64,000 nucleotides of DNA from Actinocorallia sp. API 0066 (GTDB lineage Bacteria > Actinomycetota > Actinomycetes > Streptosporangiales > Streptosporangiaceae): contig NZ_JAJLQY010000010.1 of the NCBI RefSeq assembly GCF_020991275.1, positions 248,001 through 312,000 on the forward strand, given 5' to 3'. Below, piece after piece: positions 1 through 64,000 of this stretch. Made by a program: the position numbers and the translations under genes. How positions within the stretch are numbered: position 1 is the first letter of the stretch; each line of letters begins with the position of its first letter. The notes beneath the pieces are model-generated. The model saw nothing but the letters and a program-made list of their open reading frames with translations, searched no databases and had not been told where the DNA came from.

Positions 1-1203
1 CTCGCCGCGCTGTGGACGGTCCGCGCAAGCCGGTTCTTCGCCTGGCCCGCCGCGCTCGTCGCCGTGCTCGCCACGGCGCTGCCGCTGTCGGTGGTGGTGC
101 CGGACTGGGCGGTGCCCGCCGCGGTCGCCGTGGGCGCGCTGCCGCCGCTGGCGCTCGCGCACCTGCGGGCGCACGCGCGCGCCCTGGGCGTCACCGTGCC
201 CAGGCCCGCCCGCAAGGCCCTGAACGCCGCGCCACGGGCCCGGCTGGCGTTCCAGGTGGTCCCGTGGCTGTTCGCCGGGACGGCGGGCCTCATCGCGGCC
301 GTGGACGTCGTCCCGTCGCTGCTGTCCCGGCACGAGATCGCCGCCGACTGGTCGCCGGGCGTGCTCGGCGTGCTGGCCGCCGCCTTCGCCGTCGCGCGGC
401 TGCCGCTGCCCGCGCTGGCGGGCGCGGGCGCGGCGCTGGCGGCGGTCCCCTCGGCCGCCGGGTTCGCCGAGACGCCGACGCTCGTGTGGTTCGCCGCCCT
501 GTACCTGGCGTTCCTGGTCCGGGCGTTCCTGAGCCGTGGAAGCCTCCCGGTGGAGGCGGTGTCCGCGGTGGCGGCCGGGTGGGTCGTCACCGAGCAGGCG
601 ACGGGGCCCGGCTACGGCCTGCCTGCGGCGGCGGGTGTGTTCCTCACCCTGACGGTCGCCTCGGCGACGGCCAGGTCCGTGCCCGGCAGGATCGTCGCCG
701 GAGTGGGTGCCGCGCTCTGGTCGGGGGTCACCGCCCACCACGCGTTCGCTTTCGCCGAGTGGGACGCGCCCGTGGAGGGGCTCACCCTTCCCGTCGCTGT
801 CGGAGCCCTTCTTCTGGGGATCGTCTGGCGGGCTTCGCTTCCGTCGTCCTGGCTGGCCTACGGGCCCGCGCTCGCCCTTGGGCTGCTCCCGACCCTCGGC
901 GTCATCGTCAGCCTCGACGACACGGGGCTGACCCGTCCGCTGCTGCTGGGCGCGGCCTCGCTCGCCGTCCTGGTCCTCGGGATAAGGCTCAGGCTCCAGG
1001 CCCCGGCCGTGGTTGGCGCGGTCGTCCTCGTCCTGGACGCCCTGCACCAGGCGGCCCCGTACGCGGTCGAGATCTGGGAGACCGTGCCGCAGTGGATCCC
1101 GATCGGGGCGGCCGGGCTGCTTCTCCTCGTGCTGGGCGCCACCTACGAGCGGCACATGGCCAACGCGCGCAGGCTGCGCGCCACGCTTGCGGCCATGGCC
1201 TAG
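1..1203 (+). CDS. Multi-pass membrane protein, SCO7613-like C-terminal part (5' end outside window)
   Basis: The reading frame is open from base 1, so the gene is cut by the window edge; the first internal ATG at 64 is not its start. The visible part is about 400 residues of almost continuous Ala/Leu/Val-rich membrane segments with short charged turns. It ends in a hydrophobic helix followed by a basic tail with the pattern LGATYERHMANARRL. That tail and the all-membrane layout resemble the C-terminal region of the large actinobacterial SCO7613 membrane family, whose function is unknown. The family call rests on memory of the C-terminal pattern and is moderate. It converges on the zinc-finger ORFs on the other strand. 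Confidence 0.65.
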   Translation, partial: LAALWTVRASRFFAWPAALVAVLATALPLSVVVPDWAVPAAVAVGALPPLALAHLRAHARALGVTVPRPARKALNAAPRARLAFQVVPWLFAGTAGLIAAVDVVPSLLSRHEIAADWSPGVLGVLAAAFAVARLPLPALAGAGAALAAVPSAAGFAETPTLVWFAALYLAFLVRAFLSRGSLPVEAVSAVAAGWVVTEQATGPGYGLPAAAGVFLTLTVASATARSVPGRIVAGVGAALWSGVTAHHAFAFAEWDAPVEGLTLPVAVGALLLGIVWRASLPSSWLAYGPALALGLLPTLGVIVSLDDTGLTRPLLLGAASLAVLVLGIRLRLQAPAVVGAVVLVLDALHQAAPYAVEIWETVPQWIPIGAAGLLLLVLGATYERHMANARRLRATLAAMA

Positions 1204-1427
1204 GACGGCCGGGGCACCGCCTTCAGCACCGGCAGGGGGTCGTGCTCCTTGCCGGTGCCGCCGCACATCCGGCACGGCTCGTCCACCCGGATCCAGCCGA
1301 CCGTCCCGTCGGCCTCCCGGCGCGGCATCTCCGGCCGCCACCAGCCGGTGCCCAGGCAGAACCGGCAGGGCAGGTCGGCGCCGTCGCACCAGCGGCACGG
1401 GTCGTTCCCACAGCGGTCCGGGATCAC
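1200..1427 (-). CDS. Cysteine-rich CxxCxGxG zinc-finger ORF, downstream half
   Basis: A 75-residue ORF starting at a GTG whose bases overlap the TGA of the upstream ORF (GTGA). It carries three DnaJ-type cysteine clusters (CRWCDG, CRFCLGTG and CRMCGGTG), each a two-cysteine zinc knuckle as in the DnaJ central domain. The upstream ORF, in the next frame, carries CGHCAGSG and CHVCDGTG, so together they would make one regular multi-knuckle protein. Either the two are translationally coupled, or one gene is split by a real or sequencing frameshift near 1424-1430. Function unknown; no J-domain is present. Confidence 0.5.
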   Translation of the reverse strand: MIPDRCGNDPCRWCDGADLPCRFCLGTGWWRPEMPRREADGTVGWIRVDEPCRMCGGTGKEHDPLPVLKAVPRPS

Positions 1428-1609
1428 CGGCACCGCCCGGTGCCGTCGCAGACATGGCAGTTCTCGACGCTGTCCACCCAGGTCACGGTGCCGTCCTCGG
1501 CGCGCCGGGGACGCTGGTAGGTGACCTTCCCGCTGCCCGCGCAGTGCCCGCAGGGCGGCGGTTCCGACTCCCTGGCCAACGGCCACACCCCCTGCTCACG
1601 ACGGGTCAC
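1424..1609 (-). CDS. Cysteine-rich CxxCxGxG zinc-finger ORF, upstream half
   Basis: About 61 residues from a GTG at 1609; the start is uncertain and an earlier one would run into the pyrD promoter area. The product holds two zinc knuckles, CGHCAGSG and CHVCDGTG, separated by about 25 residues that include the pattern [15 protein letters not shown] similar spacer (ADGTVGWIRVDEPC) precedes the last knuckle of the downstream ORF, so the two halves look like internal repeats of one protein. It is transcribed divergently from pyrD. Confidence 0.45.
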
Positions 1610-1676
1610 GACGGCCACCGACCAGCATGACGGCCGGTGGCCCGCCGCGTCCACCGGCCTGGGACAATGGCCGATC

Positions 1677-2684
1677 GTGTACGCACTGCTGTTCTCCCTG
1701 GTCCTGCGCCGCATCGACGCCGAGCACGTCCACCACCTGACGCTGCGGCTGCTGCGCGTCCTGCAGGCGGTGCCGGGCCTGGCCCCGCTGGTGCGGCGTG
1801 TCCTGGGCCCCAAGGGCCCGCCGGTGCGCGCGCTCGGCCTCGATTTCCCGGGCCCGCTCGGCCTCGCCGCCGGCTTCGACAAGGACGCCGTCGCCTACGA
1901 GGCGCTGGGCGCGTTCGGCTTCTCCCACGTCGAGGTCGGGACGCTCACCGGCGAGCCGCAGCGGGGCAACCCGCCCAAGCGGCTGTTCCGGCTCGTCGCC
2001 GACCGCGCGGTGATCAACCGGATGGGGTTCAACAACGGCGGCGCCGCGGCCGCCGCGCCCCGGCTGCGCCGCCCCAGGACGGCGATCGTCGGGGTGAACA
2101 TCGGCAAGACCAAGGTCGTGCCGGAGGCAGAGGCGGAGGCGGACTACGTCAAGTCCACCCGGCTGCTCGCCCCGCTGGCCGACTACCTCGTGGTGAACGT
2201 CAGCTCGCCCAACACGCCCGGCCTACGCGACCTCCAGGCGGTGGACAAGCTGCGTCCGCTGCTTACGGCCGTCAAGGAGGCCAAGGGCGCCACCCCGCTG
2301 CTCGTCAAGATCGCCCCCGACCTGGCCGACGCCGACGTGGACGCCGTCGCCGACCTCGCGCTCGACCTCGGACTCGACGGGATCATCGCGACGAACACCA
2401 CGATCTCCCGCGAGGGCCTGCACAGCGACCCGGCGCTGACTGCCGAGACGGGCGGATTGTCCGGCGCGCCACTGAAAGCCCGATCCGTCGAGGTGCTGCG
2501 CCGCCTCAAGGCGCGGACGGGCGACAGCCTCACGCTCATCTCGGTCGGCGGTGTGGAGACCGCCGACGACGTCCGGGAGCGGCTCGCCGCCGGCGCGACC
2601 CTCGTCCAGGCGTACACCGGGATGATCTACGGCGGCCCGCTGTGGGTCTGGAAGATCAACCGGGAGCTGCGCCGCACCCCCTAG
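1677..2684 (+). CDS. pyrD: Dihydroorotate dehydrogenase (quinone), class 2
   Basis: Oxidises dihydroorotate to orotate with FMN and membrane quinone, the fourth step of pyrimidine synthesis. The GTG start at 1677 gives 335 residues, beginning with the short membrane-associating helix typical of class 2 enzymes. Visible signatures are the FMN-barrel segment [14 protein letters not shown], the NRMGFNN loop, the catalytic-serine region [11 protein letters not shown], the substrate loop [10 protein letters not shown] and the C-terminal phosphate-binding glycines SVGGVE...LVQAYTG. The longer frame upstream (from 1521) is low-quality and overlaps the divergent zinc-finger gene, so I reject it. It stands alone, apart from other pyrimidine genes. 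Confidence 0.95.
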
Positions 2685-4081
2685 CCCGCCACCTCAAAGA
2701 ACCCGTCCGCGACGAGCTCCGGCAGCACCGCGTCGGCGTGCGCCCGGACGGCGTCCTCGTCGGCCCCGGTGAGCTGCGCGATCGCGCCGAGCAGCGGGTC
2801 GAGCGGCACGGAGCCGTCGCAGACGCCCGCCAGCGCCGCCTCGGTCGTGCCGACCCCGCTGGCCCGCCGCAGCCCCGACGTCTGGCGCAGCACGATCCGC
2901 TCGGGGTCCTCGGCGCCGGGCCGCCCGATCTGCTCCTGCACGACGCCCTCGGCCGTCCGCAGCACACCGAAGGGACGGTCGGCCGCCGCGATCCCGTCGA
3001 GCACCCGCTCGACGTAGGCCCCGACGGGCTGGTCCACCGCGTGCCGCAGCTCCTCGACCCGGACCGAGCCGCCGCCCTCGCGCAGCGTGATCCAGCCGAA
3101 CCCGATACCGGTGACGCGCTCACGCTCGAAGTACGCGAGCCAGGCGTCGTACCGCGCGCGGTACGCGGCCGTGCCCGCCTCGACCGAGTCGCGCAGCCAC
3201 AGTTCGACGTACTCGGCCGGGTCCTGCACGTCCCGTTGGACGACCCAGCCGTCGCAGCCGGTGATCCAGTCGGCGACCCGCTCGTCCCACGGTTCGCCCT
3301 CGACGTGCAGCCAGTTCGCCAGCAGATGGCACCAGCCGCCCTCAGTGAGGTGCCGGGGTGCTTCGGCCACGAGGCGGCGGCATACGTCGTCGCCCGGCAG
3401 GCCGGACTCGCGGTACGGGTGACGCCCGTCCGGCGAGATGACAAAGGGCGGATTCGAGACGATCAGGTCATACCGTTCGGGCACCGGCGCGAACAGCGAG
3501 CCGAGCCGCAGTTCCGCGTCCGTCCCGGACAGGCCGAGGCTGAGCCGGGCGAGGTCGAGGGCGCGCGGGTTGGTGTCGGTCGCGGTGATCCGCCGCGCCC
3601 TGTCGCCGAGCAGCAGCGCCTGCACGCCCGAGCCCGTCCCGAGGTCGAGCGCGCTGTCCACAGCCCTGTGGACGACGAGACGGGCGAGGCTGTACGACGC
3701 GCCGCCCACCCCCACCACATGGTCGGGACGGGGCGGGGCGTCACCGGGCCGCGCCTTCAGATCCGAGACAGCGTAACGCGTCTCCCCAGGCCACTCCAGG
3801 GGTTCGACGTGCAGGAGCGGCACAAGCCGACCCCCTTCACGCCGGGCTAGGCCGATCCCCTCCAACTCGACGGAAGGCAACCCGTCCTCCGGCACGGACT
3901 CCTGAAGCCACAGAAGGCGGGTCAACGCGGAGAGCGCCGAAGCGTCCTCACGCAGGACACGCAGCGCGGGCACCACCTGGTCACGGGCGAGCGCCGCCCC
4001 GGCCACCGGGCCCAGCAGCTCCCGCACCCCGTCGACGGTGTATCCGGACTCCTCAAAACAGGCACGCACGGTCTTCAACAC
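2681..4081 (-). CDS. Class I SAM-dependent methyltransferase (N5-glutamine/RlmG-like fold)
   Basis: About 466 residues from a GTG at 4081; an ATG at 4123 is also possible but overlaps the start of the divergent neighbour. The centre holds a Rossmann methyltransferase domain with the SAM motif [15 protein letters not shown] and the NPPF motif ([10 protein letters not shown]). These identify enzymes that methylate amide or base nitrogens, such as PrmC and RlmG. The N-terminal 130 residues and C-terminal 100 residues match the flanking domains of an actinobacterial family usually annotated only as methyltransferase. The substrate is not predictable. Its stop codon overlaps that of pyrD on the other strand. 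Confidence 0.8.
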
Positions 4082-4121
4082 CCGTCCATCCTGCCGGACG
4101 CACGGGCCTATGATCTGCGTC

Positions 4122-4796
4122 ATGGACCCGCGGCGGATCCTGCGTTCCCGCAGGGTGTGGATCAGCGCGATCGCCGTCCTCGCCGTCGTCGTCCTCACCC
4201 CCACCGCGTGGGCGCGGCTGAGCGCGCTCGGCCGGATCAGCGACGTCGAGGGCGCGCCGGAGCGCGACGTGGCGCTCGTGCTCGGCGCGGGCCTGTGGTC
4301 CGACGGCTCGCCCACCCCGTTCCTCGCCGGACGCCTCGACCGGGCGGCCGAGCTGTACCGGCGCGGCAAGGTCAAGGTGCTGCTGGTCAGCGGCGACAAC
4401 GGCAGGACGGCCTATGACGAGCCCACCGCGATGCGCGCGTACCTCGTCGCGCGCGGCGTCCCGGTCGGCGCGGTCGTGCTCGACCACGCGGGCTTCGACA
4501 CCTGGGACTCCTGTGTCAGGGCACGGCGGATCTTCGGCGTGACGAGCGCCGTGGTGGTCAGCCAGTACTTCCACCTGCCCCGAGCCGTCGCCCTGTGCCG
4601 CCGCGCCGGGATCGACGCGCACGGCGTCGGGCACAGCCCGCCGCATCGGGAGCCCAACCTGTACGGCTATGTCCGGGAGGTGCCCGCCACGGTCAAGGCG
4701 ATGGGCGACGTGCTCCTCAACCGGGACCCGAGGTTCCTCGGACCCCGTGAGCGGGGAGTCGACGACGCGCTCGCGAGAAGTCCAGGGCAGCCTTGA
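4122..4796 (+). CDS. YdcF/SanA-like DUF218 membrane-anchored protein
   Basis: 224 residues. Residues about 12-30 form an N-terminal membrane anchor (ISAIAVLAVVVLTPTAWA). A DUF218 domain follows, with the family signatures LVLGAGL near its start, VSGDNGRTAYDEPTAMRAYLV and the later VVVSQYFHLPRAVALCRRAG. Proteins of this type (SanA, YdcF, ElyC) are linked to envelope integrity and vancomycin sensitivity in enterobacteria; their chemistry is unresolved. The ATG sits within one base of a possible start for the divergent methyltransferase gene, so at least one of the two is probably leaderless. Confidence 0.85.
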   Translation: MDPRRILRSRRVWISAIAVLAVVVLTPTAWARLSALGRISDVEGAPERDVALVLGAGLWSDGSPTPFLAGRLDRAAELYRRGKVKVLLVSGDNGRTAYDEPTAMRAYLVARGVPVGAVVLDHAGFDTWDSCVRARRIFGVTSAVVVSQYFHLPRAVALCRRAGIDAHGVGHSPPHREPNLYGYVREVPATVKAMGDVLLNRDPRFLGPRERGVDDALARSPGQP

Positions 4797-4835
4797 GGCC
4801 ATCGACCGCGCGGGGGCGGCCGATGGCGCAGGCCG

Positions 4836-5045
4836 TCAGCTCGCTGAGCTGTCCTTGGGCTGGTAGTCCGCGTAGTCCGCGTACTTGTCGACCAACTCGT
4901 CTTCGTAGGAGTCGTCGATCTCCGCGGGCTGCGCGGGGGATACTCCCAGCTCCTCCGAAAGGCGGTCGAGGTCAGTGTGGCCGCCGTTGTACTTCAGCTG
5001 GCGAGCGACCTTTACCTGCTTGGCCTTAGCTCGGCCTCGCCCCAT
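4836..5045 (-). CDS. DUF3073 small conserved actinobacterial protein
   Basis: 69 residues, start chosen at the ATG giving the conserved N-terminus MGRGRAKAKQVKVARQLKY. The basic head and acidic tail (DDSYEDELVDKYADY) are the hallmarks of DUF3073, found throughout Actinomycetota and of unknown function. Its place next to valine dehydrogenase and bldC matches the order I know from Streptomyces coelicolor around SCO4088-4091, which supports the call. Confidence 0.9.
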   Translation of the reverse strand: MGRGRAKAKQVKVARQLKYNGGHTDLDRLSEELGVSPAQPAEIDDSYEDELVDKYADYADYQPKDSSAS

Positions 5046-5135
5046 TGGCTCGACCCCCTTGATGGTCAGGGCTTCTACTGGCCCCATCGCTACGCTTACG
5101 CACACGCGCTGACACGTCTGAGCCGTGCGTCAGCT

Positions 5136-5155
5136 ACGGGTACAACCGTACCCGT
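5136..5155. repeat. Perfect inverted repeat upstream of the DUF3073 gene
   Basis: An 8-bp perfect inverted repeat (ACGGGTAC, 4-nt spacer, GTACCCGT) lies about 90 bp ahead of the DUF3073 start, in the 242-bp gap that follows vdh. On the plus strand it is followed by TTTTA, but no plus-strand gene ends here. An operator for the minus-strand DUF3073 gene therefore seems more likely than a terminator. The candidate regulator is unknown. Confidence 0.4.
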
Positions 5156-5287
5156 TTTACACGCGGCTCGGTACGTGTCCAGACGGTGGCGCCTGCCTTT
5201 GCCGTGGTGGGAGCCAGTCTAAGGGCACTCGGATACCGCCCTGACCTGCGGCGAGGGCGGCGCGAGCGATCGTTTGACAACTCAGGG

Positions 5288-6361
5288 TTACTTCAGCCAG
5301 ATACCCCGCAGCCGCCCGACTTCGGACATTCGGCGTTCGGCGAGCCGGTCCGCCGCCTCGGCGGGCGTCACCCCTTCCGCCTCGGCGGACGCGAAGATCT
5401 CGCGGGTCGTGTCGAAGATCCGCTCGGCCCGGCCGCGGGCCCGCTCCATCGAGAAGCCGTGCACCTCGTCCGCGACCTGGATCACACCTCCGGCGTTGAC
5501 CACGTAGTCCGGCGCGTACAGCACGCCGCGTTCGGCGAGCGCCTTCTCGATGCCGGGATGGGCGAGCTGGTTGTTGGCGCCGCCGCACACGATCGCGGCG
5601 GACAGGGTGGCGGTGACCTCGTCGGTGAGCGCGTGCCCGAGGGCGCACGGCGCGTACACGTCGATCCCCGAGCCCAGCAGCGTCGCGGTGTCCGGCGCGA
5701 CGACGGTGCCGGGGTGCCGCGCGGCGACCCGGGCCGCGGCGACCTCGTCGACGTCCCGGACGACGAGTTCGGCGCCGTCGGCGGCGAGCAGTTCGGCGAG
5801 CCGGTGCCCGACCTTGCCGACGCCCTCGATGCCGACCCGGCGGCCCGCGAGGGTCGGTTGGCCCCAGACGCGCTCGGCGGCGGCGCGCATCCCCTGGAAG
5901 ACGCCGAACGCGGTGAGGATCGAGGAGTCTCCCGCCCCGCCCTGCGCGACCGTCCTTCCGGTGACGTAGGTGGACTCGCGGGCGACGTGATCCATGTCCG
6001 GGCTGTAGGTGCCGACGTCGCACGCGGTGACGTACCGGCCGCCCAGGCTCTGCACAAAGCGGCCGTAGGCGCGTAGCAGCGCCTCGCTCTTGTCCGTCCC
6101 GGGGTCGCCGATGATGACGGCCTTGCCGCCGCCGTGGTCGAGCCCGGCCATGGCGTTCTTGTAGGTCATGCCGCGGGACAGTTCCAGGACGTCGGCGAGC
6201 GCGTCGGCCTCGGAGGCGTACGGGAAGAAGCGGGTGCCGCCGAGCGACGGGCCGAGCGCGGTGGAGTGGATCGCGATGATCGCGCGCAGGCCGCTCGCTT
6301 CGTCAGCGCAGAAGACGACCTGCTCATGCCCCCGGAACTCGTGCCCCTGGAAAACGGTCAC
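5288..6361 (-). CDS. vdh: Leucine/valine-type amino acid dehydrogenase (valine dehydrogenase)
   Basis: 357 residues from a GTG. It deaminates branched-chain amino acids with NAD, feeding 2-oxoacids to catabolism and to branched-chain acyl starters. The Glu/Leu/Phe/Val dehydrogenase family motifs are clear: GGTRF, then [19 protein letters not shown] with the substrate and catalytic lysines (about K68 and K80), and the Rossmann segment [15 protein letters not shown]. Its conserved location next to bldC and DUF3073 matches vdh of Streptomyces. A branched-chain oxoacid dehydrogenase operon, the next catabolic step, lies 17 kb away in this window. Confidence 0.9.
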
Positions 6362-6979
6362 AGGCCCAGCCTAAGACCGTGCGGGGACTCCCCTGACCAT
6401 GAAGGCCCCCGGAACGGCACGGAGCCTGCCGGTTCACGGACCCCGACGCGCCGGACATCCCCCGCCATGAGGGCACTCAGCGCCCGGCTACGGCGTTTCC
6501 CGGCTTTTTTCATCATCAACACACGACCGCCGCCGCCCGGCGCCGGAGGACGCCTTTCGGGGCCGGACGGGCGCGGAAGCGCCTCCACCGGCTGATCGCG
6601 GGCGTTGTCGGCGTTCCGGTCGGAGCTCCCCGCGCGCGGGCAAGAAGGGCAAAGTACCGGTAAAAACCCCTGCTCAGCGCGTCGTCCGTGGATGCCGGTC
6701 ACGGTTTGCGACGGCCGGGTCAGGACAAACTCCCGCAGAAAGTTCTCGATTCCGCACGCCATGGCACCATACGTGTCGCTAGAATCACTCAGCGTAACCC
6801 AGTCATCACGAACACGCAGATTTGAGCCCAGGGGCTTGCTTACTGCGGTGAGTGATGGCAAGGTTACACCTTGTGATGTCATAGTGGCTCGTTCCGGGCC
6901 ATAGGGGACATCGGTAACCCGCGCGAAAACCAGATCGCAGGATCGGCTGCCAGACGGTCCACGGAGGAGAGGCCGCACC
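6362..6979. other. 618-bp non-coding gap upstream of bldC
   Basis: No convincing gene is present. The region is less GC-rich than its surroundings, especially at 6750-6900. It contains an 8-bp inverted pair (ATCACTCA at 6784-6791 and TGAGTGAT at 6849-6856) and several GTAACC/GGTTAC elements. It presumably carries the vdh promoter at its left end and the bldC promoter and long leader at its right end. I cannot place the transcription starts. Confidence 0.5.
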
Positions 6980-7183
6980 ATGTCAGCACGTACACCAGAG
7001 GCAGAGCCCTTGCTGACCCCGGCAGAGGTGGCGACGATGTTCCGGGTCGACCCCAAGACGGTCACGCGGTGGGCGAAGGCCGGCAAGCTGACGTCCATCC
7101 GGACCCTGGGTGGGCACCGGCGTTACCGCGAAGCCGAGGTCCGCGCGCTGCTTGCGGGCATTCCGCAGCAGCGCTCGGAGTAG
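6980..7183 (+). CDS. bldC: BldC, MerR-like developmental DNA-binding protein
   Basis: 67 residues with a GAGGAGAG ribosome site just upstream. The protein is a single winged helix-turn-helix of the MerR type (LLTPAEVATMFRVDPKTVTRWAKAGKLTSIRTLGGHRRYREAEV) with no effector or dimerisation helix. Size and sequence match BldC, which in Streptomyces binds cooperatively to direct repeats and holds back development during vegetative growth. Neighbouring vdh and DUF3073 are its usual companions. Confidence 0.95.
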   Translation: MSARTPEAEPLLTPAEVATMFRVDPKTVTRWAKAGKLTSIRTLGGHRRYREAEVRALLAGIPQQRSE

Positions 7184-7218
7184 ACGTCAGCGCCGGGCCA
7201 TCTACCGATGGTCCACCC

Positions 7219-7968
7219 TCAGGCCGCCGAGCCGCCCCGCGGGGCCTCGGCGGCCTTTGTGTCGTCACTCTCCGCGTCCGCGTCGTCACCTGATCGTGCG
7301 CCCTGCTCCTGGGCCATCCGCGCCAGCACCTCGGCCAGAGCCGCGTCGGACTGGGCGGCCTGCGCGAGCATGAGCACGATCTGGTCGACCAGAAGGGCCT
7401 CCAGCTGTGGCCGGGGAAGGTCGCGGTGCTCCAGCCAGTCGAGCGCCGCCGTCTCCACCGCCGCCATCCACATGCGCAGCGTGACGCGCAGGACGGGCCG
7501 CGGCGGGCCGTCGGAGATCTCCCGGGTGATCCGGTCGAGCAGCAGCGCCCTGGTGCCCTCGATGATCGCGCCGACCTCGCCCGAGCCCGGCAGCGCGCCG
7601 CCGCGCACCATCGCCAGATAGCCGGGCGCATGGTCCTCGACGAACTGGAAGTACCGGCACAGCGACAGCCGCAGCCGCTCCAGGGACGTGCCCTCGGTGG
7701 GCGCCTCCAGCAGGGTGTCCAGCTTGCCCGCGGCACTGCGCAGCGCGGCGAGGTAGAGCTCCTGCTTGCCGCCGAAGTAGTGGTAGACGAGCGCCCGCGA
7801 CGCCCCCGCCGCGGCCGCCACGTCGTCGATGGAGACCTCTTCGGGCGGGCGGCGGCTGAAGAGTTCGAGCGCCGTCTCGATCAGCTCGTCACGGCGCGCG
7901 TCGACGCTGAGCCGTCGGCGGACCCTTCTGTCCCGGCCCGCGGGTGCCGTCTGTTCTGCCGCATCCAC
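7219..7968 (-). CDS. TetR-family transcriptional regulator
   Basis: About 249 residues from a GTG at 7968 (a second GTG is at 7971). An N-terminal TetR helix-turn-helix is visible: RRDELIETALELFSRR, then SIDDVAAAAGASRALVYHYFGGKQELYLAAL. An all-helical ligand/dimer domain and an acidic, low-complexity tail follow. It is divergent from a LacI-family gene across a 218-bp shared promoter region. The ligand and targets are not predictable from sequence. Confidence 0.85.
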   Translation of the reverse strand: MDAAEQTAPAGRDRRVRRRLSVDARRDELIETALELFSRRPPEEVSIDDVAAAAGASRALVYHYFGGKQELYLAALRSAAGKLDTLLEAPTEGTSLERLRLSLCRYFQFVEDHAPGYLAMVRGGALPGSGEVGAIIEGTRALLLDRITREISDGPPRPVLRVTLRMWMAAVETAALDWLEHRDLPRPQLEALLVDQIVLMLAQAAQSDAALAEVLARMAQEQGARSGDDADAESDDTKAAEAPRGGSAA

Positions 7969-8186
7969 CACGAACGAAGCGTATCCGAGCCGACGCGCCA
8001 CGCTCGACCGCTGCTCGGAGCCCGACCGACGGTATTTCGGACACCCGATCACGACCGTATAAACACCGCCGTTACATGGAGTTACGGGGCCGTTTGGCGC
8101 AGACCGGCTCCAGCATGGCATCTTCTTCCCTGTGAAGTAACTGCGATGGCGGCAGGCCCTGCTTTTCTCCCCCCGACAGGAGAGCC

Positions 8187-9236
8187 ATGTCAGCTGAAGA
8201 GAAAGCGCCGCGGCCCGACGCGGCGGTTCCCCGGCAGTCGTCGAGCAAGCCGACGATCCGCAACGTCGCCGAGCGCGCCGGCGTCTCCAAGTCGCTGGTC
8301 TCCCTCGTCATGCGCGGATCCCCGCACGTCAGCGAGCGGCGCCGCCAGGCGGTGCTGAAGGCCGCGCGGGAGCTCGGATACCGGCCCAACGCGGTGGCGC
8401 GCAGCCTCGTGGAGGGCCGCACCCGGCTCATCGGCGCCCTGGTGGCCGACCTGCACAACCCGTTCTTCGCCGAGACCCTGGACGGACTCCAGGAGAGCCT
8501 GCACGGCGAGGGGCTGCGGATGCTCGTCGGCTCCGGCCGCTGGGACCCGTTGTTCGAGGCCGAGGCGGTCGAGGCGTTCCTGGAGATGCGCGTGGACGGC
8601 CTCGTGCTGCTCAGCGTCGTCCCGGACTCGCTCAAGGAGGCGGCGGCGGCCGTGCCCGTCGTGGTGGTCGGCGAGCGGGACGTGGAGGGTGTGGACATCG
8701 TCGTGGACGACGACGAGCTCGGCGCGAGCCTGGCCGTGGACCACCTCGTCGGCCACGGGCACCGCAGGATCGCGCACATCGAGGGGTCGCCGTCCGGCAC
8801 CGCCCGTTACCGGCGGGCCGGCTACGAGGCGGCGATGGGCAGGCACGGCCTCGCCGACCAGATCATCGTCGAGCCCGGCGACTTCACCGAGGACGGCGGC
8901 CACCGCGCCGCCCGCGCCCTGCTGGACCGCGCCGACCGGCCCACCGCGATCTTCTGCCCCAACGACCTCGTCGCGACGGGCGCGCTGTCGGCCGCCGACG
9001 AACTGGGCCTGCGGGTGCCGGAGGACGTCTCGATCATCGGGTACGACAACACGCATCTCGCGGCGATCCGCCACATCTCGCTCACCAGCGTGGACCAGCC
9101 CCGACGGGACATGGGCCGGGTGGCCGCGTCCCTGCTGTGCTCCCGGATCGAGGACGCCGCCCGTCCCGTCCGCCAGGAACTCGTGCTGCCGCACCTGGTG
9201 GTCCGCACGACAACAGGCCCCGTCCCGGTCGGCTGA
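8187..9236 (+). CDS. LacI-family transcriptional regulator
   Basis: 349 residues, preceded by a good ribosome site (AGGAG). After about 20 residues comes the LacI helix-turn-helix and hinge (TIRNVAERAGVSKSLVSLVMRGSPHVSERRRQAVLKAARELGYRPNAVARSL). A periplasmic-binding-protein-like effector domain follows (GALVADLHNPFFAETLDGL...IIGYDNTHLAAIRHISLTSVDQPRRDMGRVA). Such proteins usually respond to sugars, but no sugar-uptake genes are adjacent, so its target lies elsewhere or is its own promoter. Confidence 0.9.
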   Translation: MSAEEKAPRPDAAVPRQSSSKPTIRNVAERAGVSKSLVSLVMRGSPHVSERRRQAVLKAARELGYRPNAVARSLVEGRTRLIGALVADLHNPFFAETLDGLQESLHGEGLRMLVGSGRWDPLFEAEAVEAFLEMRVDGLVLLSVVPDSLKEAAAAVPVVVVGERDVEGVDIVVDDDELGASLAVDHLVGHGHRRIAHIEGSPSGTARYRRAGYEAAMGRHGLADQIIVEPGDFTEDGGHRAARALLDRADRPTAIFCPNDLVATGALSAADELGLRVPEDVSIIGYDNTHLAAIRHISLTSVDQPRRDMGRVAASLLCSRIEDAARPVRQELVLPHLVVRTTTGPVPVG

Positions 9237-9417
9237 CACCTGGCTGACACCCCGGCGAAGCGGCCGTCCTCCGGGCCAAGGCGAACACCTCCCGGTGGAG
9301 ATCTTTCCGGGGCGGGGTAAGGGACTGTCCAACTCTGGCTTGAGTGGCTGGCCGCGACGGTCGGCGTGCCCGTTGGATGGTGCCCGTTCGGGACGACGGT
9401 TCCAGGGGGGTACATCC

Positions 9418-9657
9418 GTGCGTGATCCGGAGTTGGTTTCCTGCGCCCAGCGCGCGGCGAGTGAGCTGGAGCGTGCCTGGCAGCGCTGGCGGCACGCCCA
9501 CGGCATGGCCGAGGGCCCGGCGCCGGAGTCGGTCGCCAGCTACGTCGCGCACTCCATCGACCATCCGTGGGGCAGGCCGCGCGTCGTGCTCGGCCTGGAC
9601 GCCGAGGAGGCGCGGGCGCTGGCGGCGCTGCTCGGCCGGGAGGACGCGGTCGCCTGA
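9418..9657 (+). CDS. Small conserved actinobacterial protein, function unknown
   Basis: 79 residues from GTG 9418, behind a purine-rich stretch (AGGGGGG) about 8 bases upstream. The product is helical and charged (ERAWQRWRHAHG), followed by an SIDHPWGRPRVVLGLDAEEARALAALLGR segment. The mix of conserved-looking motifs and good codon bias indicates a real gene. I do not recognise a named domain. It is flanked by a LacI regulator and an amidase gene with no obvious shared role. Confidence 0.65.
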   Translation: MRDPELVSCAQRAASELERAWQRWRHAHGMAEGPAPESVASYVAHSIDHPWGRPRVVLGLDAEEARALAALLGREDAVA

Positions 9658-9720
9658 GGGGGGTGGGAGGGGTGTTCGCGGACCGCCCGCCCCTCCTCCG
9701 TCGTTTCCCCATAGACTGGG

Positions 9721-9739
9721 TCGGTTCATAACGAACCGA
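9721..9739. promoter_or_regulatory. Inverted repeat just downstream of a -10-like box, amidase promoter
   Basis: TCGGTTC and GAACCGA form a perfect 7-bp inverted repeat with a 5-nt spacer. It begins a few bases after a -10-like TAGACT (9712-9717) and ends 16 bases before the amidase start. The position fits an operator or a short 5' hairpin; the regulator is unknown. Confidence 0.35.
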
Positions 9740-9755
9740 TCACGGGGAGTCGATC

Positions 9756-10559
9756 TTGGGTACGGGACGCAGGGCACTGGCTGCCGTCACCGCGGCGGGC
9801 GCGATGTGCCTCACCGCCTGCGGTACCGGCGGCGAGGGTGCCGTGAAGGCGGCTCCGCCGACCGTGAACGGCGCGGAGCAGCCGACCACGCCCGCCGCGC
9901 GGCCGGGCGATCCGGTGCGCGGCAAGACCATCGTGCTCGACCCGGGCCACAACGGCGGTCCGGTGAGCGGCAGGCAGGTCTTTGTGGGCAACGGCTACAA
10001 GGCGTGCGACACGTCGGGCACCTCGACGAACGCCGGGTACACCGAGCACGCGTTCACCTGGGACGTCGCCAAACGCACCCAGAAGCTGCTGGAGCGGCGC
10101 GGCGCGAACGTCTACCTCACCCGGCAGGACGACAAGAGCTCGGGCCCCTGCGTGGATGAGCGGGCCAAGTTCGGCAACGACAAGAACGCGGGCGCGGTGA
10201 TCTCCATCCACGCCGACGGGGCCGCCCCGAACGGCCATGGCTTCCACGTCATCGCGCCGAAGGCGGTGCCGGGCTACAACGAGAAGATCGTGAAGCCGTC
10301 GCTGCGGCTGGCCAAGGACGTCAGGGCGTCCTACCGGCAGGTGACGGGCATGCCGTACTCGACGTACACGGGCGGCGGGCAGGGCCTGACGATCCGGGAC
10401 GACCTGGGCGGCCTCAACCTGTCGACGGTCCCGAAGGTCTTTGTGGAGACCGGCAACATGCGCAACAAGGGCGACGCGGCGAAGCTGAGCGATCCGAAGT
10501 TCCGGCAGAAGATCGCCGTCTCGCTGGCCGACGGCCTGAACACGTTCTTCAAGCAGTAG
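9756..10559 (+). CDS. N-acetylmuramoyl-L-alanine amidase, lipoprotein (Amidase_3)
   Basis: 267 residues from a TTG with a GGGGAG site. The N-terminus is a lipoprotein signal with lipobox LTAC, so the enzyme is anchored outside the membrane. The Amidase_3 zinc ligands are visible: His in LDPGHNGG, Glu in GYTEHAF and His in ISIHADG, with the catalytic Glu in VETGNM. It would cut the bond between muramic acid and the stem peptide in peptidoglycan. It converges with purM; only 6 bases separate the two stops. Confidence 0.9.
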   Translation: MGTGRRALAAVTAAGAMCLTACGTGGEGAVKAAPPTVNGAEQPTTPAARPGDPVRGKTIVLDPGHNGGPVSGRQVFVGNGYKACDTSGTSTNAGYTEHAFTWDVAKRTQKLLERRGANVYLTRQDDKSSGPCVDERAKFGNDKNAGAVISIHADGAAPNGHGFHVIAPKAVPGYNEKIVKPSLRLAKDVRASYRQVTGMPYSTYTGGGQGLTIRDDLGGLNLSTVPKVFVETGNMRNKGDAAKLSDPKFRQKIAVSLADGLNTFFKQ

Positions 10560-10565
10560 GCCGCC

Positions 10566-11591
10566 TCAGGCGAGGACGGCGTTGCCCGAGCCCTCGGTGA
10601 TCTCGCCGAGCACCCAGGCGGGCAGCCCGCGTGCGGCGCACAGGGCGAGCGCCGCGTCGGCGGCCTCGGCCGGGACGATCGCGGCCATGCCGACGCCCAG
10701 GTTGAACGTCCGGTCCAGGTCGGCGGGGGCGACCTGGCCGTAGCGGGCTAGGATCTGGAAGATCGGCGGCACCGTCCAGGAGTCGCGGCGCAGGGCGGCG
10801 TCCACGGTGGGCGGCAGCGAGCGGGCCAGGTTGGCGGCGAGCCCGCCGCCGGTGATGTGCGCGAACGCGTGCACGAGGCCCGCCCCCGCCAGCGCCAGGC
10901 AGTCCAGCGCGTAGATCCGGGTGGGGGTGAGCAGTTCCTCCCCGACCGTCCCGGCCAGCTCGGCGGGGGTGGCCTCCAGCGTCAGGGACGACTCGCGCAG
11001 GATGTGCCGGACGAGGGAGTACCCGTTGGAGTGGATGCCGGAGGACGCCATCGCGATGACGACGTCGCCGGGCACGACCCTGTCCGGACCGAGCAGCGCG
11101 TCGGCCTCCACAACGCCCGTGGCGGCCCCCGCGACGTCGAACTCGTCGGGTTCCAGCAGGCCGGGGTGTTCGGCCGTCTCGCCGCCGACCAGGGCCGTCC
11201 CGGCCAGCACGCAGGCGTCGGCGATGCCCCCGACGATCTCGGCGATCCGCTCGGGCACGACCTTGCCGCAGGCGATGTAGTCGGTCATGAACAGCGGCTC
11301 GGCCCCGCAGACGGCCAGGTCGTCCACGACCATGCCGACGAGGTCGTGGCCGATGGTGTCGTAGCGGCCGAGGCGGCGGGCGAGGTCGACCTTGGTGCCC
11401 ACGCCGTCGGTGGAGGTCGCCAGGAGCGGCCTGCGGTACTTCAGGAGCGCGGAGGCGTCGAACAGCCCGGCGAAGCCGCTGGCGTCGTCCACGCACTCGG
11501 GGCGGCGCGACCGCGCGACCCGCGACTTCATCAGCTCGACGGCCCGCTCCCCTGCGGCGATGTCGACTCCGGCGGCCTCGTACGTGCTCAA
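10566..11591 (-). CDS. purM: Phosphoribosylformylglycinamidine cyclo-ligase (AIR synthetase)
   Basis: 341 residues. Catalyses the ATP-dependent closure of FGAM to AIR, the fifth step of purine synthesis. Motifs include the YEAAGVDIAAGE opening, LLATSTDGVGTKVDLA, NDLAV-like VGMVVDDLAVCGAEPLFMTDY, and the HITGGGLAANLARSLP and FNLGVGM signatures near the end. It lies about 95 bp downstream of purF on the same strand, so the two are probably one operon. Confidence 0.96.
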   Translation of the reverse strand: MSTYEAAGVDIAAGERAVELMKSRVARSRRPECVDDASGFAGLFDASALLKYRRPLLATSTDGVGTKVDLARRLGRYDTIGHDLVGMVVDDLAVCGAEPLFMTDYIACGKVVPERIAEIVGGIADACVLAGTALVGGETAEHPGLLEPDEFDVAGAATGVVEADALLGPDRVVPGDVVIAMASSGIHSNGYSLVRHILRESSLTLEATPAELAGTVGEELLTPTRIYALDCLALAGAGLVHAFAHITGGGLAANLARSLPPTVDAALRRDSWTVPPIFQILARYGQVAPADLDRTFNLGVGMAAIVPAEAADAALALCAARGLPAWVLGEITEGSGNAVLA

Positions 11592-11685
11592 CTGCGGTCC
11601 TTAGATCGGGGTTCGTATCGGGTTCGGCCGGGGGGCTGACGCGCGACGGCCGCCGCGCCCCAGCGCGACGGCCTACCGGAGACGG

Positions 11686-13140
11686 CTACTGCGCGACGAC
11701 TTCGAGGACGTGCTTGCCGCGCGCGGACTCCTCGACGGGGATCGGGTAGACCCCGTCGAAGCACGCCCTGCACAGCCTGTCCTTGGGCTGCTCGGTGGCC
11801 TGGACGAGCCCTTCGAGGGAGATGTAGCCGAGGGAGTCGGCGCCCAGGGAGGCGCGCACCTCCTCGACGTTGAGGTTGCCCGCGATGAGTTCGGCGCGGG
11901 TGGCGAAGTCGATGCCGTAGAAGCAGGGCCAGCGCACCGGCGGGCTGGAGATCCGCACGTGCACCTCGGCGGCCCCGGCCTCGCGCAGCATCCTGACGAT
12001 GGCCCGCTGGGTGTTGCCGCGCACGATCGAGTCGTCCACCACGACGAGGCGCTTGCCCGCGATGGCCTCGCGCAGCGGGTTCAGCTTGAGCCTGATGCCG
12101 AGCTGCCTGATCGTCTGGGACGGCTGGATGAACGTCCTGCCGACGTAGGAGTTCTTGACGAAGCCCTGCCCGTAGGGGATGCCGGACGCTTCGGCGTACC
12201 CGATCGCGGCGGGGGTGCCGGACTCGGGCGTGGGGATCACCAGGTCGGCCTCGACCGGGTGCTCCTTGGCCAGCAGGCGGCCGACCTCGACCCGGGTGGC
12301 CTGCACGGACCGTCCGGCGATGGTGGTGTCGGGGCGGGCCACGTAGACGTACTCGAAGACGCAGCCCTTGGGCCGGGGCTCGGCGAACCGCTCCGAGCGC
12401 AGCCCGTCGGCGTCGACCGCGATGATCTCGCCGGGCTCGACCTCGCGGACGAACTGGGCGCCGATGATGTCCAGGCCGGCCGTCTCGGAGGCGACGGCCC
12501 AGCCGCGCTCCAGGCGGCCCAGGACGAGCGGGCGGATGCCCTCGGGGTCGCGCGCCGCGTACAGGGTCTGCTCGTCCATGAAGACGAGCGAGAAGGCGCC
12601 GCGGGTGTGCGGGAGGATCTCGTGCGCCGCGGCCATCGGGCCGCCCTCGCGGGTGGCCAGGAGCGCGGTGAGGACCTCGGTGTCGGTGGTGGCGGTCAGC
12701 TCGCCGGGGGCGAGCCGGGCGGCCAGCTCGGGGGTGTTGATCAGGTTGCCGTTGTGCGCCAGCGCCAGCGAGCCGCTGTCGGTGGACCGGAAGGTCGGCT
12801 GGGCGTTCTCCCAGGTGGGGGAGCCGGTGGTGGAGTAGCGGCAGTGGCCGAGCGCCATGTGGCCGCGCAGGGTGGACAGGACGGACTCGTCGAAGACCTG
12901 GGAGACCAGGCCCATGTCCTTGAACACGACGATGCGGGCGCCGTCGCTCACGGCGATCCCCGCGGACTCCTGGCCCCGGTGCTGGAGCGCGTAGAGGCCG
13001 TAGTAGGCGAGCTTGCTGACTTCGGCGGTGGCCGCGGCGTCCGGGGGCACCCAGACGCCGAAGACGCCGCAGGCGTCCTGCGGACCTTTGTCGGAGGGAT
13101 CGAGCTCATGGCTCAGACGTCCATCGGCGCGGCGCGACAT
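11686..13140 (-). CDS. purF: Amidophosphoribosyltransferase
   Basis: 484 residues from an ATG at 13140, chosen because it gives the usual short propeptide ending just before the catalytic Cys of CGVFGVW. Residues about 25-250 are the Ntn glutamine amidotransferase domain (ALQHRGQESAGIAV, GHCRYSTTG, ALAHNGNLIN). The rest is the phosphoribosyltransferase domain with the PRPP loop VVVDDSIVRGNT. Cys residues for an iron-sulfur cluster appear in KDRLCRACFDG and the CEVHVRISSPPVRWPC-like stretch. It catalyses the committed step of purine synthesis and is followed by purM. Confidence 0.96.
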   Translation of the reverse strand: MSRRADGRLSHELDPSDKGPQDACGVFGVWVPPDAAATAEVSKLAYYGLYALQHRGQESAGIAVSDGARIVVFKDMGLVSQVFDESVLSTLRGHMALGHCRYSTTGSPTWENAQPTFRSTDSGSLALAHNGNLINTPELAARLAPGELTATTDTEVLTALLATREGGPMAAAHEILPHTRGAFSLVFMDEQTLYAARDPEGIRPLVLGRLERGWAVASETAGLDIIGAQFVREVEPGEIIAVDADGLRSERFAEPRPKGCVFEYVYVARPDTTIAGRSVQATRVEVGRLLAKEHPVEADLVIPTPESGTPAAIGYAEASGIPYGQGFVKNSYVGRTFIQPSQTIRQLGIRLKLNPLREAIAGKRLVVVDDSIVRGNTQRAIVRMLREAGAAEVHVRISSPPVRWPCFYGIDFATRAELIAGNLNVEEVRASLGADSLGYISLEGLVQATEQPKDRLCRACFDGVYPIPVEESARGKHVLEVVAQ

Positions 13141-13228
13141 GAAAGCCAGTTTAGGGTCTGTGAGCAGATGCTTTTTAAGCGACCCTTGCATGGCGATTCG
13201 GCTGCCCCCGCGCCTCAAGGGGAAACCT

Positions 13229-13606
13229 GTGCCTATGACGTCGCCCGGCCCCCACAGCGCTTTCGGCGCCCCTCCGCACGGCCTCGGCCGCACCGCCCTC
13301 GTGCTGGGCGCCCTCGGGCTGCTGACCTTCTGGATGTGCGGTCTCGGCATGCTCCTGGCGCTGGCCGGGATCGGCTGGGGTGTGGCGGCCGTCACGCGGC
13401 GTCAGGGGAGGGGTTTCGGCTATGCCGGAATAGCGCTTTCCCTCACCGCGCTCGCGGTGGCGTCGGCGGCGCTCGTGTGGTTCGGGAGGCAGGCCGCCGA
13501 TTGCAGCGGGCGCTACCAGTCGAGCTTCGAGCGGTCCACCTGCCTGGACGCCCGGTTCCCGCTCCTCAAGGCGCACCGGGTGGGAGCAGCGGGAGCAGGC
13601 CGCTGA
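13229..13606 (+). CDS. Small two-TM membrane protein (DUF4190-like)
   Basis: 125 residues from a GTG with AAGGGGA upstream; an ATG two codons later is an alternative start. A Pro/Gly-rich head precedes two hydrophobic helices (ALVLGALGLLTFWMCGLGMLLALAGIGWGVAAV and AGIALSLTALAVASAALVWF) split by a basic loop. This is the DUF4190 layout. The C-terminal 80 residues face outside or inside with one Cys pair. Its last 41 bases overlap the sterol-carrier gene on the other strand. Confidence 0.65.
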   Translation: MPMTSPGPHSAFGAPPHGLGRTALVLGALGLLTFWMCGLGMLLALAGIGWGVAAVTRRQGRGFGYAGIALSLTALAVASAALVWFGRQAADCSGRYQSSFERSTCLDARFPLLKAHRVGAAGAGR

Positions 13607-13961
13607 GGTCGGCCCTGGTGCCGGTGGCGTGGACGCTGCCGTCCGCGACGGCCTCGGCCCAGCCCGTCGCGCCGGTGGCGAGCCGGACGAAGGTGCGCGC
13701 GTCGGTCTCGACGACGTTGGGCGGGGTGCCTCGGGTGTGCCGGACGCCCTCGACGCATTGCACCGCCGCGTAGGGCGGAATCCTGACTTCTACCGATTTA
13801 CCTGGTGCTTTCTCGGTCAAAAGGCCAAGAAGATACTTCACGGTAGCCTTCTCCACCCCGCGTCCCGGACTGGCACCCTCGGCGTACGCCGCCAACGTCC
13901 GCGCGAGGGCCTCCGCACCCTCGGCGCCGCCAGCAAAGTTCCCGACAACTCCCCCATTCAC
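13566..13961 (-). CDS. Sterol-carrier-like family protein
   Basis: 131 residues. The C-terminal 80 residues carry the SCP2-like pattern seen in an actinobacterial family next to purF: VEVRIPPYAAVQCVEGVRHTRGTPPNVVETDARTFVRLATGATGW. The N-terminal part is helical and Ala-rich. In Streptomyces a protein of this family sits beside purF/purM, and the same neighbourhood here supports the call. The ligand is unknown. Confidence 0.8.
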   Translation of the reverse strand: MNGGVVGNFAGGAEGAEALARTLAAYAEGASPGRGVEKATVKYLLGLLTEKAPGKSVEVRIPPYAAVQCVEGVRHTRGTPPNVVETDARTFVRLATGATGWAEAVADGSVHATGTRADLSGLLPLLPPGAP

Positions 13962-14035
13962 GCGGACGACGTTACACGCGGCCTCGCGGACCGGTAGAAA
14001 TATGCCGGTTAGGTCGATCTTTCGAGGTGTTGACG

Positions 14036-15670
14036 ATGTCCGACGTCCTGCCGCTGCAACCCGGAGATCCCGGTCGGCTCGGCGACCACGTCCTGGAAGG
14101 GCGGCTCGGTGAGGGCCGCCGTGGTGTGGTCTTCCGCGGCGTCGCCGACGGCCCGCCCGTCGCCGTCAAGCTGCTGCACACCCGGCTCGGCGGCGATCCC
14201 GGCGCGCGCGCCGAGTTCCTGCGCGAGACGCTGGCGGCGCGCGGCGTGACGGGGTCGCGGATCGCGCGGCCGCTCGCCGCCGACGTGGCGGGTGACTGGC
14301 CCTACGTGGTGAGCGAGCTCGTCGCGGGGCCGTCGCTCCAGCAGATGATCGTGTCGGCGGGGCGCGGCGACCGGGCGACGGTCGAACGGCTCGCCGTCGG
14401 GATCGCGCTGGGCCTGGCCGCCCTGCACAAGGCGGGCATCGCCCACCTCGACCTGAAGCCGTCGAACATCCTGATCACCGCCGAAGGGCCGGTGCTCACG
14501 GACATCGGGATAGCGCGCGCGCTCGCGGCGGGCGGCGTCCCGGCCGACCCGGGCGTGCCGTCCTTCCAGGCGCCCGAGCAGCTCACCGGCGCGGGTGTGG
14601 GGCCCGGCACCGACCTGTGGTCCTGGGCCGCGGTCATCGCCACCGCCGCCTCGGGCAAGCCGCCCTTCGGCGACGACAGGGCCGACACGGTGGCCACCCG
14701 GATCACCTCTTCCGAGCCGGAGCTGCACAAGCTGCCCGACTCCGTGCGCGACCTGGTGATCATGGGCCTGAGCAAGGACCCCTTCCGGCGGCCCACCGCC
14801 GACACCGTCCTGCAGACCCTGCTGCGGCGCGGCCTGGAACTGCCGCCCGCGCAGCTCGCGGAGGCCGAGGCGCTGCTCGCGGCGCCCGTCCCGGCCGACC
14901 CCTGGTCGTCGGTGCCGCCGCCGCAGCCCTCCACCGACGTCAGGACCGAGACGGGCTCCTTCGCGGCCATCCCCGCGATCCCCCCGCCCACCGACCCCTC
15001 GGTCGACCCGTTCGCCGGGCCGTACCTGCCGCCCGCCCCGGAGCGCGCCGAGTGGCCGGAGCCCGTCCCGGCGGCGCTTCCGGTGCCCGTCGCGACGGCG
15101 GCGCCCGCCGCGCCCGCCGCGCCGCAGGCGGCGACCGCCCTGTGGGAGCGGCCTCCCGCGCCGCCGCCCGCCAGCTCGTCCTCGGTGCCCGCCCCGGCGC
15201 GGGCTGCCGTCGCGCTGTTCGAGAACGGCCCGAGCAAGAAGGTCGGCGCACTCGCCCTCGTCTCCGTGGTCGGCATCGTCGTGCTGACGCTCGCGCTGGC
15301 CGGGCGCGGCGGGTCCGACGACAAGCCGGAGGCGCAGCACGGGTCGGCCGAGCCCGCGGCGCCGTCCGAGGCGTTCGAGGGCACCTGGGAGGGCATGGCG
15401 ACCAACCAGTCCGGCGCCAGGTTCAGCATCCGCGTGACGTTCAACGGCGAAGGCAGGGCCACGACGAAGATCGGCGTGGGAGGCTGCGTAGGCAAACTCA
15501 CCAAAACCGGTGGCGAGGGCAAGGCCATGACCATGGCGTTCAAGCGGACCGAGGGACAGTGCACCCCCGGAACCGTCACGATGACCGACAAGGGCGACGG
15601 CAGCCTTCAGTACCTGTGGGTGAAACCCGGAACCGACCGCCGTTACGAGGCGCTGCTCAAGCGCCCGTGA
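14036..15670 (+). CDS. Membrane-anchored serine/threonine protein kinase with atypical catalytic motifs
   Basis: 544 residues from ATG 14036; a GTG at 14027 is possible. Kinase domain about 18-280: glycine loop GRLGEGRRGVVF, ATP-binding K45 in VAVKLL, catalytic loop HLDLKPSN (about 137-144) with Leu replacing the usual Arg of HRD, and DIG replacing DFG. A Pro/Ala-rich linker, one transmembrane helix (about 400-425) and a roughly 110-residue extracellular domain with two Cys complete it. The catalytic Asp and Lys are kept, so activity is likely despite the unusual motifs. The outer domain may sense a wall or lipid ligand. Confidence 0.88.
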   Translation: MSDVLPLQPGDPGRLGDHVLEGRLGEGRRGVVFRGVADGPPVAVKLLHTRLGGDPGARAEFLRETLAARGVTGSRIARPLAADVAGDWPYVVSELVAGPSLQQMIVSAGRGDRATVERLAVGIALGLAALHKAGIAHLDLKPSNILITAEGPVLTDIGIARALAAGGVPADPGVPSFQAPEQLTGAGVGPGTDLWSWAAVIATAASGKPPFGDDRADTVATRITSSEPELHKLPDSVRDLVIMGLSKDPFRRPTADTVLQTLLRRGLELPPAQLAEAEALLAAPVPADPWSSVPPPQPSTDVRTETGSFAAIPAIPPPTDPSVDPFAGPYLPPAPERAEWPEPVPAALPVPVATAAPAAPAAPQAATALWERPPAPPPASSSSVPAPARAAVALFENGPSKKVGALALVSVVGIVVLTLALAGRGGSDDKPEAQHGSAEPAAPSEAFEGTWEGMATNQSGARFSIRVTFNGEGRATTKIGVGGCVGKLTKTGGEGKAMTMAFKRTEGQCTPGTVTMTDKGDGSLQYLWVKPGTDRRYEALLKRP

Positions 15671-15686
15671 TCTTCCGGTTCGTGAC

Positions 15687-15698
15687 CATCACGTGATG
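15687..15698. promoter_or_regulatory. 12-bp palindrome upstream of the secreted peptidase gene
   Basis: CATCACGTGATG is a perfect palindrome lying 60 bp before the GTG of the peptidase gene and just ahead of a -10-like TTTACTCT. It could be an operator; no cognate regulator is adjacent. Confidence 0.3.
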
Positions 15699-15757
15699 TC
15701 TGGGTTTACTCTTTGCGGAACTGCCCCCCGATCCGCAGTGGGCGAGAGGAGACGAGT

Positions 15758-16666
15758 GTGACCCCCGTCCGGCGCAGGGCCGGGACCGCGCTGCTGGCGA
15801 TCGGCGCCGCGCTCCTGCTGGCCGCCCCCTCCTCCGGGGTGCCCTCGGCGCTGCCGAACGATCCCGACAAGCTCAAGTCCCTCACCCAGCAGATGAACAA
15901 GCTGGACAAACAGCTGGGCGGTGAGCTTGAGGAGCTGAAGGGCATCCGCCTGGAGGCGCGCAAGGCGATCAAACGCCAGCAGGATCTCGCGGACGACCTG
16001 GAACGGTCGCGCACCGTCGTCACCCGCCTGGCCTCCAGCCAGTACATGGCGAGCGGCGTCGACCCGACCCTCGCGGTGCTGCAGACCGGCGACCCCGAGG
16101 AGATCCTCGGCGGCATGGCCATGGTCGAGCACCTCTCGACGAACGAGTCGAACCGGACGAACCAGATCCAGGAGCTGGTCGACAGGTACACCGAGGCGGC
16201 CAACGAGGCGAAGCTGAAGATCCAGAAGATGGAGGACACCATCGAGGATCTCAACAGCCGCAAGGACAAGATCCGCAAGCTCATCGCGAAGTACCAGCCG
16301 ACCCCGATGGTCGGGAACACCGGCCTCACCGCACGGCTCGTCGCGCTGCGCACCGCGGTCCTCGACGAGTTCGGCGCGTTCCCCACGATCGGCTGCCTAC
16401 GCCCCGGCGACCCGCAGGACCACGGGTCGGGCCGCGCCTGCGACTTCATGGAGAGCCTCGGCGGCCGGATGCCGACCGCCGACAGGGTCGCGCACGGCGA
16501 CGCCGTCGCCGCCTTCGCCATCAAGAACGCGGCCAGGTACGGCGTGAAGTACGTGATCTGGCGGCAGCGGATCTACGACATGCGCAGGCCCGGCTGGGCC
16601 GCCATGCCGAACCGGGGCAGCATCACCCAGAACCACTACGACCACGTGCATATCTCGGTGTTCTAA
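15758..16666 (+). CDS. Secreted coiled-coil protein with M15/ARB_07466-like C-terminal domain
   Basis: 302 residues from GTG 15758 with a GAGAGGAG site. A Sec signal peptide (TALLAIGAALLLAAPSSG) is followed by a long charged coiled coil (about 35-175) like those in actinobacterial wall hydrolases. The C-terminal domain contains GCLRPGDPQDHGSGRACDFM and ends NHYDHVHISVF. The conserved His/Asp residues of these two segments match the zinc site of M15-type peptidases in the ARB_07466 family. It probably acts on peptidoglycan cross-links outside the cell. A strong hairpin follows its stop. Confidence 0.82.
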   Translation: MTPVRRRAGTALLAIGAALLLAAPSSGVPSALPNDPDKLKSLTQQMNKLDKQLGGELEELKGIRLEARKAIKRQQDLADDLERSRTVVTRLASSQYMASGVDPTLAVLQTGDPEEILGGMAMVEHLSTNESNRTNQIQELVDRYTEAANEAKLKIQKMEDTIEDLNSRKDKIRKLIAKYQPTPMVGNTGLTARLVALRTAVLDEFGAFPTIGCLRPGDPQDHGSGRACDFMESLGGRMPTADRVAHGDAVAAFAIKNAARYGVKYVIWRQRIYDMRRPGWAAMPNRGSITQNHYDHVHISVF

Positions 16667-16726
16667 GACATTCGGTGTTCTAGGCCCCTCGGTGCGCTGA
16701 GCGCCCCGCACGGCCCCTAACGCGAA

Positions 16727-16760
16727 CGAGGGACCCTCCCGACCCGGGAGTGGTCCCTCG
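16727..16760. terminator. Bidirectional hairpin between convergent genes
   Basis: CGAGGGACC and GGTCCCTCG form a perfect 9-bp outer stem, with a second stem CTCCC/GGGAG inside. It lies between the convergent peptidase and flavin-reductase genes and lacks a T-run, as is common for actinomycete terminators. Confidence 0.75.
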
Positions 16761-16777
16761 TGCCGTCCGCGGCGGGC

Positions 16778-17323
16778 TCAGGGCGTCACGGCGGCCCTGG
16801 CGGCCGCGGCGTGCGCCGCCCCGGCGAGCACCGCGCCGTGCGCGGCCGCCCAGCGCGCGACCGCGTCGCCGCCGTCCGGCTCGGCCGAGCTGACGACGGC
16901 GTAGACGGCCCGGGTCGGGACGCTCGCGCCCAACTCCACCAGCAGGGGCCGGAGCGTCGTCTCGGGGGCGAGCGCGTGGTGCGGGGAGCCGCCGGTCATC
17001 ACGGGAACCGCGACCGTCCCGGCCAGGCCGTCCGTCGGGTACCTGTCGAGGAACGCCTTGAGCAGGCCCGTGTAGGCGGCCTTGTACGTCGGGGAGGCGA
17101 CGATCACGAAGTCGCTGGAGGCCACCTCGGCGTTCAGCGCCGCGACCTCCTCGTCGGCCCAGTCGAACAGGCGGCCCGCGTGGTCCGCGAGGTCCACGAC
17201 CCGGCGCTCGACCGGGCCCGCGACCGGCGCGACGGCGTCGGCCACCGCGTCGGCGACGGCCTCGGCCACCGCGAGCGTGCGCGACCGCGCCTTGGGATTT
17301 CCGACCAGGACTGTCACTCTCAT
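16778..17323 (-). CDS. NAD(P)H-dependent FMN reductase
   Basis: 181 residues with a flavodoxin-like fold. The FMN phosphate loop is visible as VGNPKARSRTLAVAEAVADAV, and the isoalloxazine-contact loop as VASPTYKAAYTGLLKAFLDRYP, followed by MTGGSPHHALAPE. Such enzymes supply reduced FMN to two-component monooxygenases or sulfonate systems, but none are adjacent. The repeated AVADAVADAV stretch near residue 25 is a low-complexity duplication. A second, unrelated-length member lies at 57587-58171. Confidence 0.85.
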   Translation of the reverse strand: MRVTVLVGNPKARSRTLAVAEAVADAVADAVAPVAGPVERRVVDLADHAGRLFDWADEEVAALNAEVASSDFVIVASPTYKAAYTGLLKAFLDRYPTDGLAGTVAVPVMTGGSPHHALAPETTLRPLLVELGASVPTRAVYAVVSSAEPDGGDAVARWAAAHGAVLAGAAHAAAARAAVTP

Positions 17324-17358
17324 CCGGCCATTATGCAGACTTTTCCGGTAGGAAAAGG

Positions 17359-17385
17359 GCGCCGTCCCACCGGGTGGGACGGCGC
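17359..17385 (-). terminator. Terminator downstream of purL
   Basis: GCGCCGTCCCAC and GTGGGACGGCGC make a perfect 12-bp stem with a 3-nt loop, 15 bases past the purL stop. Read on the minus strand it is followed by CCCTTTTCC, a T-rich tail that fits intrinsic termination of the pur transcript. Confidence 0.85.
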
Positions 17386-17399
17386 GTCCGTCACTTGCG

Positions 17400-19697
17400 T
17401 CACAGCTCCATCAGGGCCGGAAGGGTCCTGGTGTGCGCCTCGCGCAGCTCGTGCAGCGGGATCGAGAAGGCGCCGTCGACGGTGTAGGAGTCGCCGCCGA
17501 CCACACCGATCGTGGTGAACGGCACACCCGCCTGGGTGCAGATGTCCACGAACCTGGCCTCCGCCTCGGGCCGCACCGCGACGACGGCGCGCGCCACCGA
17601 CTCGGCGAACAGCTCGATGAACGGGTCGCCCTGGAGCGCCACCCGCACCCCGAGGCCGCCGCGCAGGGACGCCTCGACCAGCGCCTGGGACAGGCCGCCG
17701 TCGGAGATGTCGTGCGCGCCCGACAGCAGGCTCTCCTGCGCCGCGGTGACGAGCACCGACGCGAGCGCCGCCTCGGCCGGAAGGTTGACCTGCGGAGGCA
17801 GGCCGCCCAGGTGGCCGTACAGCACGTGCGCCCACTCCGAGCCGCCGAACTCCTCGTAGGTGGTGCCCAGGAGGACGAGCTTGTGCCCTTCGGCGGCGAA
17901 CGCCATCGCCGTCCTGCGGCGGACGTCCTGGTGCACGCCCAGGACACCGACCACAGGGGTCGGGTTGATGGGTGTGTCGCCGGTCTGGTTGTAGAAGCTG
18001 ACGTTGCCGCCCGTCACCGGGATGCCCAGCAGCAGGCAGGCGTCGGCGAGGCCCTCGGTGGCGCGGGCGAACTGCCACATGACGCCCGGGTCCTCCGGCG
18101 AGCCGAAGTTCAGGCAGTTGGTGACGGCGAGCGGCTGCGCGCCGGTCGCCGCGACGTTCCGGTACGCCTCCGACAGCGCGAGCTGGGCGCCCGCGTACGG
18201 GTCGAGCCTCGTGTAGCGGCCGTTGCCGTCCAGCGCGAGCGCGACGCCCAGGCCGCTCTCGTCGTCGAGCCTGATCACCCCGGCGTTCTCCGGCTGCGCG
18301 AGCACCGTGTTGCCCAGGACGTAACGGTCGTACTGGGACGTCACCCACTCCTTGGACGCCAGGTTCGGCGAGCCCGCCAGCCACAGGACCGTCTTGCGCA
18401 GCTCGTCCCGGTTCGACGGGCGGGGCAGCCGCACCGGCGAGTCCGCCTGGAGCGCCGCCTGGTCCGGCGGGACGGCCACCGGCCGCTGGTACACCGGGCC
18501 GTCGTGCGCCGCGGTGCGCGGCGGGAGGTCCACGATCACGTCGCCGTGCCACGTCATGACGAGCCTGCCGCTGTCGGTGACCTCGCCGATGACCGTCGCG
18601 GGCACCTCGTACTTGGCGCAGACCGCCATGAACGCCGCGACGTTCTCCGGCGTCACCACCGCCATCATGCGCTCCTGCGACTCCGACATGAGGATCTCCT
18701 CCGGCAGGAGGCTCGGGTCGCGCAGCGGCACCGCGTCCAGCCGGACGGCCATGCCGCCCGAGCCGCCCGCGGCCAGCTCGGTGGTGGCGCAGGACACCCC
18801 GGCCGCGCCGAGGTCCTGGATGCCCTCCACGAGGCCCGCCTGGAACAGCTCAAGGGAGCACTCGATGAGCAGCTTCTCCATGAACGGGTCGCCGACCTGC
18901 ACCGAGGGCCGCTTGGCCTGGGACTCCTCGTCGAACGTCGCCGAAGCCAGCACGGACGCGCCGCCGATGCCGTCCGGCCCGGTGTACGCCCCGTACAGGA
19001 TGACCTTGTTGCCCGTCCCGGAAGCCGACGCCCGGTGGATGTCCTCGTGCCGCAGGACGCCCACACACAGCGCGTTCACCAGGGGGTTGTCCTGGTAACA
19101 GGGGTCGAAGACCGTCTCGCCGCCGATGTTGGGCAGGCCCAGGGAGTTGCCGTAGCCGCCGATGCCGCTGACGACGCCCGGCAGCACCCGGCGGGTGTCC
19201 GGCGCGTCGGCCGCGCCCAGGCGCAGCGAGTCCATGACGGCGACCGGCCGCGCGCCCATCGAGATGATGTCGCGCACGATGCCGCCGACGCCCGTCGCCG
19301 CGCCCTGGTAGGGCTCCACGAACGACGGGTGGTTGTGCGACTCGACCTTGAACGTCACGGCCCAGCCCTGGCCGACGTCCACCACACCCGCGTTCTCACC
19401 CATGCCGACGAGCAGCGCGTCGGTCTTGGGCGCCTTCTCGCCGAACTGGCGCAGGTAGATCTTGGAGCTCTTGTACGAGCAGTGCTCCGACCACATCACC
19501 GAGTAGATCGCCAGCTCGGCGGCGGTCGGGCGGCGACCGAGGATGTCGCGGACACGGCCGTACTCCTCGTCGTTCATCCCCAGCTCCTGGTACGGCTGGG
19601 GGTGGTCCGGCGTCGCGGCGGCCCGCACGACGGTGTCGGTGGACCCGGGGCCGAAGCCGGGGGTCGGCTGGGGGTTCAGCTCGGTCACGTCGCTCAT
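17400..19697 (-). CDS. purL: Phosphoribosylformylglycinamidine synthase subunit PurL
   Basis: 765 residues, the size of the small PurL used with separate PurQ and PurS. It converts FGAR to FGAM using ATP and ammonia. Motifs include [10 protein letters not shown] near the start, [29 protein letters not shown], the NIGGETVFD segment, and the C-terminal [13 protein letters not shown]. Its ATG overlaps the TGA of purQ by ATGA, so the two are translationally coupled. A strong hairpin follows the stop. Confidence 0.97.
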
Positions 19698-20368
19698 ACG
19701 TTGATCAGGCCCTTGACGATCGAGGTGAAGAAGCCGAGCCCGTCGGTCGTCGGGCCGGTCAGGGACTCCACGGCGTGCTCGGGGTGCGGCATCAGGCCGA
19801 CCACGTTGCCCGCCTCGTTGGTGACGCCCGCGATGTCGTTCAGCGACCCGTTGGGGTTCACGTCCATGTACCGCGCGATGATCCGGCCCTCGGCCTCCAG
19901 TTCGGCGATGGTCTCCGCCGACGCGGTGTACCTGCCGTCCATGTTCTTCAGCGGGATAACGATCTCCTGGCCCTCGGCGTAGTCCGACGTCCAGGCCGTC
20001 CGCGCGTTCTCCACGCGCAGACGCTGGTCCCGGCAGACGAAGTGGCCTCCGGCGTTGGGCATGAGCGCGCCCGGCAGGAGGTGCGCCTCGGCCAGGACCT
20101 GGAAGCCGTTGCAGATGCCCAGCACCGGCAGACCTGCCTGCGCCGCGGGGATCAGCTCCGCCATCAGCGGCGCGAACCGGGCGATCGCCCCGGCCCGCAG
20201 GTAGTCGCCGTAGGAGAAGCCGCCGGGCAACACGACGGCGTCCACGCCCTCCAGGGACGTGGACGCGTGCCACAGAGCGACGGGTTCACCCCCGGCGATG
20301 CGTACCGCGCGCCGCGCGTCCGTGTCGTCGAGCGAACCAGGAAAAGTGATGACGCCCACCCGGGCCAT
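19694..20368 (-). CDS. purQ: Phosphoribosylformylglycinamidine synthase subunit PurQ (glutaminase)
   Basis: 224 residues from ATG 20368 (another ATG two codons earlier). A class I glutamine amidotransferase that feeds ammonia to PurL. The nucleophile Cys is in [11 protein letters not shown], the His-Glu dyad in [10 protein letters not shown], and the oxyanion loop in [18 protein letters not shown]. Stop and purL start overlap. It lies 60 bp downstream of an unrelated ATPase gene that separates it from purS. Confidence 0.97.
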
Positions 20369-20427
20369 CGGCACTCCATTGGGAATCCTCGGCGGCCCAG
20401 GTCAGGGCCTGCCGTCTGAGGCCCAAT

Positions 20428-20859
20428 TTACCGGGCGCTGTGCACCAGTTCGGATTCGAGGCGGCGCATCAGTGCCTCGTCCTGCCAGGTCAGCCGTTTG
20501 CGCAGCGCGACGCTGACGCCGCCCGGCCCCGCGTCCAGCGTGAGGTCGTCCACCAGGGCCGCCATGATGTCCATGCCGCGGCCGGACTCGGCCAGTTCCC
20601 CGGCGGGCGCGCGACGGCCCATGCCGGTTCCGTGGTCGGTGACGCGCAGGACGCAGTTCTCGTCGTCGATCGCGCCGTCCACCTCGTATTCGCGGGTGGT
20701 GGAGTGCCGCACGACGTTGGTGCACGCCTCCGACGCCGCCACGAGTATGTCGTCCACGCAGTCCTCGGCGACCCCGAGTCCGCGCAGCGCGTCCCCGAGA
20801 ACGCGGCGGATGACGGGAACACTCATCGCCTCCGCGGGCAATGCGAGCGAGAACTTCAT
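20428..20859 (-). CDS. HATPase_c anti-sigma-factor-type ATP-binding protein
   Basis: 143 residues from ATG 20859. A GHKL-type ATPase of the RsbW/SpoIIAB kind: N-box SEACTNVVRHS, G1 box RVTDHGTGMG and G2 box ESGRGMDIMAALVDD. Such small proteins bind sigma factors or anti-anti-sigma partners and phosphorylate the latter. No partner gene is adjacent. It sits between purS and purQ, which are normally next to each other. The 130 bp before it is AT-rich with -10-like boxes, so it may have its own promoter and simply be lodged in the pur cluster. Confidence 0.85.
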   Translation of the reverse strand: MKFSLALPAEAMSVPVIRRVLGDALRGLGVAEDCVDDILVAASEACTNVVRHSTTREYEVDGAIDDENCVLRVTDHGTGMGRRAPAGELAESGRGMDIMAALVDDLTLDAGPGGVSVALRKRLTWQDEALMRRLESELVHSAR

Positions 20860-20989
20860 GTCCACCAGGCCCACCTCGGAAAACTCGGACGAAGCTAACA
20901 CTTCCCCGCACCCTGTGGTGTAATCGCGGACCTGGTGATTCTTTGAATTAGGTATTATTGGAACGTGTCAACCGCTTGGCGGGAACCTT

Positions 20990-21232
20990 TTATTCGGCGT
21001 GCACTTCGAAGTTCTCGATCACCGGGTTGGCGAGGAGGGTCTCGGCGATCTTCCGGACGCGCTCCAGCGCCGCCTCGTCGGCGGGGCCGTCCACCTCGAT
21101 CTCGAAGCGCTTGCCCTGCCGGACCGCCGCGACGCCCTCAAAGCCGAGCTGCGGGAGCTTACGGGCGATGGCCTGGCCCTGCGGGTCCAGGATCTCCGGC
21201 TTGAGCATGACGTCCACGACCACTCGGGCCAC
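20990..21232 (-). CDS. purS: Phosphoribosylformylglycinamidine synthase subunit PurS
   Basis: 80 residues, the usual size. PurS bridges PurL and PurQ and helps channel ammonia. The opening VVVDVMLKPEILDPQGQAIARKLPQLGF and ending LLANPVIENFEVHAE are characteristic. It is the first pur gene in the direction of transcription, followed after a 131-bp gap by an ATPase gene and then purQ-purL. Confidence 0.95.
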   Translation of the reverse strand: MARVVVDVMLKPEILDPQGQAIARKLPQLGFEGVAAVRQGKRFEIEVDGPADEAALERVRKIAETLLANPVIENFEVHAE

Positions 21233-21355
21233 TTGGGCTTCCCCCTTCGCGTGGACGTCTCCGCCCCCGCCTGATCAGTTGCTCTGGTATGCATGCGGTT
21301 GCACCGCACCGGAAAGCGTACGGCACCCCCGCCGATGTGCCCCCCAGGAGCCGCC

Positions 21356-22969
21356 TTGGACCCCTCGGACCTCACCCCCGCAGAACGGCGCCTCTGGGAC
21401 GCCTTCCCCTCCGGCGAGCCCGTGGACCTGTCCCCCACCGGCATGGAGCCCACCGAGCAGGCGGGGCAGTGGGGGCCGCACCGGAGAGTCCGCGCGCAGG
21501 TGATCGTGGCGCTTCTCACGGGCGCGCGGGAGCCGGAGCCGGGCAAGGTGCCTGCGGTAAGGCTGAGCGGCGGCTACATCACCGATCTGCTGGATCTCGG
21601 CCACGCGGAGGTGACGGTCCCGATCGCGTTGACGGGATGCGTCTTCCAGGAGCCGCCCCGCCTTTACTGGGCGCAGATGCAGTCCGTCCACTTCATCCAG
21701 TGCCGCCTTCCGGGGCTGATCGCCTCGGGCACGCGGGTGGACGGGCACCTGTGGCTGGAGGGCAGCGTCCTCGACGGCGGCCTGTGGCTGGACGGGGCGC
21801 ACGTCAGCGGCATCCTCAACCTGAGCGGCGTCCAACTGCCGGTGCCCGGCGGCGACGCGCTGCTCGGCGACAGGCTCCAGGTCGAGGCCAACGTCTACTG
21901 CGACCGGGGGTTCAAGGCCGAGGGGGAAGTGCGGCTTCCGGGCGCGCGGATCGGCGGCCAGCTGATCTTCCGTGACGCGACACTGCGCAACCCCGGCCGT
22001 CCCGCCCTGTACGCGTCACGGTTGGACGTGGCGGCCAACGTGTTCTGCGACGAAGGGTTCGTGGCCGAGGGCGAGGTGCGGTTGCGCGGCGCGCGCGTCG
22101 GCGGGTACCTGTCGCTGGTGGGCGCGCGGATCAGCAACGCGGGCAAGCGCGCGCTCAACGCCGACGACCTCAACGTCGACACCGACGTGTACTGCTCCGA
22201 CGACTTCACCTGCGTCGGCGAGGCGACGTTCGCGGGCGCCAAGATCGGCGGGCAGCTCAGCTTCAAGGGTGCCCGGCTGGCCAACCCGGACAAGACGGCG
22301 CTCAGCGTGCAGCGGCTCACCGCCGAGGAGCTGCTGCTGCGGCCGGCGGTGCCCGTGGACGGCGTCGTGGACCTCTCCTACGCCCGGATCGGCGTGCTCC
22401 GCGACGACCCGCTGACCTGGCCGCACGCGTTCCAGCTCGACGGCCTCGCCTACGAGACGCTCGACCCGCCGCTGGCCGCCAAGACCCGGCTCAACTGGAT
22501 CCGCAGGGACCGCGACGGCTACCAGCCGCAGCCCTACGAGCGGCTCGCCGCCACCTACCGGACGCTCGGCCTCGACGCCGAAGGCAGGTCCGTCCAGCTC
22601 GCCAAGCAGCGGGACCGGCGCTCCACCCTGGCGGTGCCGCACAGGCTGCTCGGCTACCTCCAGGACATCCTCGTCGGCTACGGGTACCGCCCCTTCCGGG
22701 CCCTTGCCTGGCTGGCCGCCCTCCTGGCCGCCGGGACGGTCATCTTCAGCCTGGAGAAGCCGGACATCCTCGACGACGGCCACAGCCCGCACTTCAACGC
22801 CTTCTTCTACACGCTCGACCTCCTCCTGCCGCTGGGCTCGCTCGGCCAGGAGGGCGTCTTCGCGCCCGAAGGCGTCTACCAGTGGGTCGCCAACGTCCTC
22901 GTCGCCGCCGGCCTCGTCCTCGGCCTCACCGTCGCCGCCGGCGCCACCCGAGCCCTCTCCCGCGACTAA
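21356..22969 (+). CDS. Repeat-containing membrane protein with two C-terminal TM helices (paralogue 1)
   Basis: 537 residues if read from TTG 21356, chosen because AGGAG lies 5 bases upstream; the ATGs at 21293 and 21335 lack ribosome sites. Residues about 75-330 contain repeats of the form L.GARIGGQLSF.GA.L.N, reminiscent of pentapeptide or beta-helix proteins. A conserved segment (SYARIGVLRD...DGLAYETLD), an amphipathic region and two or three TM helices (GYGYRPFRALAWLAALLAAGTVIFS and the C-terminus) follow. Homologues are often labelled membrane-associated oxidoreductase, but I see no nucleotide- or metal-binding motif. A paralogue lies at 31363-32781. Confidence 0.75.
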   Translation: MDPSDLTPAERRLWDAFPSGEPVDLSPTGMEPTEQAGQWGPHRRVRAQVIVALLTGAREPEPGKVPAVRLSGGYITDLLDLGHAEVTVPIALTGCVFQEPPRLYWAQMQSVHFIQCRLPGLIASGTRVDGHLWLEGSVLDGGLWLDGAHVSGILNLSGVQLPVPGGDALLGDRLQVEANVYCDRGFKAEGEVRLPGARIGGQLIFRDATLRNPGRPALYASRLDVAANVFCDEGFVAEGEVRLRGARVGGYLSLVGARISNAGKRALNADDLNVDTDVYCSDDFTCVGEATFAGAKIGGQLSFKGARLANPDKTALSVQRLTAEELLLRPAVPVDGVVDLSYARIGVLRDDPLTWPHAFQLDGLAYETLDPPLAAKTRLNWIRRDRDGYQPQPYERLAATYRTLGLDAEGRSVQLAKQRDRRSTLAVPHRLLGYLQDILVGYGYRPFRALAWLAALLAAGTVIFSLEKPDILDDGHSPHFNAFFYTLDLLLPLGSLGQEGVFAPEGVYQWVANVLVAAGLVLGLTVAAGATRALSRD

Positions 22970-22977
22970 ACGAACAC

Positions 22978-23035
22978 GGCCCGGGGCGGGCGCTCCCGAC
23001 GCAGTCGGGCCCGCAAAAGCGCCCGCCCCCGGGCC
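22978..23035. terminator. Large bidirectional terminator between convergent genes
   Basis: A 17-bp GC-rich stem with one bulge (arms 22978-22994 and 23018-23035) encloses a smaller perfect hairpin, CCCGAC/GTCGGG. It lies between the membrane protein gene and the end of the E2 gene, and should stop transcription from both sides. Confidence 0.8.
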
Positions 23036-23043
23036 CAAAACAA

Positions 23044-24561
23044 CTAGCCACGGGCCAGGAGGTGGAAGGGGTCGGTGAGGAGGTCGCCGATGTCGCGGAG
23101 GAGGGCGGAGCCCGTGGCGCCGTCCAGGACGCGGTGGTCGAAGGACAGGGCGAGGGTCGCGACCTTGCGGGGTTTGACCTTGCCCTTGTGCACCCAGGGC
23201 AGGTCGCGGAAGGCGCCGACCGCCAGGATCGCGACCTCGCCGGGGGTGAGGATCGGGGTGCCCGCGTCCACGCCGAACACGCCGACGTTGGTGAGCGTGA
23301 CGGTGCCGCCGGACAGTTCCGCCGGGGTCGCCTTGCCCGCCCGCGTCCGCGCCACGAGCTCCGCGAGCGTTACGGCGAGTTCCGGTAGCGGCAGCGTGTC
23401 GGCGGCCTTGACGTTCGGCACGAGCAGGCCCCTGTCCGTGGCGACGGCGACACCCAGGTTGACGTGCGGGTGCACGACGATCTCGGCGGCGCCCTCGCCG
23501 TCCGTCCAGGAGGAGTTCGCCAGCGGGTTGCGGCGCAGCGCCAGCAGCAGCGCCCGCGCGGCGAGCAGCATCGGGCTGAACCTGACGCCCTCGAACTCGG
23601 GGTAGCCACGGAGTTTCTCGGTCGTCCGCACCGCGCGGGTGACGTCCACCTGGAGGAACTCCGTCACGTGCGGCGCGGAGAAGGCCGAGGAGACCATGGC
23701 AGCCGCCATCGCCCTCCTGACCCCCTTGACCGGCACGCGCTCCCCCAGCGCCTCCTCAGCCCCGTGCGCGACGGGCGCCGCGGCCGTGGGACCCGGCCGC
23801 GGCGGCGCGGCGGGCACCCCCGCCTCCCAGCCGGGCGCGGCGCGCTCCGTCGGCGGGGCGGGGGCTTCGGTGGCGGCGGCGCGGCCATGACGCCACGCGG
23901 CGGCCCGCGCGCGGACGTCCTCGCGGGTGACCGAGCCGCGCGGGCCGGTGCCGACGACCGTCGCGAGATCCACGCCGAGATCCTTGGCCAGCTTGCGGAC
24001 CGGCGGCTTGGCGAGCGCGCCCGGCCCCTCCCCCCGGCTCTGCGCCGGGGCGTAAGCCGACGGCTCGCCCTGCCGGGGCGCGGACGGCGCGGACGGTGCG
24101 GACGGCCGGGCAGGGCCGCCGCGCCCCGAAGGGCCCGTATTGCGCGGACGGCGCCTCGTCGCGCCCGGCTTCACGCCGTAGCCGACGAGCACAGGGGTCC
24201 GCCCCGAGGGCGACGGCGGCGGCTCGGCCGGGGCGTCCGGGCCCGTCGCGGGGCCGATGTGGGTGCCGGGATCGGCGACGGGCGACGGGTGCAGCGGCTC
24301 CTTCGGGCCCGCGCCCGACGCCGCGTGCTCCTCCACGCCGATGATCGGGGTGCCGACGGGCACCGTCTGGCCCTCCTCGGCCAGCAGTTCCCGCACGATC
24401 CCGGCGAACGGGGACGGAAGCTCCACGATCGCCTTGGCCGTCTCGATCTCGACGATTGTCTGGTTGACCTCGACCCTGTCGCCCGGCGTGACGTGCCAGC
24501 GCACGATGTCGGCCTCGGTCAGGCCCTCCCCGACGTCGGGCAGGTTGAAGTACTTCACCAT
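23044..24561 (-). CDS. bkdC: 2-oxoacid dehydrogenase E2 (dihydrolipoamide acyltransferase)
   Basis: 505 residues. One N-terminal lipoyl domain with the lipoylated Lys (about K43) in EIETAKAIVE, a Pro/Ala-rich linker, a peripheral subunit-binding domain (RKLAKDLGVDLATVVGTGPRGSVTREDV), another flexible linker, and the catalytic domain ending with the active-site pattern SFDHRVLDGATGS. It transfers acyl groups from E1 to CoA. The ATG overlaps the E1-beta stop, so translation is coupled. Together with the E1 genes it most likely forms the branched-chain oxoacid complex; pyruvate is the alternative substrate. Confidence 0.92.
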   Translation of the reverse strand: MVKYFNLPDVGEGLTEADIVRWHVTPGDRVEVNQTIVEIETAKAIVELPSPFAGIVRELLAEEGQTVPVGTPIIGVEEHAASGAGPKEPLHPSPVADPGTHIGPATGPDAPAEPPPSPSGRTPVLVGYGVKPGATRRRPRNTGPSGRGGPARPSAPSAPSAPRQGEPSAYAPAQSRGEGPGALAKPPVRKLAKDLGVDLATVVGTGPRGSVTREDVRARAAAWRHGRAAATEAPAPPTERAAPGWEAGVPAAPPRPGPTAAAPVAHGAEEALGERVPVKGVRRAMAAAMVSSAFSAPHVTEFLQVDVTRAVRTTEKLRGYPEFEGVRFSPMLLAARALLLALRRNPLANSSWTDGEGAAEIVVHPHVNLGVAVATDRGLLVPNVKAADTLPLPELAVTLAELVARTRAGKATPAELSGGTVTLTNVGVFGVDAGTPILTPGEVAILAVGAFRDLPWVHKGKVKPRKVATLALSFDHRVLDGATGSALLRDIGDLLTDPFHLLARG

Positions 24562-25565
24562 GCGAACGTCCGATCCACCGTGTCCAGGATCCGGTCGAGG
24601 TCGGGCAGGTAGTGGTCCTCCAGCCGGGAGGCCGGGTAGGGGGTGGCGAACCCGCCGACGCGTAGGACGGGCGCCTCCAGGTGGTAGAAGCACGCCTCGG
24701 TGATCCGGGCGGCTATCTCGCCGCCGAGGCCGCCGAACACGGGCGCCTCGTGCACCACGACGCACCTGCCCGTCTTGCGGACGGACGCCTCCAGGGCGGG
24801 TGTGTCCAGCGGGGAGAGCGACCGCAGGTCAACGACCTCCAGCGACCTGTCGTCCGCCTCCGCCGCCTCCAGGCACGTCTTCACCATCGGCCCGTAAGCC
24901 AGCAGCGTCGCATCCGTGCCCTCCCTGACGACGACCGCGTCGCCCATCGGGGCGGCGGGCGCCTCGGTGTCCACGGGAGCCTTGTCCCAGTAGCGGCGCT
25001 TCGGCTCAAAGAAGACGACCGGGTCAGGGCAGGCGATCGCCTCCTGGAGCATCCAGTACGCGTCCACCGGGTTGGAACAGGCGACGACCCGCAGGCCCGC
25101 GGTGTGCGCGAAGTACGCCTCGGGCGACTCGCTGTGGTGCTCGACCGCGCCGATCCCGCCGCCGCACGGGATGCGCACCACCACCGGCAGCGTCACCTGC
25201 CCGAGCGAGCGCAGGCGCATCTTGGCGAGCTGGGTGATGATCTGGTTGGCCGCCGGGAAGACAAAACCGTCGAACTGGATCTCGCAGACCGGCCGGTACC
25301 CGCGCAGCGCCATACCGATCGCCGTGCCGATGATCCCGGACTCGGCGAGCGGGGTGTCGATCACCCTGTCCTCGCCGAACTCGCGCTGCAGGCCGTCCGT
25401 CACCCGGAACACGCCGCCGAGCCTGCCCACGTCCTCGCCCATCACGAGGACCTTCGGGTCCTCCGCCATCGCCCGCCGCATCCCCGCGTTCAGCGCCTTC
25501 GCCAACGTCAGCGTCTGGGTGCCCGTCAGCGGGGCGCTCTGCTCCGGTGCCGTCACCTCAGTCAT
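24555..25565 (-). CDS. bkdB: 2-oxoacid dehydrogenase E1 component, beta subunit
   Basis: 336 residues. Transketolase pyrimidine-binding and C-terminal domains: LAKALNAGMRRAMAEDPKVLVMGEDVGRLGGVFRVTDGL, the thiamine-contacting Glu in PLAESGIIGTAIG, and EAPVFGGLGGEIAARITE near the end. Pairs with the alpha subunit to decarboxylate branched-chain 2-oxoacids on thiamine diphosphate. It overlaps the alpha gene by 8 bases and the E2 gene by 7 bases, a tight three-gene operon. Confidence 0.93.
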   Translation of the reverse strand: MTEVTAPEQSAPLTGTQTLTLAKALNAGMRRAMAEDPKVLVMGEDVGRLGGVFRVTDGLQREFGEDRVIDTPLAESGIIGTAIGMALRGYRPVCEIQFDGFVFPAANQIITQLAKMRLRSLGQVTLPVVVRIPCGGGIGAVEHHSESPEAYFAHTAGLRVVACSNPVDAYWMLQEAIACPDPVVFFEPKRRYWDKAPVDTEAPAAPMGDAVVVREGTDATLLAYGPMVKTCLEAAEADDRSLEVVDLRSLSPLDTPALEASVRKTGRCVVVHEAPVFGGLGGEIAARITEACFYHLEAPVLRVGGFATPYPASRLEDHYLPDLDRILDTVDRTFAW

Positions 25566-26658
25566 GGAAACCCGCCAGGTACGTCTCGTAAGCGGCTCGC
25601 TCCTCCTCCAGCAGCCTGTGCGGCGCGGCGTAGACGTGCTGGAACAGCGCGTCCGGGCTCGGGTCGGGCAGGGCGAGGCAGGCGGCCCGAAGCTCGACCG
25701 CCGCCTCCGCGGCCTGCACGTCCACCTCCTCGAAGAACTGGGCGTTCGCCAGGCCCGTGCGCGACAGGTACGCCTTCACCCGCGCGATCGGATCCTTGAG
25801 CTTCCAGGCTTCGAGCTCGTCGGAGTGCCGGTAGCGGGTCGGGTCGTCGGTGGTGGTGTGGGCGCCCATCCGGTAGGTGAACGCCTCGATGAGCGACGGC
25901 CCCTGGCCCGTCCGCGCGCGGTCCAGGGCGCGGCGCGTGACGGCGAGGCAGGCCAGCACGTCGTTGCCGTCCACCCGGACGCCGGGGAAGCCGAACCCCT
26001 GCGCCCGCCGGTAGAGCGGGATCCGCGTCTGGCGCTCCAACGGCTCGGAGATCGCCCACTGGTTGTTCTGGCAGAAGAACACGATCGGCGCGTTGTAGAC
26101 CGCCGCCCACACGAACGACTCGTTCACGTCGCCCTGGCTGGTGGCGCCGTCGCCGAAGTAGGCGAGGGCGGTGTCTCCGATGCCGGTGCCGTGGTGGCCG
26201 TCCCGCTGGATGCCCATCGCGTAGCCGGTGGCGTGCAGCGTCTGGGTGCCGATGACGATCGTGTACAGGTGGAAGCCGAACTCCTTCGGATCCCACCCCG
26301 CGTGGTTGACGCCGCGGAACAGCCTGAGGATGTTGAGCCAGGGCATGCCGCGGCAGTAGGCGACCGCGTGCTCCCGGTAGGTCGGGAAGACCATGTCGCC
26401 GGCGCCCAGCGCGCGGCCCGAACCGACCTGGGCGGCCTCCTGGCCGAGCAGGGACGGCCATAGGCCGAGCTCGCCCCTGCGGGTCAGCGCGACGGACTCG
26501 AGATCGAGGGCTCTGACGACCACAAGATCGCGATAGAGGTCGCGGAGCTGCTGGTCGGAGAGGCTCAGGGGGTAGTCGGGGTGCTCCAGCCGTTCGCCCT
26601 CGGGGGTGAGAAGCTGGACGAGTTCGGCGTCCCGGGCGGTGTGCGCGTCTACTGTCAC
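25558..26658 (-). CDS. bkdA: 2-oxoacid dehydrogenase E1 component, alpha subunit
   Basis: 366 residues. The thiamine diphosphate motif begins at GDGATSQGDVNESFVWAAVYNAPIVFFCQNNQWAIS, and the phosphorylation-loop region YRMGAHTTTDDPTRYR is kept. First gene of the operon, preceded by a good GGAGG-type site (AAGGAAGGAGG). The valine dehydrogenase earlier in the window would supply its substrates, so both fit branched-chain amino acid breakdown and provision of branched acyl-CoA starters. Confidence 0.92.
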   Translation of the reverse strand: MTVDAHTARDAELVQLLTPEGERLEHPDYPLSLSDQQLRDLYRDLVVVRALDLESVALTRRGELGLWPSLLGQEAAQVGSGRALGAGDMVFPTYREHAVAYCRGMPWLNILRLFRGVNHAGWDPKEFGFHLYTIVIGTQTLHATGYAMGIQRDGHHGTGIGDTALAYFGDGATSQGDVNESFVWAAVYNAPIVFFCQNNQWAISEPLERQTRIPLYRRAQGFGFPGVRVDGNDVLACLAVTRRALDRARTGQGPSLIEAFTYRMGAHTTTDDPTRYRHSDELEAWKLKDPIARVKAYLSRTGLANAQFFEEVDVQAAEAAVELRAACLALPDPSPDALFQHVYAAPHRLLEEERAAYETYLAGFHD

Positions 26659-26736
26659 GGCCGCCTCCTTCCTTGAAGGAGACCTACCCGCCCGCGCCCC
26701 GATCAGTCGTCGAAACGGCCCCGCGCGTCGGGTTCG

Positions 26737-26967
26737 TCAGTCGTCCCCGTCGTGCGAGGTGTCGCGCCCCGCGTGGCCGTTCGCCCGGGGTGGCCCCTCG
26801 TTCTCCAACTGCCGCGCGAAGACGAACTGCAACACGAACGTCGCGACCCCGACGATCATCAGGATCACCCCGATCGCGTTGATGTCGACCGGCCCCAGAT
26901 CCGCGTTGACCGCGAACTTGAGGATGGCGCCAAGAGTGATCACAAAAATGGCTACGCCGAATCCCAC
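26737..26967 (-). CDS. DUF6458-like small two-TM membrane protein
   Basis: 76 residues from GTG 26967, with AGAGAGG upstream. Two membrane helices (VAIFVITLGAILKFAV and INAIGVILMIVGVATFVLQFVF) are joined by the conserved loop NADLGPVDINAIG, then a polar tail. This is the pattern of the DUF6458 family of short actinobacterial membrane proteins of unknown role. A longer upstream frame is not needed. Confidence 0.75.
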   Translation of the reverse strand: MGFGVAIFVITLGAILKFAVNADLGPVDINAIGVILMIVGVATFVLQFVFARQLENEGPPRANGHAGRDTSHDGDD

Positions 26968-27109
26968 AGAACCGGACCTCTCTCGCGCGAACACCGGCCT
27001 TCGGTAAATCTTCTGTACCCGCCCGCAACAAGATCCATGATCGCCTCCCCCGACCAATCTCCGCCACCCCTTGTTCCGTCACACCCGCGCGCGAGACGGG
27101 CCGACGGGG

Positions 27110-27745
27110 CTAGTAGCCGACGGAGACGTGGTGGTGGACGGTAGCGGGGTCGGCGAGGGCGTTGAGGACGGCGGTGGCCAGGTCGGCGCGCGAGAGTGTG
27201 GTGCCGCCGCGGACGTTGCGGTCGAGGACGGTCCGGTAGGGGCGGGGCTTGCCTTCGGTGAGGCGGGGCGGGCGGACGAGTGTCCAGTCGAGGCCGCTGG
27301 CGCGGATCTCGCGCTCGGCGTTCTCCAGGTCGGTGAACGGGGTGTCCAGGAAGAGGCGGCGGAGGAGCGGCTTGAAGACGACACGGGTGAAGGGGCCGTC
27401 GCCGTCGTCGATGAAGGGGCCGCTGGCGCTGACGACGACGAGGCGGCCCACACCGACCGCCCGCATGGCCTTGACGGCGGAGCGGGCGCCGTCCGCGCAG
27501 ACGGTGCCGTCCGCGCGGTTGTTCGGGCCGAGCGCGGACAGGACGGCGTCGCGCCCGTCGACGGCGGGGGCGAGTGCCGCCGGGTCGAGCGGGTCGGCGG
27601 TGACCGCCTCCAGGAGCGGGTGGTCGGCCGGATCCAGCCGGGCCGGGTCGCGGACGACGGCTGTGACGTGGTGTCCGGCGTCGAGCGCCTGGCGGACGAG
27701 GTGGCGGCCGGTGCGGCCGGTCGCGCCCAGGACGGTGAGTCGCAT
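27110..27745 (-). CDS. NAD(P)H-binding atypical short-chain dehydrogenase
   Basis: 211 residues. N-terminal Rossmann glycine motif TVLGATGRTGRHLVRQALDAGHHVTAVVRDP, then AVLSALGPNNR and VVVSASGPFI. It belongs to the NmrA/BLVRB-like group that lacks the usual Tyr-Lys active site. It is divergent from a TetR gene across a 68-bp region with two matching operator boxes, so it is very likely controlled by that repressor. Confidence 0.87.
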   Translation of the reverse strand: MRLTVLGATGRTGRHLVRQALDAGHHVTAVVRDPARLDPADHPLLEAVTADPLDPAALAPAVDGRDAVLSALGPNNRADGTVCADGARSAVKAMRAVGVGRLVVVSASGPFIDDGDGPFTRVVFKPLLRRLFLDTPFTDLENAEREIRASGLDWTLVRPPRLTEGKPRPYRTVLDRNVRGGTTLSRADLATAVLNALADPATVHHHVSVGY

Positions 27746-27765
27746 GGTGGTGCTCCCCTCGGGGG

Positions 27766-27806
27766 CTAGTGAACACTAACCTCCATACTCCGCTAGTGTT
27801 CACTAA
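27766..27806. promoter_or_regulatory. Paired TetR operator boxes in a divergent promoter
   Basis: CTAGTGAACACTAA (27766-27779) and CTAGTGTTCACTAA (27793-27806) are near-identical palindromic boxes, each the reverse complement of the other over 12 bases and 27 bp apart. They fill the space between the oxidoreductase and TetR genes. The second ends 8 bases before the TetR ATG. This fits auto-regulation and repression of the oxidoreductase. Confidence 0.8.
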
Positions 27807-27813
27807 TCCGTCA

Positions 27814-28416
27814 ATGGCAGAGCGCGGGAAAGGGCGTGCCGAGGTGAGCACACGGGAACGGATTCTCGACGCGGCCGCCGGGCTGCTGCGCACGCGCGGC
27901 ATCGCGCAGGCGACGACCAGGGAGATCGCGCTGGCGTCCGGCGTGTCGGAGCCGACGCTGTACAAGTACTTCGGCGACAAGGAACGGCTGCTGCTCGCCG
28001 TCCTCGAAGAGCGGCTGCCCGGACCGTCACGGGTGACGCTGCGGCCGGGCGAGGGCGACCTCGCCGAGACCCTCACCGACCTCGCGCACGCCTACCTGGA
28101 CTTCTACCGGGAGTCCTTCCCGATGTTCGGCGCGCTGCTGGCCGACCCGCAGCGGATGGCCGCGCACCGCGACGCGCTGGCCCGGCACGGCGGCACCCCC
28201 GCCCGTCCCGTCGCCGCCCTCGCCGCCTACCTGCGCGCCGAGCAGGCACACGGCCGCGTCGCCGCGCGGACCGACCCCGAGGCCGCGGCCGCGCTCCTCG
28301 TCGGCGCCTGCTTCCAGCAGGCGTTCCTGCGCTACTACACCGAAGGGCCCGACGCCGCCCCCGCGCCGCGCTCCTTCGCCGCCTCCCTGGCCACCGCCCT
28401 TCTCGGCCCCCTCTAG
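27814..28416 (+). CDS. TetR-family repressor of the adjacent oxidoreductase
   Basis: 200 residues from ATG 27814; GTG 27844 (giving VSTRERILDAAAG) has a better ribosome site and is a real alternative. The helix-turn-helix reads TRERILDAAAGLLRTRGIAQATTREIALASGVSEPTLYKYFGDKERLL. The C-terminal ligand domain ends with a helix rich in Ala. Divergent orientation and the paired boxes directly upstream indicate local control of the oxidoreductase gene. Confidence 0.88.
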   Translation: MAERGKGRAEVSTRERILDAAAGLLRTRGIAQATTREIALASGVSEPTLYKYFGDKERLLLAVLEERLPGPSRVTLRPGEGDLAETLTDLAHAYLDFYRESFPMFGALLADPQRMAAHRDALARHGGTPARPVAALAAYLRAEQAHGRVAARTDPEAAAALLVGACFQQAFLRYYTEGPDAAPAPRSFAASLATALLGPL

Positions 28417-28428
28417 CGGGAAAAAGGA

Positions 28429-28462
28429 GACGCCCCCGCCGAGGGCGATCGGCGGGGGCGTC
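28429..28462. terminator. Bidirectional terminator
   Basis: GACGCCCCCGCCGA and TCGGCGGGGGCGTC make a perfect 14-bp stem with a 6-nt loop, between the convergent TetR and acyl-CoA dehydrogenase genes. Confidence 0.85.
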
Positions 28463-28487
28463 CAGGGTGGCAGAGAGCCGAGGTGCC

Positions 28488-30320
28488 TTAGAAGGCCGAC
28501 TCCGGCAGCTCCATGATGTCGAGCGTGGTGTTCTCGACCATGAGGCGGTCGGAGGTGATGCGGGGCAGCACGTTGGCCGCGAAGAACTGGGCGGCGGCGA
28601 CCTTGCCGGTGTAGAAGTCGCGGTCGGCGTCGGAGACGTCGCCGGACAGCTTCTCCAGGGCGATGGTCGCCTGACGCAGCAGCAGCCACGCCACGACGGT
28701 GTCGCCGAGGGCCAGCAGGAGACGGGTCGAGTTCAACCCGATCTTGTAGATCTCCTTCGGGTTCTCCATCGAGCCCAGCGCCGCGTTGACCATGGCGCCG
28801 ATGATGCCCTCGGTGTCGGCGACGGCCTGGGCGAGGAACGCCCTCTCGGCCTTCAGCCTGCCGTTGCCGGACTCGGACGCCGCGAACTCCTTGATCTGGT
28901 TCGCCAGCACGTTCAGCGTGGCGCCCTGGTCGCGGAGGATCTTGCGGAAGAACAGGTCGAGGCCCTGGATCGCGGTGGTGCCCTCGTACAGGGTGTCGAT
29001 CTTGGAGTCCCGGATGTACTGCTCGATCGGGTACTCCTGCAGGAAGCCGGAGCCGCCCAGCGTCTGCAGCGACTCGGCGCCCAGCAGCGCGTAGGACCGC
29101 TCCGAGCCGAAGCCCTTGACGATCGGGAGCAGCAGGTCGTTCAGCTTCTCCGACAGCTCGTCGTGGCGGCCCTCGTGGGCGGCGATCTGTACCGCGTCCT
29201 GGTAGGTCGCGGTCAGCAGCACGAGCGCGCGCATGCCCTCGGCGTAAGCCTTCTGGGTGATGAGCGAGCGGCGGACGTCCGGGTGGTGGGTGATGGTGAC
29301 GCGCGGCGCGGCCTTGTTGGTCTGCTGCGTGAGGTCGGCGCCCTGGACGCGCTCCTTGGCGTACTCCAGCGCGTTCAGGTAACCGGTCGAGAGGGTGGCG
29401 ATCGCCTTCGTGCCGACCATCATGCGGGCGTACTCGATGACGAGGAACATCTGACGGATGCCCTCGTGCTTGTCGCCGACGAGGGTGCCGACCGCGGGGT
29501 GCTTCTCGCCGAAGGTGAGCTCGCAGGTAGTGGAGACCTTCAGGCCCATCTTCTTCTCGACGTTGGTGACGTAGGCGCCGTTGCGCTCGCCCAGCTCGCC
29601 CGTCTCGAGGTCCACGTGGTACTTCGGCACGAGGAACAGGGACAGGCCCTTGGTGCCCGGTCCGGCGCCCTCGGGGCGGGCCAGCACCAGGTGGAAGATG
29701 TTCTCGGCCATGTCGTGTTCGGCCGAGGTGATGAAGCGCTTGACGCCCTCGATGTGCCAGGTGCCGTCGGGCTGCTGGACGGCCTTGGCCCGGCCCGCGC
29801 CGACGTCGGAGCCCGCGTCGGGCTCGGTCAGCACCATGGTCGCGCCCCACTGGCGCTCAACGGCCAGCTGCGCGAACTTCTTCTGCTCCTCGTTGCCCTC
29901 GTTGAAGAGGATCTGCGCGAAGCCGGGGCCGGAGGAGAACATGTAGATCGCCGGGTTGGCGCCCAGGACCTGCTCGGCGACGGCCCAGGTGAGCGTGCGC
30001 GGCGCGTTGGTGCCGCCCAGCTCCGGCGTCAGGTCGAGCCGGAACCACTCGGCGTCCATCCATGCCTTGAAGGACTTCTTGAAGGACTCCGGCATCTTCA
30101 CGTCGCCGGTGGCCGGGTCGAAGACCGGCGGGTGGCGGTCGGCGTCCTCGAAGGACTCCGCGACCGGGCCGGTCGTCAGGCGGTTCACCTCGTCCAGGAC
30201 GCCGCGGGCGGTGTCCTCGTCGATCTCGGCGAACGGGCCGGTGCCCAGAACCTCCTGGCGGTTGAACACCTCGAAGAGGTTGAACTCGATGTCCCGAAGG
30301 TTGGCCTTGTAGTGCCCCAT
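28488..30320 (-). CDS. Acyl-CoA dehydrogenase, long form
   Basis: 610 residues from ATG 30320, which gives the usual opening [18 protein letters not shown]. This length is typical of the DmdC/FadE5-like group, with an extra C-terminal helical domain beyond the 380-residue core. FAD/substrate motifs include [25 protein letters not shown] and the Glu-bearing [22 protein letters not shown] near the active site. It would start beta-oxidation of fatty acyl-CoA. An inverted repeat upstream suggests control by a fatty-acid-type TetR or GntR repressor. Confidence 0.9.
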
Positions 30321-30367
30321 GGGTGACACCCCGTCTAGCTCGTCGGCGGTGCCGGTCGGCCCGCTCT

Positions 30368-30410
30368 ACCGGTTAGTAACTATCCATGATGCTACCCGTC
30401 AGTAACCGGT
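30368..30410. promoter_or_regulatory. Operator-like inverted repeat upstream of the acyl-CoA dehydrogenase
   Basis: ACCGGTTAGTAAC (30368-30380) and GTCAGTAACCGGT (30398-30410) form an imperfect inverted repeat about 50-90 bp before the start. Each half also contains the near-palindrome GTTAGTAAC / GTCAGTAAC. The layout resembles operators of fatty-acid-responsive TetR repressors, but the regulator is not in this window. Confidence 0.5.
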
Positions 30411-30449
30411 GGCAAGCCTTGGGGAGAACCTGGTTCGCGTGTGACTCAT

Positions 30450-30466
30450 ACCACATTATTTGTGGT
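30450..30466. promoter_or_regulatory. Inverted repeat upstream of spo0M
   Basis: ACCACA and TGTGGT flank TTATT, a perfect 6-bp inverted repeat in a locally AT-rich stretch about 90 bp before the spo0M start. A promoter or operator role is plausible but unproven. Confidence 0.3.
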
Positions 30467-30557
30467 TAGATCATCAGGAACGTCCTGCTTGTGGAACGCG
30501 ACTAAAAGAGCAGAGTTCGACTGTGGCCCCCGCCAACACCCAAGGAGAGACGTAACA

Positions 30558-31340
30558 GTGGTCTTCAAGAAGCTTCTCGGCGCCTTCGGAGTCGGTGGCC
30601 CCTCCATCGACACGGTCCTGAGGGACGCCAACGTCCGTCCGGGCGGGATCATCAGCGGTGACATCCACCTGCTCGGCGGCGACCACGAGTCGGACATCCT
30701 CGGCATCAACGTGGCGCTCGTCACCCGCGTCGAGGTCGAGACCGACGACAGCGAGTACACCCGCAACGAGAAGTACGCCAAGGCGCACCTCGCGGGCCGC
30801 TTCCAGCTCCAGCCCGGCGTGCGGCACAGCTTCCCGTTCCAGCTCGAGGTGCCGTGGGAGACCCCGCTCACCCACATGTACGGCCAGCCGTTGCGCGGCA
30901 CCACCGTCGGCGTCGCCACCGAGCTGGAGGTCGCCCGCGCGATCGACGCCACCGACCTCGACCCCATCGCGGTGCACCCGCTGCCCGCCCAGGAGCGCAT
31001 CCTGGCGGCCTTCTCCAACCTCGGCTTCCACTTCCGGAACGCCGACTGCGAGAAGGGCCGCATCTACGGCGTCAACCAGCTACTGCCGTTCTACCAGGAG
31101 ATCGAGTTCCACCCGGGCGGCCGCTACGCGCACGCGTTCAAGCAGCTGGAGGTGACGTTCGTGAGCAACCCGGCCAGCACCGAGGTCATCCTGGAGCTCG
31201 ACAAGCGCACCACCTTCGGCGGCAGCCACGACACCTTCCTGCGCTTCACCGTCCCGAACCAGGGCTTCGAGCACGCCAACTGGGAGCAGAACATCGACGG
31301 CCTCCTCCAGCAGGCCGGCCAGAAGCGCGGCTGGTTCTAG
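30558..31340 (+). CDS. spo0M: Spo0M/SpoOM-like sporulation control protein
   Basis: 260 residues from GTG 30558, placed by the AAGGAGA site. It has the arrestin-like two-domain beta fold of the Spo0M family: VFKKLLGAFGVGGPSIDTVL opening, VRPGGIISGDIHLLGG, SFPFQLEVPWETPLTH, and the C-terminal FTVPNQGFEHANWEQNIDGLLQQ. Spo0M influences sporulation and cell division in Bacillus; its role in actinomycetes is not settled. The upstream frame extension (30441-30557) is rejected. Confidence 0.9.
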   Translation: MVFKKLLGAFGVGGPSIDTVLRDANVRPGGIISGDIHLLGGDHESDILGINVALVTRVEVETDDSEYTRNEKYAKAHLAGRFQLQPGVRHSFPFQLEVPWETPLTHMYGQPLRGTTVGVATELEVARAIDATDLDPIAVHPLPAQERILAAFSNLGFHFRNADCEKGRIYGVNQLLPFYQEIEFHPGGRYAHAFKQLEVTFVSNPASTEVILELDKRTTFGGSHDTFLRFTVPNQGFEHANWEQNIDGLLQQAGQKRGWF

Positions 31341-31362
31341 CCCCATCCCCCGGGAGGGCACC

Positions 31363-32781
31363 CTGAACAGCGCGGAGCAGGAGCTGTCGGACGCCTGTCC
31401 GCACGGCCTCCTCGTCGACCTCACCGGCCGCCCCGACCCCGAGGTCGGGGCGGCGGTACTCGCCCGACTCCTCCTCGGCCCCCTTCCCGCCGCGGACGGC
31501 GGCATCCCCGCCGTCCGGCTGCGCGGCGCACTGATCACCGGGGTCCTGGACCTGTCCGGCGGCGACATCACCCGCGAACTGAGCCTCGAAGCCTGTGTCT
31601 TCGAGGCCGCGCCGCTCCTGGAGGGCGCCCGCGTCCGGCGGCTCCGGCTCGTCGAGTGCGTCATGCCCGGCCTCCAGGCCACCGGCCTCGCCGCCGAGTC
31701 CGCGCTCGTGCTCGACCGGTCCGTCATCGACGGCCAGCTCGGGCTGCGCAGGGCGCAGCTCGCGGGCGGCCTCACCCTGAACGACGCGCGGATCACCACG
31801 AAGGACGGGCACTTCGCGATGTTCGCGGGCGGCATGGCCGTCGAAGCGGGGGTGTTCGCGCGGCGGTGCCGCATCGAGGGCGGCGTCCGCCTGACCGGCT
31901 CCCGGATCAACGGAGGGCTCTTCCTGGAGGGCACGGAGCTGGTCAACCCCGGCAGGCTCGCGCTGGACGGGCAGAACATCGCCGTCACCGACGCGATGGA
32001 GTGCGCGGCCGGGTTCCGCGCGGAGGGCACCGTCAAGCTGCGCGGGGCGCGGGTGGACGGCACGCTCTCCTTCGACCGCGCCGGGACGCTCAGCGCCCCT
32101 GGACGGCTCGCGGTCCAGCTTTCGCACACCGACATCCGGGAACTGATCCTGACCCCGGACGAGCCCGTTGAGGGCGTCGTGTCGCTCGCCTACGCCCGGA
32201 TCGGCGTCCTCCTCGACCGGACCGACACCTGGCCGGCGCACCTGCGGCTCGACGGCGCCGTCTACGAGACGCTCCGCGGCGCCGATCCGGAGCGGCGGCT
32301 CGACTGGGCCGACCGCGACCCCGACGGCTTCCGCTCCCAGCCGTACGAACAGCTCTCCGCCTGGGCGCTGCGCGACGGCCACGAGCAGCTCGCGCGGCGC
32401 GCCCAGCTGATGAAGTTCCGCCGCCGCAGGCAGGCCCAGCCGTGGCACGGCCGGCTCTGGGGCCTGCTGCTGGACTGGACCGTCGGCTACGGGTACCGGC
32501 CCTGGCTGGCCGCCGCGTGGCTCGCGGTGATCATCGCGGCGGGGACCGCGGTGTTCAGCGCCGTGCCGCCACGGCCGATCAAGGAGCCGGGGGAGCTTCC
32601 CGACTTCCAGGCGCTGATCTACGTCGTGGACCTGGTGATCCCGATCGGCGCGTTCGGGCTGCGCCAGGCGTGGGATCCGGTGGGGTGGACCCAGTGGCCG
32701 GCTTACGCAATCATCGCCTCAGGGTGGATTCTCGCCACGGCGCTGGTCGCCGGGGTGACGCGAGTACTGAGGCCCGGCTAG
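31363..32781 (+). CDS. Repeat-containing membrane protein (paralogue 2), probable CTG start
   Basis: Read from CTG 31363 the product is 472 residues and aligns with the protein at 21356-22969 along its whole length: N-terminal segment, GAR...G.L repeats, SLAYARIGVLLDRTDTW block, DGFRSQPYEQL, and the C-terminal GYGYRPWLAAAWLAVIIAAGTAVFS membrane helix. No ATG, GTG or TTG occurs in frame before ATG 31663, which would delete about 100 conserved residues. A GGGAGG site lies just before the CTG. Function unknown. Confidence 0.75.
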   Translation: MNSAEQELSDACPHGLLVDLTGRPDPEVGAAVLARLLLGPLPAADGGIPAVRLRGALITGVLDLSGGDITRELSLEACVFEAAPLLEGARVRRLRLVECVMPGLQATGLAAESALVLDRSVIDGQLGLRRAQLAGGLTLNDARITTKDGHFAMFAGGMAVEAGVFARRCRIEGGVRLTGSRINGGLFLEGTELVNPGRLALDGQNIAVTDAMECAAGFRAEGTVKLRGARVDGTLSFDRAGTLSAPGRLAVQLSHTDIRELILTPDEPVEGVVSLAYARIGVLLDRTDTWPAHLRLDGAVYETLRGADPERRLDWADRDPDGFRSQPYEQLSAWALRDGHEQLARRAQLMKFRRRRQAQPWHGRLWGLLLDWTVGYGYRPWLAAAWLAVIIAAGTAVFSAVPPRPIKEPGELPDFQALIYVVDLVIPIGAFGLRQAWDPVGWTQWPAYAIIASGWILATALVAGVTRVLRPG

Positions 32782-32793
32782 GGGGCAGGTGCG

Positions 32794-33543
32794 TTGGGGA
32801 CTTATCTGATCACGGGGGCCACCGGGGGGATCGGGCTGGCCACCGCGGAGCTGCTGCGCGAACAGGGGCACGACCTCGTGCTGACGGCGCGCTCACCGGA
32901 ACGGCTCACCAAGATCGCCGCCCGGTTCGCGGCCGCCCCGTACGGGAAGACGCAGGCGTGGGCGCTGCCGCAGGGCGAGGGGCGCCCTTCCGGCCAGCCG
33001 GTCCGCACGGTGCCGCTCGACCTCGCCGAGCCGCGCCGGATCGAGGCGGCGCTCGCCCTCGCCGACCTGCCGCCCGCCCTGGACGGCGTGGTGCACAGCG
33101 CGGGCGTCTGCGACCTCGGCACGGTCGCCGAACTGGACGCCGACACCTGGATCGACCAGCTGATGGTCAACCTCGTGGGGGCCGCCGAACTGACCCGCCT
33201 CCTGCTGCCGTCGCTGCGCGCGGCGGGCGGGCACGTGGTGTTCGTCAACTCCGGCGCGGGCCTGCGCGCGCACCCGAACTGGTCCGCCTACGCGGCGAGC
33301 AAGCACGGCTTGAAGGCCCTCGCTGATTCGCTCCGCCAGGAGGAACCGGCCTTGCGCGTCACCACGGTGTATCCGGGGCGGACGGCCAGTGAGATGCAGC
33401 GTCGGGTGCGGGCTCAGGAGTCGGCGCCTTATGACCCGGCGGATTACATCCAGCCGGCTACCGTCGCCCGTGCGATCGTCGGCGCCCTGGGCACCCCGGC
33501 GGACGCCGTCGTGACGGACCTCTCGATCCGCCCGCGCGCCTAG
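32794..33543 (+). CDS. Short-chain dehydrogenase/reductase
   Basis: 249 residues from TTG 32794 with AGGGGGCAGG upstream. Classical SDR: cofactor motif TGATGGIGLATAEL, HSAGV in place of NAG, catalytic Ser in VFVNSGAG and the YAASK Tyr/Lys pair. An insertion near residue 50 makes the second strand longer than usual. Substrate unknown. It follows the membrane protein gene by 12 bp on the same strand. Confidence 0.9.
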   Translation: MGTYLITGATGGIGLATAELLREQGHDLVLTARSPERLTKIAARFAAAPYGKTQAWALPQGEGRPSGQPVRTVPLDLAEPRRIEAALALADLPPALDGVVHSAGVCDLGTVAELDADTWIDQLMVNLVGAAELTRLLLPSLRAAGGHVVFVNSGAGLRAHPNWSAYAASKHGLKALADSLRQEEPALRVTTVYPGRTASEMQRRVRAQESAPYDPADYIQPATVARAIVGALGTPADAVVTDLSIRPRA

Positions 33544-34157
33544 TAGGCGGCCGACCGTTTGCGGCGCAGGAGGAACGCCGCGATGAGGCCGCCGATGAGG
33601 CCGAACAGGTGTCCCTGCCAGGAGATGCGGGCGTCGGTCGGGATGACCCCGTAGACGATGCCGCCGTACAGCAGCACGACCGCGACGGCGATGAGCCCGT
33701 CGCCGATGTGCCGTTCGAAGACGCCGCGGCCCAGCAGATAGCCGAAGTAGCCGAAGACGAGGATGCTCGCGCCGAGCGTCTCGGAGTTCGGCGGGCCGGT
33801 GAACCACACGCCGAGCCCGCCGACGACGATGACGATGAGGTTCATCGTCAGGAACTTGCCGAGGCCGCGCAGGGCGGCGAGGAAGCCGAGCACCGCGAAG
33901 GGCACGGTGTTGGCCATGAGGTGTTCGAAGTTGCCGTGCAGGAAGGGCGCGGTGGCGATCTGGGGGAGGTCGCCGACGTCGCGCGCGCGGATGCCGTAGG
34001 TGTCGAGCTGCCCGCCGAGCACGTAGTCCACACCTTCGAGGATCCACATGCCCACGAGGACGGTGAGCACCAGGGCGGCGGCGGCGAGTGCCCGGGTGGC
34101 CTGGGTGCCGATCTCACCGGCGGCCCGCCTGCCGAACGCCCTGCTTCGTTCACTCAT
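33540..34157 (-). CDS. Rhomboid-family intramembrane serine protease
   Basis: 205 residues with six predicted membrane helices. The rhomboid signatures are present: HGNFEHLMANTVPF, the catalytic Ser in GASILVFGYFGYLLGR, and the catalytic His in SWQGHLFGLIGGLIAAFLLRR. It should be active. Its substrate is unknown. The stop overlaps that of the SDR gene on the other strand. Confidence 0.9.
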   Translation of the reverse strand: MSERSRAFGRRAAGEIGTQATRALAAAALVLTVLVGMWILEGVDYVLGGQLDTYGIRARDVGDLPQIATAPFLHGNFEHLMANTVPFAVLGFLAALRGLGKFLTMNLIVIVVGGLGVWFTGPPNSETLGASILVFGYFGYLLGRGVFERHIGDGLIAVAVVLLYGGIVYGVIPTDARISWQGHLFGLIGGLIAAFLLRRKRSAAY

Positions 34158-34222
34158 CGGGGGTTCTATCCTCGTCCGTCGTCTCTCTCGACAACGTGCG
34201 GCGTACCCGATTTGTCCCTAGA

Positions 34223-34504
34223 TTACCGTCGAAGATAGCGCCGTTCCTCGGGCGTGGTGCCGCCCCAGATCCCGGCGGGCTCGCCCGCGCGCAGCGCCCA
34301 GTCGAGACACTCGGCAGCGACGGCGCAGCGGTAACAGACCCGCTTGGCCTCGCCGACCTGGTCACGGGCCGGGCCGAGGTCGCTGATCGGGTAGAAGATC
34401 TCCGGGTCGGCGCCCCTGCACTCGGCAAGGTCGGTCCAGTGGTCGTCGGCGTCCTTGCGCACCGCCATCGGGTTGGCCGGGTCACGGTACATGGTGGCTT
34501 TCAA
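34223..34504 (-). CDS. WhiB-family iron-sulfur transcription factor
   Basis: 93 residues; an internal ATG at codon 5 is also possible. Four cysteines that bind a [4Fe-4S] cluster are in the WhiB spacing (AECRG, RVCYRC, AECLDW), followed by the G[VI]WGG turn (GIWGGTTPEERR) and a basic C-terminal tail. WhiB proteins act with the principal sigma factor in development and stress control. Which paralogue this is cannot be said with confidence. Two identical palindromes lie upstream. Confidence 0.92.
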   Translation of the reverse strand: MKATMYRDPANPMAVRKDADDHWTDLAECRGADPEIFYPISDLGPARDQVGEAKRVCYRCAVAAECLDWALRAGEPAGIWGGTTPEERRYLRR

Positions 34505-34547
34505 GGCTCACGCCTCCTCGCGTGCTCACTTGGGGGTGCCACCCAAT

Positions 34548-34572
34548 GTAGTACTACGAGCTGTAGTACTAC
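34548..34572. promoter_or_regulatory. Tandem GTAGTACTAC palindromes between whiB and a GNAT gene
   Basis: The perfect 10-bp palindrome GTAGTACTAC occurs at 34548-34557 and again at 34563-34572, 15 bp centre to centre. It sits in the 131-bp divergent region between the whiB-like gene and the acetyltransferase. The spacing suggests cooperative binding of a dimeric repressor such as a GntR-type protein; the factor is unknown. Confidence 0.65.
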
Positions 34573-34635
34573 AAGCGAGCGTTACGGCAAGGGCACGTGA
34601 AAGCAACACAAGCGTGTCCGGATACCCTGCGTCCC

Positions 34636-35112
34636 ATGACAGGGACCCGCAAGCCGCCGGTTTTCCGCGACGCAACCCGCGCGGACCTGGCGAAGATCGT
34701 CAAACTGCTCGCCGACGACGTGCTGGGCGCCACCCGGGAGTCCCCCGAGGTCAACGAGCATTACGAGGCCGCGTTCGCCGAGATCGACGCGGACCCGAAC
34801 AACCGGCTCATCGTCGCCGACCTGGACGGCGACGTCGTCGGGACCCTGCAGCTCACCTACATTCCGGGCCTCACCTACATGGGCAGTTCGCGCGCCCAGA
34901 TCGAGGGCGTGCGCGTCGCGGGCGACCTGCGCGGCCACGGGGTCGGCCACGAGATGCTCTCCTGGGCGATCGAGGAAGCGCGCGCGCTGGGCTGCCGTGT
35001 GGTTCAGCTCACCACAGACCGGCAGCGGCCTGACGCGATCCGGTTCTACCAGAAGGTCGGTTTCCGCCCCTCGCACATGGGCCTGCGCTACCTGCTCACC
35101 GAGCACGAGTGA
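34636..35112 (+). CDS. GNAT-family N-acetyltransferase
   Basis: 158 residues from ATG 34636. The acetyl-CoA motif A is recognisable as EGVRVAGDLRGHGVGHEMLSWAIEEARALG, followed by DAIRFYQKVGFRPSHMGLRY. Closest in style to small actinobacterial acetyltransferases of unknown substrate. It is divergent from whiB and may share the palindromic operators. Confidence 0.88.
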   Translation: MTGTRKPPVFRDATRADLAKIVKLLADDVLGATRESPEVNEHYEAAFAEIDADPNNRLIVADLDGDVVGTLQLTYIPGLTYMGSSRAQIEGVRVAGDLRGHGVGHEMLSWAIEEARALGCRVVQLTTDRQRPDAIRFYQKVGFRPSHMGLRYLLTEHE

Positions 35113-35151
35113 CCCTTCCCGTCACTAGCAAAACCGAATAGGGTTCGGTCC

Positions 35152-36114
35152 ATGGTGCGGGTCGTGGTCGCGGAACTCGGAAAGCTCACCCTGGTCGAGG
35201 ACGAGGCGCTGGAGCCCGGTCCCGGCCAGCTCGCCGTGGCGGTCGGGGCGGCGGGCGTCAACTACGTGGACGGCCTCCTCGTCGAGGGCCGGTACCAGAT
35301 CAAACCGCCGCTGCCGTTCACTCCGGGCAGCGAGATCGCGGGCACCGTCAGCGCGGTCGGCCCCGGCGTCACGGGCTTCGCGCCCGGCGACAGGGTGCTC
35401 GCGATGTGCGGGTTCGGCGGATTCGCCGCGCATGCCGTGATCAACGCCGACAGCGCCGTGCGCGTCCCGGACGCGCTCGACTTCCCCCGGGCCGCGACGT
35501 TCACCCAGTCCTACTGCACGGCGCTCTTCGCGCTGCGCGAGCGGGTCGGCCTACGCGCCGGGGAGAGTGTGCTCTCCCTGGGCGCCGGTAGCGGCGTCGG
35601 CCTCGCGGCGGTGCAGGTGGCGAAGGCGCTCGGCGCGCGCGTTCTCGCCGCGGCCTCCAGCCCGGAGAAGCGGGCCGCCTCACTCGCCGCCGGTGCTTCC
35701 GAGGTCGTGGACTCGGCCGACCCCGAGGCCGTCAAGAAGGCGGCCCGCGCGTTCGGCGACGGCGGCGTGGACGTGGTGTTCGACCCCGTGGGCGGCGAGC
35801 TCGCCCCCGTGGTGCTGCGGGCGCTGCGCGAGTTCGGCCGCTACACCGTCATCGGGTTCACCGCGGGCATCCCCGCCGTCCCACTCAACCAGGTGCTGCT
35901 GCGCAACCGCTCCGTCGTCGGCGTCGACTGGGGGCTGTGGGCGCTCACCGGCCCCGACCGGCAGCGCGCCCTGCTGGAGGACGCCCTCACGATGGTCGCC
36001 GACGGACGGCTCGACCCGGTCGCGCCGCAGGTCAGGCCGCTCGCCGACGTCGCCGAGGTGATCGCCGACCTCCAGGCCCGCCGCGTCGTCGGCAAGGTCG
36101 CCCTCGTCCCCTAG
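35152..36114 (+). CDS. NADPH:quinone reductase-like MDR-family oxidoreductase
   Basis: 320 residues. A zinc-free medium-chain reductase: GroES-like N-terminal domain with the PLPFTPGSEIAGTVSAVGPGVTGF signature, then a Rossmann domain with LGAGSGVGLAAVQVAKALGARVLAAASSPEKR and the GGVDVVFDPVGG motif. No zinc-ligand cysteines are present. Likely reduces quinones or enals with NADPH. Physiological substrate unknown. Confidence 0.9.
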   Translation: MVRVVVAELGKLTLVEDEALEPGPGQLAVAVGAAGVNYVDGLLVEGRYQIKPPLPFTPGSEIAGTVSAVGPGVTGFAPGDRVLAMCGFGGFAAHAVINADSAVRVPDALDFPRAATFTQSYCTALFALRERVGLRAGESVLSLGAGSGVGLAAVQVAKALGARVLAAASSPEKRAASLAAGASEVVDSADPEAVKKAARAFGDGGVDVVFDPVGGELAPVVLRALREFGRYTVIGFTAGIPAVPLNQVLLRNRSVVGVDWGLWALTGPDRQRALLEDALTMVADGRLDPVAPQVRPLADVAEVIADLQARRVVGKVALVP

Positions 36115-36494
36115 CCGAGGCTCGCCCGGAAGGCGACGCAGCCCGGCACCCACGCGGCGACGTCGAAGGCGCCCGGATCCCAGTCGTGCGCGAGCACCTC
36201 GCGCCGCCACACGTAGGCGACGGCCTCCCCTCCGCCGTCCAGCGCGATCGTCTCGACCGTGTAGTCGTCGTCCTCGTAGGCGTGCAGGACGTCCAGCTCC
36301 GCGGCGCTGAGGCCGTGCAGGAGGAGTCCGCGCGCGGTGCCCTGGGCGGCGACCAGGCCCGGGTAGGCGGCGCCCGGCAGCGCGGCCACCCGCCACCCGG
36401 ACGCGCTCGCGGGCGACGTCGGCGGGACCCGGCCCAGCAGCGCGTCCAGGACCTCGGGGAAGCGCAGCGTGCCATAGACGAAAAGATCGGGCAT
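36111..36494 (-). CDS. Gamma-glutamylcyclotransferase/AIG2-like protein
   Basis: 127 residues. The family phosphate/substrate loop VYGTLR appears near the N-terminus and the catalytic Glu in LHAYEDDDY. Members cleave gamma-glutamyl amines to 5-oxoproline or act in related reactions. The stop overlaps that of the quinone reductase on the other strand. Confidence 0.87.
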   Translation of the reverse strand: MPDLFVYGTLRFPEVLDALLGRVPPTSPASASGWRVAALPGAAYPGLVAAQGTARGLLLHGLSAAELDVLHAYEDDDYTVETIALDGGGEAVAYVWRREVLAHDWDPGAFDVAAWVPGCVAFRASLG

Positions 36495-36527
36495 GGACCC
36501 CAAAATAACCGGTGGAGAGGACACACG

Positions 36528-37103
36528 ATGATCAGGAAGTTCCGGCTGGACGACGAGTACGCCGTCTATGACATCTGCCTGCGCACCGCGACGGATCCGG
36601 ATGGATATGACGATCCCCGTCTTGTCGGGCATGTCTATGTCGGGCCGTATCTGCGGTTCGAGCCGCAGTTCGCGTCCGTGGTGGACGAGGGCGCCGTGCT
36701 CGGCTACATCGTCGGGACGCCCGACACCCGCGCGTTCGAGGAGCGCTGCGCCCAGGACTGGTGGCCCAACCTGCGCAGGCGCTACCCCGAGGACCCCGCC
36801 TCGCCTAGCACCCGGGACGAGCGGATGATCCACATCATCCACCACCCGTTCCCCGCTCCCGAGGAGATCGTGCGCGAGCACCCGTCGCACCTGCACATCA
36901 ACCTCCTGGCCGAGACGCGCGGCAAGGGGTACGGCCGGGCGCTCATCGACCAGTTCCTTGGCGAACTCGTGGCGGCGGGCTCGCCTGGCGTCCACTTCGG
37001 CGTCGATCCGGCCAACACCAACGCGCTCGCCTTCTACGCGGCCGTCGGGTTCGACGTCCTACGCACCAACGTGCACACCGTGTGGATGGGCAGGAGGCTG
37101 TGA
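36528..37103 (+). CDS. GNAT-family N-acetyltransferase
   Basis: 191 residues with GGAGAGG before the ATG. Larger than usual, with an inserted segment (residues 60-110) before the acetyl-CoA site LLAETRGKGYGRALIDQFLGELVAAGSPGVHFGVDPANTNALAFYAAVGFDVL. The N-terminal part and the HPSHLHINLL strand resemble O-GlcNAcase-type acetyltransferase domains in actinomycetes. Substrate unknown. Confidence 0.87.
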   Translation: MIRKFRLDDEYAVYDICLRTATDPDGYDDPRLVGHVYVGPYLRFEPQFASVVDEGAVLGYIVGTPDTRAFEERCAQDWWPNLRRRYPEDPASPSTRDERMIHIIHHPFPAPEEIVREHPSHLHINLLAETRGKGYGRALIDQFLGELVAAGSPGVHFGVDPANTNALAFYAAVGFDVLRTNVHTVWMGRRL

Positions 37104-37160
37104 CGGCCTCGTGATCCACGGCACGCTTGACCGCGTCCGTTCCGGGCTAGATTCCCCGGT

Positions 37161-37934
37161 ATGGCAGCGGTGCTCCTGGACATCGACGGCGTCCTGACGG
37201 TCGGCTGGCGGGCCGTGCCCGGCGCACCCGAGGCGCTGGCCCGCCTCCGCGCCGACGGCCACGACGTGCTCCTCCTCACCAACACGACGTCCCGGACCAG
37301 GGCGCGGATCACCGGGGCGCTGACGTCCGAGGGCTTCGCGGTCGGCCCCGACGACGTCATGACGGCCACCTCCGCGACCGCGTCCTATCTGTCCGAGCAC
37401 CACCCGGACGCGCGGGTCCTCCTGCTGAACTCCGGCGACGTGACGGCCGACCTGCCCGGCGTCCGCCTCGTCACGGACCGCCCGGACGTCGTTGTGGTCG
37501 GCGGCGCGGGCCCGGTCTTCGACTACCCGACGGTGAACCGCGTCTTCCGCTTCCTCCTGGACGGCGCCCTCCTCGTCGCGATGGCACGGAACCTCTCCTG
37601 GCGCACCGCGGACGGCCTCAGCCTCGACGCGGGCGCCTACCTGCTCGGCTGGGAGGCCGCCACGGGCGCCCGCGCCCACGTCGTGGGGAAACCCTCGGCC
37701 GACTTCTTCCGCGCCGCCCTGACCCGCCTCGGCGCCCCGACCGGCGTCATGGTCGGCGACGACCTCCACGCCGACGTCCTGGGCGCCCGGCACGCGGGCC
37801 TCACCGGCGTCCAGGTCCGCACCGGCAAGTTCCGCCCCGCCGACCTCGCCGCCTCCCCCGAGGCCCCCGACCACGTCATCGACTCCGTCGCCGACCTCCC
37901 GGCCCTCCTCGCGGACCTGGCCCGCGTACGGTGA
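37161..37934 (+). CDS. HAD-IIA family hydrolase
   Basis: 257 residues. The nucleophile and acid aspartates D7 and D9 are in LLDIDGVLTVGW, motif II is LLTNTTSRTR, the lysine motif lies in VVGKPSADFFRAAL and the metal motif IV is VGDDLHADVLGA. It has the IIA cap like phosphoglycolate or p-nitrophenyl phosphatases such as HDHD2. Substrate not predictable. The GNAT gene that follows starts 4 bp after its stop. Confidence 0.9.
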   Translation: MAAVLLDIDGVLTVGWRAVPGAPEALARLRADGHDVLLLTNTTSRTRARITGALTSEGFAVGPDDVMTATSATASYLSEHHPDARVLLLNSGDVTADLPGVRLVTDRPDVVVVGGAGPVFDYPTVNRVFRFLLDGALLVAMARNLSWRTADGLSLDAGAYLLGWEAATGARAHVVGKPSADFFRAALTRLGAPTGVMVGDDLHADVLGARHAGLTGVQVRTGKFRPADLAASPEAPDHVIDSVADLPALLADLARVR

Positions 37935-37938
37935 GGCG

Positions 37939-38454
37939 ATGGACGAGCAGACCCCCCGAGTCCGTCTTCTCCCGGTCGGCCCCGCGGACATGGCCGAGTT
38001 CACCTCCGCCGCCCGCGCCAGCGAGCCCTTCCACACCCCCTGGGTGTACCCGCCTCTGACCCCCGGCGAGTTCGCCGCCTATCTGGCCCGCCTCGACGGC
38101 GAGACCTCCCACGGCTTCGTCCTGCGCCGCGCCTCCGACGGCGCCCTCGTCGGCTACGTCAACCTCACCCAGATCGTTCGGGGCTCCTACCAGAAAGCCA
38201 CCCTCGGCTACGCCGCCTTCACCGGCCACGAACGCCGCGGCTACATGTCCGAGGGCCTCACCCTCACCATCCGCCACGCCTTCACCACCCTCGCCCTCCA
38301 CCGCCTGGAGGCCGAGATCCAACCCGCCAACACCGCCTCCCGCCGCCTGGCCGCCTCCCTCGGCTTCACCTACGAGGGCCTCGCCCGCTCCCTCATCCGC
38401 ATCAGGAACACCTGGCACGACCACGAACGGTGGTCCCGCACCGCCGACGTTTAA
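37939..38454 (+). CDS. RimJ/RimL-type GNAT N-acetyltransferase
   Basis: 171 residues. Matches the RimJ/RimL subgroup: GFVLRRASDGALVGYVNLTQI, LGYAAFTGHERRGYMSEGLTLTIRHAF, LHRLEAEIQPANTASRRLAASLGFTYEGLAR and a C-terminal WHDHERWS. Probably acetylates protein N-termini or small molecules. It forms a short unit with the HAD hydrolase and is the last gene before the RiPP/conflict island. Confidence 0.9.
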   Translation: MDEQTPRVRLLPVGPADMAEFTSAARASEPFHTPWVYPPLTPGEFAAYLARLDGETSHGFVLRRASDGALVGYVNLTQIVRGSYQKATLGYAAFTGHERRGYMSEGLTLTIRHAFTTLALHRLEAEIQPANTASRRLAASLGFTYEGLARSLIRIRNTWHDHERWSRTADV

Positions 38455-38537
38455 AGATCTTGGAAAAACGCGATACCTCTTCAGAACGGATTGTGCGCAG
38501 CGCCGCGCCCCAACGTCCGGACTCAGGGGGGTTCAGG

Positions 38538-39770
38538 ATGGGTGTGGTCGGGCGCGCCGAATCTCCCGAGTGGCCGCGGTCACTCGACATGCGCGGGCTG
38601 CTCGCGGCGGGCTGGCGGCCGACGCCGTTCCAGGAGTTCGTGCTCAAGATCCACAGCCGCTGCAACCTGTCGTGCGACTACTGCTACATGTACGAGATGG
38701 CCGACCAGGGGTGGAAGAGCCAGCCCCGCCGGATGGCCCGGCCGATCATCGACCAGGTGGCGCGGCGCGTCGCCGAGCACGCCAGGGAGAACCTGCTCCG
38801 CAAGGTCGGCATCACCCTGCACGGCGGCGAACCGCTGCTCGCCGGGCCCGAACACGTCAGGTACGCGGTCGAGGCGATCCGGGACGCCGCGCACCCCGAC
38901 GTCGAGGTCGAGTTCACCGTGCAGACCAACGGCGTGCTCATCGACACCGACTTCCTCGACCTGTTCGCCAAGTTCGGCGTCTCGGTCGGCGTCAGCCTCG
39001 ACGGCGACGAGTCCGGCCACGACCTGCACCGCAAACGCGCCGACGGCAGGGGCAGCCACCGCGACGTCATGGCGGGCATGCGGGCCCTGACGTCACCCGC
39101 CTACCGCGACCTGTTCACCGGCTTCCTGGCCACCATCGACCTGCGCAACGACCCCATCGCCACCTACGAGGCGCTGCTCGCGCACGACCCGCCCGGCGTC
39201 GACTTCCTGCTGCCGCACGGCAACTGGACGACGCCCCCGCCCGGCCGCCTCCCGGACTCCTCCACCCCCTACGCGGACTGGCTCATCACCATCTTCGACC
39301 GCTGGTACCACGACCCCGGCCGGACCCGCGTCCGCCTCTTCCTGGAGATCATCAGTCTCCTCACCGGCAAGTACTCGGCGAGCGAGGCGGTCGGTCTCTC
39401 CCCGATCTCCATGGTCGTCGTCGAGACGAACGGGCGCATCGAGCAGGTGGACACACTCAAGTCGGCGTTCGAAGGCGCCGCCGGCACCACACTGCACGTC
39501 TCCCGCGATCCGTTCACCACGGCGTTGATGCACCCGTCCATCGCCGCCCGCCAGATCGGCGTCCGCGCGCTGTCGGAGACATGCCGGTCCTGCCCTCTGC
39601 ACCGGGTGTGCGGGGGCGGCCACTACACCCACCGGTACCGGACGGGGACGGGCTTCCTCAACCCTTCGGTCTACTGCGCCGATTTGAAGCGCCTCATCAC
39701 CCACGTGCACGACGTCGTCAGCGCCGACGTGGCGAGGCGGCGGGTCGGCCACGCCGCCCCGCCGCCCTGA
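38538..39770 (+). CDS. fxsB: FxsB-type radical SAM/SPASM peptide maturase, copy A
   Basis: 410 residues from ATG 38538 behind a G-rich site. Radical SAM cluster Cys at C42, C46 and C49 (CNLSCDYCY), SAM-binding GGEP in LHGGEPLLAGP, and a C-terminal SPASM region with C349, C352, C358 and C380. The opening GWRPTPFQEFVLKIHSRC and the block DFLLPHGNW are hallmarks of the FxsB family, which forms strained three-residue cyclophanes between an aromatic side chain and a backbone-neighbour carbon in short peptides. The likely substrate is the small peptide at 42579-42719. A second copy lies at 52689-53966. Confidence 0.9.
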   Translation: MGVVGRAESPEWPRSLDMRGLLAAGWRPTPFQEFVLKIHSRCNLSCDYCYMYEMADQGWKSQPRRMARPIIDQVARRVAEHARENLLRKVGITLHGGEPLLAGPEHVRYAVEAIRDAAHPDVEVEFTVQTNGVLIDTDFLDLFAKFGVSVGVSLDGDESGHDLHRKRADGRGSHRDVMAGMRALTSPAYRDLFTGFLATIDLRNDPIATYEALLAHDPPGVDFLLPHGNWTTPPPGRLPDSSTPYADWLITIFDRWYHDPGRTRVRLFLEIISLLTGKYSASEAVGLSPISMVVVETNGRIEQVDTLKSAFEGAAGTTLHVSRDPFTTALMHPSIAARQIGVRALSETCRSCPLHRVCGGGHYTHRYRTGTGFLNPSVYCADLKRLITHVHDVVSADVARRRVGHAAPPP

Positions 39771-39785
39771 CCGCTTCCCGAGGGC

Positions 39786-42293
39786 TCAGATCGGCGGCGG
39801 GTCGAAGTCCGCGTCCAGGTGCCTGCCGTCGAGGAACACCCTGACGTCGGGGTGGTCGAGACCGAGGGTCCGCGCGTAGGCGGACTTCGTCCCCTCGTAC
39901 AACTCCGCCGCCTCTTCCTGCTCGCCGAAGGCGAGCAGATCCGCAGAGAGGTTGGCCGCGCACAGCAGCGCCATCGGGTGCTCCCCGCCCAGCAGGGCGC
40001 TCAGCCGCCGCAGCGTGCCGCGTCCCAGCCGGACGGCGGACTCCAACTCACCGAGCAGCGCGAGGTCACTGGCCAGGTTGGTGGTGACGGTCAGCGTGTA
40101 GTGGTGGTCCCGGCCCAGGCTCCGGTCGAGGCCCTCAAGCGCCTCCTCGTTGAGCCTGCGCGCGTCCTCGGGGTCGCCGATGACCCGGCGCATGATCGCC
40201 AGGTTGCCGATGCAGCCGTGGTTGTAGGGGTGCTGGGGCCCGTACACGCGCGGGTACCGCCGTACCGTGTCGGCCGCGAGGTCGAGCGCCTGCTGGGCCT
40301 CGCCCATCGTGCGGAGCACGTTCGCCAGGCCCATCGCGGCCGAGAGCGTGTCGGGGTGGTCGAGCCCGTAGAGGCTCACGAGCCGCGCGTGCGTCGAGGT
40401 GGCCAGTTCGAGGGCGCCTTCCAGGTCGCCGAGCCGCCGCCAGGCGACCGACAGGTCCTTTGCCGCGCGCAGCGTCCACGGGTGGTCGGCGCCGATCGTG
40501 GACAGCGCGAACGCGTGCGCGTCCTGGCCGATGTCGGCGGCCTCGGCGTAGTCGCCGCACAGCCGGACCGCGCGGGCCAGGCCCGTCCAGGCGTTGGCCA
40601 TGCTGCTCTGGTCGAGCGCCGAGGACCCCATGTACGCCCGCTTGTGCAGTTCCTTCGCCTTCTGGTACCTGCTGCTCAGCCCGTAGTCGAGCGCGAGGTT
40701 GTTCAACGCGCGGATGGTGGCGCGGTCCTCGTCGCCGAAGCGCTGCTGGCACCTTTCGAGCGCCTGTTCGCCCACCTCCAGGGCCCTGCGGAAGTTCCCG
40801 GAGGCGCGCAGGTCGGCGGGGCGGCCGCGCAGGAAGCGCAGCGTGAGCTCGTGGTCAGGACCGACCGACTTCTCGGCCTTGATCAACCACTGCTCGTTGT
40901 ACTGGGCCGCTTCGCCGTACCTGCCCAGTTCGCGCAGCAGGTTGCCGTACTCCAGGGCCATGCTGAGGACATCCTCGTGGTCCTCACCCGAGCGGGTGGA
41001 CCAGGTCTGGAGGAACTCCTCGGCGAACGTGCGCTGCGAGACGAGGTTGCCGGAGCTGAAGAGGTACCTGACGACGTTCAGCGCCATCTGCCGGACCGCC
41101 GGAGCATCGCAGAACCTGACGCCCGCGGGCTCGACGTGGCCGAGCAGGTTCTGGAAGCGCTCCCAGTTCTTCTGGTCGTCCGGGTCGTCGGGCGCGTAGG
41201 CGGCGAGCAGCACGTGCACCTCGTGCTGGAGCACCTGCTGCTCGTCCTGGCTCAGCCCCTCCCGGAGCAGCGCCTGGATCAGCCGGTGGATCTGAAGGGT
41301 GCGGCCGGGGATGTCCAGCCGCGCGAGCGCGAAGCGGCCGAGCTCGCCGACGGCCTTGCTCGTCGCGATCGGGTCGGCGATGAGCGTCTGGAGCTCGGGG
41401 CCGAGCTGGGCCCGCACCTCGGGACGGACCTGGGTGAAAGCGTCGCGCGGGATCGGCTCGGGTCCGAAGAAGGCGCAGCAGCGCAGCAGGTAGAGCGCGT
41501 CGGGCATCTTGCCCTTGAGGCTCTCCACGGAGATGGCCCAGGCCGCCGTCATCGACACCGGGTACTCGGAGGGCTTGCCCTCGGACAGCAGCTGCGAGGT
41601 GCGTTCGGTGAGCAGCCCGAGGTACTCCTCGACGCTCATGCCCGTCTCGGCCTGGAGCGCGCCCGCCTGCTCCAGCGCGAGCGGCAGGTCGCCCAGCTCG
41701 TGCGCGAGTCGCTCGGCCTCCTCGCGGCTGATCGCCTGCGGCACCCGCTTGGTGAGGAACTCGACGCTCTCGGCGCGGTCGAAGACGTTGATGGCGAGCG
41801 TGTCCACCACGCCCTCCCAGCGGTGGTTCCGGGAGGTGATGAGAACGTGCCCGGTGCCCTGCGGGAGCAGTTCGAGCAGATCCTCCGGCTGGTCGGCGTT
41901 GTCGAAGACGAGCAGCCAGCGCGCGTAGGGCTCGCCGCGCCGCAACGCGTCGAGTACCGCGTTCGCCGCGTCCTCGATGCCGCTCGAACTCGCGGGCGGC
42001 ACGTCCAGGTAGGGCGCGAGACCCGCGAGTGACGACCTGACGAGGACGGGCTGGTCGGCGGGGATCCACCAGACCAGGTCGTACTCGTCGCGATGGCGGT
42101 GGGCGTACTCCGCGGCGAGCTGGGTCTTGCCGACGCCGCCGAGCCCGTGCAGCGCGTGCGGGACGACGGCCGTGGGCTGGCTCGCGATGCTGGCGCGCAG
42201 CTTGCCCAGGGACTCCTCGCGTCCGGTGAAGTTCTTGAGGCGAGGCGGCACCTTGCCCCACACCGCCGGGGCCTGCCTCGACACCACACTCAT
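39786..42293 (-). CDS. fxsT: FxsT-like NB-ARC/TPR protein
   Basis: 835 residues. A FTGRE lead-in (22-26), NB-ARC ATPase with P-loop GLGGVGKT (50-57), Walker B in WLLVFDNAD (about 125), sensor segment GHVLITSRN, then from about residue 430 a tail of kinesin-light-chain-like TPRs with repeated LG.DHP.TL patterns, ending DADFDPPPI. This is the FxSxx-COOH system TPR partner of FxsB enzymes, a STAND-type molecular switch. It converges on copy A maturase (15-bp gap) and diverges from the peptide gene across 285 bp. Unlike its homologue at 48702-52766, it lacks a vWA domain. Confidence 0.9.
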   Translation of the reverse strand: MSVVSRQAPAVWGKVPPRLKNFTGREESLGKLRASIASQPTAVVPHALHGLGGVGKTQLAAEYAHRHRDEYDLVWWIPADQPVLVRSSLAGLAPYLDVPPASSSGIEDAANAVLDALRRGEPYARWLLVFDNADQPEDLLELLPQGTGHVLITSRNHRWEGVVDTLAINVFDRAESVEFLTKRVPQAISREEAERLAHELGDLPLALEQAGALQAETGMSVEEYLGLLTERTSQLLSEGKPSEYPVSMTAAWAISVESLKGKMPDALYLLRCCAFFGPEPIPRDAFTQVRPEVRAQLGPELQTLIADPIATSKAVGELGRFALARLDIPGRTLQIHRLIQALLREGLSQDEQQVLQHEVHVLLAAYAPDDPDDQKNWERFQNLLGHVEPAGVRFCDAPAVRQMALNVVRYLFSSGNLVSQRTFAEEFLQTWSTRSGEDHEDVLSMALEYGNLLRELGRYGEAAQYNEQWLIKAEKSVGPDHELTLRFLRGRPADLRASGNFRRALEVGEQALERCQQRFGDEDRATIRALNNLALDYGLSSRYQKAKELHKRAYMGSSALDQSSMANAWTGLARAVRLCGDYAEAADIGQDAHAFALSTIGADHPWTLRAAKDLSVAWRRLGDLEGALELATSTHARLVSLYGLDHPDTLSAAMGLANVLRTMGEAQQALDLAADTVRRYPRVYGPQHPYNHGCIGNLAIMRRVIGDPEDARRLNEEALEGLDRSLGRDHHYTLTVTTNLASDLALLGELESAVRLGRGTLRRLSALLGGEHPMALLCAANLSADLLAFGEQEEAAELYEGTKSAYARTLGLDHPDVRVFLDGRHLDADFDPPPI

Positions 42294-42578
42294 CTGTACG
42301 CCTCCGAGCCATTCCCGATCACGGCGATTCGCCCTTAACCGTACCTTCGCCGCCGCTCATTCGACTACCAAGGACAGCGTCAATGCGGAATATTTCCACG
42401 AGCTGAGTCAAGTGACACAGAGTTCCGTCGGCGTCCGCTTCCGGCCATGCCCGACCGGTTTGATGATCAGGCTTCACGGAGACTCAATCGGGCTGTGTAA
42501 TTCCTACATATGACCGACTAGTCACTGCAAAGAATTCCTGGCACAATCAGGATGCCATCTCCCCGGTACGGAGGAAAC

Positions 42579-42719
42579 ATGCAGCGCTTGACGCCTCAAC
42601 AGGACTCCCTGCTGATCGACATCGAGGGGCTCGCCGCCAGCGACACGGCCCTAGACCTGGTACTGGGCCGCAAGGCCACGATCGGCATAGGCGGGTTCGA
42701 CAACAAGATGGCCCAGTGA
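42579..42719 (+). CDS. Candidate cyclophane RiPP precursor A (FDNKM motif)
   Basis: 46 residues with an excellent site (GGAGG, 4-nt spacer) before the ATG. Residues 1-32 look like a helical acidic leader (SLLIDIEGLAASDTALDLVL), residues 33-39 are Gly-rich, and the tail is F40-D41-N42-K43-M44-A45-Q46. The FxSxx-COOH end of classic substrates is absent, but an aromatic-X-X triplet (F-D-N) is placed where the core should be. The peptide at 53950-54117, beside the second maturase, carries the same FDN[K/R]M. Too short for most gene finders. Prediction from position and motif; not a match to a family I can name with certainty. Confidence 0.7.
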   Translation: MQRLTPQQDSLLIDIEGLAASDTALDLVLGRKATIGIGGFDNKMAQ

Positions 42720-42784
42720 GGCCAACCCGCGCGATTATGCCGTGCGGCACCGATTCACCGGACGAGGACTGATAGCCACGGAGC

Positions 42785-44515
42785 GTGGATTACGCTGCGA
42801 GGACTGACGCCCCGATTGGATTCAGCGAGTCTCCCCGATTGCCGATCCAGTCGGGGCACCGCGACATCGCGTCCATGAACCGGGTGGTCCGAGTGCCAAA
42901 TCCCTCACCCGCACAGCGCAGCCTTTCCGCACGGTCCGACCCCGGTGAAACCACAGACACCTCAGGTTTCTCCGGCGCATTTCCCCGCCCCCGGGAACTC
43001 GCCGGTCTCACGGAAATGTGGCGGCACACCCGCCTCACCCTCCTGAGCGGCGAGTCGGGGGTGGGCAAGTCCCATCTCGTGGAGCGGGCGGCCCGGTCTC
43101 TGAAAGACGCGCTTCCCGTCGGCCGGGTGACGCACCGCCCCGCCTTCCCGATGACGGTCCTGCCCCCGCAGAACCCGTTCGTCTTCCCACTGCTGAGCTG
43201 CTGGTTCCCGGACGTCCCGCCGACCCGCCTCGCGGACGCCGACCTGACCGGATTCCTGCGCGCGGCGACCGGAGCCGGGCCCTACCGGGAGTCCGCGCCG
43301 GTCCTCCTGTGCGTGGACCAGGCCGAACCGCTCTTCCAGCCCTCGCCGCACGAGCCGGCGAACCGGGAGGCCGAGCGCGCCGCGTTCCGCGCCCTCCTCG
43401 GCCGGACCCTCACGGACCTGCCGCACCTGCGGCTTCTGCTCGTCGTGCGCGACACCCACCTGGACGAGGCGAAGGCGTTCGCCGAGACGGCGGCGCCGGG
43501 CGTGTCCACCGGGGCGCTCACCGTGCGGCGCCTCACCCCGGCGGACGCGGCAGCGGCGACTGCCGGGGACGACGCGGCGGCCCCCGTCGTCGGCGCGGTC
43601 GTCGAGGAGCTGTGCACCGTCCGGCGCGGCGACGGACACCGCGTCCGGACGTCCTCGTTCGACCCCGGCCTGTTCCAGGCGGCGTACCGCGCGGTCGCCG
43701 AGCGCGCCGCGGCCCACGATCCGCGGTTCGACCCGGCGGCCGAGGTGGACGCGGCGCTCGCCCTGCACCTGACCCAGACCCTCAACCTCGTCGCCGACGA
43801 CCACGCCTGGATCTCCCGCATCGAGCTGGAGCGCGGCTTCCGTGCCGTGTTCGTCGACCAGACGGCCCCCGGGCCGCTCGACGACCGCTGGACGTCCGTG
43901 CTGCGCGCCCTTGAGGACAGGGGCCTCCTCACGAGCGTCAGGGACGCCGGGGGCACCGGGTACACGCTGCGGCACCGCAAGCTCGTGGACGCGGCCCGCG
44001 CCCCCTCCGGCGGCCTCGTCCCCCTGATCCGGCCGACCGGCGAGGCCCGGCTCCGCGAGTCGGCGGCGGCGCTCTGGCACGGCGACCACGCGCTGGCCCG
44101 CGCGCACGCCGAGAGCGTCGCACGGGCGCACGCCGAGACGCACGACCCGGCCGAGCCGGGCGCGCGGCGGACGGGCGGCGAGGAGCCCGACCCGGTGGTC
44201 GGCGCGCACGCGCTGTGCCTGCTCGGCGACATCACCCACGCGCGCGGCACGGCGGACGGCTCCGCCGACTCCCTGGCCCGGGGCGCGCACGAGGCGGTGG
44301 CGTGCTACGAACGGGCGGCGCTCATTCTCACCGCGGCGGGCAACGCGCCGCTCGTCGCCTATCTGCTCGCCGCCATCGGGCTGCTCACCCTTCCGGAGGA
44401 CCCGGTTTCGGCCCTGCACAAACTCCATTCGGCAGCCGCCCGCGTGCCGGGTGACACATTTATCCAGAGCACACTCACCCGCGCGCTCACCAGGACAAAT
44501 AGTCCAAAAGGCTAG
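42785..44515 (+). CDS. STAND-type P-loop ATPase next to the RiPP precursor
   Basis: 576 residues from GTG 42785; the start is weak and ATG 42875 is an alternative. Walker A GESGVGKS (89-96), Walker B VLLCVDQAEPLF (about 175), sensor LLLVVRDTHLD, then a helical winged-helix-like block and a C-terminal helical tail (ALCLLGDITHAR...AVACYERAALILTAAG) that looks TPR-like. This is the layout of nSTAND-class switches in conflict systems. Transcribed 65 bp behind the precursor, so it probably senses or delivers the peptide signal. The N-terminal 70 residues are disordered and unmatched. Confidence 0.65.
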   Translation: MDYAARTDAPIGFSESPRLPIQSGHRDIASMNRVVRVPNPSPAQRSLSARSDPGETTDTSGFSGAFPRPRELAGLTEMWRHTRLTLLSGESGVGKSHLVERAARSLKDALPVGRVTHRPAFPMTVLPPQNPFVFPLLSCWFPDVPPTRLADADLTGFLRAATGAGPYRESAPVLLCVDQAEPLFQPSPHEPANREAERAAFRALLGRTLTDLPHLRLLLVVRDTHLDEAKAFAETAAPGVSTGALTVRRLTPADAAAATAGDDAAAPVVGAVVEELCTVRRGDGHRVRTSSFDPGLFQAAYRAVAERAAAHDPRFDPAAEVDAALALHLTQTLNLVADDHAWISRIELERGFRAVFVDQTAPGPLDDRWTSVLRALEDRGLLTSVRDAGGTGYTLRHRKLVDAARAPSGGLVPLIRPTGEARLRESAAALWHGDHALARAHAESVARAHAETHDPAEPGARRTGGEEPDPVVGAHALCLLGDITHARGTADGSADSLARGAHEAVACYERAALILTAAGNAPLVAYLLAAIGLLTLPEDPVSALHKLHSAAARVPGDTFIQSTLTRALTRTNSPKG

Positions 44516-44695
44516 GCGTGTCCGCTGACACGCCACCGAGAAAGCAGGAAACGGGAACACGAAACCGAGGTTCCGCTACGATCGGGCGTGATCGAGCCGT
44601 CTCCGCAGTGACCCCGCGTTCAGACAGCCTTGAATCCGCACGCTCCGCAAACCCTTTGGTCTCCCACCAGGGTCAGGGCATCCAACCAGGGGTCC

Positions 44696-44707
44696 TGTCA
44701 TATGACA
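44696..44707. promoter_or_regulatory. Perfect palindrome TGTCATATGACA ahead of the exporter gene
   Basis: A 12-bp perfect palindrome immediately 5' of an intrinsic terminator and 80 bp before the exporter start. It could be an operator that works with the terminator to control the exporter. Confidence 0.35.
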
Positions 44708-44712
44708 AAAGA

Positions 44713-44736
44713 CCGGGCCGCGCCCGGCCCTTTTTT
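44713..44736 (+). terminator. Intrinsic terminator between the STAND ATPase and exporter genes
   Basis: CCGGGC, 3-nt loop, GCCCGG, then CCC and six T (44731-44736). One of the few T-tailed terminators in the window. It separates the precursor/ATPase unit from the exporter 50 bp downstream, unless read-through is regulated. Confidence 0.8.
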
Positions 44737-44786
44737 GTTTGCGTGCGGAGGGGAATTGCGCCTGGAATTCAAAGGAGCTCAGCACG

Positions 44787-46202
44787 GTGAGCCCCAGCCC
44801 TGCGTGGCGCACGCCCTTCCGCTATCTCCTCGCCGGATCGGCCGCCTCCCGGGTGGGCGTCATCAGCGCCTCGACCGCGAGTCCCCTGCTCGCGCTCTCC
44901 CTCGGCAGTTCGGCCGTCTACGCGGGCTGGATCGCGGCGGCCGGCACCCTGCCGGGACTTCTCGTGCACATTCCCGCCGGCCATTTCGCCGACCTGCTCG
45001 ACCGGCGCCGCCTCATGCTCGTCAGCCAGACGGTGCGGTGCCTGTCGACGGCCGTCGTCCTACTCGGCCTGTTCTTTTCCGACCATCCGCTGCGCTTCCT
45101 GCTCGTCGGCGCCGCGATCGAAGGGATCTGCGCCGCGTTCTACCACGTCGCCGAGGTCAAGGCGGTCCGTGACCTCGTGCCCGACGAGGAACTGGAGGGC
45201 GCGCTCGCGCTCAACGAGGCGCGCAACAACGTCGCGCTGGTCTTCGGCAGGCCCGTCGGCGGCTGGACTTTCGGCCTGCACTACACACTGCCCTACGCGC
45301 TGAACACCCTCACGTCGCTGATCTCGTTGTTCACGCTCTCGCGGGTGCCCGCCCGCCCGAAGGACGAGGCCGCGCCGTCGGCCGCCTCCCCGGAGCCGTC
45401 ACGGCCCGGACGGCACGGACGCGACGAGCCGGGCGCGGGCATCTGGGCGGGCCTCGACCGGATCTGGCGTGACGCGTTCCTGCGGAACGTCGTGCTGGTC
45501 TGCGCGCTCGCGAACTTCCTGTTCCAGATCACCATTCTGATGCTGGTCATCAAGGCGCACTCCCAGGGCTACTCCTCGACCCAGATCGGCCTGTACATGA
45601 TGACGACCGGCGTCAGCGGCCTGCTCGGCTCGCTCGCCGGGCCGCGCCTGGTGCGCCGCGCGACCCGGCGCGGGACGCCCACCGCGTTCGTCGCGTGCTG
45701 CTTCGCCCTGTGGGTGGTGCTGCTGTGGGGGGTGTGGGCGGCGGGCCCGGCCGTGCTCGGCCTCGCCGCCTGGGGCCTGTGCAGTTTCTTCGGCTCTCTC
45801 GTCAACATCGTGCTCGCCGCCTACCAGGCGCAGGTGCCCGCGGAGATCCTCGGCAAGGTCACCAGCACGAGCAAGTTCATCACCACCGGCGCGGTCTCCC
45901 TGGGCGCGCTGTCCTCGGGCTACGCGGTCGAGGCGTTCGGTCCCGACACGACGGCCTTCGCCGTCGCCGTCTGCATCACCGCCGTCGTCGCCGTCAGCGC
46001 CTGGAACTCCCGCGCCGAGCTCCGCCACGCCCTCACCGCGCTCCGCCGTCCCGTGGCCAAGGCCGAACCCGTGATCCTGCTCGCCGCGCCCGTGGCGGAA
46101 GCGCCTCCGATGGTCGACCAGGGACGTCCCGGGCCGGACCCGGGCGAGCCGGAAGAGGCGGGACGGCGGCCGGATGCGGCCAATGCGGTTTCCCGGCGGT
46201 GA
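44787..46202 (+). CDS. MFS transporter, probable exporter
   Basis: 471 residues from GTG 44787, set by AAAGGAG 9 bases upstream; the ATG at 44739 lies in the terminator and is rejected. Twelve membrane helices can be traced, with the MFS loop motif HFADLLDRRRLMLVSQTV between helices 2 and 3. The first half carries ALNEARNNVALVFGRPVGGW, typical of the EntS-like exporter group. Between the RiPP unit and the VMAP cassette, it is the best candidate for peptide or product export, but the substrate is inferred. Confidence 0.87.
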   Translation: MSPSPAWRTPFRYLLAGSAASRVGVISASTASPLLALSLGSSAVYAGWIAAAGTLPGLLVHIPAGHFADLLDRRRLMLVSQTVRCLSTAVVLLGLFFSDHPLRFLLVGAAIEGICAAFYHVAEVKAVRDLVPDEELEGALALNEARNNVALVFGRPVGGWTFGLHYTLPYALNTLTSLISLFTLSRVPARPKDEAAPSAASPEPSRPGRHGRDEPGAGIWAGLDRIWRDAFLRNVVLVCALANFLFQITILMLVIKAHSQGYSSTQIGLYMMTTGVSGLLGSLAGPRLVRRATRRGTPTAFVACCFALWVVLLWGVWAAGPAVLGLAAWGLCSFFGSLVNIVLAAYQAQVPAEILGKVTSTSKFITTGAVSLGALSSGYAVEAFGPDTTAFAVAVCITAVVAVSAWNSRAELRHALTALRRPVAKAEPVILLAAPVAEAPPMVDQGRPGPDPGEPEEAGRRPDAANAVSRR

Positions 46203-46287
46203 CCGGCGCTTGACCGTACAGTCTTCACCGGAGTTCGGGTGATCTGTCGGTCGGCTCTGCCGCGGACGGGAGCGGAGGCGCGGACGG

Positions 46288-47745
46288 GTGCCGTGGTCGG
46301 GCGAGTTCGGGGACCTGCGACTGCTGGTCACGGCGTTCCTGGAGACCGGGGCGATGCGTCGGCGCGGCACCCGCGACCTGTTCCTGTCCGCCCTGAACAA
46401 GAGCCTGTCCCGGCCGGTCAGCCCGCCGCGCCACCCCGAGGACGCCCTCGACATGCTGGCCATCGTCACGGCCTGCCTCGACCATCCGGGCGTGCTGCAC
46501 ACCCTCGTGGAGACGATCGAGTCGTTCTACGCGGGCAGCGAGTCCGTCCGTAGGCTGCGCTCGCTGGTGGACGCGCTGGTGCCGGAGCCGCTCATCGACA
46601 CGGCGCAGCGCAGGGAGCTGTACGGGCTGGTGGAGGCGGTGGAGCGGACGGGCCTGCACCCGGACGCGCAGACCATGCTGCCCGCCCTGTACCGCGCGGC
46701 CGTCGGCCCGGTCGCGCCGCCGCCGAGCGGGCCGGTCGCGGGGATCGGCGACCTGCTCGCGGAGCTTGAGGACGCGCCGCTGCGGCCGGACGGCGGCGTC
46801 CCGCTGCTGGCGTTCACCGCGTCGCTCGCGGCGCTCGCCAAGGGCAGGGGCGCGTCCGCGCTGCACGCCTGGACCGGGCGGGCGGCCGCCCGGCTCGGGG
46901 TGCCGCCGCCCGAGGTGGACCCGCGCGCGCTGGCGGGCGGCGACCCCGCCCGGTCGGACGTCGCGTACCTGATGGTCGAGTACCGGCCGTCGGGCGCCGA
47001 TCCGCGCCGGTTCGTCGCGTCGGCGTGGTTGCAGATCAACACCGAGCCGCGCACGCCGCTGGTGCTGGAGGACGAGCCGCGCCCGCTGCACGCGCTGCCG
47101 GGCCTGGTGGACGGCCTGCTCACCGGCGATCCCCGGGTCGTCGGCAGGCATGTGCCGGACCTCGTTGTGGAGTTCGTGCTGCCGCGGAGCCTGCTCGGCC
47201 TCGGCGTCGACCAGTACCCGTACTCGGCGGGCGGCGTGCGCAGGCCGCTCGGCCTCGACTACCCCGTTGTGGTGCGCAGCCTGGAGCGCGCGGCGGACGC
47301 GTCGCTGCGGCACAGCCTGCGCCGCAAGTGGGGCTGGTTCACCGCACATCCGGCGGCGGGCGAGGCGACGCTCGTGCGCAGTCCGGGTGAGCACCGGGTC
47401 GAGCAGCTCTACGCGCTGCTCGCGGAGAACTCCAAGGTCTGTCTCGCGCTCGCCTTCCCGCCCCTGGACGGGCACCCGTCGGACGAGCTCGCGGTGGGCC
47501 TCGCCGCGGGCACGCCCATCGTGCTGTGGTGCCGTGAAGGTGGCGACTCCGCACGTTTCATTCCCGACATCCGGGACATGCTGAACTCCGATCTCATGTC
47601 CCTCCCCCAGAAGATCAAGGATCTGCGGATCCGGGCCGCGCAGACAGCGGAGGACGCCCACCTCGGCCGTCACCTGACCCTGCTCTTCGAGGACGCCGAC
47701 CGACTTCCCGAACCCCCAGCACCGCTCCGCCCACCCGAGGGCTAG
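46288..47745 (+). CDS. VMAP protein: effector-associated domain plus VMAP-C
   Basis: 485 residues from GTG 46288 (GGAGG upstream). Residues 1-95 are a small helical death-like effector-associated domain (EAD) with AIVTACLDHPGVLHTLVETIESF; the cyclase-like protein at 54334 ends in the same pattern. Residues 215-485 match the C-terminal domain of vWA-MoxR-associated proteins, including YPVVVRSLERA and a long basic-acidic tail with AFPPLDGHPSDELAVGLAAGTPIVLWCR. It is followed 15 bp later by a MoxR ATPase gene and then a vWA protein, the standard VMAP ternary order. VMAP proteins are scaffolds linking effectors to the ATPase. Confidence 0.8.
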   Translation: MPWSGEFGDLRLLVTAFLETGAMRRRGTRDLFLSALNKSLSRPVSPPRHPEDALDMLAIVTACLDHPGVLHTLVETIESFYAGSESVRRLRSLVDALVPEPLIDTAQRRELYGLVEAVERTGLHPDAQTMLPALYRAAVGPVAPPPSGPVAGIGDLLAELEDAPLRPDGGVPLLAFTASLAALAKGRGASALHAWTGRAAARLGVPPPEVDPRALAGGDPARSDVAYLMVEYRPSGADPRRFVASAWLQINTEPRTPLVLEDEPRPLHALPGLVDGLLTGDPRVVGRHVPDLVVEFVLPRSLLGLGVDQYPYSAGGVRRPLGLDYPVVVRSLERAADASLRHSLRRKWGWFTAHPAAGEATLVRSPGEHRVEQLYALLAENSKVCLALAFPPLDGHPSDELAVGLAAGTPIVLWCREGGDSARFIPDIRDMLNSDLMSLPQKIKDLRIRAAQTAEDAHLGRHLTLLFEDADRLPEPPAPLRPPEG

Positions 47746-47760
47746 GCGGCAGGAGGAGAC

Positions 47761-48705
47761 ATGACGACGCACGAGGACTGGCGCATCTACCGGGGCGACA
47801 ACACCCCGCACGACGGGATCGCCGCGCTCCCGCCACCACCCCCGTGGCGGCGCTTCGGCGGCTCGGAACGGGCCGAGACCTACCAGGCCGAGCCCCGCGT
47901 CGTGGACCGGGTGAACGCCGCGATCCTCCTGCGCAGGCCGCTCCTGGTGACGGGCAAGGCGGGCACCGGCAAGTCCACGCTCGCGCACAGCGTCGCGCAC
48001 GAGCTGCGGCTCGGCCCCGTCCTCACCTGGTCGATCACCAGCAAGAGCACGCTGGACAAGGCGCTCTACGACTACGACGCGATCGGCCGCGTCCACGAGA
48101 GCAGCATGCGCCTGCCCACGACCGACATCGGCCGCTACCTCAGGCTCGGCCCGCTCGGCACCGCGCTCCTGCCGGGCGAGCGTCCGCGCGTCCTGCTCAT
48201 CGACGAACTCGACAAGAGCGACATCGACCTTCCGAACGACCTCCTCAACGTCTTCGAGGAGGGCTCCTACCGGATCCCCGAGCTCGAACGCCTGCCCGCC
48301 GAACAGGAGGTCGTCGAGGTCATGGTGGACGGCAGCGGCGAGCGGTTCCCGATCACCAGGGGCCGGGTGCGGTGCGCGGCGTTCCCGGTCGTCGTCATCA
48401 CCAGCAACGGGGAGCGGGAGTTCCCGCCCGCGTTCCTGCGCCGGTGCGTCCGGCTGTCGATCGAGCCGCCGAGCCGGGCCCAGCTCAGCCGGATCGTCGA
48501 GGCGCACCTGGGCGCGGCGGGCGTGACGGCCGGGCACGCCGTGATCGAACGGTTCCTCGCCGCCCGCAACAAGGGCGAGCTGGCCACCGACCAGCTCCTC
48601 AACGCGCTGCACCTGGCGCTGTCCGGCGCCCGGCCCGAGGAGGAGAGCCTGGACGGCCTCATCGAGGCGCTGCTGCGGCCCCTGGACATCGCGGGCTCGG
48701 AATGA
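47761..48705 (+). CDS. MoxR-family AAA+ ATPase of a VMAP conflict cassette
   Basis: 314 residues with AGGAGGAG before the ATG. Walker A TGKAGTGKS (64-72), Walker B VLLIDELDKSD (about 147), sensor 1 VVITSNGEREFPPAFLRRC, and arginine finger region FLRRC. Typical MoxR length and order. In VMAP systems this ATPase works with the vWA protein encoded next to it as a chaperone-like or NTP-dependent switch. Its stop overlaps the downstream start by ATGA, so the pair is translationally coupled. Confidence 0.9.
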   Translation: MTTHEDWRIYRGDNTPHDGIAALPPPPPWRRFGGSERAETYQAEPRVVDRVNAAILLRRPLLVTGKAGTGKSTLAHSVAHELRLGPVLTWSITSKSTLDKALYDYDAIGRVHESSMRLPTTDIGRYLRLGPLGTALLPGERPRVLLIDELDKSDIDLPNDLLNVFEEGSYRIPELERLPAEQEVVEVMVDGSGERFPITRGRVRCAAFPVVVITSNGEREFPPAFLRRCVRLSIEPPSRAQLSRIVEAHLGAAGVTAGHAVIERFLAARNKGELATDQLLNALHLALSGARPEEESLDGLIEALLRPLDIAGSE

Positions 48706-51700
48706 CCGACGACCTCCTCGCCGCGCTGCGCGCGCTGCACCCCCGGCCGTCGCCGGAGGAGGTCGCCGACGCGCTCTGGCTCGCCGAGCGGATGCGCGGC
48801 GGCGACGCACCGGAGCCGTCGCCGCCGCCCCCGGCGGCGCCGCCCGAGCCCGTCCCGGAGACCGGGCCGCCGACGCCCGCCGTGGCCGGTTGGCCGGACG
48901 GCGCGGCGGAACCGGCGGGCGGGACGGCACCGGGCCCGTCGCCCGGAATGTCGGTGTTCCTCGCGGGGGAGACACCGGACTCCGCGTCGCCGCTGCTGGT
49001 GCGCGCCCCCGCGCCGCCCGCGATCCCGCGCGCGCTCCGGCTCGCCAGGGCGCTGCGCCCGCTGCGGGCCCGCGTCCCGTCCCGGACCCGGCACGAGCTG
49101 GACGAGGAGGGCACGGCCCGCCAGTTCGCCGAGACGGGCGTGTGGCGGCCCCGGCTCGTGCCCGAGCGGGAGCGCTGGTTCGACCTCGCCCTCGTGGTGG
49201 ACACGGGCCGGTCGATGGCCGTGTGGCGGCGCACCGCCGAGGAGTTCGCGGCGGTGCTGGAGCGGGTCGGCGCGTTCCGCGACGTGCGGCTGTGGCGGCT
49301 GGACACCGACCGTCCGGGGCCGCCGCGCCCGGTGCCGGGCACCGGTTCCGGCCGCAGCCCCGACGAGCTCGTCGACCCGACCCGTCGCCGCCTCATCCTC
49401 GTCTTCAGCGACGGCATCGGCGCGGCCTGGGCGGACGGCAGGGCCGGGCTGCTGCTGGAGCGCTGGGCCGCCGCCGGGCCCGTCGCCGTCGTCCAGCCGC
49501 TGCCGGAGCGGCTGTGGCCCCGGTGCGCGGCCCGGATCGAACACGTCACGCTCACCGCCCCCGCCCCCGCGGTGCCGAACGCGCGGCTCGGCGTCCGGAC
49601 GCGGGACGGCGGGCCCGTCCCGCCCGGCCTGCCGATCCCGGTGCTGGAACTCGAACCGCACTGGCTCGCGGGCTGGGCGACCCTCGTCACCCGCGGCTGC
49701 CGGGACGCGCCGGGCGCCGCCCTGTTCACCCGTGACCCGCGCGGGGAGCCGCGCGGCGCGGCGGACCCGGCCAAGGCCACACCCGAGCCCGGCGCGGTCG
49801 AACGGGTGCTGCGCTTCCGCGCGACGGCGTCGCCGCGCGCGTTCCACCTCGCCTGCTACCTCGCCGCCGCGCCGCTGCGGCTGCCGGTGATGCGCCTGGT
49901 CCAGCGGGCCATGCTGCCCGACTCGACACCCGCCGACCTGGCCGAGATCTACCTCAGCGACCTGCTGCGGGTCGTCGGCGGCGCGGCCGACCCCGACGAG
50001 CTGACCTACGGGTTCCGCGAGGGCGTCAGGTCGGTGCTGATCGGCGCGCTGCGGCGGGGCGAGGCGCTGCGGGTGCTGCGCGAGGTGTGGCGGGTGATCC
50101 GCACCCACCACGGCTCGTCCCTCGACTTCCCGGCGCTGCTCACCGCGATCCAGCAGGACGGCGCGCACCTGCCGCCCGACCAGGCGTTCGCCGAGGTGAC
50201 GGCGGAGGTGCTGGGCAGGCTCGGCGGCAGGTACGGCGACATCGCCAAGCTCATCACCGCGCGGGCCGAGGAGATGTTCGGCCCGAGCGGCCCGGACGGC
50301 CCGGCGCCGGCCGCGTTGGGGGCGCCCGCCGCGCCCGTCCGGGGGCCGCTGCCGCGCCGCAACCCGCACTTCACCGGGCGCGAGGCGCTGCTCGGCACGC
50401 TCCGGCAGCGGCTGGAGACGGGCGAGGTCGCCGTCCTGCTGCCGCCGCCGGGCGGGAGCCCCGGCGGGGAGGGCAAGTCGCAGCTCGCCGTGGAGTACGC
50501 GCACAAGTTCGGCGACGAATACGACATCGTCTGGTTCATCCCGGCCGACCAGATGCCGCTCGCCCGCTCCGCGCTCGCCGACCTCGCCCGCGAACTCGGC
50601 GTGCCCGAAAGCGACAGCTTCGAAGGCATCGTGGAATCCCTGCTCGACACGCTCCGCGCGGACACCGGACGGCGCTGGCTGCTCGTCTTCGACAACGCGC
50701 GCGACCCCGAGGAACTGCTCCCCGTGCTGCCGCTGGCGTCCCGGACGGGCGACGGGCCGCTGCGCACGTCACAGCCGACCGGGCACGTGCTCGTCACCTC
50801 GCAGAACCGCGAGTGGGCGCGGCTCGCCGACCCCCTCTCGGTCGACGTCTTCGAGCGGCAGGAGAGCGTCTCCTACCTGTGCAGCCGGGTGCCCGACCTT
50901 ACGGCGGAGGAGGCCGACCAGGTGGCCCGGCGGCTCGGCGACCTGCCGCTCGCCGTCGAGCAGGCCGCGGGCTGGCTCAGCACGACGGGCGAGGGCGCCG
51001 CCGCGTACCTGCGGCTGTTCGATCCCCGGCTGGCCGCGCTGGAGCTGGCCGAGCCGCCCGAACACATCCCGTCCTACCTCGCCGCCGCGTTCGGCCTGAA
51101 CCTCGACCGGCTCAGCGACAAACACCCGAGGGTCAAGGGGCTGTTCGACCTGTGGGCCTACTTCGGCCCGGAGCCCGTCTCCGCCGTCCTGCTGTCCTAC
51201 GGGCGCGACCTGCCGCCGCCGCTCGGCGACGTCCTCGGCGACGACGCCGAACTACGCGCGGCGCTCCGGCTCATCGACAGGTTCCGGCTCGCCCACTACG
51301 ACCCCGGGCACGGCGCCCTCCAGATCCACAGGCTCGTCCGGGCCATGCTGCGGCGGCGGCTGAGCGAGGCGGAGCGTGCCGACGTCAGGGGACGGGTCCA
51401 CACGATCCTCGCCGCCGCCGTCCCCCCGCACCAGCCCGACGACGAGACGACCTGGGCCAGGCGCGCCCTGGTCACCCCGCACGTGCTGCCGTCGCACATC
51501 ATCGACAGCCCCGTCCGCGACCACCGGGCCGTCGCGCTCGACCAGGCCCAGTACCTCAACCTGTCCGGCGACTTCGCGGGCGCCCGCACCCTCGCCGAAC
51601 GCGCCCTCGCCCGGTGGGGCGGCACGCCCGACGACGAGGTCGCGCTCGGCACGTCCCGCGCCCTCGCCAACGCGCTGCGCGGGCTCGGCGACATCCGCAC

Positions 51701-52766
51701 CGCCGCCCGGCTCAGCGCCACCACGCTGGAGCGGGCCCGCCGCGCGCTCGGCCAGGACCACCCGACGACGCTGTTCACCGCGCTCGGCTACGGCGCCGAC
51801 CTGAAGAACATGGGGGCGTTCGCCGAGGCCGTCGCGCACGACCTGGACACCTGGCGGAAGATGGAGCGCCGCTACGGCCGCGACAGCGCCCAGTACACGC
51901 ACGTCGCCGCGGGCAACCTCGCGCTCGGCTACCGGCTGCTCGGCGAGTTCCACAAGGCGTACGAGATCGACCGCTCCGCGCTCGGCTCGCTGCGCGACAA
52001 CCGGGCGCCCCGCTACCGCGACATCTTCAACTTCACCCACCACGTGGCGCGCGACCTGCACGGGCTCGGCAGGTACGAGGAGGCGCTGGCGATGCAGCGG
52101 CAGAGCCTGGAGTCCCGGGACCCGGTGCTCAGCCCCGACCACGCGCTCGTGCTCCAGGCGCGGATGAGCCACGCGGGCACGCTGCGCGAGCTGGGCAGGC
52201 ACACCGAGGCCGAGCGGATGGCCGCCGAGGCGTTCCAGGCGCACGTGCGGCGGTTCGGCGACGGCCACCCCAACACGCTCGCCGCCAAGAGTTCGCTCGC
52301 GCTGGCCCGGATGGCGCTCGGCCAGGTCGAGGAGGCGCACCGGACACAGCGCGAGGTGTGGCACGACCTGCGGCGGATCATGGGCGAGCGGCACCCCTTC
52401 GTGCACGCGCGCGCGGGCGGGGTCGCGGCGGCGCTGCGCGCGATGGGCGACCCGGCGGCGGCGTACGGCTTCGACCGGGCCGCTGTGGAGGGGCTTGCCG
52501 ACGCGGGAGGCGGCCGCCTGTACTACCGGCTGTGCGTGCTCGTCGGCATGGCGCACGACCTGTATCTGCTGGGCGAGCCCGAGCCGGCGCTCCGGTTCGG
52601 CGGGGAGGCGCACCGGGGCATGGTGAAGCTGCTGGGCGACGCCCACCCGCACACCGTCGCGTGCGCGCGCAACCTCCGGCTGATCGAGTCAGCCGTCCAC
52701 GTCGCCAAGGATCCGCCCGAGCACGACAGGTTCCTTGAGTGCCTGGTCGAGCCCGTCGCCCTGTGA
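48702..52766 (+). CDS. Giant vWA (SAV_2336-like) - NB-ARC - TPR fusion protein
   Basis: 1354 residues. Residues 1-110 low-complexity; about 130-540 a SAV_2336-type vWA domain with the metal-site pattern VDTGRSMAVW (about 163-172) and LVFSDGIGAAW; about 560-830 an NB-ARC ATPase with FTGREAL lead, P-loop SPGGEGKS (about 582-589, Ser replacing the first Gly), Walker B WLLVFDNARD and DLPLAVEQAAGWL; about 935-1340 TPRs with LG.DHP.TL patterns. The second half is homologous to the free-standing FxsT-like protein at 39786. Its last 78 bases overlap the copy B maturase on the other strand. Confidence 0.87.
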   Translation: MTDDLLAALRALHPRPSPEEVADALWLAERMRGGDAPEPSPPPPAAPPEPVPETGPPTPAVAGWPDGAAEPAGGTAPGPSPGMSVFLAGETPDSASPLLVRAPAPPAIPRALRLARALRPLRARVPSRTRHELDEEGTARQFAETGVWRPRLVPERERWFDLALVVDTGRSMAVWRRTAEEFAAVLERVGAFRDVRLWRLDTDRPGPPRPVPGTGSGRSPDELVDPTRRRLILVFSDGIGAAWADGRAGLLLERWAAAGPVAVVQPLPERLWPRCAARIEHVTLTAPAPAVPNARLGVRTRDGGPVPPGLPIPVLELEPHWLAGWATLVTRGCRDAPGAALFTRDPRGEPRGAADPAKATPEPGAVERVLRFRATASPRAFHLACYLAAAPLRLPVMRLVQRAMLPDSTPADLAEIYLSDLLRVVGGAADPDELTYGFREGVRSVLIGALRRGEALRVLREVWRVIRTHHGSSLDFPALLTAIQQDGAHLPPDQAFAEVTAEVLGRLGGRYGDIAKLITARAEEMFGPSGPDGPAPAALGAPAAPVRGPLPRRNPHFTGREALLGTLRQRLETGEVAVLLPPPGGSPGGEGKSQLAVEYAHKFGDEYDIVWFIPADQMPLARSALADLARELGVPESDSFEGIVESLLDTLRADTGRRWLLVFDNARDPEELLPVLPLASRTGDGPLRTSQPTGHVLVTSQNREWARLADPLSVDVFERQESVSYLCSRVPDLTAEEADQVARRLGDLPLAVEQAAGWLSTTGEGAAAYLRLFDPRLAALELAEPPEHIPSYLAAAFGLNLDRLSDKHPRVKGLFDLWAYFGPEPVSAVLLSYGRDLPPPLGDVLGDDAELRAALRLIDRFRLAHYDPGHGALQIHRLVRAMLRRRLSEAERADVRGRVHTILAAAVPPHQPDDETTWARRALVTPHVLPSHIIDSPVRDHRAVALDQAQYLNLSGDFAGARTLAERALARWGGTPDDEVALGTSRALANALRGLGDIRTAARLSATTLERARRALGQDHPTTLFTALGYGADLKNMGAFAEAVAHDLDTWRKMERRYGRDSAQYTHVAAGNLALGYRLLGEFHKAYEIDRSALGSLRDNRAPRYRDIFNFTHHVARDLHGLGRYEEALAMQRQSLESRDPVLSPDHALVLQARMSHAGTLRELGRHTEAERMAAEAFQAHVRRFGDGHPNTLAAKSSLALARMALGQVEEAHRTQREVWHDLRRIMGERHPFVHARAGGVAAALRAMGDPAAAYGFDRAAVEGLADAGGGRLYYRLCVLVGMAHDLYLLGEPEPALRFGGEAHRGMVKLLGDAHPHTVACARNLRLIESAVHVAKDPPEHDRFLECLVEPVAL

Positions 52767-53966
52767 GCCGGTGAGGCCCGCGAGGTCGGCGCGGACCCGG
52801 CCGCCGATGTGCCCGATGAGCGCCCGCAGGTCGGCGCAGTAGACCGACCGGTTGAGGTAGCCGCTGCCCGCCCGGTACCGGTGCGCGTAGGCGCCGCCGC
52901 CGCACACGTCGCGCACCGGGCAGTCCCGGCACTCCCCGCACAGCGCGGCCAGCCCGATCTGCCGGGCGACGACGCCGGGGTGCGCGAGCGCCTCGTCGAA
53001 GGAGTTCGCGAAGACGGTCAGGCCCGTCTCCGGGGCGCCCGGATAGGACGTCTTCAGCGTGTCCACCTGCTGGAGCGTCCCGTCCGTCTCGACCACCAGC
53101 ATGACGACGGGCGACAGGCCGATGTTCTCGGTGGCGCTCGCGCCGCCCAGCGTCAGGTTGAGGATCTCCTCGAAGAGCCGCACCCCGGTCTCCTGCGGGT
53201 CGGCGCCGTACCAGCGGTCGAACGCGGCGATCATCCACTCGGCGTAGCGCGTCGGCCCGCCGTCGGGGCGCAGGCCGGGCGGGGGCGCGTCCCAGGTGCC
53301 GTGCGGCAGCAGGAAGTCGATCTGCGGCGGCGACGTCGCCAGCAGCGCCTCGTAGGTCGCGACGGGGTCGTTGGCGGTGTCCACCGCGCACAGCAGGCCC
53401 CGGTAGAGGTGCCGGTAGCGCCCGGCGAGCAGCTCCAGGCCCTTCGTGACGGCCGGGTGGCTGCCCTTGCCGTTGGGGAAGCGGCGGTGCCTGTCGTGCG
53501 CCGTCGCGTCCCCGTCGAGACTGACCGCGACGCCGACGCCGTGCGCGTCGAGCAGGTCGAGCGTCGGCTCGTCCAGGAGCACGCCGTTCGTCTGGAGGCT
53601 CAGATCCACGCGGCAGCCCGCCGGGACCGCCGCCCTGACGGCCGTCGCGACGAGCTCGATGGTCGCCGCCCCGGCCAGCAGCGGTTCGCCGCCGTGCAGG
53701 ACGACCTCGACCGCGCCGAGCCCGTGCCGCGCGGCGTGCTCGGCGATCCGGTCCGCGGCGCGGCGCACCACCGCGTCCCCGACGGCTCGGGGACGGCTCC
53801 GCCACGACTGGTCCGCGGATTCGTAGACATAGCAGTAATCGCAGGCGAGATTGCAGCGCCCGTGCACTTTCAGGATGAATTCGCGAAAGGGCTCCGGCCG
53901 CCATCCGCGCGCGTGCAGCGCGGATATGTCAAGGCCGGAGTCAGGCCATTCAGTCGCGCGGTTCAC
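52689..53966 (-). CDS. fxsB: FxsB-type radical SAM/SPASM peptide maturase, copy B
   Basis: 425 residues from GTG 53966. Cluster cysteines C38, C42 and C45 (CNLACDYCY), LHGGEPLLAGA, LQTNGVLLDEP, the DFLLPHGTWDAPPPG block, and a SPASM region with CGECRDCPVRDVCGGGAYAHRY and SVYC. About half identical by eye to copy A, differing most at the N- and C-termini. The start overlaps the last 17 bases of the candidate precursor gene, so translation is probably coupled and gives the strongest enzyme-substrate link in the island. Same predicted chemistry as copy A. Confidence 0.9.
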   Translation of the reverse strand: MNRATEWPDSGLDISALHARGWRPEPFREFILKVHGRCNLACDYCYVYESADQSWRSRPRAVGDAVVRRAADRIAEHAARHGLGAVEVVLHGGEPLLAGAATIELVATAVRAAVPAGCRVDLSLQTNGVLLDEPTLDLLDAHGVGVAVSLDGDATAHDRHRRFPNGKGSHPAVTKGLELLAGRYRHLYRGLLCAVDTANDPVATYEALLATSPPQIDFLLPHGTWDAPPPGLRPDGGPTRYAEWMIAAFDRWYGADPQETGVRLFEEILNLTLGGASATENIGLSPVVMLVVETDGTLQQVDTLKTSYPGAPETGLTVFANSFDEALAHPGVVARQIGLAALCGECRDCPVRDVCGGGAYAHRYRAGSGYLNRSVYCADLRALIGHIGGRVRADLAGLTGSQGDGLDQALKEPVVLGRILGDVDG

Positions 53967-54117
53967 GCCTTCGCATCCGGTTATCGAAGTAGGCGACCGG
54001 GGTCTGCGGGTCACGGCACTCGCGCAGCCGGCGCACCAGGGCAACTCTCAGCGCGGGACGGGGGAGCACGGAAGTCTCTGGTTCGGTCGGCGTCATCCCG
54101 TTGCGCTGGTCGTGCAC
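53950..54117 (-). CDS. Candidate cyclophane RiPP precursor B (YFDNRM motif)
   Basis: 55 residues from GTG 54117, which has GAAGGGA 6 bases upstream; ATG 54096 (48 residues) is the alternative. The N-terminal part is a polar, then helical leader (ALRVALVRRLRECRDPQTPV), the core-like part is Y43-F44-D45-N46-R47-M48, and the tail is basic (RRREPRD). Both Y-F-D and F-D-N fit an aromatic-X-X cyclophane triplet. FDNRM matches FDNKM of the peptide near copy A. Its stop overlaps the maturase start. It also contains one Cys (C34) of unclear role. Prediction from context and shared motif. Confidence 0.7.
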   Translation of the reverse strand: MHDQRNGMTPTEPETSVLPRPALRVALVRRLRECRDPQTPVAYFDNRMRRREPRD

Positions 54118-54333
54118 AGACGGTCCCTTCTCGGACGGGGAAAGAAAAGATCGCGCGCGGCACCCGGGCCCGGAAACCCGCGTCGGCCCGTGGCGATCTT
54201 TCCGCATCATAGGCCACACCCGCCTCCGCGGGCCTGCGCCTCGCATAATCGGTGAAGTGTGTCATCAACGCTTGTGAACGCCTGTCATACAGCGCACAGT
54301 TACCGCAGTGCGTCGGGTGGAAGGCGGGTGGGG

Positions 54334-55314
54334 ATGGCGGAGAACCGGTGGGCCCCTTCGGGCGCGTGCCTGCTGTTCGCGTGCGACGTGGTGTCCTACG
54401 GCGACGCGCGGCGCACCGACGACGTCCAGGAGTACGTGCGCGCCGGCCTGTACCGCGCGCTGGAGGCGTCCTTCGGCCACGCGGGCATCCCCTACCAGGG
54501 CGTCTACATGGAGGACAGGGGCGACGGGACGATCGCCGCGGTCCCGCCCGAGTACGATCCCGCGCTGCTCGTGACGGCGTTCTTCGACAGGCTCAGGGCC
54601 GAACTGAAGCGCTACAACCGGCTCGCGAGCGAGGTCGCCCAGATCCGGCTGCGGATGTCGGTGCATCCGGGCGTCGCCAAGTTCGACGGGAGGGGCCTGG
54701 TCGGCACCGACGCGAACCACCTGTGCCGGCTGCTCGACGCCCTCTCCTTCAAGACCGCGATGGCCGACACCGGCGCCACGCTCGGCCTCATCGTCAGCGA
54801 GCGGTTCCACACCGACGTCGTGCGCCGGGACAGCGGGGTGATCGACCCCGACGAGTACCGGCCGCTGCGCGTCGCCGTCAAGGAGACCGACTGTGTGGGC
54901 TGGGTGCGGCTGCCCCCGCCGCCCGCGCCGGTCGTCCCGCTGGACGCCGGGGGCGAGGAGGTGGCGCGGCGCGACGAGCGGGCGCCCGCGTCGGGGCCGC
55001 CGTGGCGGGACCACGAACCCCGGGTCGCGCCCTCGATGGCCTGGACCGTCGTCGTGCAGCGGGCCATGGAGGTGCCCGCGATGCTCGTCGAACGCACCCG
55101 CGAGGCGGTCGTGCAGGCGCTCGGCCCGCAGATCGCCTCGGTGATCCCCCGCTCGAACGACGCGCGGACCGACGTCATCGCGATCGTGCGGACCTGCCTT
55201 GACCACGGTGACGGGATGGTGCGGTTCTTCGACGCGGTGCGGTTCGTGGCGGGCGAGACGGCTTCCGTGCAGCGGTTGGGGGAGACGATTGCCGAGTACT
55301 GGGACGAGTTGTAA
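54334..55314 (+). CDS. Nucleotidyl-cyclase-like protein with C-terminal effector-associated domain
   Basis: 326 residues from ATG 54334. Residues 10-190 have the class III cyclase plan: metal Asp D18 in ACDVVSY and a second Asp D64 in EDRGDGTIAAV, then RMSVHPGVAKFDGRGLVG and NHLCRLLDALS. Both metal aspartates are kept, so catalysis is possible. Residues 245-326 form an EAD with AIVRTCLDHGDGMVRFFDAVRF, matching the N-terminus of the VMAP protein at 46288. Homotypic EAD pairing would recruit this cyclase to the VMAP scaffold as an effector. Confidence 0.75.
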   Translation: MAENRWAPSGACLLFACDVVSYGDARRTDDVQEYVRAGLYRALEASFGHAGIPYQGVYMEDRGDGTIAAVPPEYDPALLVTAFFDRLRAELKRYNRLASEVAQIRLRMSVHPGVAKFDGRGLVGTDANHLCRLLDALSFKTAMADTGATLGLIVSERFHTDVVRRDSGVIDPDEYRPLRVAVKETDCVGWVRLPPPPAPVVPLDAGGEEVARRDERAPASGPPWRDHEPRVAPSMAWTVVVQRAMEVPAMLVERTREAVVQALGPQIASVIPRSNDARTDVIAIVRTCLDHGDGMVRFFDAVRFVAGETASVQRLGETIAEYWDEL

Positions 55315-55390
55315 CCCGTTCCGGTAATCCGCTGCAAAGCCGTGCACTCCCGGTTATCGTTCGGTATCGCTACGGAGTTGTCCAGCTACG

Positions 55391-55834
55391 GTGAGCGATC
55401 CCGAAGGGGGAGGCATGGCGGCGGCGACGGTACGGCCGGGCGCGGGACGGATGGGCGGTGAGTGCGCTGTCATCGCGAGCGACCGGAAGTTCCGGCTGCT
55501 CCGGGCGCGCTTCCAGCGGCTCGTCGTCCGGTTCGTCGGCGTCTTCCTCGGGTGGTATCTGCTGTACCTCGGGCTGTCGGCGTTCGCGCGCGGGTTCATG
55601 GCGCACAGCGTCATCGGGCACGTGAACGTCGCGCTGCTGCTCGGTGTGCTCCAGTTCGCCTCGACGTTCGGGCTCGCCTGGTACTACTCGCGGTACGCGC
55701 GGCGGATGCTCGACCCGCTGGCCGCGCAGATCAGGGCCGAGTCGGCGAGCAGGCTGGGCGCGGGACGTCCCGTCGGGCCGGCGGGCGACCGCGCCGTCGC
55801 GGGCCGGGCCGCGCCCGCCGGAGGGCTCTCGTGA
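55391..55834 (+). CDS. DUF485 small membrane protein, partner of the symporter
   Basis: 147 residues from GTG 55391; start uncertain, with ATG 55415 also possible. The core DRKFRLLRARFQRLVVRFVGVFLGWYLLYLGLSAFA, VIGHVNVALLLGVLQFASTFGLAWYYSRYA is the DUF485 two-helix domain usually encoded just before ActP-type symporters. Its stop overlaps the symporter start (GTGA). Confidence 0.85.
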   Translation: MSDPEGGGMAAATVRPGAGRMGGECAVIASDRKFRLLRARFQRLVVRFVGVFLGWYLLYLGLSAFARGFMAHSVIGHVNVALLLGVLQFASTFGLAWYYSRYARRMLDPLAAQIRAESASRLGAGRPVGPAGDRAVAGRAAPAGGLS

Positions 55835-57543
55835 TCGCCGCCGAGGGCAGGGCGCTCACCCTGGGGCTCTTCGTCGCGTTCATCCTGATCACTCTCGGCA
55901 TCACCTTCTGGGCGCGTGCCACGACGCGCGGGGCCGACGACTTCTACGCGGGCGGCCGCGCGTTCTCCGGGATGCAGAACGGGGTGGCGCTGGCGGGCGA
56001 CTACATGTCGGCGGCGTCGTTCCTGGGCATCGCCGGGCTCATCGCCCTGTCGGGCTACGACGGCTTCCTGTACTCGATCGGCTTTCTCGTCGCGTGGCTG
56101 CTGAGCCTGCTTCTGGTGGAGCTGATGCGCAACGCGGGCCGGTTCACCATGGCGGACGTGCTGTCGTTCCGTGCCAAGCGGCAGCCGGGGGTGCGCACCG
56201 CGTCGGCGATCTCGACGGTCACCGTCTCGGTGTTCTACCTGCTGGCGCAGATGGTCGGCGCGGGCGCTCTCGTCGCGCTGCTGCTCGGCATCCACCCGGG
56301 CGAGGAGTTCGCCGGGGTCTCGGCGGACGCGGCACGGGTGCTCACGATCATCGTCGTCGGCGCGGTCATGATCTTCTACGTCATGTTCGGCGGCATGAAG
56401 GCGACCACCTGGGTGCAGATCATCAAGGCGGTGCTGCTGATCGCGAGCACCGCCGTGCTGACGGTGCTGGTGCTCAGCCGGTTCGGCTTCAACCCGAGCG
56501 CGATGCTGGGCGCGGCGGCGGAGTCCAGCGCCCGTCCCGAGGGCTTCCTGCGGCCCGGCGGACGGTACGGGCAGGACGTCGCGGGCGACCCGCTCCAGTC
56601 GGTGCTGAACAAGCTCGACTTCATCAGCCTCGGTGTCGCGCTCGTGCTCGGCACGGCGGGCCTGCCGCACATCGTCGGGCGGTTCTTCACGGTGCCGGAC
56701 GCGCGGGCGGCGCGCCGCTCGGTGAACTGGGCGATCGGCCTGGTCGGCGGCTTCTACCTGATGACGCTGGCGCTGGGGTTCGGCGCGGCCGCCCTCGTCG
56801 GGCACCGGGCGATCACCGAGCAGGACCCGGCGGGCAACACCGCCGCGCTGCAACTGGCGCACGCGCTCGGCACGCACTTCGGCGGCGACATCGGGGGCGA
56901 CGTGCTGCTGGCGTTCATCGGGGCCGTCGCGTTCGCCACGATCCTCGCTGTGGTGTCCGGTCTTGTGCTGGCTTCGTCCACCTCGCTCGCGCATGACTTC
57001 TTCGGACATGTCCTGATGTTCGGCCGTCCGCGTGAGTCGCAGGAGGTGGCGGTCGCGAGGATCTCGGCCTTCTGTATAGGCACCCTTGCGATCGGGCTGG
57101 CGATCGTCGCGCGGGACATCAACGTGGCGTTCCTTGTGGCGCTCGCCTTCGCCATCGCCGCCTCGGCCAACCTCCCGGCGATCGTGCTCTCGCTGTTCTG
57201 GAGGCGGTTCACCTCGACGGGCGCCGTCGCGGGCATCTACGGGGGACTCGGCGGGTCGATCCTCCTGGTGGCGCTCTCCCCGGTCGTCTCGGGGAAGGTG
57301 GATCCGGTGACGGGCGAGAGCCTGTCCCTGCTGCCCACGGGCGTCGACTTCAGCGTCTTCCCCCTGGAGAACCCCGGCCTCGTGTCGATCCCCTTCGGGT
57401 TCCTGTGCGCCGTCCTGGGCACGCTGCTGTCCTCCGAGCGTCCCGAGCGGGCCGCCTTCGACGAGCTGTCGGTGCGTTCTCTTACGGGCGTCGGCTCCCA
57501 CCGGCCCCCCGGCAGGGCGCCGAAGCACCAGCGGACACCGTGA
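55831..57543 (+). CDS. actP: Solute:sodium symporter, ActP-like cation/acetate symporter
   Basis: 570 residues from GTG 55831, overlapping the DUF485 stop. The SSS family is clear from DDFYAGGRAFSGMQNGVALAGDYMSAASFLGIAGLIAL and the 13-14 membrane helices that follow, including GTAGLPHIVGRFFTVPDARAARRS. The DUF485 partner makes acetate or another short carboxylate the likely substrate. A strong hairpin follows the stop. Confidence 0.9.
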   Translation: MIAAEGRALTLGLFVAFILITLGITFWARATTRGADDFYAGGRAFSGMQNGVALAGDYMSAASFLGIAGLIALSGYDGFLYSIGFLVAWLLSLLLVELMRNAGRFTMADVLSFRAKRQPGVRTASAISTVTVSVFYLLAQMVGAGALVALLLGIHPGEEFAGVSADAARVLTIIVVGAVMIFYVMFGGMKATTWVQIIKAVLLIASTAVLTVLVLSRFGFNPSAMLGAAAESSARPEGFLRPGGRYGQDVAGDPLQSVLNKLDFISLGVALVLGTAGLPHIVGRFFTVPDARAARRSVNWAIGLVGGFYLMTLALGFGAAALVGHRAITEQDPAGNTAALQLAHALGTHFGGDIGGDVLLAFIGAVAFATILAVVSGLVLASSTSLAHDFFGHVLMFGRPRESQEVAVARISAFCIGTLAIGLAIVARDINVAFLVALAFAIAASANLPAIVLSLFWRRFTSTGAVAGIYGGLGGSILLVALSPVVSGKVDPVTGESLSLLPTGVDFSVFPLENPGLVSIPFGFLCAVLGTLLSSERPERAAFDELSVRSLTGVGSHRPPGRAPKHQRTP

Positions 57544-57547
57544 CCGT

Positions 57548-57582
57548 GCCGCGCCCCGCCCTTCCGCCGGACGGGGCGCGGC
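57548..57582. terminator. Bidirectional terminator
   Basis: GCCGCGCCCCG and CGGGGCGCGGC make a perfect 11-bp stem between the convergent symporter and flavin reductase genes. Confidence 0.75.
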
Positions 57583-57586
57583 CGGT

Positions 57587-58171
57587 TCAGCCCGGATAGG
57601 GTTCGACGGCCTTGGCCGCGACCAGCGCCCGCGACCACCACGAGAGCTGGCCCAGGAGCTTCTTGAGTGCCGTGTCGGGCTGCTCGGAGTCCTTCGGCCA
57701 CACCCCGTCCTGGCCCCAGTGGCCCCACGCGTTGTGGAAGCTCACGGTGTCCCGGACCGTGACGACGTGCAGCTCGGCCAGGACGGCGCGCAGGTGCTCC
57801 GTCGCGCGCAGGCCGCCGGAGATCCCGCCGTAGGAGACGATCCCGGCGGGCTTGCCGTACCACTCGGGCCCGTACCAGTCGATGAGGTTCTTCAGGGCGG
57901 CGGGGAAGCTGTGGTTGTACTCGGGCGTGACGAAGAGGAAGGCGGCGGAGGCGTCCAGGACGCCTGCGACGTGCTCCTTGACGTCGTCGGCTCCGGTCAG
58001 CGAGAGCGGCAGGTCGTGCTCTGCGGGGTCCAGGACGACCACCTCGAAGTCGCCGTGTTCTTCCGCGCGTTCCGCCGCCCATCGGGTGACGGCCTCCCCC
58101 AGGCGGTTCTCCCGGACGCTGCCCACGATGACGGTCAGGCTCAGCTTCTGCTCGTTCGTGTTGATGCTCAT
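57587..58171 (-). CDS. NADPH-dependent FMN reductase/NAD(P)H quinone reductase-like
   Basis: 194 residues. Flavodoxin fold with phosphate loop VIVGSVRENRLGEAVTRW, FMN loop VTPEYNHSFPAALKNLIDW and SYGGISGGLRATEHLR. Matches the broad NADPH-dependent FMN reductase family; length and EYNHS motif set it apart from the copy at 16778. Cytosolic; partner oxygenase not present nearby. Confidence 0.88.
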   Translation of the reverse strand: MSINTNEQKLSLTVIVGSVRENRLGEAVTRWAAERAEEHGDFEVVVLDPAEHDLPLSLTGADDVKEHVAGVLDASAAFLFVTPEYNHSFPAALKNLIDWYGPEWYGKPAGIVSYGGISGGLRATEHLRAVLAELHVVTVRDTVSFHNAWGHWGQDGVWPKDSEQPDTALKKLLGQLSWWSRALVAAKAVEPYPG

Positions 58172-58239
58172 GCCGATGACGGTAGAACCTGAAGTTCACT
58201 TTAAGTCAAGGGCCGATGACGCGATCTAGGATCGGGCGC

Positions 58240-58662
58240 ATGACCACCACCTGGACGGAGGGACCCGGGGTGCTGCGGCTGCCCTCGGGACGGAAGGTAC
58301 GCGGCCGTGGGCTGCGCCGGGGCGAGCCCGACACGGCCCCGGAGTTCGGCGTCTACCTGCTGGGGGCCGCGCCGCCCGCCTTCGCCTGGCCGAGCCGGTG
58401 GGTCCGCTGCCCCGACTTCCGGACGCCGTCCGCACCCGCCGACGCGCGGGCGGCCTTCACCGAGGCGTGGGAGCGGGCCGCGTCCGAGCGGGTCGAGGTC
58501 GCCTGCGGGGGCGGCGTGGGACGCACCGGGCTCGCCCTCGCCTGCCTGGCCGTCCTGGACGGCGTGGCCGCCGACGAGGCCGTCTCCTACGTGCGGGCGC
58601 ACTACCACCCGCGCGCGGTCGAGACGCCCTGGCAGAAGCGGTTCATCCGCCGGTTCTCCTGA
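58240..58662 (+). CDS. Protein-tyrosine-phosphatase-like protein
   Basis: 140 residues. The signature loop CGGGVGRTGLALACLAVL supplies the nucleophile Cys and Arg of CX5R; a WVRCPDFR segment ahead may serve as the acid loop. A C-terminal helix ends AHYHPRAVETPWQKRFIRRF. It resembles the small actinobacterial dual-specificity-like phosphatases. Target unknown. Confidence 0.85.
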   Translation: MTTTWTEGPGVLRLPSGRKVRGRGLRRGEPDTAPEFGVYLLGAAPPAFAWPSRWVRCPDFRTPSAPADARAAFTEAWERAASERVEVACGGGVGRTGLALACLAVLDGVAADEAVSYVRAHYHPRAVETPWQKRFIRRFS

Positions 58663-58745
58663 TCCGGCGATCAAGGGCCGGTGGGATCGGGCGGTTCGCC
58701 GGGTAGGTGGTGACAGGGGGGAGGGGTGTTCGTTACCCTCAACGT

Positions 58746-59192
58746 ATGAGCAGAAGTTCAGATGAACAGATGATCGTGGACGGCTGTACCGTCCGGGTCG
58801 TCGATCCCGAGCGGGTGACGATCGTCACCGAGGCGATGCCGTCGGACGGCGACGTCGCGGAACTCGCCGACATCTTCGGGCTGCTGTCGGACCCCGGGCG
58901 GCTCCGCGTCCTCGTCGCCCTCCTGGAGGGCGAGATGTGCGTCTGCGACCTCGCCGTCGTGGCGCAGACCAGCGAGTCCGCCACCTCCCACCACCTGCGG
59001 CTGCTCCGCGCCCACCGGGTCGTCACCGCGCGGCGCGCAGGGCGGATGGCCTACTACCGGCTCGCTGACGCGCACGTCCGGATGCTCCTGGACGTCGCGC
59101 TCACCCACGTCGGGCACGCGCCCGCCGCCTTCCACCCCGAGCACCCCGCCGCGCCCGTCGGCGGCGACGAGACCCCCACGGGCCTGGCGTGA
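58746..59192 (+). CDS. ArsR-family metal-sensing repressor
   Basis: 148 residues from ATG 58746. Winged helix-turn-helix LADIFGLLSDPGRLRVLVALLEGEMCVCDLAVVAQTSESATSHHLRLLRAHRVV. The Cys-X-Cys of EMCVCDL sits where CmtR/CadC-type sensors bind soft metals, and the C-terminal tail is His-rich (HVGHAPAAFHPEHP). It overlaps the cation efflux gene by GTGA, the classic sensor-pump pair. Confidence 0.9.
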   Translation: MSRSSDEQMIVDGCTVRVVDPERVTIVTEAMPSDGDVAELADIFGLLSDPGRLRVLVALLEGEMCVCDLAVVAQTSESATSHHLRLLRAHRVVTARRAGRMAYYRLADAHVRMLLDVALTHVGHAPAAFHPEHPAAPVGGDETPTGLA

Positions 59193-60145
59193 GCGGGCAC
59201 GAACACGGCCATGGGCATGGCCACGGGCACGCGCTCAGCGCCGAGGCCGACCGGAAGTGGCTCACCGGGGCCCTCGTCCTGCTCGTGACGTTCATGGCGG
59301 GCGAGGTCGTCGTCGGGATCGTCGCGCAGTCGCTCGCGCTGATCTCCGACGCCGCGCACATGCTCACCGACGCCATGTCGATCGTGCTCGCGCTCATCGC
59401 GATGCGGCTGGCGGCGCGGCCCCCCAAGGGCGGCTACAGCTACGGGCTGAAACGCGCCGAGATCCTCTCCGCCCAGGCCAACGGGCTCACTCTGCTGCTG
59501 CTGGCCGCGTGGCTCACCTACGAGGCGATCCACCGGTTCCTCGATCCGCCGGAGGTGGGCGGCGCCCTCGTCCTCGTGACGGCGCTCGTGGGCGTCGCGG
59601 TCAACCTCGTCGCCACCTGGATGCTCTCCCGCGCCAACCGGTCCAGCCTGAACGTCGAGGGAGCCTTCCAGCACATCCTGAACGACCTGTTCGCGTTCAT
59701 CGCCACCGCCGTCGCCGGACTCGTCATGGTGACGACCGGGTTCGTCCAGGCCGACGCGATCGCCACGCTCGTCGTCGTCGCGCTGATGGTCAAGGCCGGG
59801 GTCGGGCTCGTCCGGGCGTCCGGGCGGGTGCTGCTGGAGGCGGCCCCGGCGGGCCTGGAGCCCGAGCGGGTCGGGCCCGTGCTGGCCAAGAGCCCCCACG
59901 TAAGCGAAGTCCACGACCTGCACATCTGGGAGATCACGTCAGGGATGCCCGCGGCCTCCGCGCACGTCCTGGTCGTCCCCGGGCACGACTGCCACACCGT
60001 GCGCGCGGAACTCGAAGAACTCCTGCACGGACTCGGCATCATGCACACCACCCTCCAGGTCGACCACACCCCCGACCCCTACCTCGTCATCGGCCGCCCC
60101 GCCTCCGAAGCCGCCCGAGGCGACGTCCACGGCCGCCCCTCCTGA
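59189..60145 (+). CDS. Cation diffusion facilitator family metal efflux transporter
   Basis: 318 residues from GTG 59189. A His-rich N-terminus (HEHGHGHGHGH), six membrane helices with the metal sites LISDAAHMLTDA and YSYGLKRAEILSAQAN, and a C-terminal cytosolic domain with VHDLHIWEI. Exports zinc or a related divalent metal, controlled by the upstream ArsR repressor. Confidence 0.92.
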   Translation: MSGHEHGHGHGHGHALSAEADRKWLTGALVLLVTFMAGEVVVGIVAQSLALISDAAHMLTDAMSIVLALIAMRLAARPPKGGYSYGLKRAEILSAQANGLTLLLLAAWLTYEAIHRFLDPPEVGGALVLVTALVGVAVNLVATWMLSRANRSSLNVEGAFQHILNDLFAFIATAVAGLVMVTTGFVQADAIATLVVVALMVKAGVGLVRASGRVLLEAAPAGLEPERVGPVLAKSPHVSEVHDLHIWEITSGMPAASAHVLVVPGHDCHTVRAELEELLHGLGIMHTTLQVDHTPDPYLVIGRPASEAARGDVHGRPS

Positions 60146-60159
60146 GCCGCTCCGCCTAC

Positions 60160-60188
60160 CGGCCGCCCCTTGCCGTCAGGGGCGGCCG
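60160..60188. terminator. Terminator after the cation efflux gene
   Basis: CGGCCGCCCCT and AGGGGCGGCCG form a perfect 11-bp stem with a 7-nt loop, 15 bases past the stop. It abuts the promoter-like TAGGGT (60190-60195) of the next transcript. Confidence 0.75.
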
Positions 60189-60202
60189 CTAGGGTGAGCG
60201 AT

Positions 60203-60247
60203 GTGAACAGGTACTGGCACGTCGTGCTTCCGCCCCTCGCCGACTGA
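60203..60247 (+). CDS. Candidate leader peptide with Tyr-Trp codons, upstream of the DMT exporter
   Basis: A 14-codon ORF from a GTG that begins 8 bases after a -10-like TAGGGT, so it could be leaderless. Tyr4 and Trp5 are adjacent, an unusual density for a short ORF in this GC-rich genome. The stop lies inside the first of several strong hairpins. Placement suits ribosome-mediated sensing of aromatic aminoacyl-tRNA. Too short to prove by codon bias. Confidence 0.45.
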   Translation: MNRYWHVVLPPLAD

Positions 60248-60415
60248 CGGGCGAAGCACACCCCAGCGCGCGCTGACACCGGCCCCATGACGGGCCGTGT
60301 CAGTTGAGCCCGGGGCCGGGCGCACCGCAAGTCCGACTCTGTCGGGAGCGCCCGCACCAGGGCCGGAACTCGGCGTGCCGTCCGTCTCTTCCGAAGTCCT
60401 CCTCCTTTGAGACGG
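60224..60415 (+). promoter_or_regulatory. Structured mRNA leader with four hairpins before the DMT exporter
   Basis: Four stems can be drawn: 60224-60235/60249-60259 (covering the leader peptide stop), 60273-60285/60292-60303, 60317-60323/60348-60354 enclosing 60333-60337/60341-60345, and 60382-60388/60409-60415. The last stem's right arm GAGACGG runs into the likely ribosome site GGAAAG (60414-60419) before the GTG at 60429, so it could hide it. This fits translational attenuation; a riboswitch is the alternative. I do not recognise a known class. Confidence 0.55.
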
Positions 60416-60428
60416 AAAGTTCACACCC

Positions 60429-61358
60429 GTGCAGAACCAAACTTCTTTTCCTCTTTCGTGCGGGCTGCCCGGATTTGGCGCCCGGCTTGTGGCGGGGCCG
60501 GTGCCGATCCTGGCCGCGAGCGTGCTGTGGGGCACGACGGGTACCGCGGCCTCCTTCGCGCCCTCGGGGGCGTCCGCGGCGGCCGTCGGATCGGCGGGGC
60601 TGCTGCTGGGCGGGCTGCTGCTCCTGCTCACCACGCGCGGCGCGGTGCGGCTGGTGCTCGGCGGCACCGCCGCGCGCAGGGCGCTGCTCGCGCTCGGCGC
60701 GGTGACGGTCGCGGGCTATCCCGTCACCTTCTACCCGGCGGTGGCCAGAACGGGCGTCGCGGTCGCCACGGTCGTCGCACTCGGCAGCGCCCCCGTGATC
60801 ACCGTCCTGCTCGGCTGGCTCCTCGGCCAGGGCAGGCCGTCCCGCCGCCGCCTCACCGCGACGGCGGGCGCCGTCACCGGATGCGCCGCCCTCGTCCTCG
60901 GACCCGCCCTCACCTCCAACAACGTCGGCGTGGACCCGCTCGGCGTCGCCCTCGCCCTACTCGCCGGAGCCTCCTACGCCGCCTACTCCCTCGTCGCGGG
61001 ACGACTCATCGAACACAACCTGGAGTCCGGGGCCGTGCTGGGGGTGATGTTCGGGGGTGCTTCGGTGCTTGTCCTTCCGGTGGTCCTGGTCGGGGATCTC
61101 GCCTGGATCGTCACCGGGGCGGGTCTTTCGGTGGTGCTGTACCTCGCGTTCTTCACCAGCTTTCTCGCCTACCGGCTCTTCGGGCTCGGCCTACGCCGGA
61201 CTTCGGCGCAGACGGCCACCGTGCTGACTCTTCTGGAGCCCGCCGTCGCCGCGCTCCTCGGTGTGGTCGTGCTGGGCGAGCGGCTGCCCGCCGTCTCCTG
61301 GGCGGGGCTCGGGGTGCTCGCCCTCGCGCTGGCCGTCCTGACGACGTCGGGCGGGTGA
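60429..61358 (+). CDS. DMT (EamA) family transporter
   Basis: 309 residues from GTG 60429. Ten membrane helices in two EamA repeats; the first opens with PILAASVLWGTTGTAASFAP and the second ends with ALLGVVVLGERLPAVSWAGLGVLALALAVLTT. Members export amino acids and other metabolites. The Tyr-Trp leader upstream suggests an aromatic amino acid or related substrate, as with YddG-type exporters, but this is inference. Confidence 0.88.
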   Translation: MQNQTSFPLSCGLPGFGARLVAGPVPILAASVLWGTTGTAASFAPSGASAAAVGSAGLLLGGLLLLLTTRGAVRLVLGGTAARRALLALGAVTVAGYPVTFYPAVARTGVAVATVVALGSAPVITVLLGWLLGQGRPSRRRLTATAGAVTGCAALVLGPALTSNNVGVDPLGVALALLAGASYAAYSLVAGRLIEHNLESGAVLGVMFGGASVLVLPVVLVGDLAWIVTGAGLSVVLYLAFFTSFLAYRLFGLGLRRTSAQTATVLTLLEPAVAALLGVVVLGERLPAVSWAGLGVLALALAVLTTSGG

Positions 61359-61437
61359 CCTCGGCGGGGTGTCCGGAGGGCCGGGGGCGGCGTGACTTAG
61401 AGTTGATGTGCTGATACGCCGAGTCCGGGGGTGGGCG

Positions 61438-62967
61438 ATGCGGGTGCTGGTCACGGGGGCGTCCGGGTACATCGGCGGCAGGCTCGTGCCCGAGCTGCTC
61501 GCCGCCGGACACCGGGTGCGGTGCGTCTCCCGCCGTCCGGAGGGCCTGCGCGGCCAGCCCTGGGCGGGCGACGTGGAGACGGCGACGGCCGACGTGCGCG
61601 ACGCGAAAGCCATCGAGGCGGCTTTGCACGGTATGGATGTCGCCTACTACCTCGTACACGCGATGGGCGCGGGGGGTGACTTCGAGGGCCGTGACAGGGA
61701 GGCCGCCTCCACGTTCGCGGGGGCGGCCGCCAGGGCGGGCGTCACCAGGATCATCTACCTGGGCGGCCTCGCCTCCGGCGGCACGATCTCCCCGCATCTG
61801 CGGTCGCGCAACGAGGTCGGCGAGATCCTGCTGGCCGGGGAGGCGCCCGCGATCGTGCTGCGCGCCGCGATGATCATCGGCTCCGGCTCCGCCTCGTTCG
61901 AGATGCTCCGGCACCTCACCGAGCGGCTCCCCGTCATGATCACGCCGCGCTGGGTGGAGACGCGGATCCAGCCGATCGCGGTGCGCGACGTGCTGCGGTA
62001 CCTGACGGCGTGCGCGGCGATCCCCGGCATCGTCCGTGGCTCGTTCGACATCGGCGGCCCCGATGTCCTGACATATGCGGAGATGATCCAGCGGTACGCG
62101 GCGATCGCCGGGCTGCCGCGACGGCTGATCGTGCCCGTCCCGGTCCTCACGCCCGCGCTGTCGAGCCACTGGGTCGGGCTGGTCACCCCGGTGCCGCGCG
62201 CCCTCGCCCGTCCCCTCGTGGAGGGCCTCAGGACCGAGGTCGTCTGCCGCGACCACACGATCCGGGCGCTGGTGCCCGACCCGCCCGAGGGGCAGCTCGG
62301 CTTCGACGAGGCCGTCGAACTCGCGCTCCGGCGGATCCAGGAGGCGGCGGTGGCCACCCGCTGGTCGTCGGCCGCGACACCCGGCAGGCCCAGCGACCCG
62401 CTCCCCAACGACCCCGACTGGGCGGGCGGCAGCCTCTACATCGACGAACGCACCGCCGTCACCCGGGCGCCCGCCTCCGCCGTCTGGCGGGTCGTCGAAG
62501 GCATCGGCGGCGACAACGGCTGGTACTCGCTGCCCGTCGCCTGGCGGCTGCGCGGCGCCCTCGACCGGCTCGTCGGCGGCGTCGGCCTGCGCCGTGGGCG
62601 GCGCGACCCCGCACGGCTCCGCGTCGGCGACGCGCTGGACTTCTGGCGGGTCGAGGAGGTCGTGCCCGGCGCGCTGCTGCGACTGCGCGCCGAGATGATG
62701 CTGCCCGGCCTCGCCTGGCTGGAACTCGGCGTCCACGAGGCGCGCGGCCGCACCGTGCTGCGGCAGCGCGCCGTGTTCCACCCGCACGGGCTGCTCGGGC
62801 ACCTGTACTGGAAGGCGCTGACGCCGTTCCACGGCGTCATCTTCGGGCGGATGCCGCACAACATCCTCCGGGCGGCCGAGCGTCAGGCGTCCTCGGCCGG
62901 CTCGCTCTCGCGGAACACAGAACGCATCACCAGCGGCGAGAGGAAGAGCAGCAGCAGCGCCAGGTAG
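61438..62967 (+). CDS. SDR-type NAD(P)-binding protein with C-terminal DUF2867
   Basis: 509 residues from ATG 61438. Residues 1-330 are an extended/atypical SDR (VLVTGASGYIGGRLVPELLAAGHRVRCVSRRPE, IIYLGGLAS), and 335-500 form DUF2867 (AVWRVVEGIGGDNGWYSLPVAWRLRGALDRLVGG...GDALDFWRVEEV). A common actinobacterial fusion of unknown reaction. Its final 85 bases overlap the TMEM175-like gene on the other strand; the tail (about 28 residues) is Ser-rich and may be dispensable. Confidence 0.88.
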   Translation: MRVLVTGASGYIGGRLVPELLAAGHRVRCVSRRPEGLRGQPWAGDVETATADVRDAKAIEAALHGMDVAYYLVHAMGAGGDFEGRDREAASTFAGAAARAGVTRIIYLGGLASGGTISPHLRSRNEVGEILLAGEAPAIVLRAAMIIGSGSASFEMLRHLTERLPVMITPRWVETRIQPIAVRDVLRYLTACAAIPGIVRGSFDIGGPDVLTYAEMIQRYAAIAGLPRRLIVPVPVLTPALSSHWVGLVTPVPRALARPLVEGLRTEVVCRDHTIRALVPDPPEGQLGFDEAVELALRRIQEAAVATRWSSAATPGRPSDPLPNDPDWAGGSLYIDERTAVTRAPASAVWRVVEGIGGDNGWYSLPVAWRLRGALDRLVGGVGLRRGRRDPARLRVGDALDFWRVEEVVPGALLRLRAEMMLPGLAWLELGVHEARGRTVLRQRAVFHPHGLLGHLYWKALTPFHGVIFGRMPHNILRAAERQASSAGSLSRNTERITSGERKSSSSAR

Positions 62968-63506
62968 GTGACGCCGGGGACGGTCGAGGACAGCAGGAGG
63001 GCGAGCGCCAGCAGACCCGTCGCGGTCGCCGACGAGAGCACGTCGTACCTGCTCAGCGGGTGGTCGGGACGGGCGATGCCGGGCGTCGCGCGGATGATGG
63101 ACGCCATGAGGGTCTGGCAGGCGCTCGCGGCGAGGATCGTGCCGATGTAGACGCCGGCGGTGAACCTGTCGTCCGTCGGGTAGGCCGCGGTCATCTCGGT
63201 GGGGAACGGCAGCCAGACGATCGTCAGCACCCACACGAGGTTCCACCACATCAGCCGCCTGTCGTAGGCCCTGACGTGCTGGAACAGGTGGTGGTGCACC
63301 ACCCAGAGCCGGGCGATCACCACAAAGCTCAGCAGGAACCCGGAGATCTGCCTGCCGTTCCTGGCGAGGAACTCCCGCGCCGACCCAGCCTCCTCGGCGT
63401 GCTCGCCGACGGCGTCGACGAGCGGCAGCACCAGCAGGGTGAGGGCGATCGCCACCACCGCGTCGGTGAAGTTGACGAGCCTGTCGGACTCCCTGAACGT
63501 CGCCAT
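62883..63506 (-). CDS. TMEM175-family potassium channel-like protein (DUF1211)
   Basis: 207 residues. The signature RLVNFTDAVVAIALTLLVLPL in the first helix carries the F-S/T-D motif that forms the selectivity region of TMEM175-type channels. Six membrane helices follow, with conserved VVHHHLFQHV and LVWVLTIVWLPFPTEM. Prokaryotic members form tetrameric potassium channels. It converges and overlaps with the SDR-DUF2867 gene. Confidence 0.87.
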   Translation of the reverse strand: MATFRESDRLVNFTDAVVAIALTLLVLPLVDAVGEHAEEAGSAREFLARNGRQISGFLLSFVVIARLWVVHHHLFQHVRAYDRRLMWWNLVWVLTIVWLPFPTEMTAAYPTDDRFTAGVYIGTILAASACQTLMASIIRATPGIARPDHPLSRYDVLSSATATGLLALALLLSSTVPGVTYLALLLLFLSPLVMRSVFRESEPAEDA

Positions 63507-63599
63507 CCCGTCACGCTAGTGCGCCCCACCCCGCACCCCCGGTAATCGTCCCCCCAAGTCCCCCACGGGTCGCCCCACCCCTTTGATTGGCTCACCCCC

Positions 63600-64000
63600 A
63601 TGGACGTCCACACCGCCATGGCCCCACCCCCGGCCACCCCCTCCTCCGCGAACGCCAACGCCTCCACGGACGTCCCCGCCCACCCCGCCGCGCTGGTCGC
63701 CGCCCCCGCCGACGCCCTCCCTCCCCTCCCGGCCTGGTGCGCCGCCGAACTCGCCGCCCGCGCCCGAACCCGTCACCGCCTCCGCCTCCTCCTCCGCGCC
63801 GCCCTCTCCACGCTCCTCCTCACCTCCGGCACCGCCCTCCTCTGGACCAGGGTCCTCCACCCCGCCCCACCCGCCCGTTCCGCCCACCCGGCTTCCATCA
63901 CCCCCGCCTCTCCCCTCCCCCCACCGCCCGTCATCGTCGACTACACCCCCACCGCCGCCAGCACCCCCAACCCCGTCCTCCCCGCCCTCCCCGCCCCCGC
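63600..64000 (+). CDS. Pro/Ala-rich membrane protein, 3' truncated by the window edge
   Basis: An open frame from ATG 63600 to the window end (133 codons) with no stop. Third positions are strongly C-biased. The product starts with a Pro/Ala-rich stretch, has a basic patch (ARARTRHRLRLLLR) and one membrane helix (AALSTLLLTSGTALLW), then a Pro/Ser/Thr-rich segment. This looks like a single-pass protein with an extracytoplasmic domain beyond the edge. No family recognised. Confidence 0.5.
   Translation, partial: MDVHTAMAPPPATPSSANANASTDVPAHPAALVAAPADALPPLPAWCAAELAARARTRHRLRLLLRAALSTLLLTSGTALLWTRVLHPAPPARSAHPASITPASPLPPPPVIVDYTPTAASTPNPVLPALPAP

Follow-up and report, generated by a model that had tools for sequence, protein, structure and literature searches.

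Two small open reading frames (ORFs) lie near two radical SAM/SPASM enzymes in a 64,000-nucleotide stretch of the Actinocorallia sp. API 0066 genome (the window). An earlier note on this DNA suggested that they encode a variant class of substrates for FxsB-type enzymes, lacking FxS and cross-linked at F-D-N or, in the second, at Y-F-D. We asked whether the two ORFs are indeed such precursors, which three residues would be joined, and to what kind of locus they belong.

The enzymes, FxsB-A and FxsB-B, scored 472 and 496 bits in TIGR04269 (curated cut-off 370), in agreement with the note's assignment of both to the FxsB type. We take IPR026335 to be the FxsB entry. Neither enzyme reached the XyeB model (122 and 127 bits; cut-off 450) or the GrrM model (115 and 91 bits; cut-off 310). 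FxsT scored 996 bits in NF040586 (cut-off 300), as expected for an FxSxx-COOH partner. Two further FxsB genes over the cut-off are located elsewhere in the 7.01-Mb genome. On a FastTree phylogeny of FxsB, FxsB-A and FxsB-B fell into two distant, separate clades (local support 99). A PADLOC scan of seven window proteins, a set without FxsB-B, matched only FxsB-A, with two viperin models over its radical SAM core. The features of the locus are listed in Table 1.

Table 1. Features of the locus in the window (positions counted from the first nucleotide of the window)
Feature	Position	Strand	Basis or remark
GNAT acetyltransferase upstream of FxsB-A	37939..38454	+	PF13302, E 7e-23
FxsB-A, radical SAM/SPASM cyclophane maturase	38430..39770	+	TIGR04269; start codon uncertain
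FxsT, NB-ARC/TPR protein of FxSxx-COOH systems	39786..42293	-	NF040586; NB-ARC, TPR
Precursor peptide A (ORF A), core GFDNKMAQ	42579..42719	+	A-type relatives in same slot
nSTAND1 ATPase	42785..44515	+	PF20703, E 7e-10
MFS exporter, candidate peptide exporter	44739..46202	+	PF07690 / PF05977
EAD2-VMAP protein	46288..47745	+	PF19956, PF19916, PF20028
MoxR-like AAA+ ATPase	47761..48705	+	PF07728, E 2e-8
Large protein with TPR C-terminus	48702..52766	+	TPR_12, E 5e-25
FxsB-B maturase	52689..53966	-	TIGR04269; GTG start at 53966 by eye, other starts possible
Precursor peptide B (ORF B), core YFDNRMRRREPRD	53950..54117	-	B-type relatives in same slot
EAD2 effector-type protein, divergent from peptide B	54259..55314	+	PF19956, E 5e-17

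Translation of ORF A, which is preceded by a GGAGG-type ribosome site, gave the 46-residue peptide MQRLTPQQDSLLIDIEGLAASDTALDLVLGRKATIGIGGFDNKMAQ, whose FDNKMAQ end is exactly that reported in the note. ORF A lies 2.8 kb from FxsB-A, with the antisense FxsT gene in between. ORF B encodes 55 residues from a GTG start, ending in ...TPVAYFDNRMRRREPRD; the note had described it as overlapping the start of the second maturase gene without giving a strand, and we found it on the minus strand, where, as read from the sequence, it shares 17 bases with FxsB-B if that gene begins at a possible GTG. The plus-strand reading of the same interval is a different peptide. Both peptides lack an FxSxx C-terminus, as had been stated: Asn occupies the third position, and the chain continues for four (A) or nine (B) residues. 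Outside the core, the described dissimilarity of the two leaders was borne out, as 443 of 1000 shuffles reached the summed score of leader A against 5 of the 21 B leaders. At the sequence level, each leader weakly resembles its own family. For leader A against six chosen A-type leaders, 0 of 1000 shuffles reached the sum, two of the six comparisons giving nothing; for leader B against 21 B leaders, 13 of 1000 did so, most single comparisons being not significant.

Relatives of both peptides occupy fixed places beside homologous maturases. FxsB was over the cut-off in 60 of 100 family genomes, with several convergent pairs 14–18 kb apart. The best 15 FxsB-B relatives from named genomes were all from Actinomadura, and the ORF directly upstream carried FDN in 13, FDS in one (A. 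pelletieri) and FTN in one, the last having a second copy, with FDN, further up. The B-type slot is just upstream of FxsB-B; the A-type slot lies past the antisense FxsT gene, about 2.6–4.2 kb downstream from FxsB-A. A GNAT-like ORF also ends upstream of FxsB-A relatives in five loci (L014, L072, L073, L076 and L115; by eye). A search with FxsB-B found B-clade enzymes in 26 of 341 family genomes, from five genera; judging by equal contig numbers and coordinates, this set includes the Actinomadura set. Among the three genomes of the window's genus, only the window's own had a B-clade FxsB, and the other two also had no FDN-x-M match. In another genome (G085), Pfam domains indicated the same gene order from FxsB-A through the EAD2 protein, FxsT being judged from NB-ARC and TPR. 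Absence of conservation next to homologous maturases, which the note had said would speak against its reading, was checked for, and relatives turned out to be conserved in both slots; that both systems form one conserved locus had escaped it.

Both precursors were read in 24 of the 26 genomes. The cores were Asn in both peptides in 18 of them (including the window), Ser in both in five (G067, G068, G098, G319 and G347), and Asn in A with Ser in B in A. pelletieri. As to the remaining two, an A peptide was looked for and not found in G104, where the FxsB-A match is partial, and the contig of G102 ends too soon. One A peptide among the 24 (G012) was assigned from its strand, location and resemblance, the FxsB-A of that genome lying on a different contig. 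Further Asn relatives of the A type are present in four Nonomuraea (FDNST) and G049 (FDNRMA). One A-type peptide (G101) has two FDN cores.

Which residues would form the triplet? F-D-[N/S] was the most conserved three-residue stretch in the peptides of the two slots, F being invariant and D nearly so in 22 B-type and 23 A-type peptides. In the Phe-anchored A-type set, F, D and N/S were the three most informative columns, a conservation that is partly built in, as some of these peptides were found with patterns demanding Phe and, at the third position, N, S, A or the like; Asp was left free. In the B-type set, column information ranked F, a leader Leu at −21, D and N/S. The residue before F was mostly G, H or S in the B-type and G, R, E or S in the A-type peptides, and this variation beside an invariant F argues against Y-F-D, which the note had offered as the triplet of B. 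The fifth residue of its FDN[KR]M pattern was not conserved, being L, V, M, C, S or others; a strict FDN[K/R]M was rejected as too narrow, since M is replaced in most relatives. The third residue alternated between Asn and Ser in same-slot orthologues (FDNRM/FDSII for B and FDNKM/FDSNL for A), the orthologues including FDSII, FQSGM and FDSNM for peptide B and FDSNL and FDSGL for peptide A. Because of this interchange, FDN is the Asn version of the FxS triplet. The window peptides fit more readily into the FxsA/FxSxx family, as a form with Asn, than into a distinct class. The variant precursor class of the note thus survives as a non-FxS variant but not as a class of its own, as same-slot orthologues carry FDS, FQS or FNS and some pass the FxsA model TIGR04268; its proposal of F-D-N as the probable cross-linked triplet is supported by the conservation of F-D-N and the position of Asn in place of Ser.

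We then compared the peptides with the family model. Neither window peptide matched TIGR04268 (curated cut-off 28 bits) or any other NCBIfam or Pfam model. The slot relatives G067 B (FDSII; 48.6 bits), a Nonomuraea A-type peptide (L173, FDNST; 33.4) and G319 A (FNS; 29.1) passed TIGR04268; G049 A (FDNRMA; 20.7) and G098 A (FDSNL; 12.8) stayed below the cut-off; and no match was returned for the Asn-core peptides L144, L201, L248, L249 and L251 or for the Ser-core peptides G347 A and G319 B. To extend the census, we built a profile on 25 typed seed sequences, both window peptides included, and applied it to small ORFs near 167 FxsB matches, some at overlapping loci; it gave 135 matches at E up to 0.1, comprising 130 distinct endings, of which 119 were at E <1e-3. 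Window peptide A, although a seed, was not recovered by this profile at E <3. The 119 FxsB-linked peptides comprised FxS (49), FxN (30, a share raised by the census leaning to FxsB-B relatives), FxA (18), FxQ (9), HxS (6), FxD (4) and one each of HxD, HxN and YxS, with triplets placed automatically, so that cases such as FGAFN may be misplaced. The chain ended at the second residue after the triplet in 51 peptides (before it in one of these) and ran on in 68, in neighbourhoods that lean to short FxsB, 20 long ones (frames of about 730–845 aa) and the partial G005:C149 being left out. The FxSxx-COOH definition therefore misses such precursors, many of which are FxN and many of which have residues beyond the two after the triplet.

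On the FxsB tree (FastTree, 145 of 176 rows labelled), Asn and Ser interchanged at least 11 times, and at least three times within the B clade, where the Asn of the window peptide stands apart from that of Actinomadura with moderate support (83). The A and B cores agree on Asn or Ser in 23 of the 24 genomes, an agreement that is not independent of phylogeny. The B trees offered two contrasts, one in the same direction and one with no difference in A; the A tree offered a single contrast, in the same direction in most draws. With one to three independent contrasts, a sign test cannot reach significance, and we do not claim the concordance as proof of coevolution. Agreement within the locus is striking, but it rests on few independent changes. 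We offer only as a speculation, more doubtful than not, that the two long-diverged FxsB/precursor systems, retained despite their dissimilar leaders in a single immune-type locus, make a matched cyclophane pair, in which a shared receptor or exporter holds both to the same F-x-[N or S] and one core change drives the other.

Could the shared pentapeptide be an accident of two unrelated small ORFs? A 15-base pattern coding for FDN, then K/N/S/R/H/Q, then M had two matches in the window, against none in 100 shuffles, and no further match in the whole genome, the two lying in ORFs A and B; the reversed control gave 0. The note's view that chance was an unlikely source of the pentapeptide thus stood. 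Across 100 family genomes, the pattern had 20 matches in 17 genomes, of which only the window's two and that of G049 were near an FxsB, as judged by contig. The other 17 are what a coincidence would predict, and we therefore rejected the bare pattern search as evidence of kinship; FDN-x-M is diagnostic only in combination with position. Of the 30 ORFs with FDN in their last 45 residues (from 4123 ORFs at 14 Actinomadura loci), 26 were listed precursors. Summed pN/pS was 0.47 for A and 0.32 for B (five hand-picked pairs each) and below 1 in nine of the ten pairs, one A pair exceeding 1. Together with the uniqueness of the motif in the genome and the conserved slots, these results leave coincidence a negligible probability, conservation having already refuted it.

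A single FxsB might instead modify both peptides, leaving the other enzyme to act on another precursor or on one that is absent, and the agreement of the two cores in all but one genome would fit this. We nevertheless regard this arrangement as unlikely: slot and leader family are particular to each precursor and go with a particular FxsB clade, the clades are well separated, and A. pelletieri combines Asn in A with Ser in B. It is still less probable, in our estimation, that FDN[K/R] is conserved because a downstream protease or receptor recognises or cuts it, and not as a cross-link site. Asn is mostly followed by R, K, N or S and then by tails of many lengths, as a cleavage element might be, but in TIGR04268 members the FxS triplet falls at this position, Ser replaces Asn in orthologues, and A, Q or D stand there elsewhere, as expected for a variable cross-link acceptor. 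We conclude that the peptides are genuine and conserved, and that they form an Asn variant within the FxsA precursor family, encoded in a doubled locus.

The surroundings point to a known kind of system. PF20028 was matched at 152 bits and PF19956 in two proteins, as expected for a VMAP system. In the large TPR protein, a vWA match (PF05762) was weak (E 0.017, below the cut-off); its middle looks AP-ATPase-like by eye only, and no Pfam model matched that stretch. Only two HExxH strings were present at 36–57 kb, both outside the frames of the genes there, and none in a recognised gene. According to PMC7159879 (Kaur et al. 2020), VMAP ternary systems occur in association with FxSxx peptides, AP-ATPase/TPR proteins and a radical SAM-SPASM enzyme, and the processed peptide is proposed to alert uninfected cells. 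Because this coupling has been described, the setting itself is not new: it is a probable vWA-MoxR-VMAP conflict locus with a peptide-processing module.

The gene structures, the conservation in fixed slots, the Asn/Ser interchange and the neighbourhood lead us to read A and B as FxsA-type RiPP precursors, and we consider this reading, in which each would have its own FxsB and yield an F-D-N cyclophane that may act as a signal or effector of the conflict locus, highly probable. Against it stand the missing model match of both window peptides, the failure of the profile to recover peptide A, the conservation partly built into the A-type set, the one A pair with pN/pS above 1, and the two further genomes of the genus that lack both a B-clade FxsB and FDN-x-M. 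The divergent leader of each precursor would recruit its own FxsB, a pairing that is a guess. The enzyme would attach the Phe ring at C-beta of the third triplet residue, which is Asn in place of the usual Ser. A review (PMC11002830) reports a bond from Phe C4 to the beta carbon of Ser for MscB, filed under IPR026335, and to that of Asn for XncB and OscB; by analogy with these 3-CyFE enzymes, the most likely product would be a strained three-residue cyclophane with a Phe-Asn bond within F-D-N. A protease might then remove the leader and perhaps the tail, the MFS protein might export the product, and the peptide might serve the vWA-MoxR-VMAP/STAND locus as signal or effector, all three steps being guesses.

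Two aspects look new. The first is the Asn core followed by a tail, a form that the family model mostly fails to catch; the second is the presence, within one conserved locus, of two FxsB/precursor pairs whose divergence is ancient. A literature search by title and opening abstract returned no treatment of Asn-core FxsB substrates, which may stand in the field's main papers. If the reading is right, FxsB enzymes that accept FxN would extend the range of reactions ascribed to these maturases, and the two-peptide locus would give a direct handle on the role of cyclophane peptides in VMAP conflict systems.

Among known systems, the closest are the FxSxx-COOH (FxsA-FxsB) systems (TIGR04268/TIGR04269, MscB-type 3-CyFE, triceptide), which share the maturase family, the FxsT partner, the leader style and the position of the aromatic-x-acceptor triplet with the window peptides; these, by contrast, have Asn and not Ser in third position, have residues after xx, and match no peptide model. 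The XncB (XyeB) and OscB (GrrM) triceptides, with Phe-Asn or Trp-Asn links, share F-x-N and the Phe C4 to Asn C-beta link predicted here, whereas the window enzymes pass the FxsB model and fall far below the XyeB and GrrM cut-offs. The vWA-MoxR-VMAP systems, as described in PMC7159879, combine the same MoxR, VMAP, EAD2, STAND/TPR and radical SAM-SPASM proteins and a small peptide in one locus; the window locus differs in having two FxsB/precursor pairs and no HExxH in a recognised gene. PMC12636437 describes an HExxH domain, carried as a fusion by a radical SAM enzyme, as an alpha-ketoglutarate hydroxylase that acts on a cyclophane peptide. The large TPR protein of the window seems, by eye, to be fused to an AP-ATPase-like part, and PMC7159879 ties such proteins to RxD/acidic peptides and not to FxSxx.

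Besides those in the window, the same genome has two further genes for the radical SAM/SPASM maturase FxsB (neighbourhoods L012 and L013, contigs C3 and C6), where the candidate precursors carry the cores FNAAL and FDDTA. In precursors adjoining FxsB in neighbourhoods L091/L160, L159, L207, L127, L135 and L132, His takes the place of the core Phe (HQSSV, HDSMI, HDSSI, HNSSL and HQDST). An unusual ending beside FxsB, FGAFNQHSSSPW, is common to L077 (the same sequence as L154) and L189, which come from the MAG of an unclassified actinobacterium and from a Mycolicibacterium.

In the Nocardia neighbourhoods L179, L184, L191 and L203, the precursor lies upstream of FxsB and holds two or three copies of its core (GNFNSFIENKGNFNSFI...), as though several putative cyclophane peptides were to come from one chain. 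Two FDN cores, FDNRL and FDNKV, also occur within a single relative of window precursor A, and the tandem precursors of L161 are alike.

Coordinates and strands of the features described
Feature	Location	Strand
Three tandem precursor genes, following a single FxsB	L161:14865-16675	
A-type precursor with two cores	L250:13864-14181	-
EAD2 protein	window 54259-55314	+

The N-terminal part of the EAD2 protein, which has no Pfam match, reads by eye like a nucleotide cyclase.
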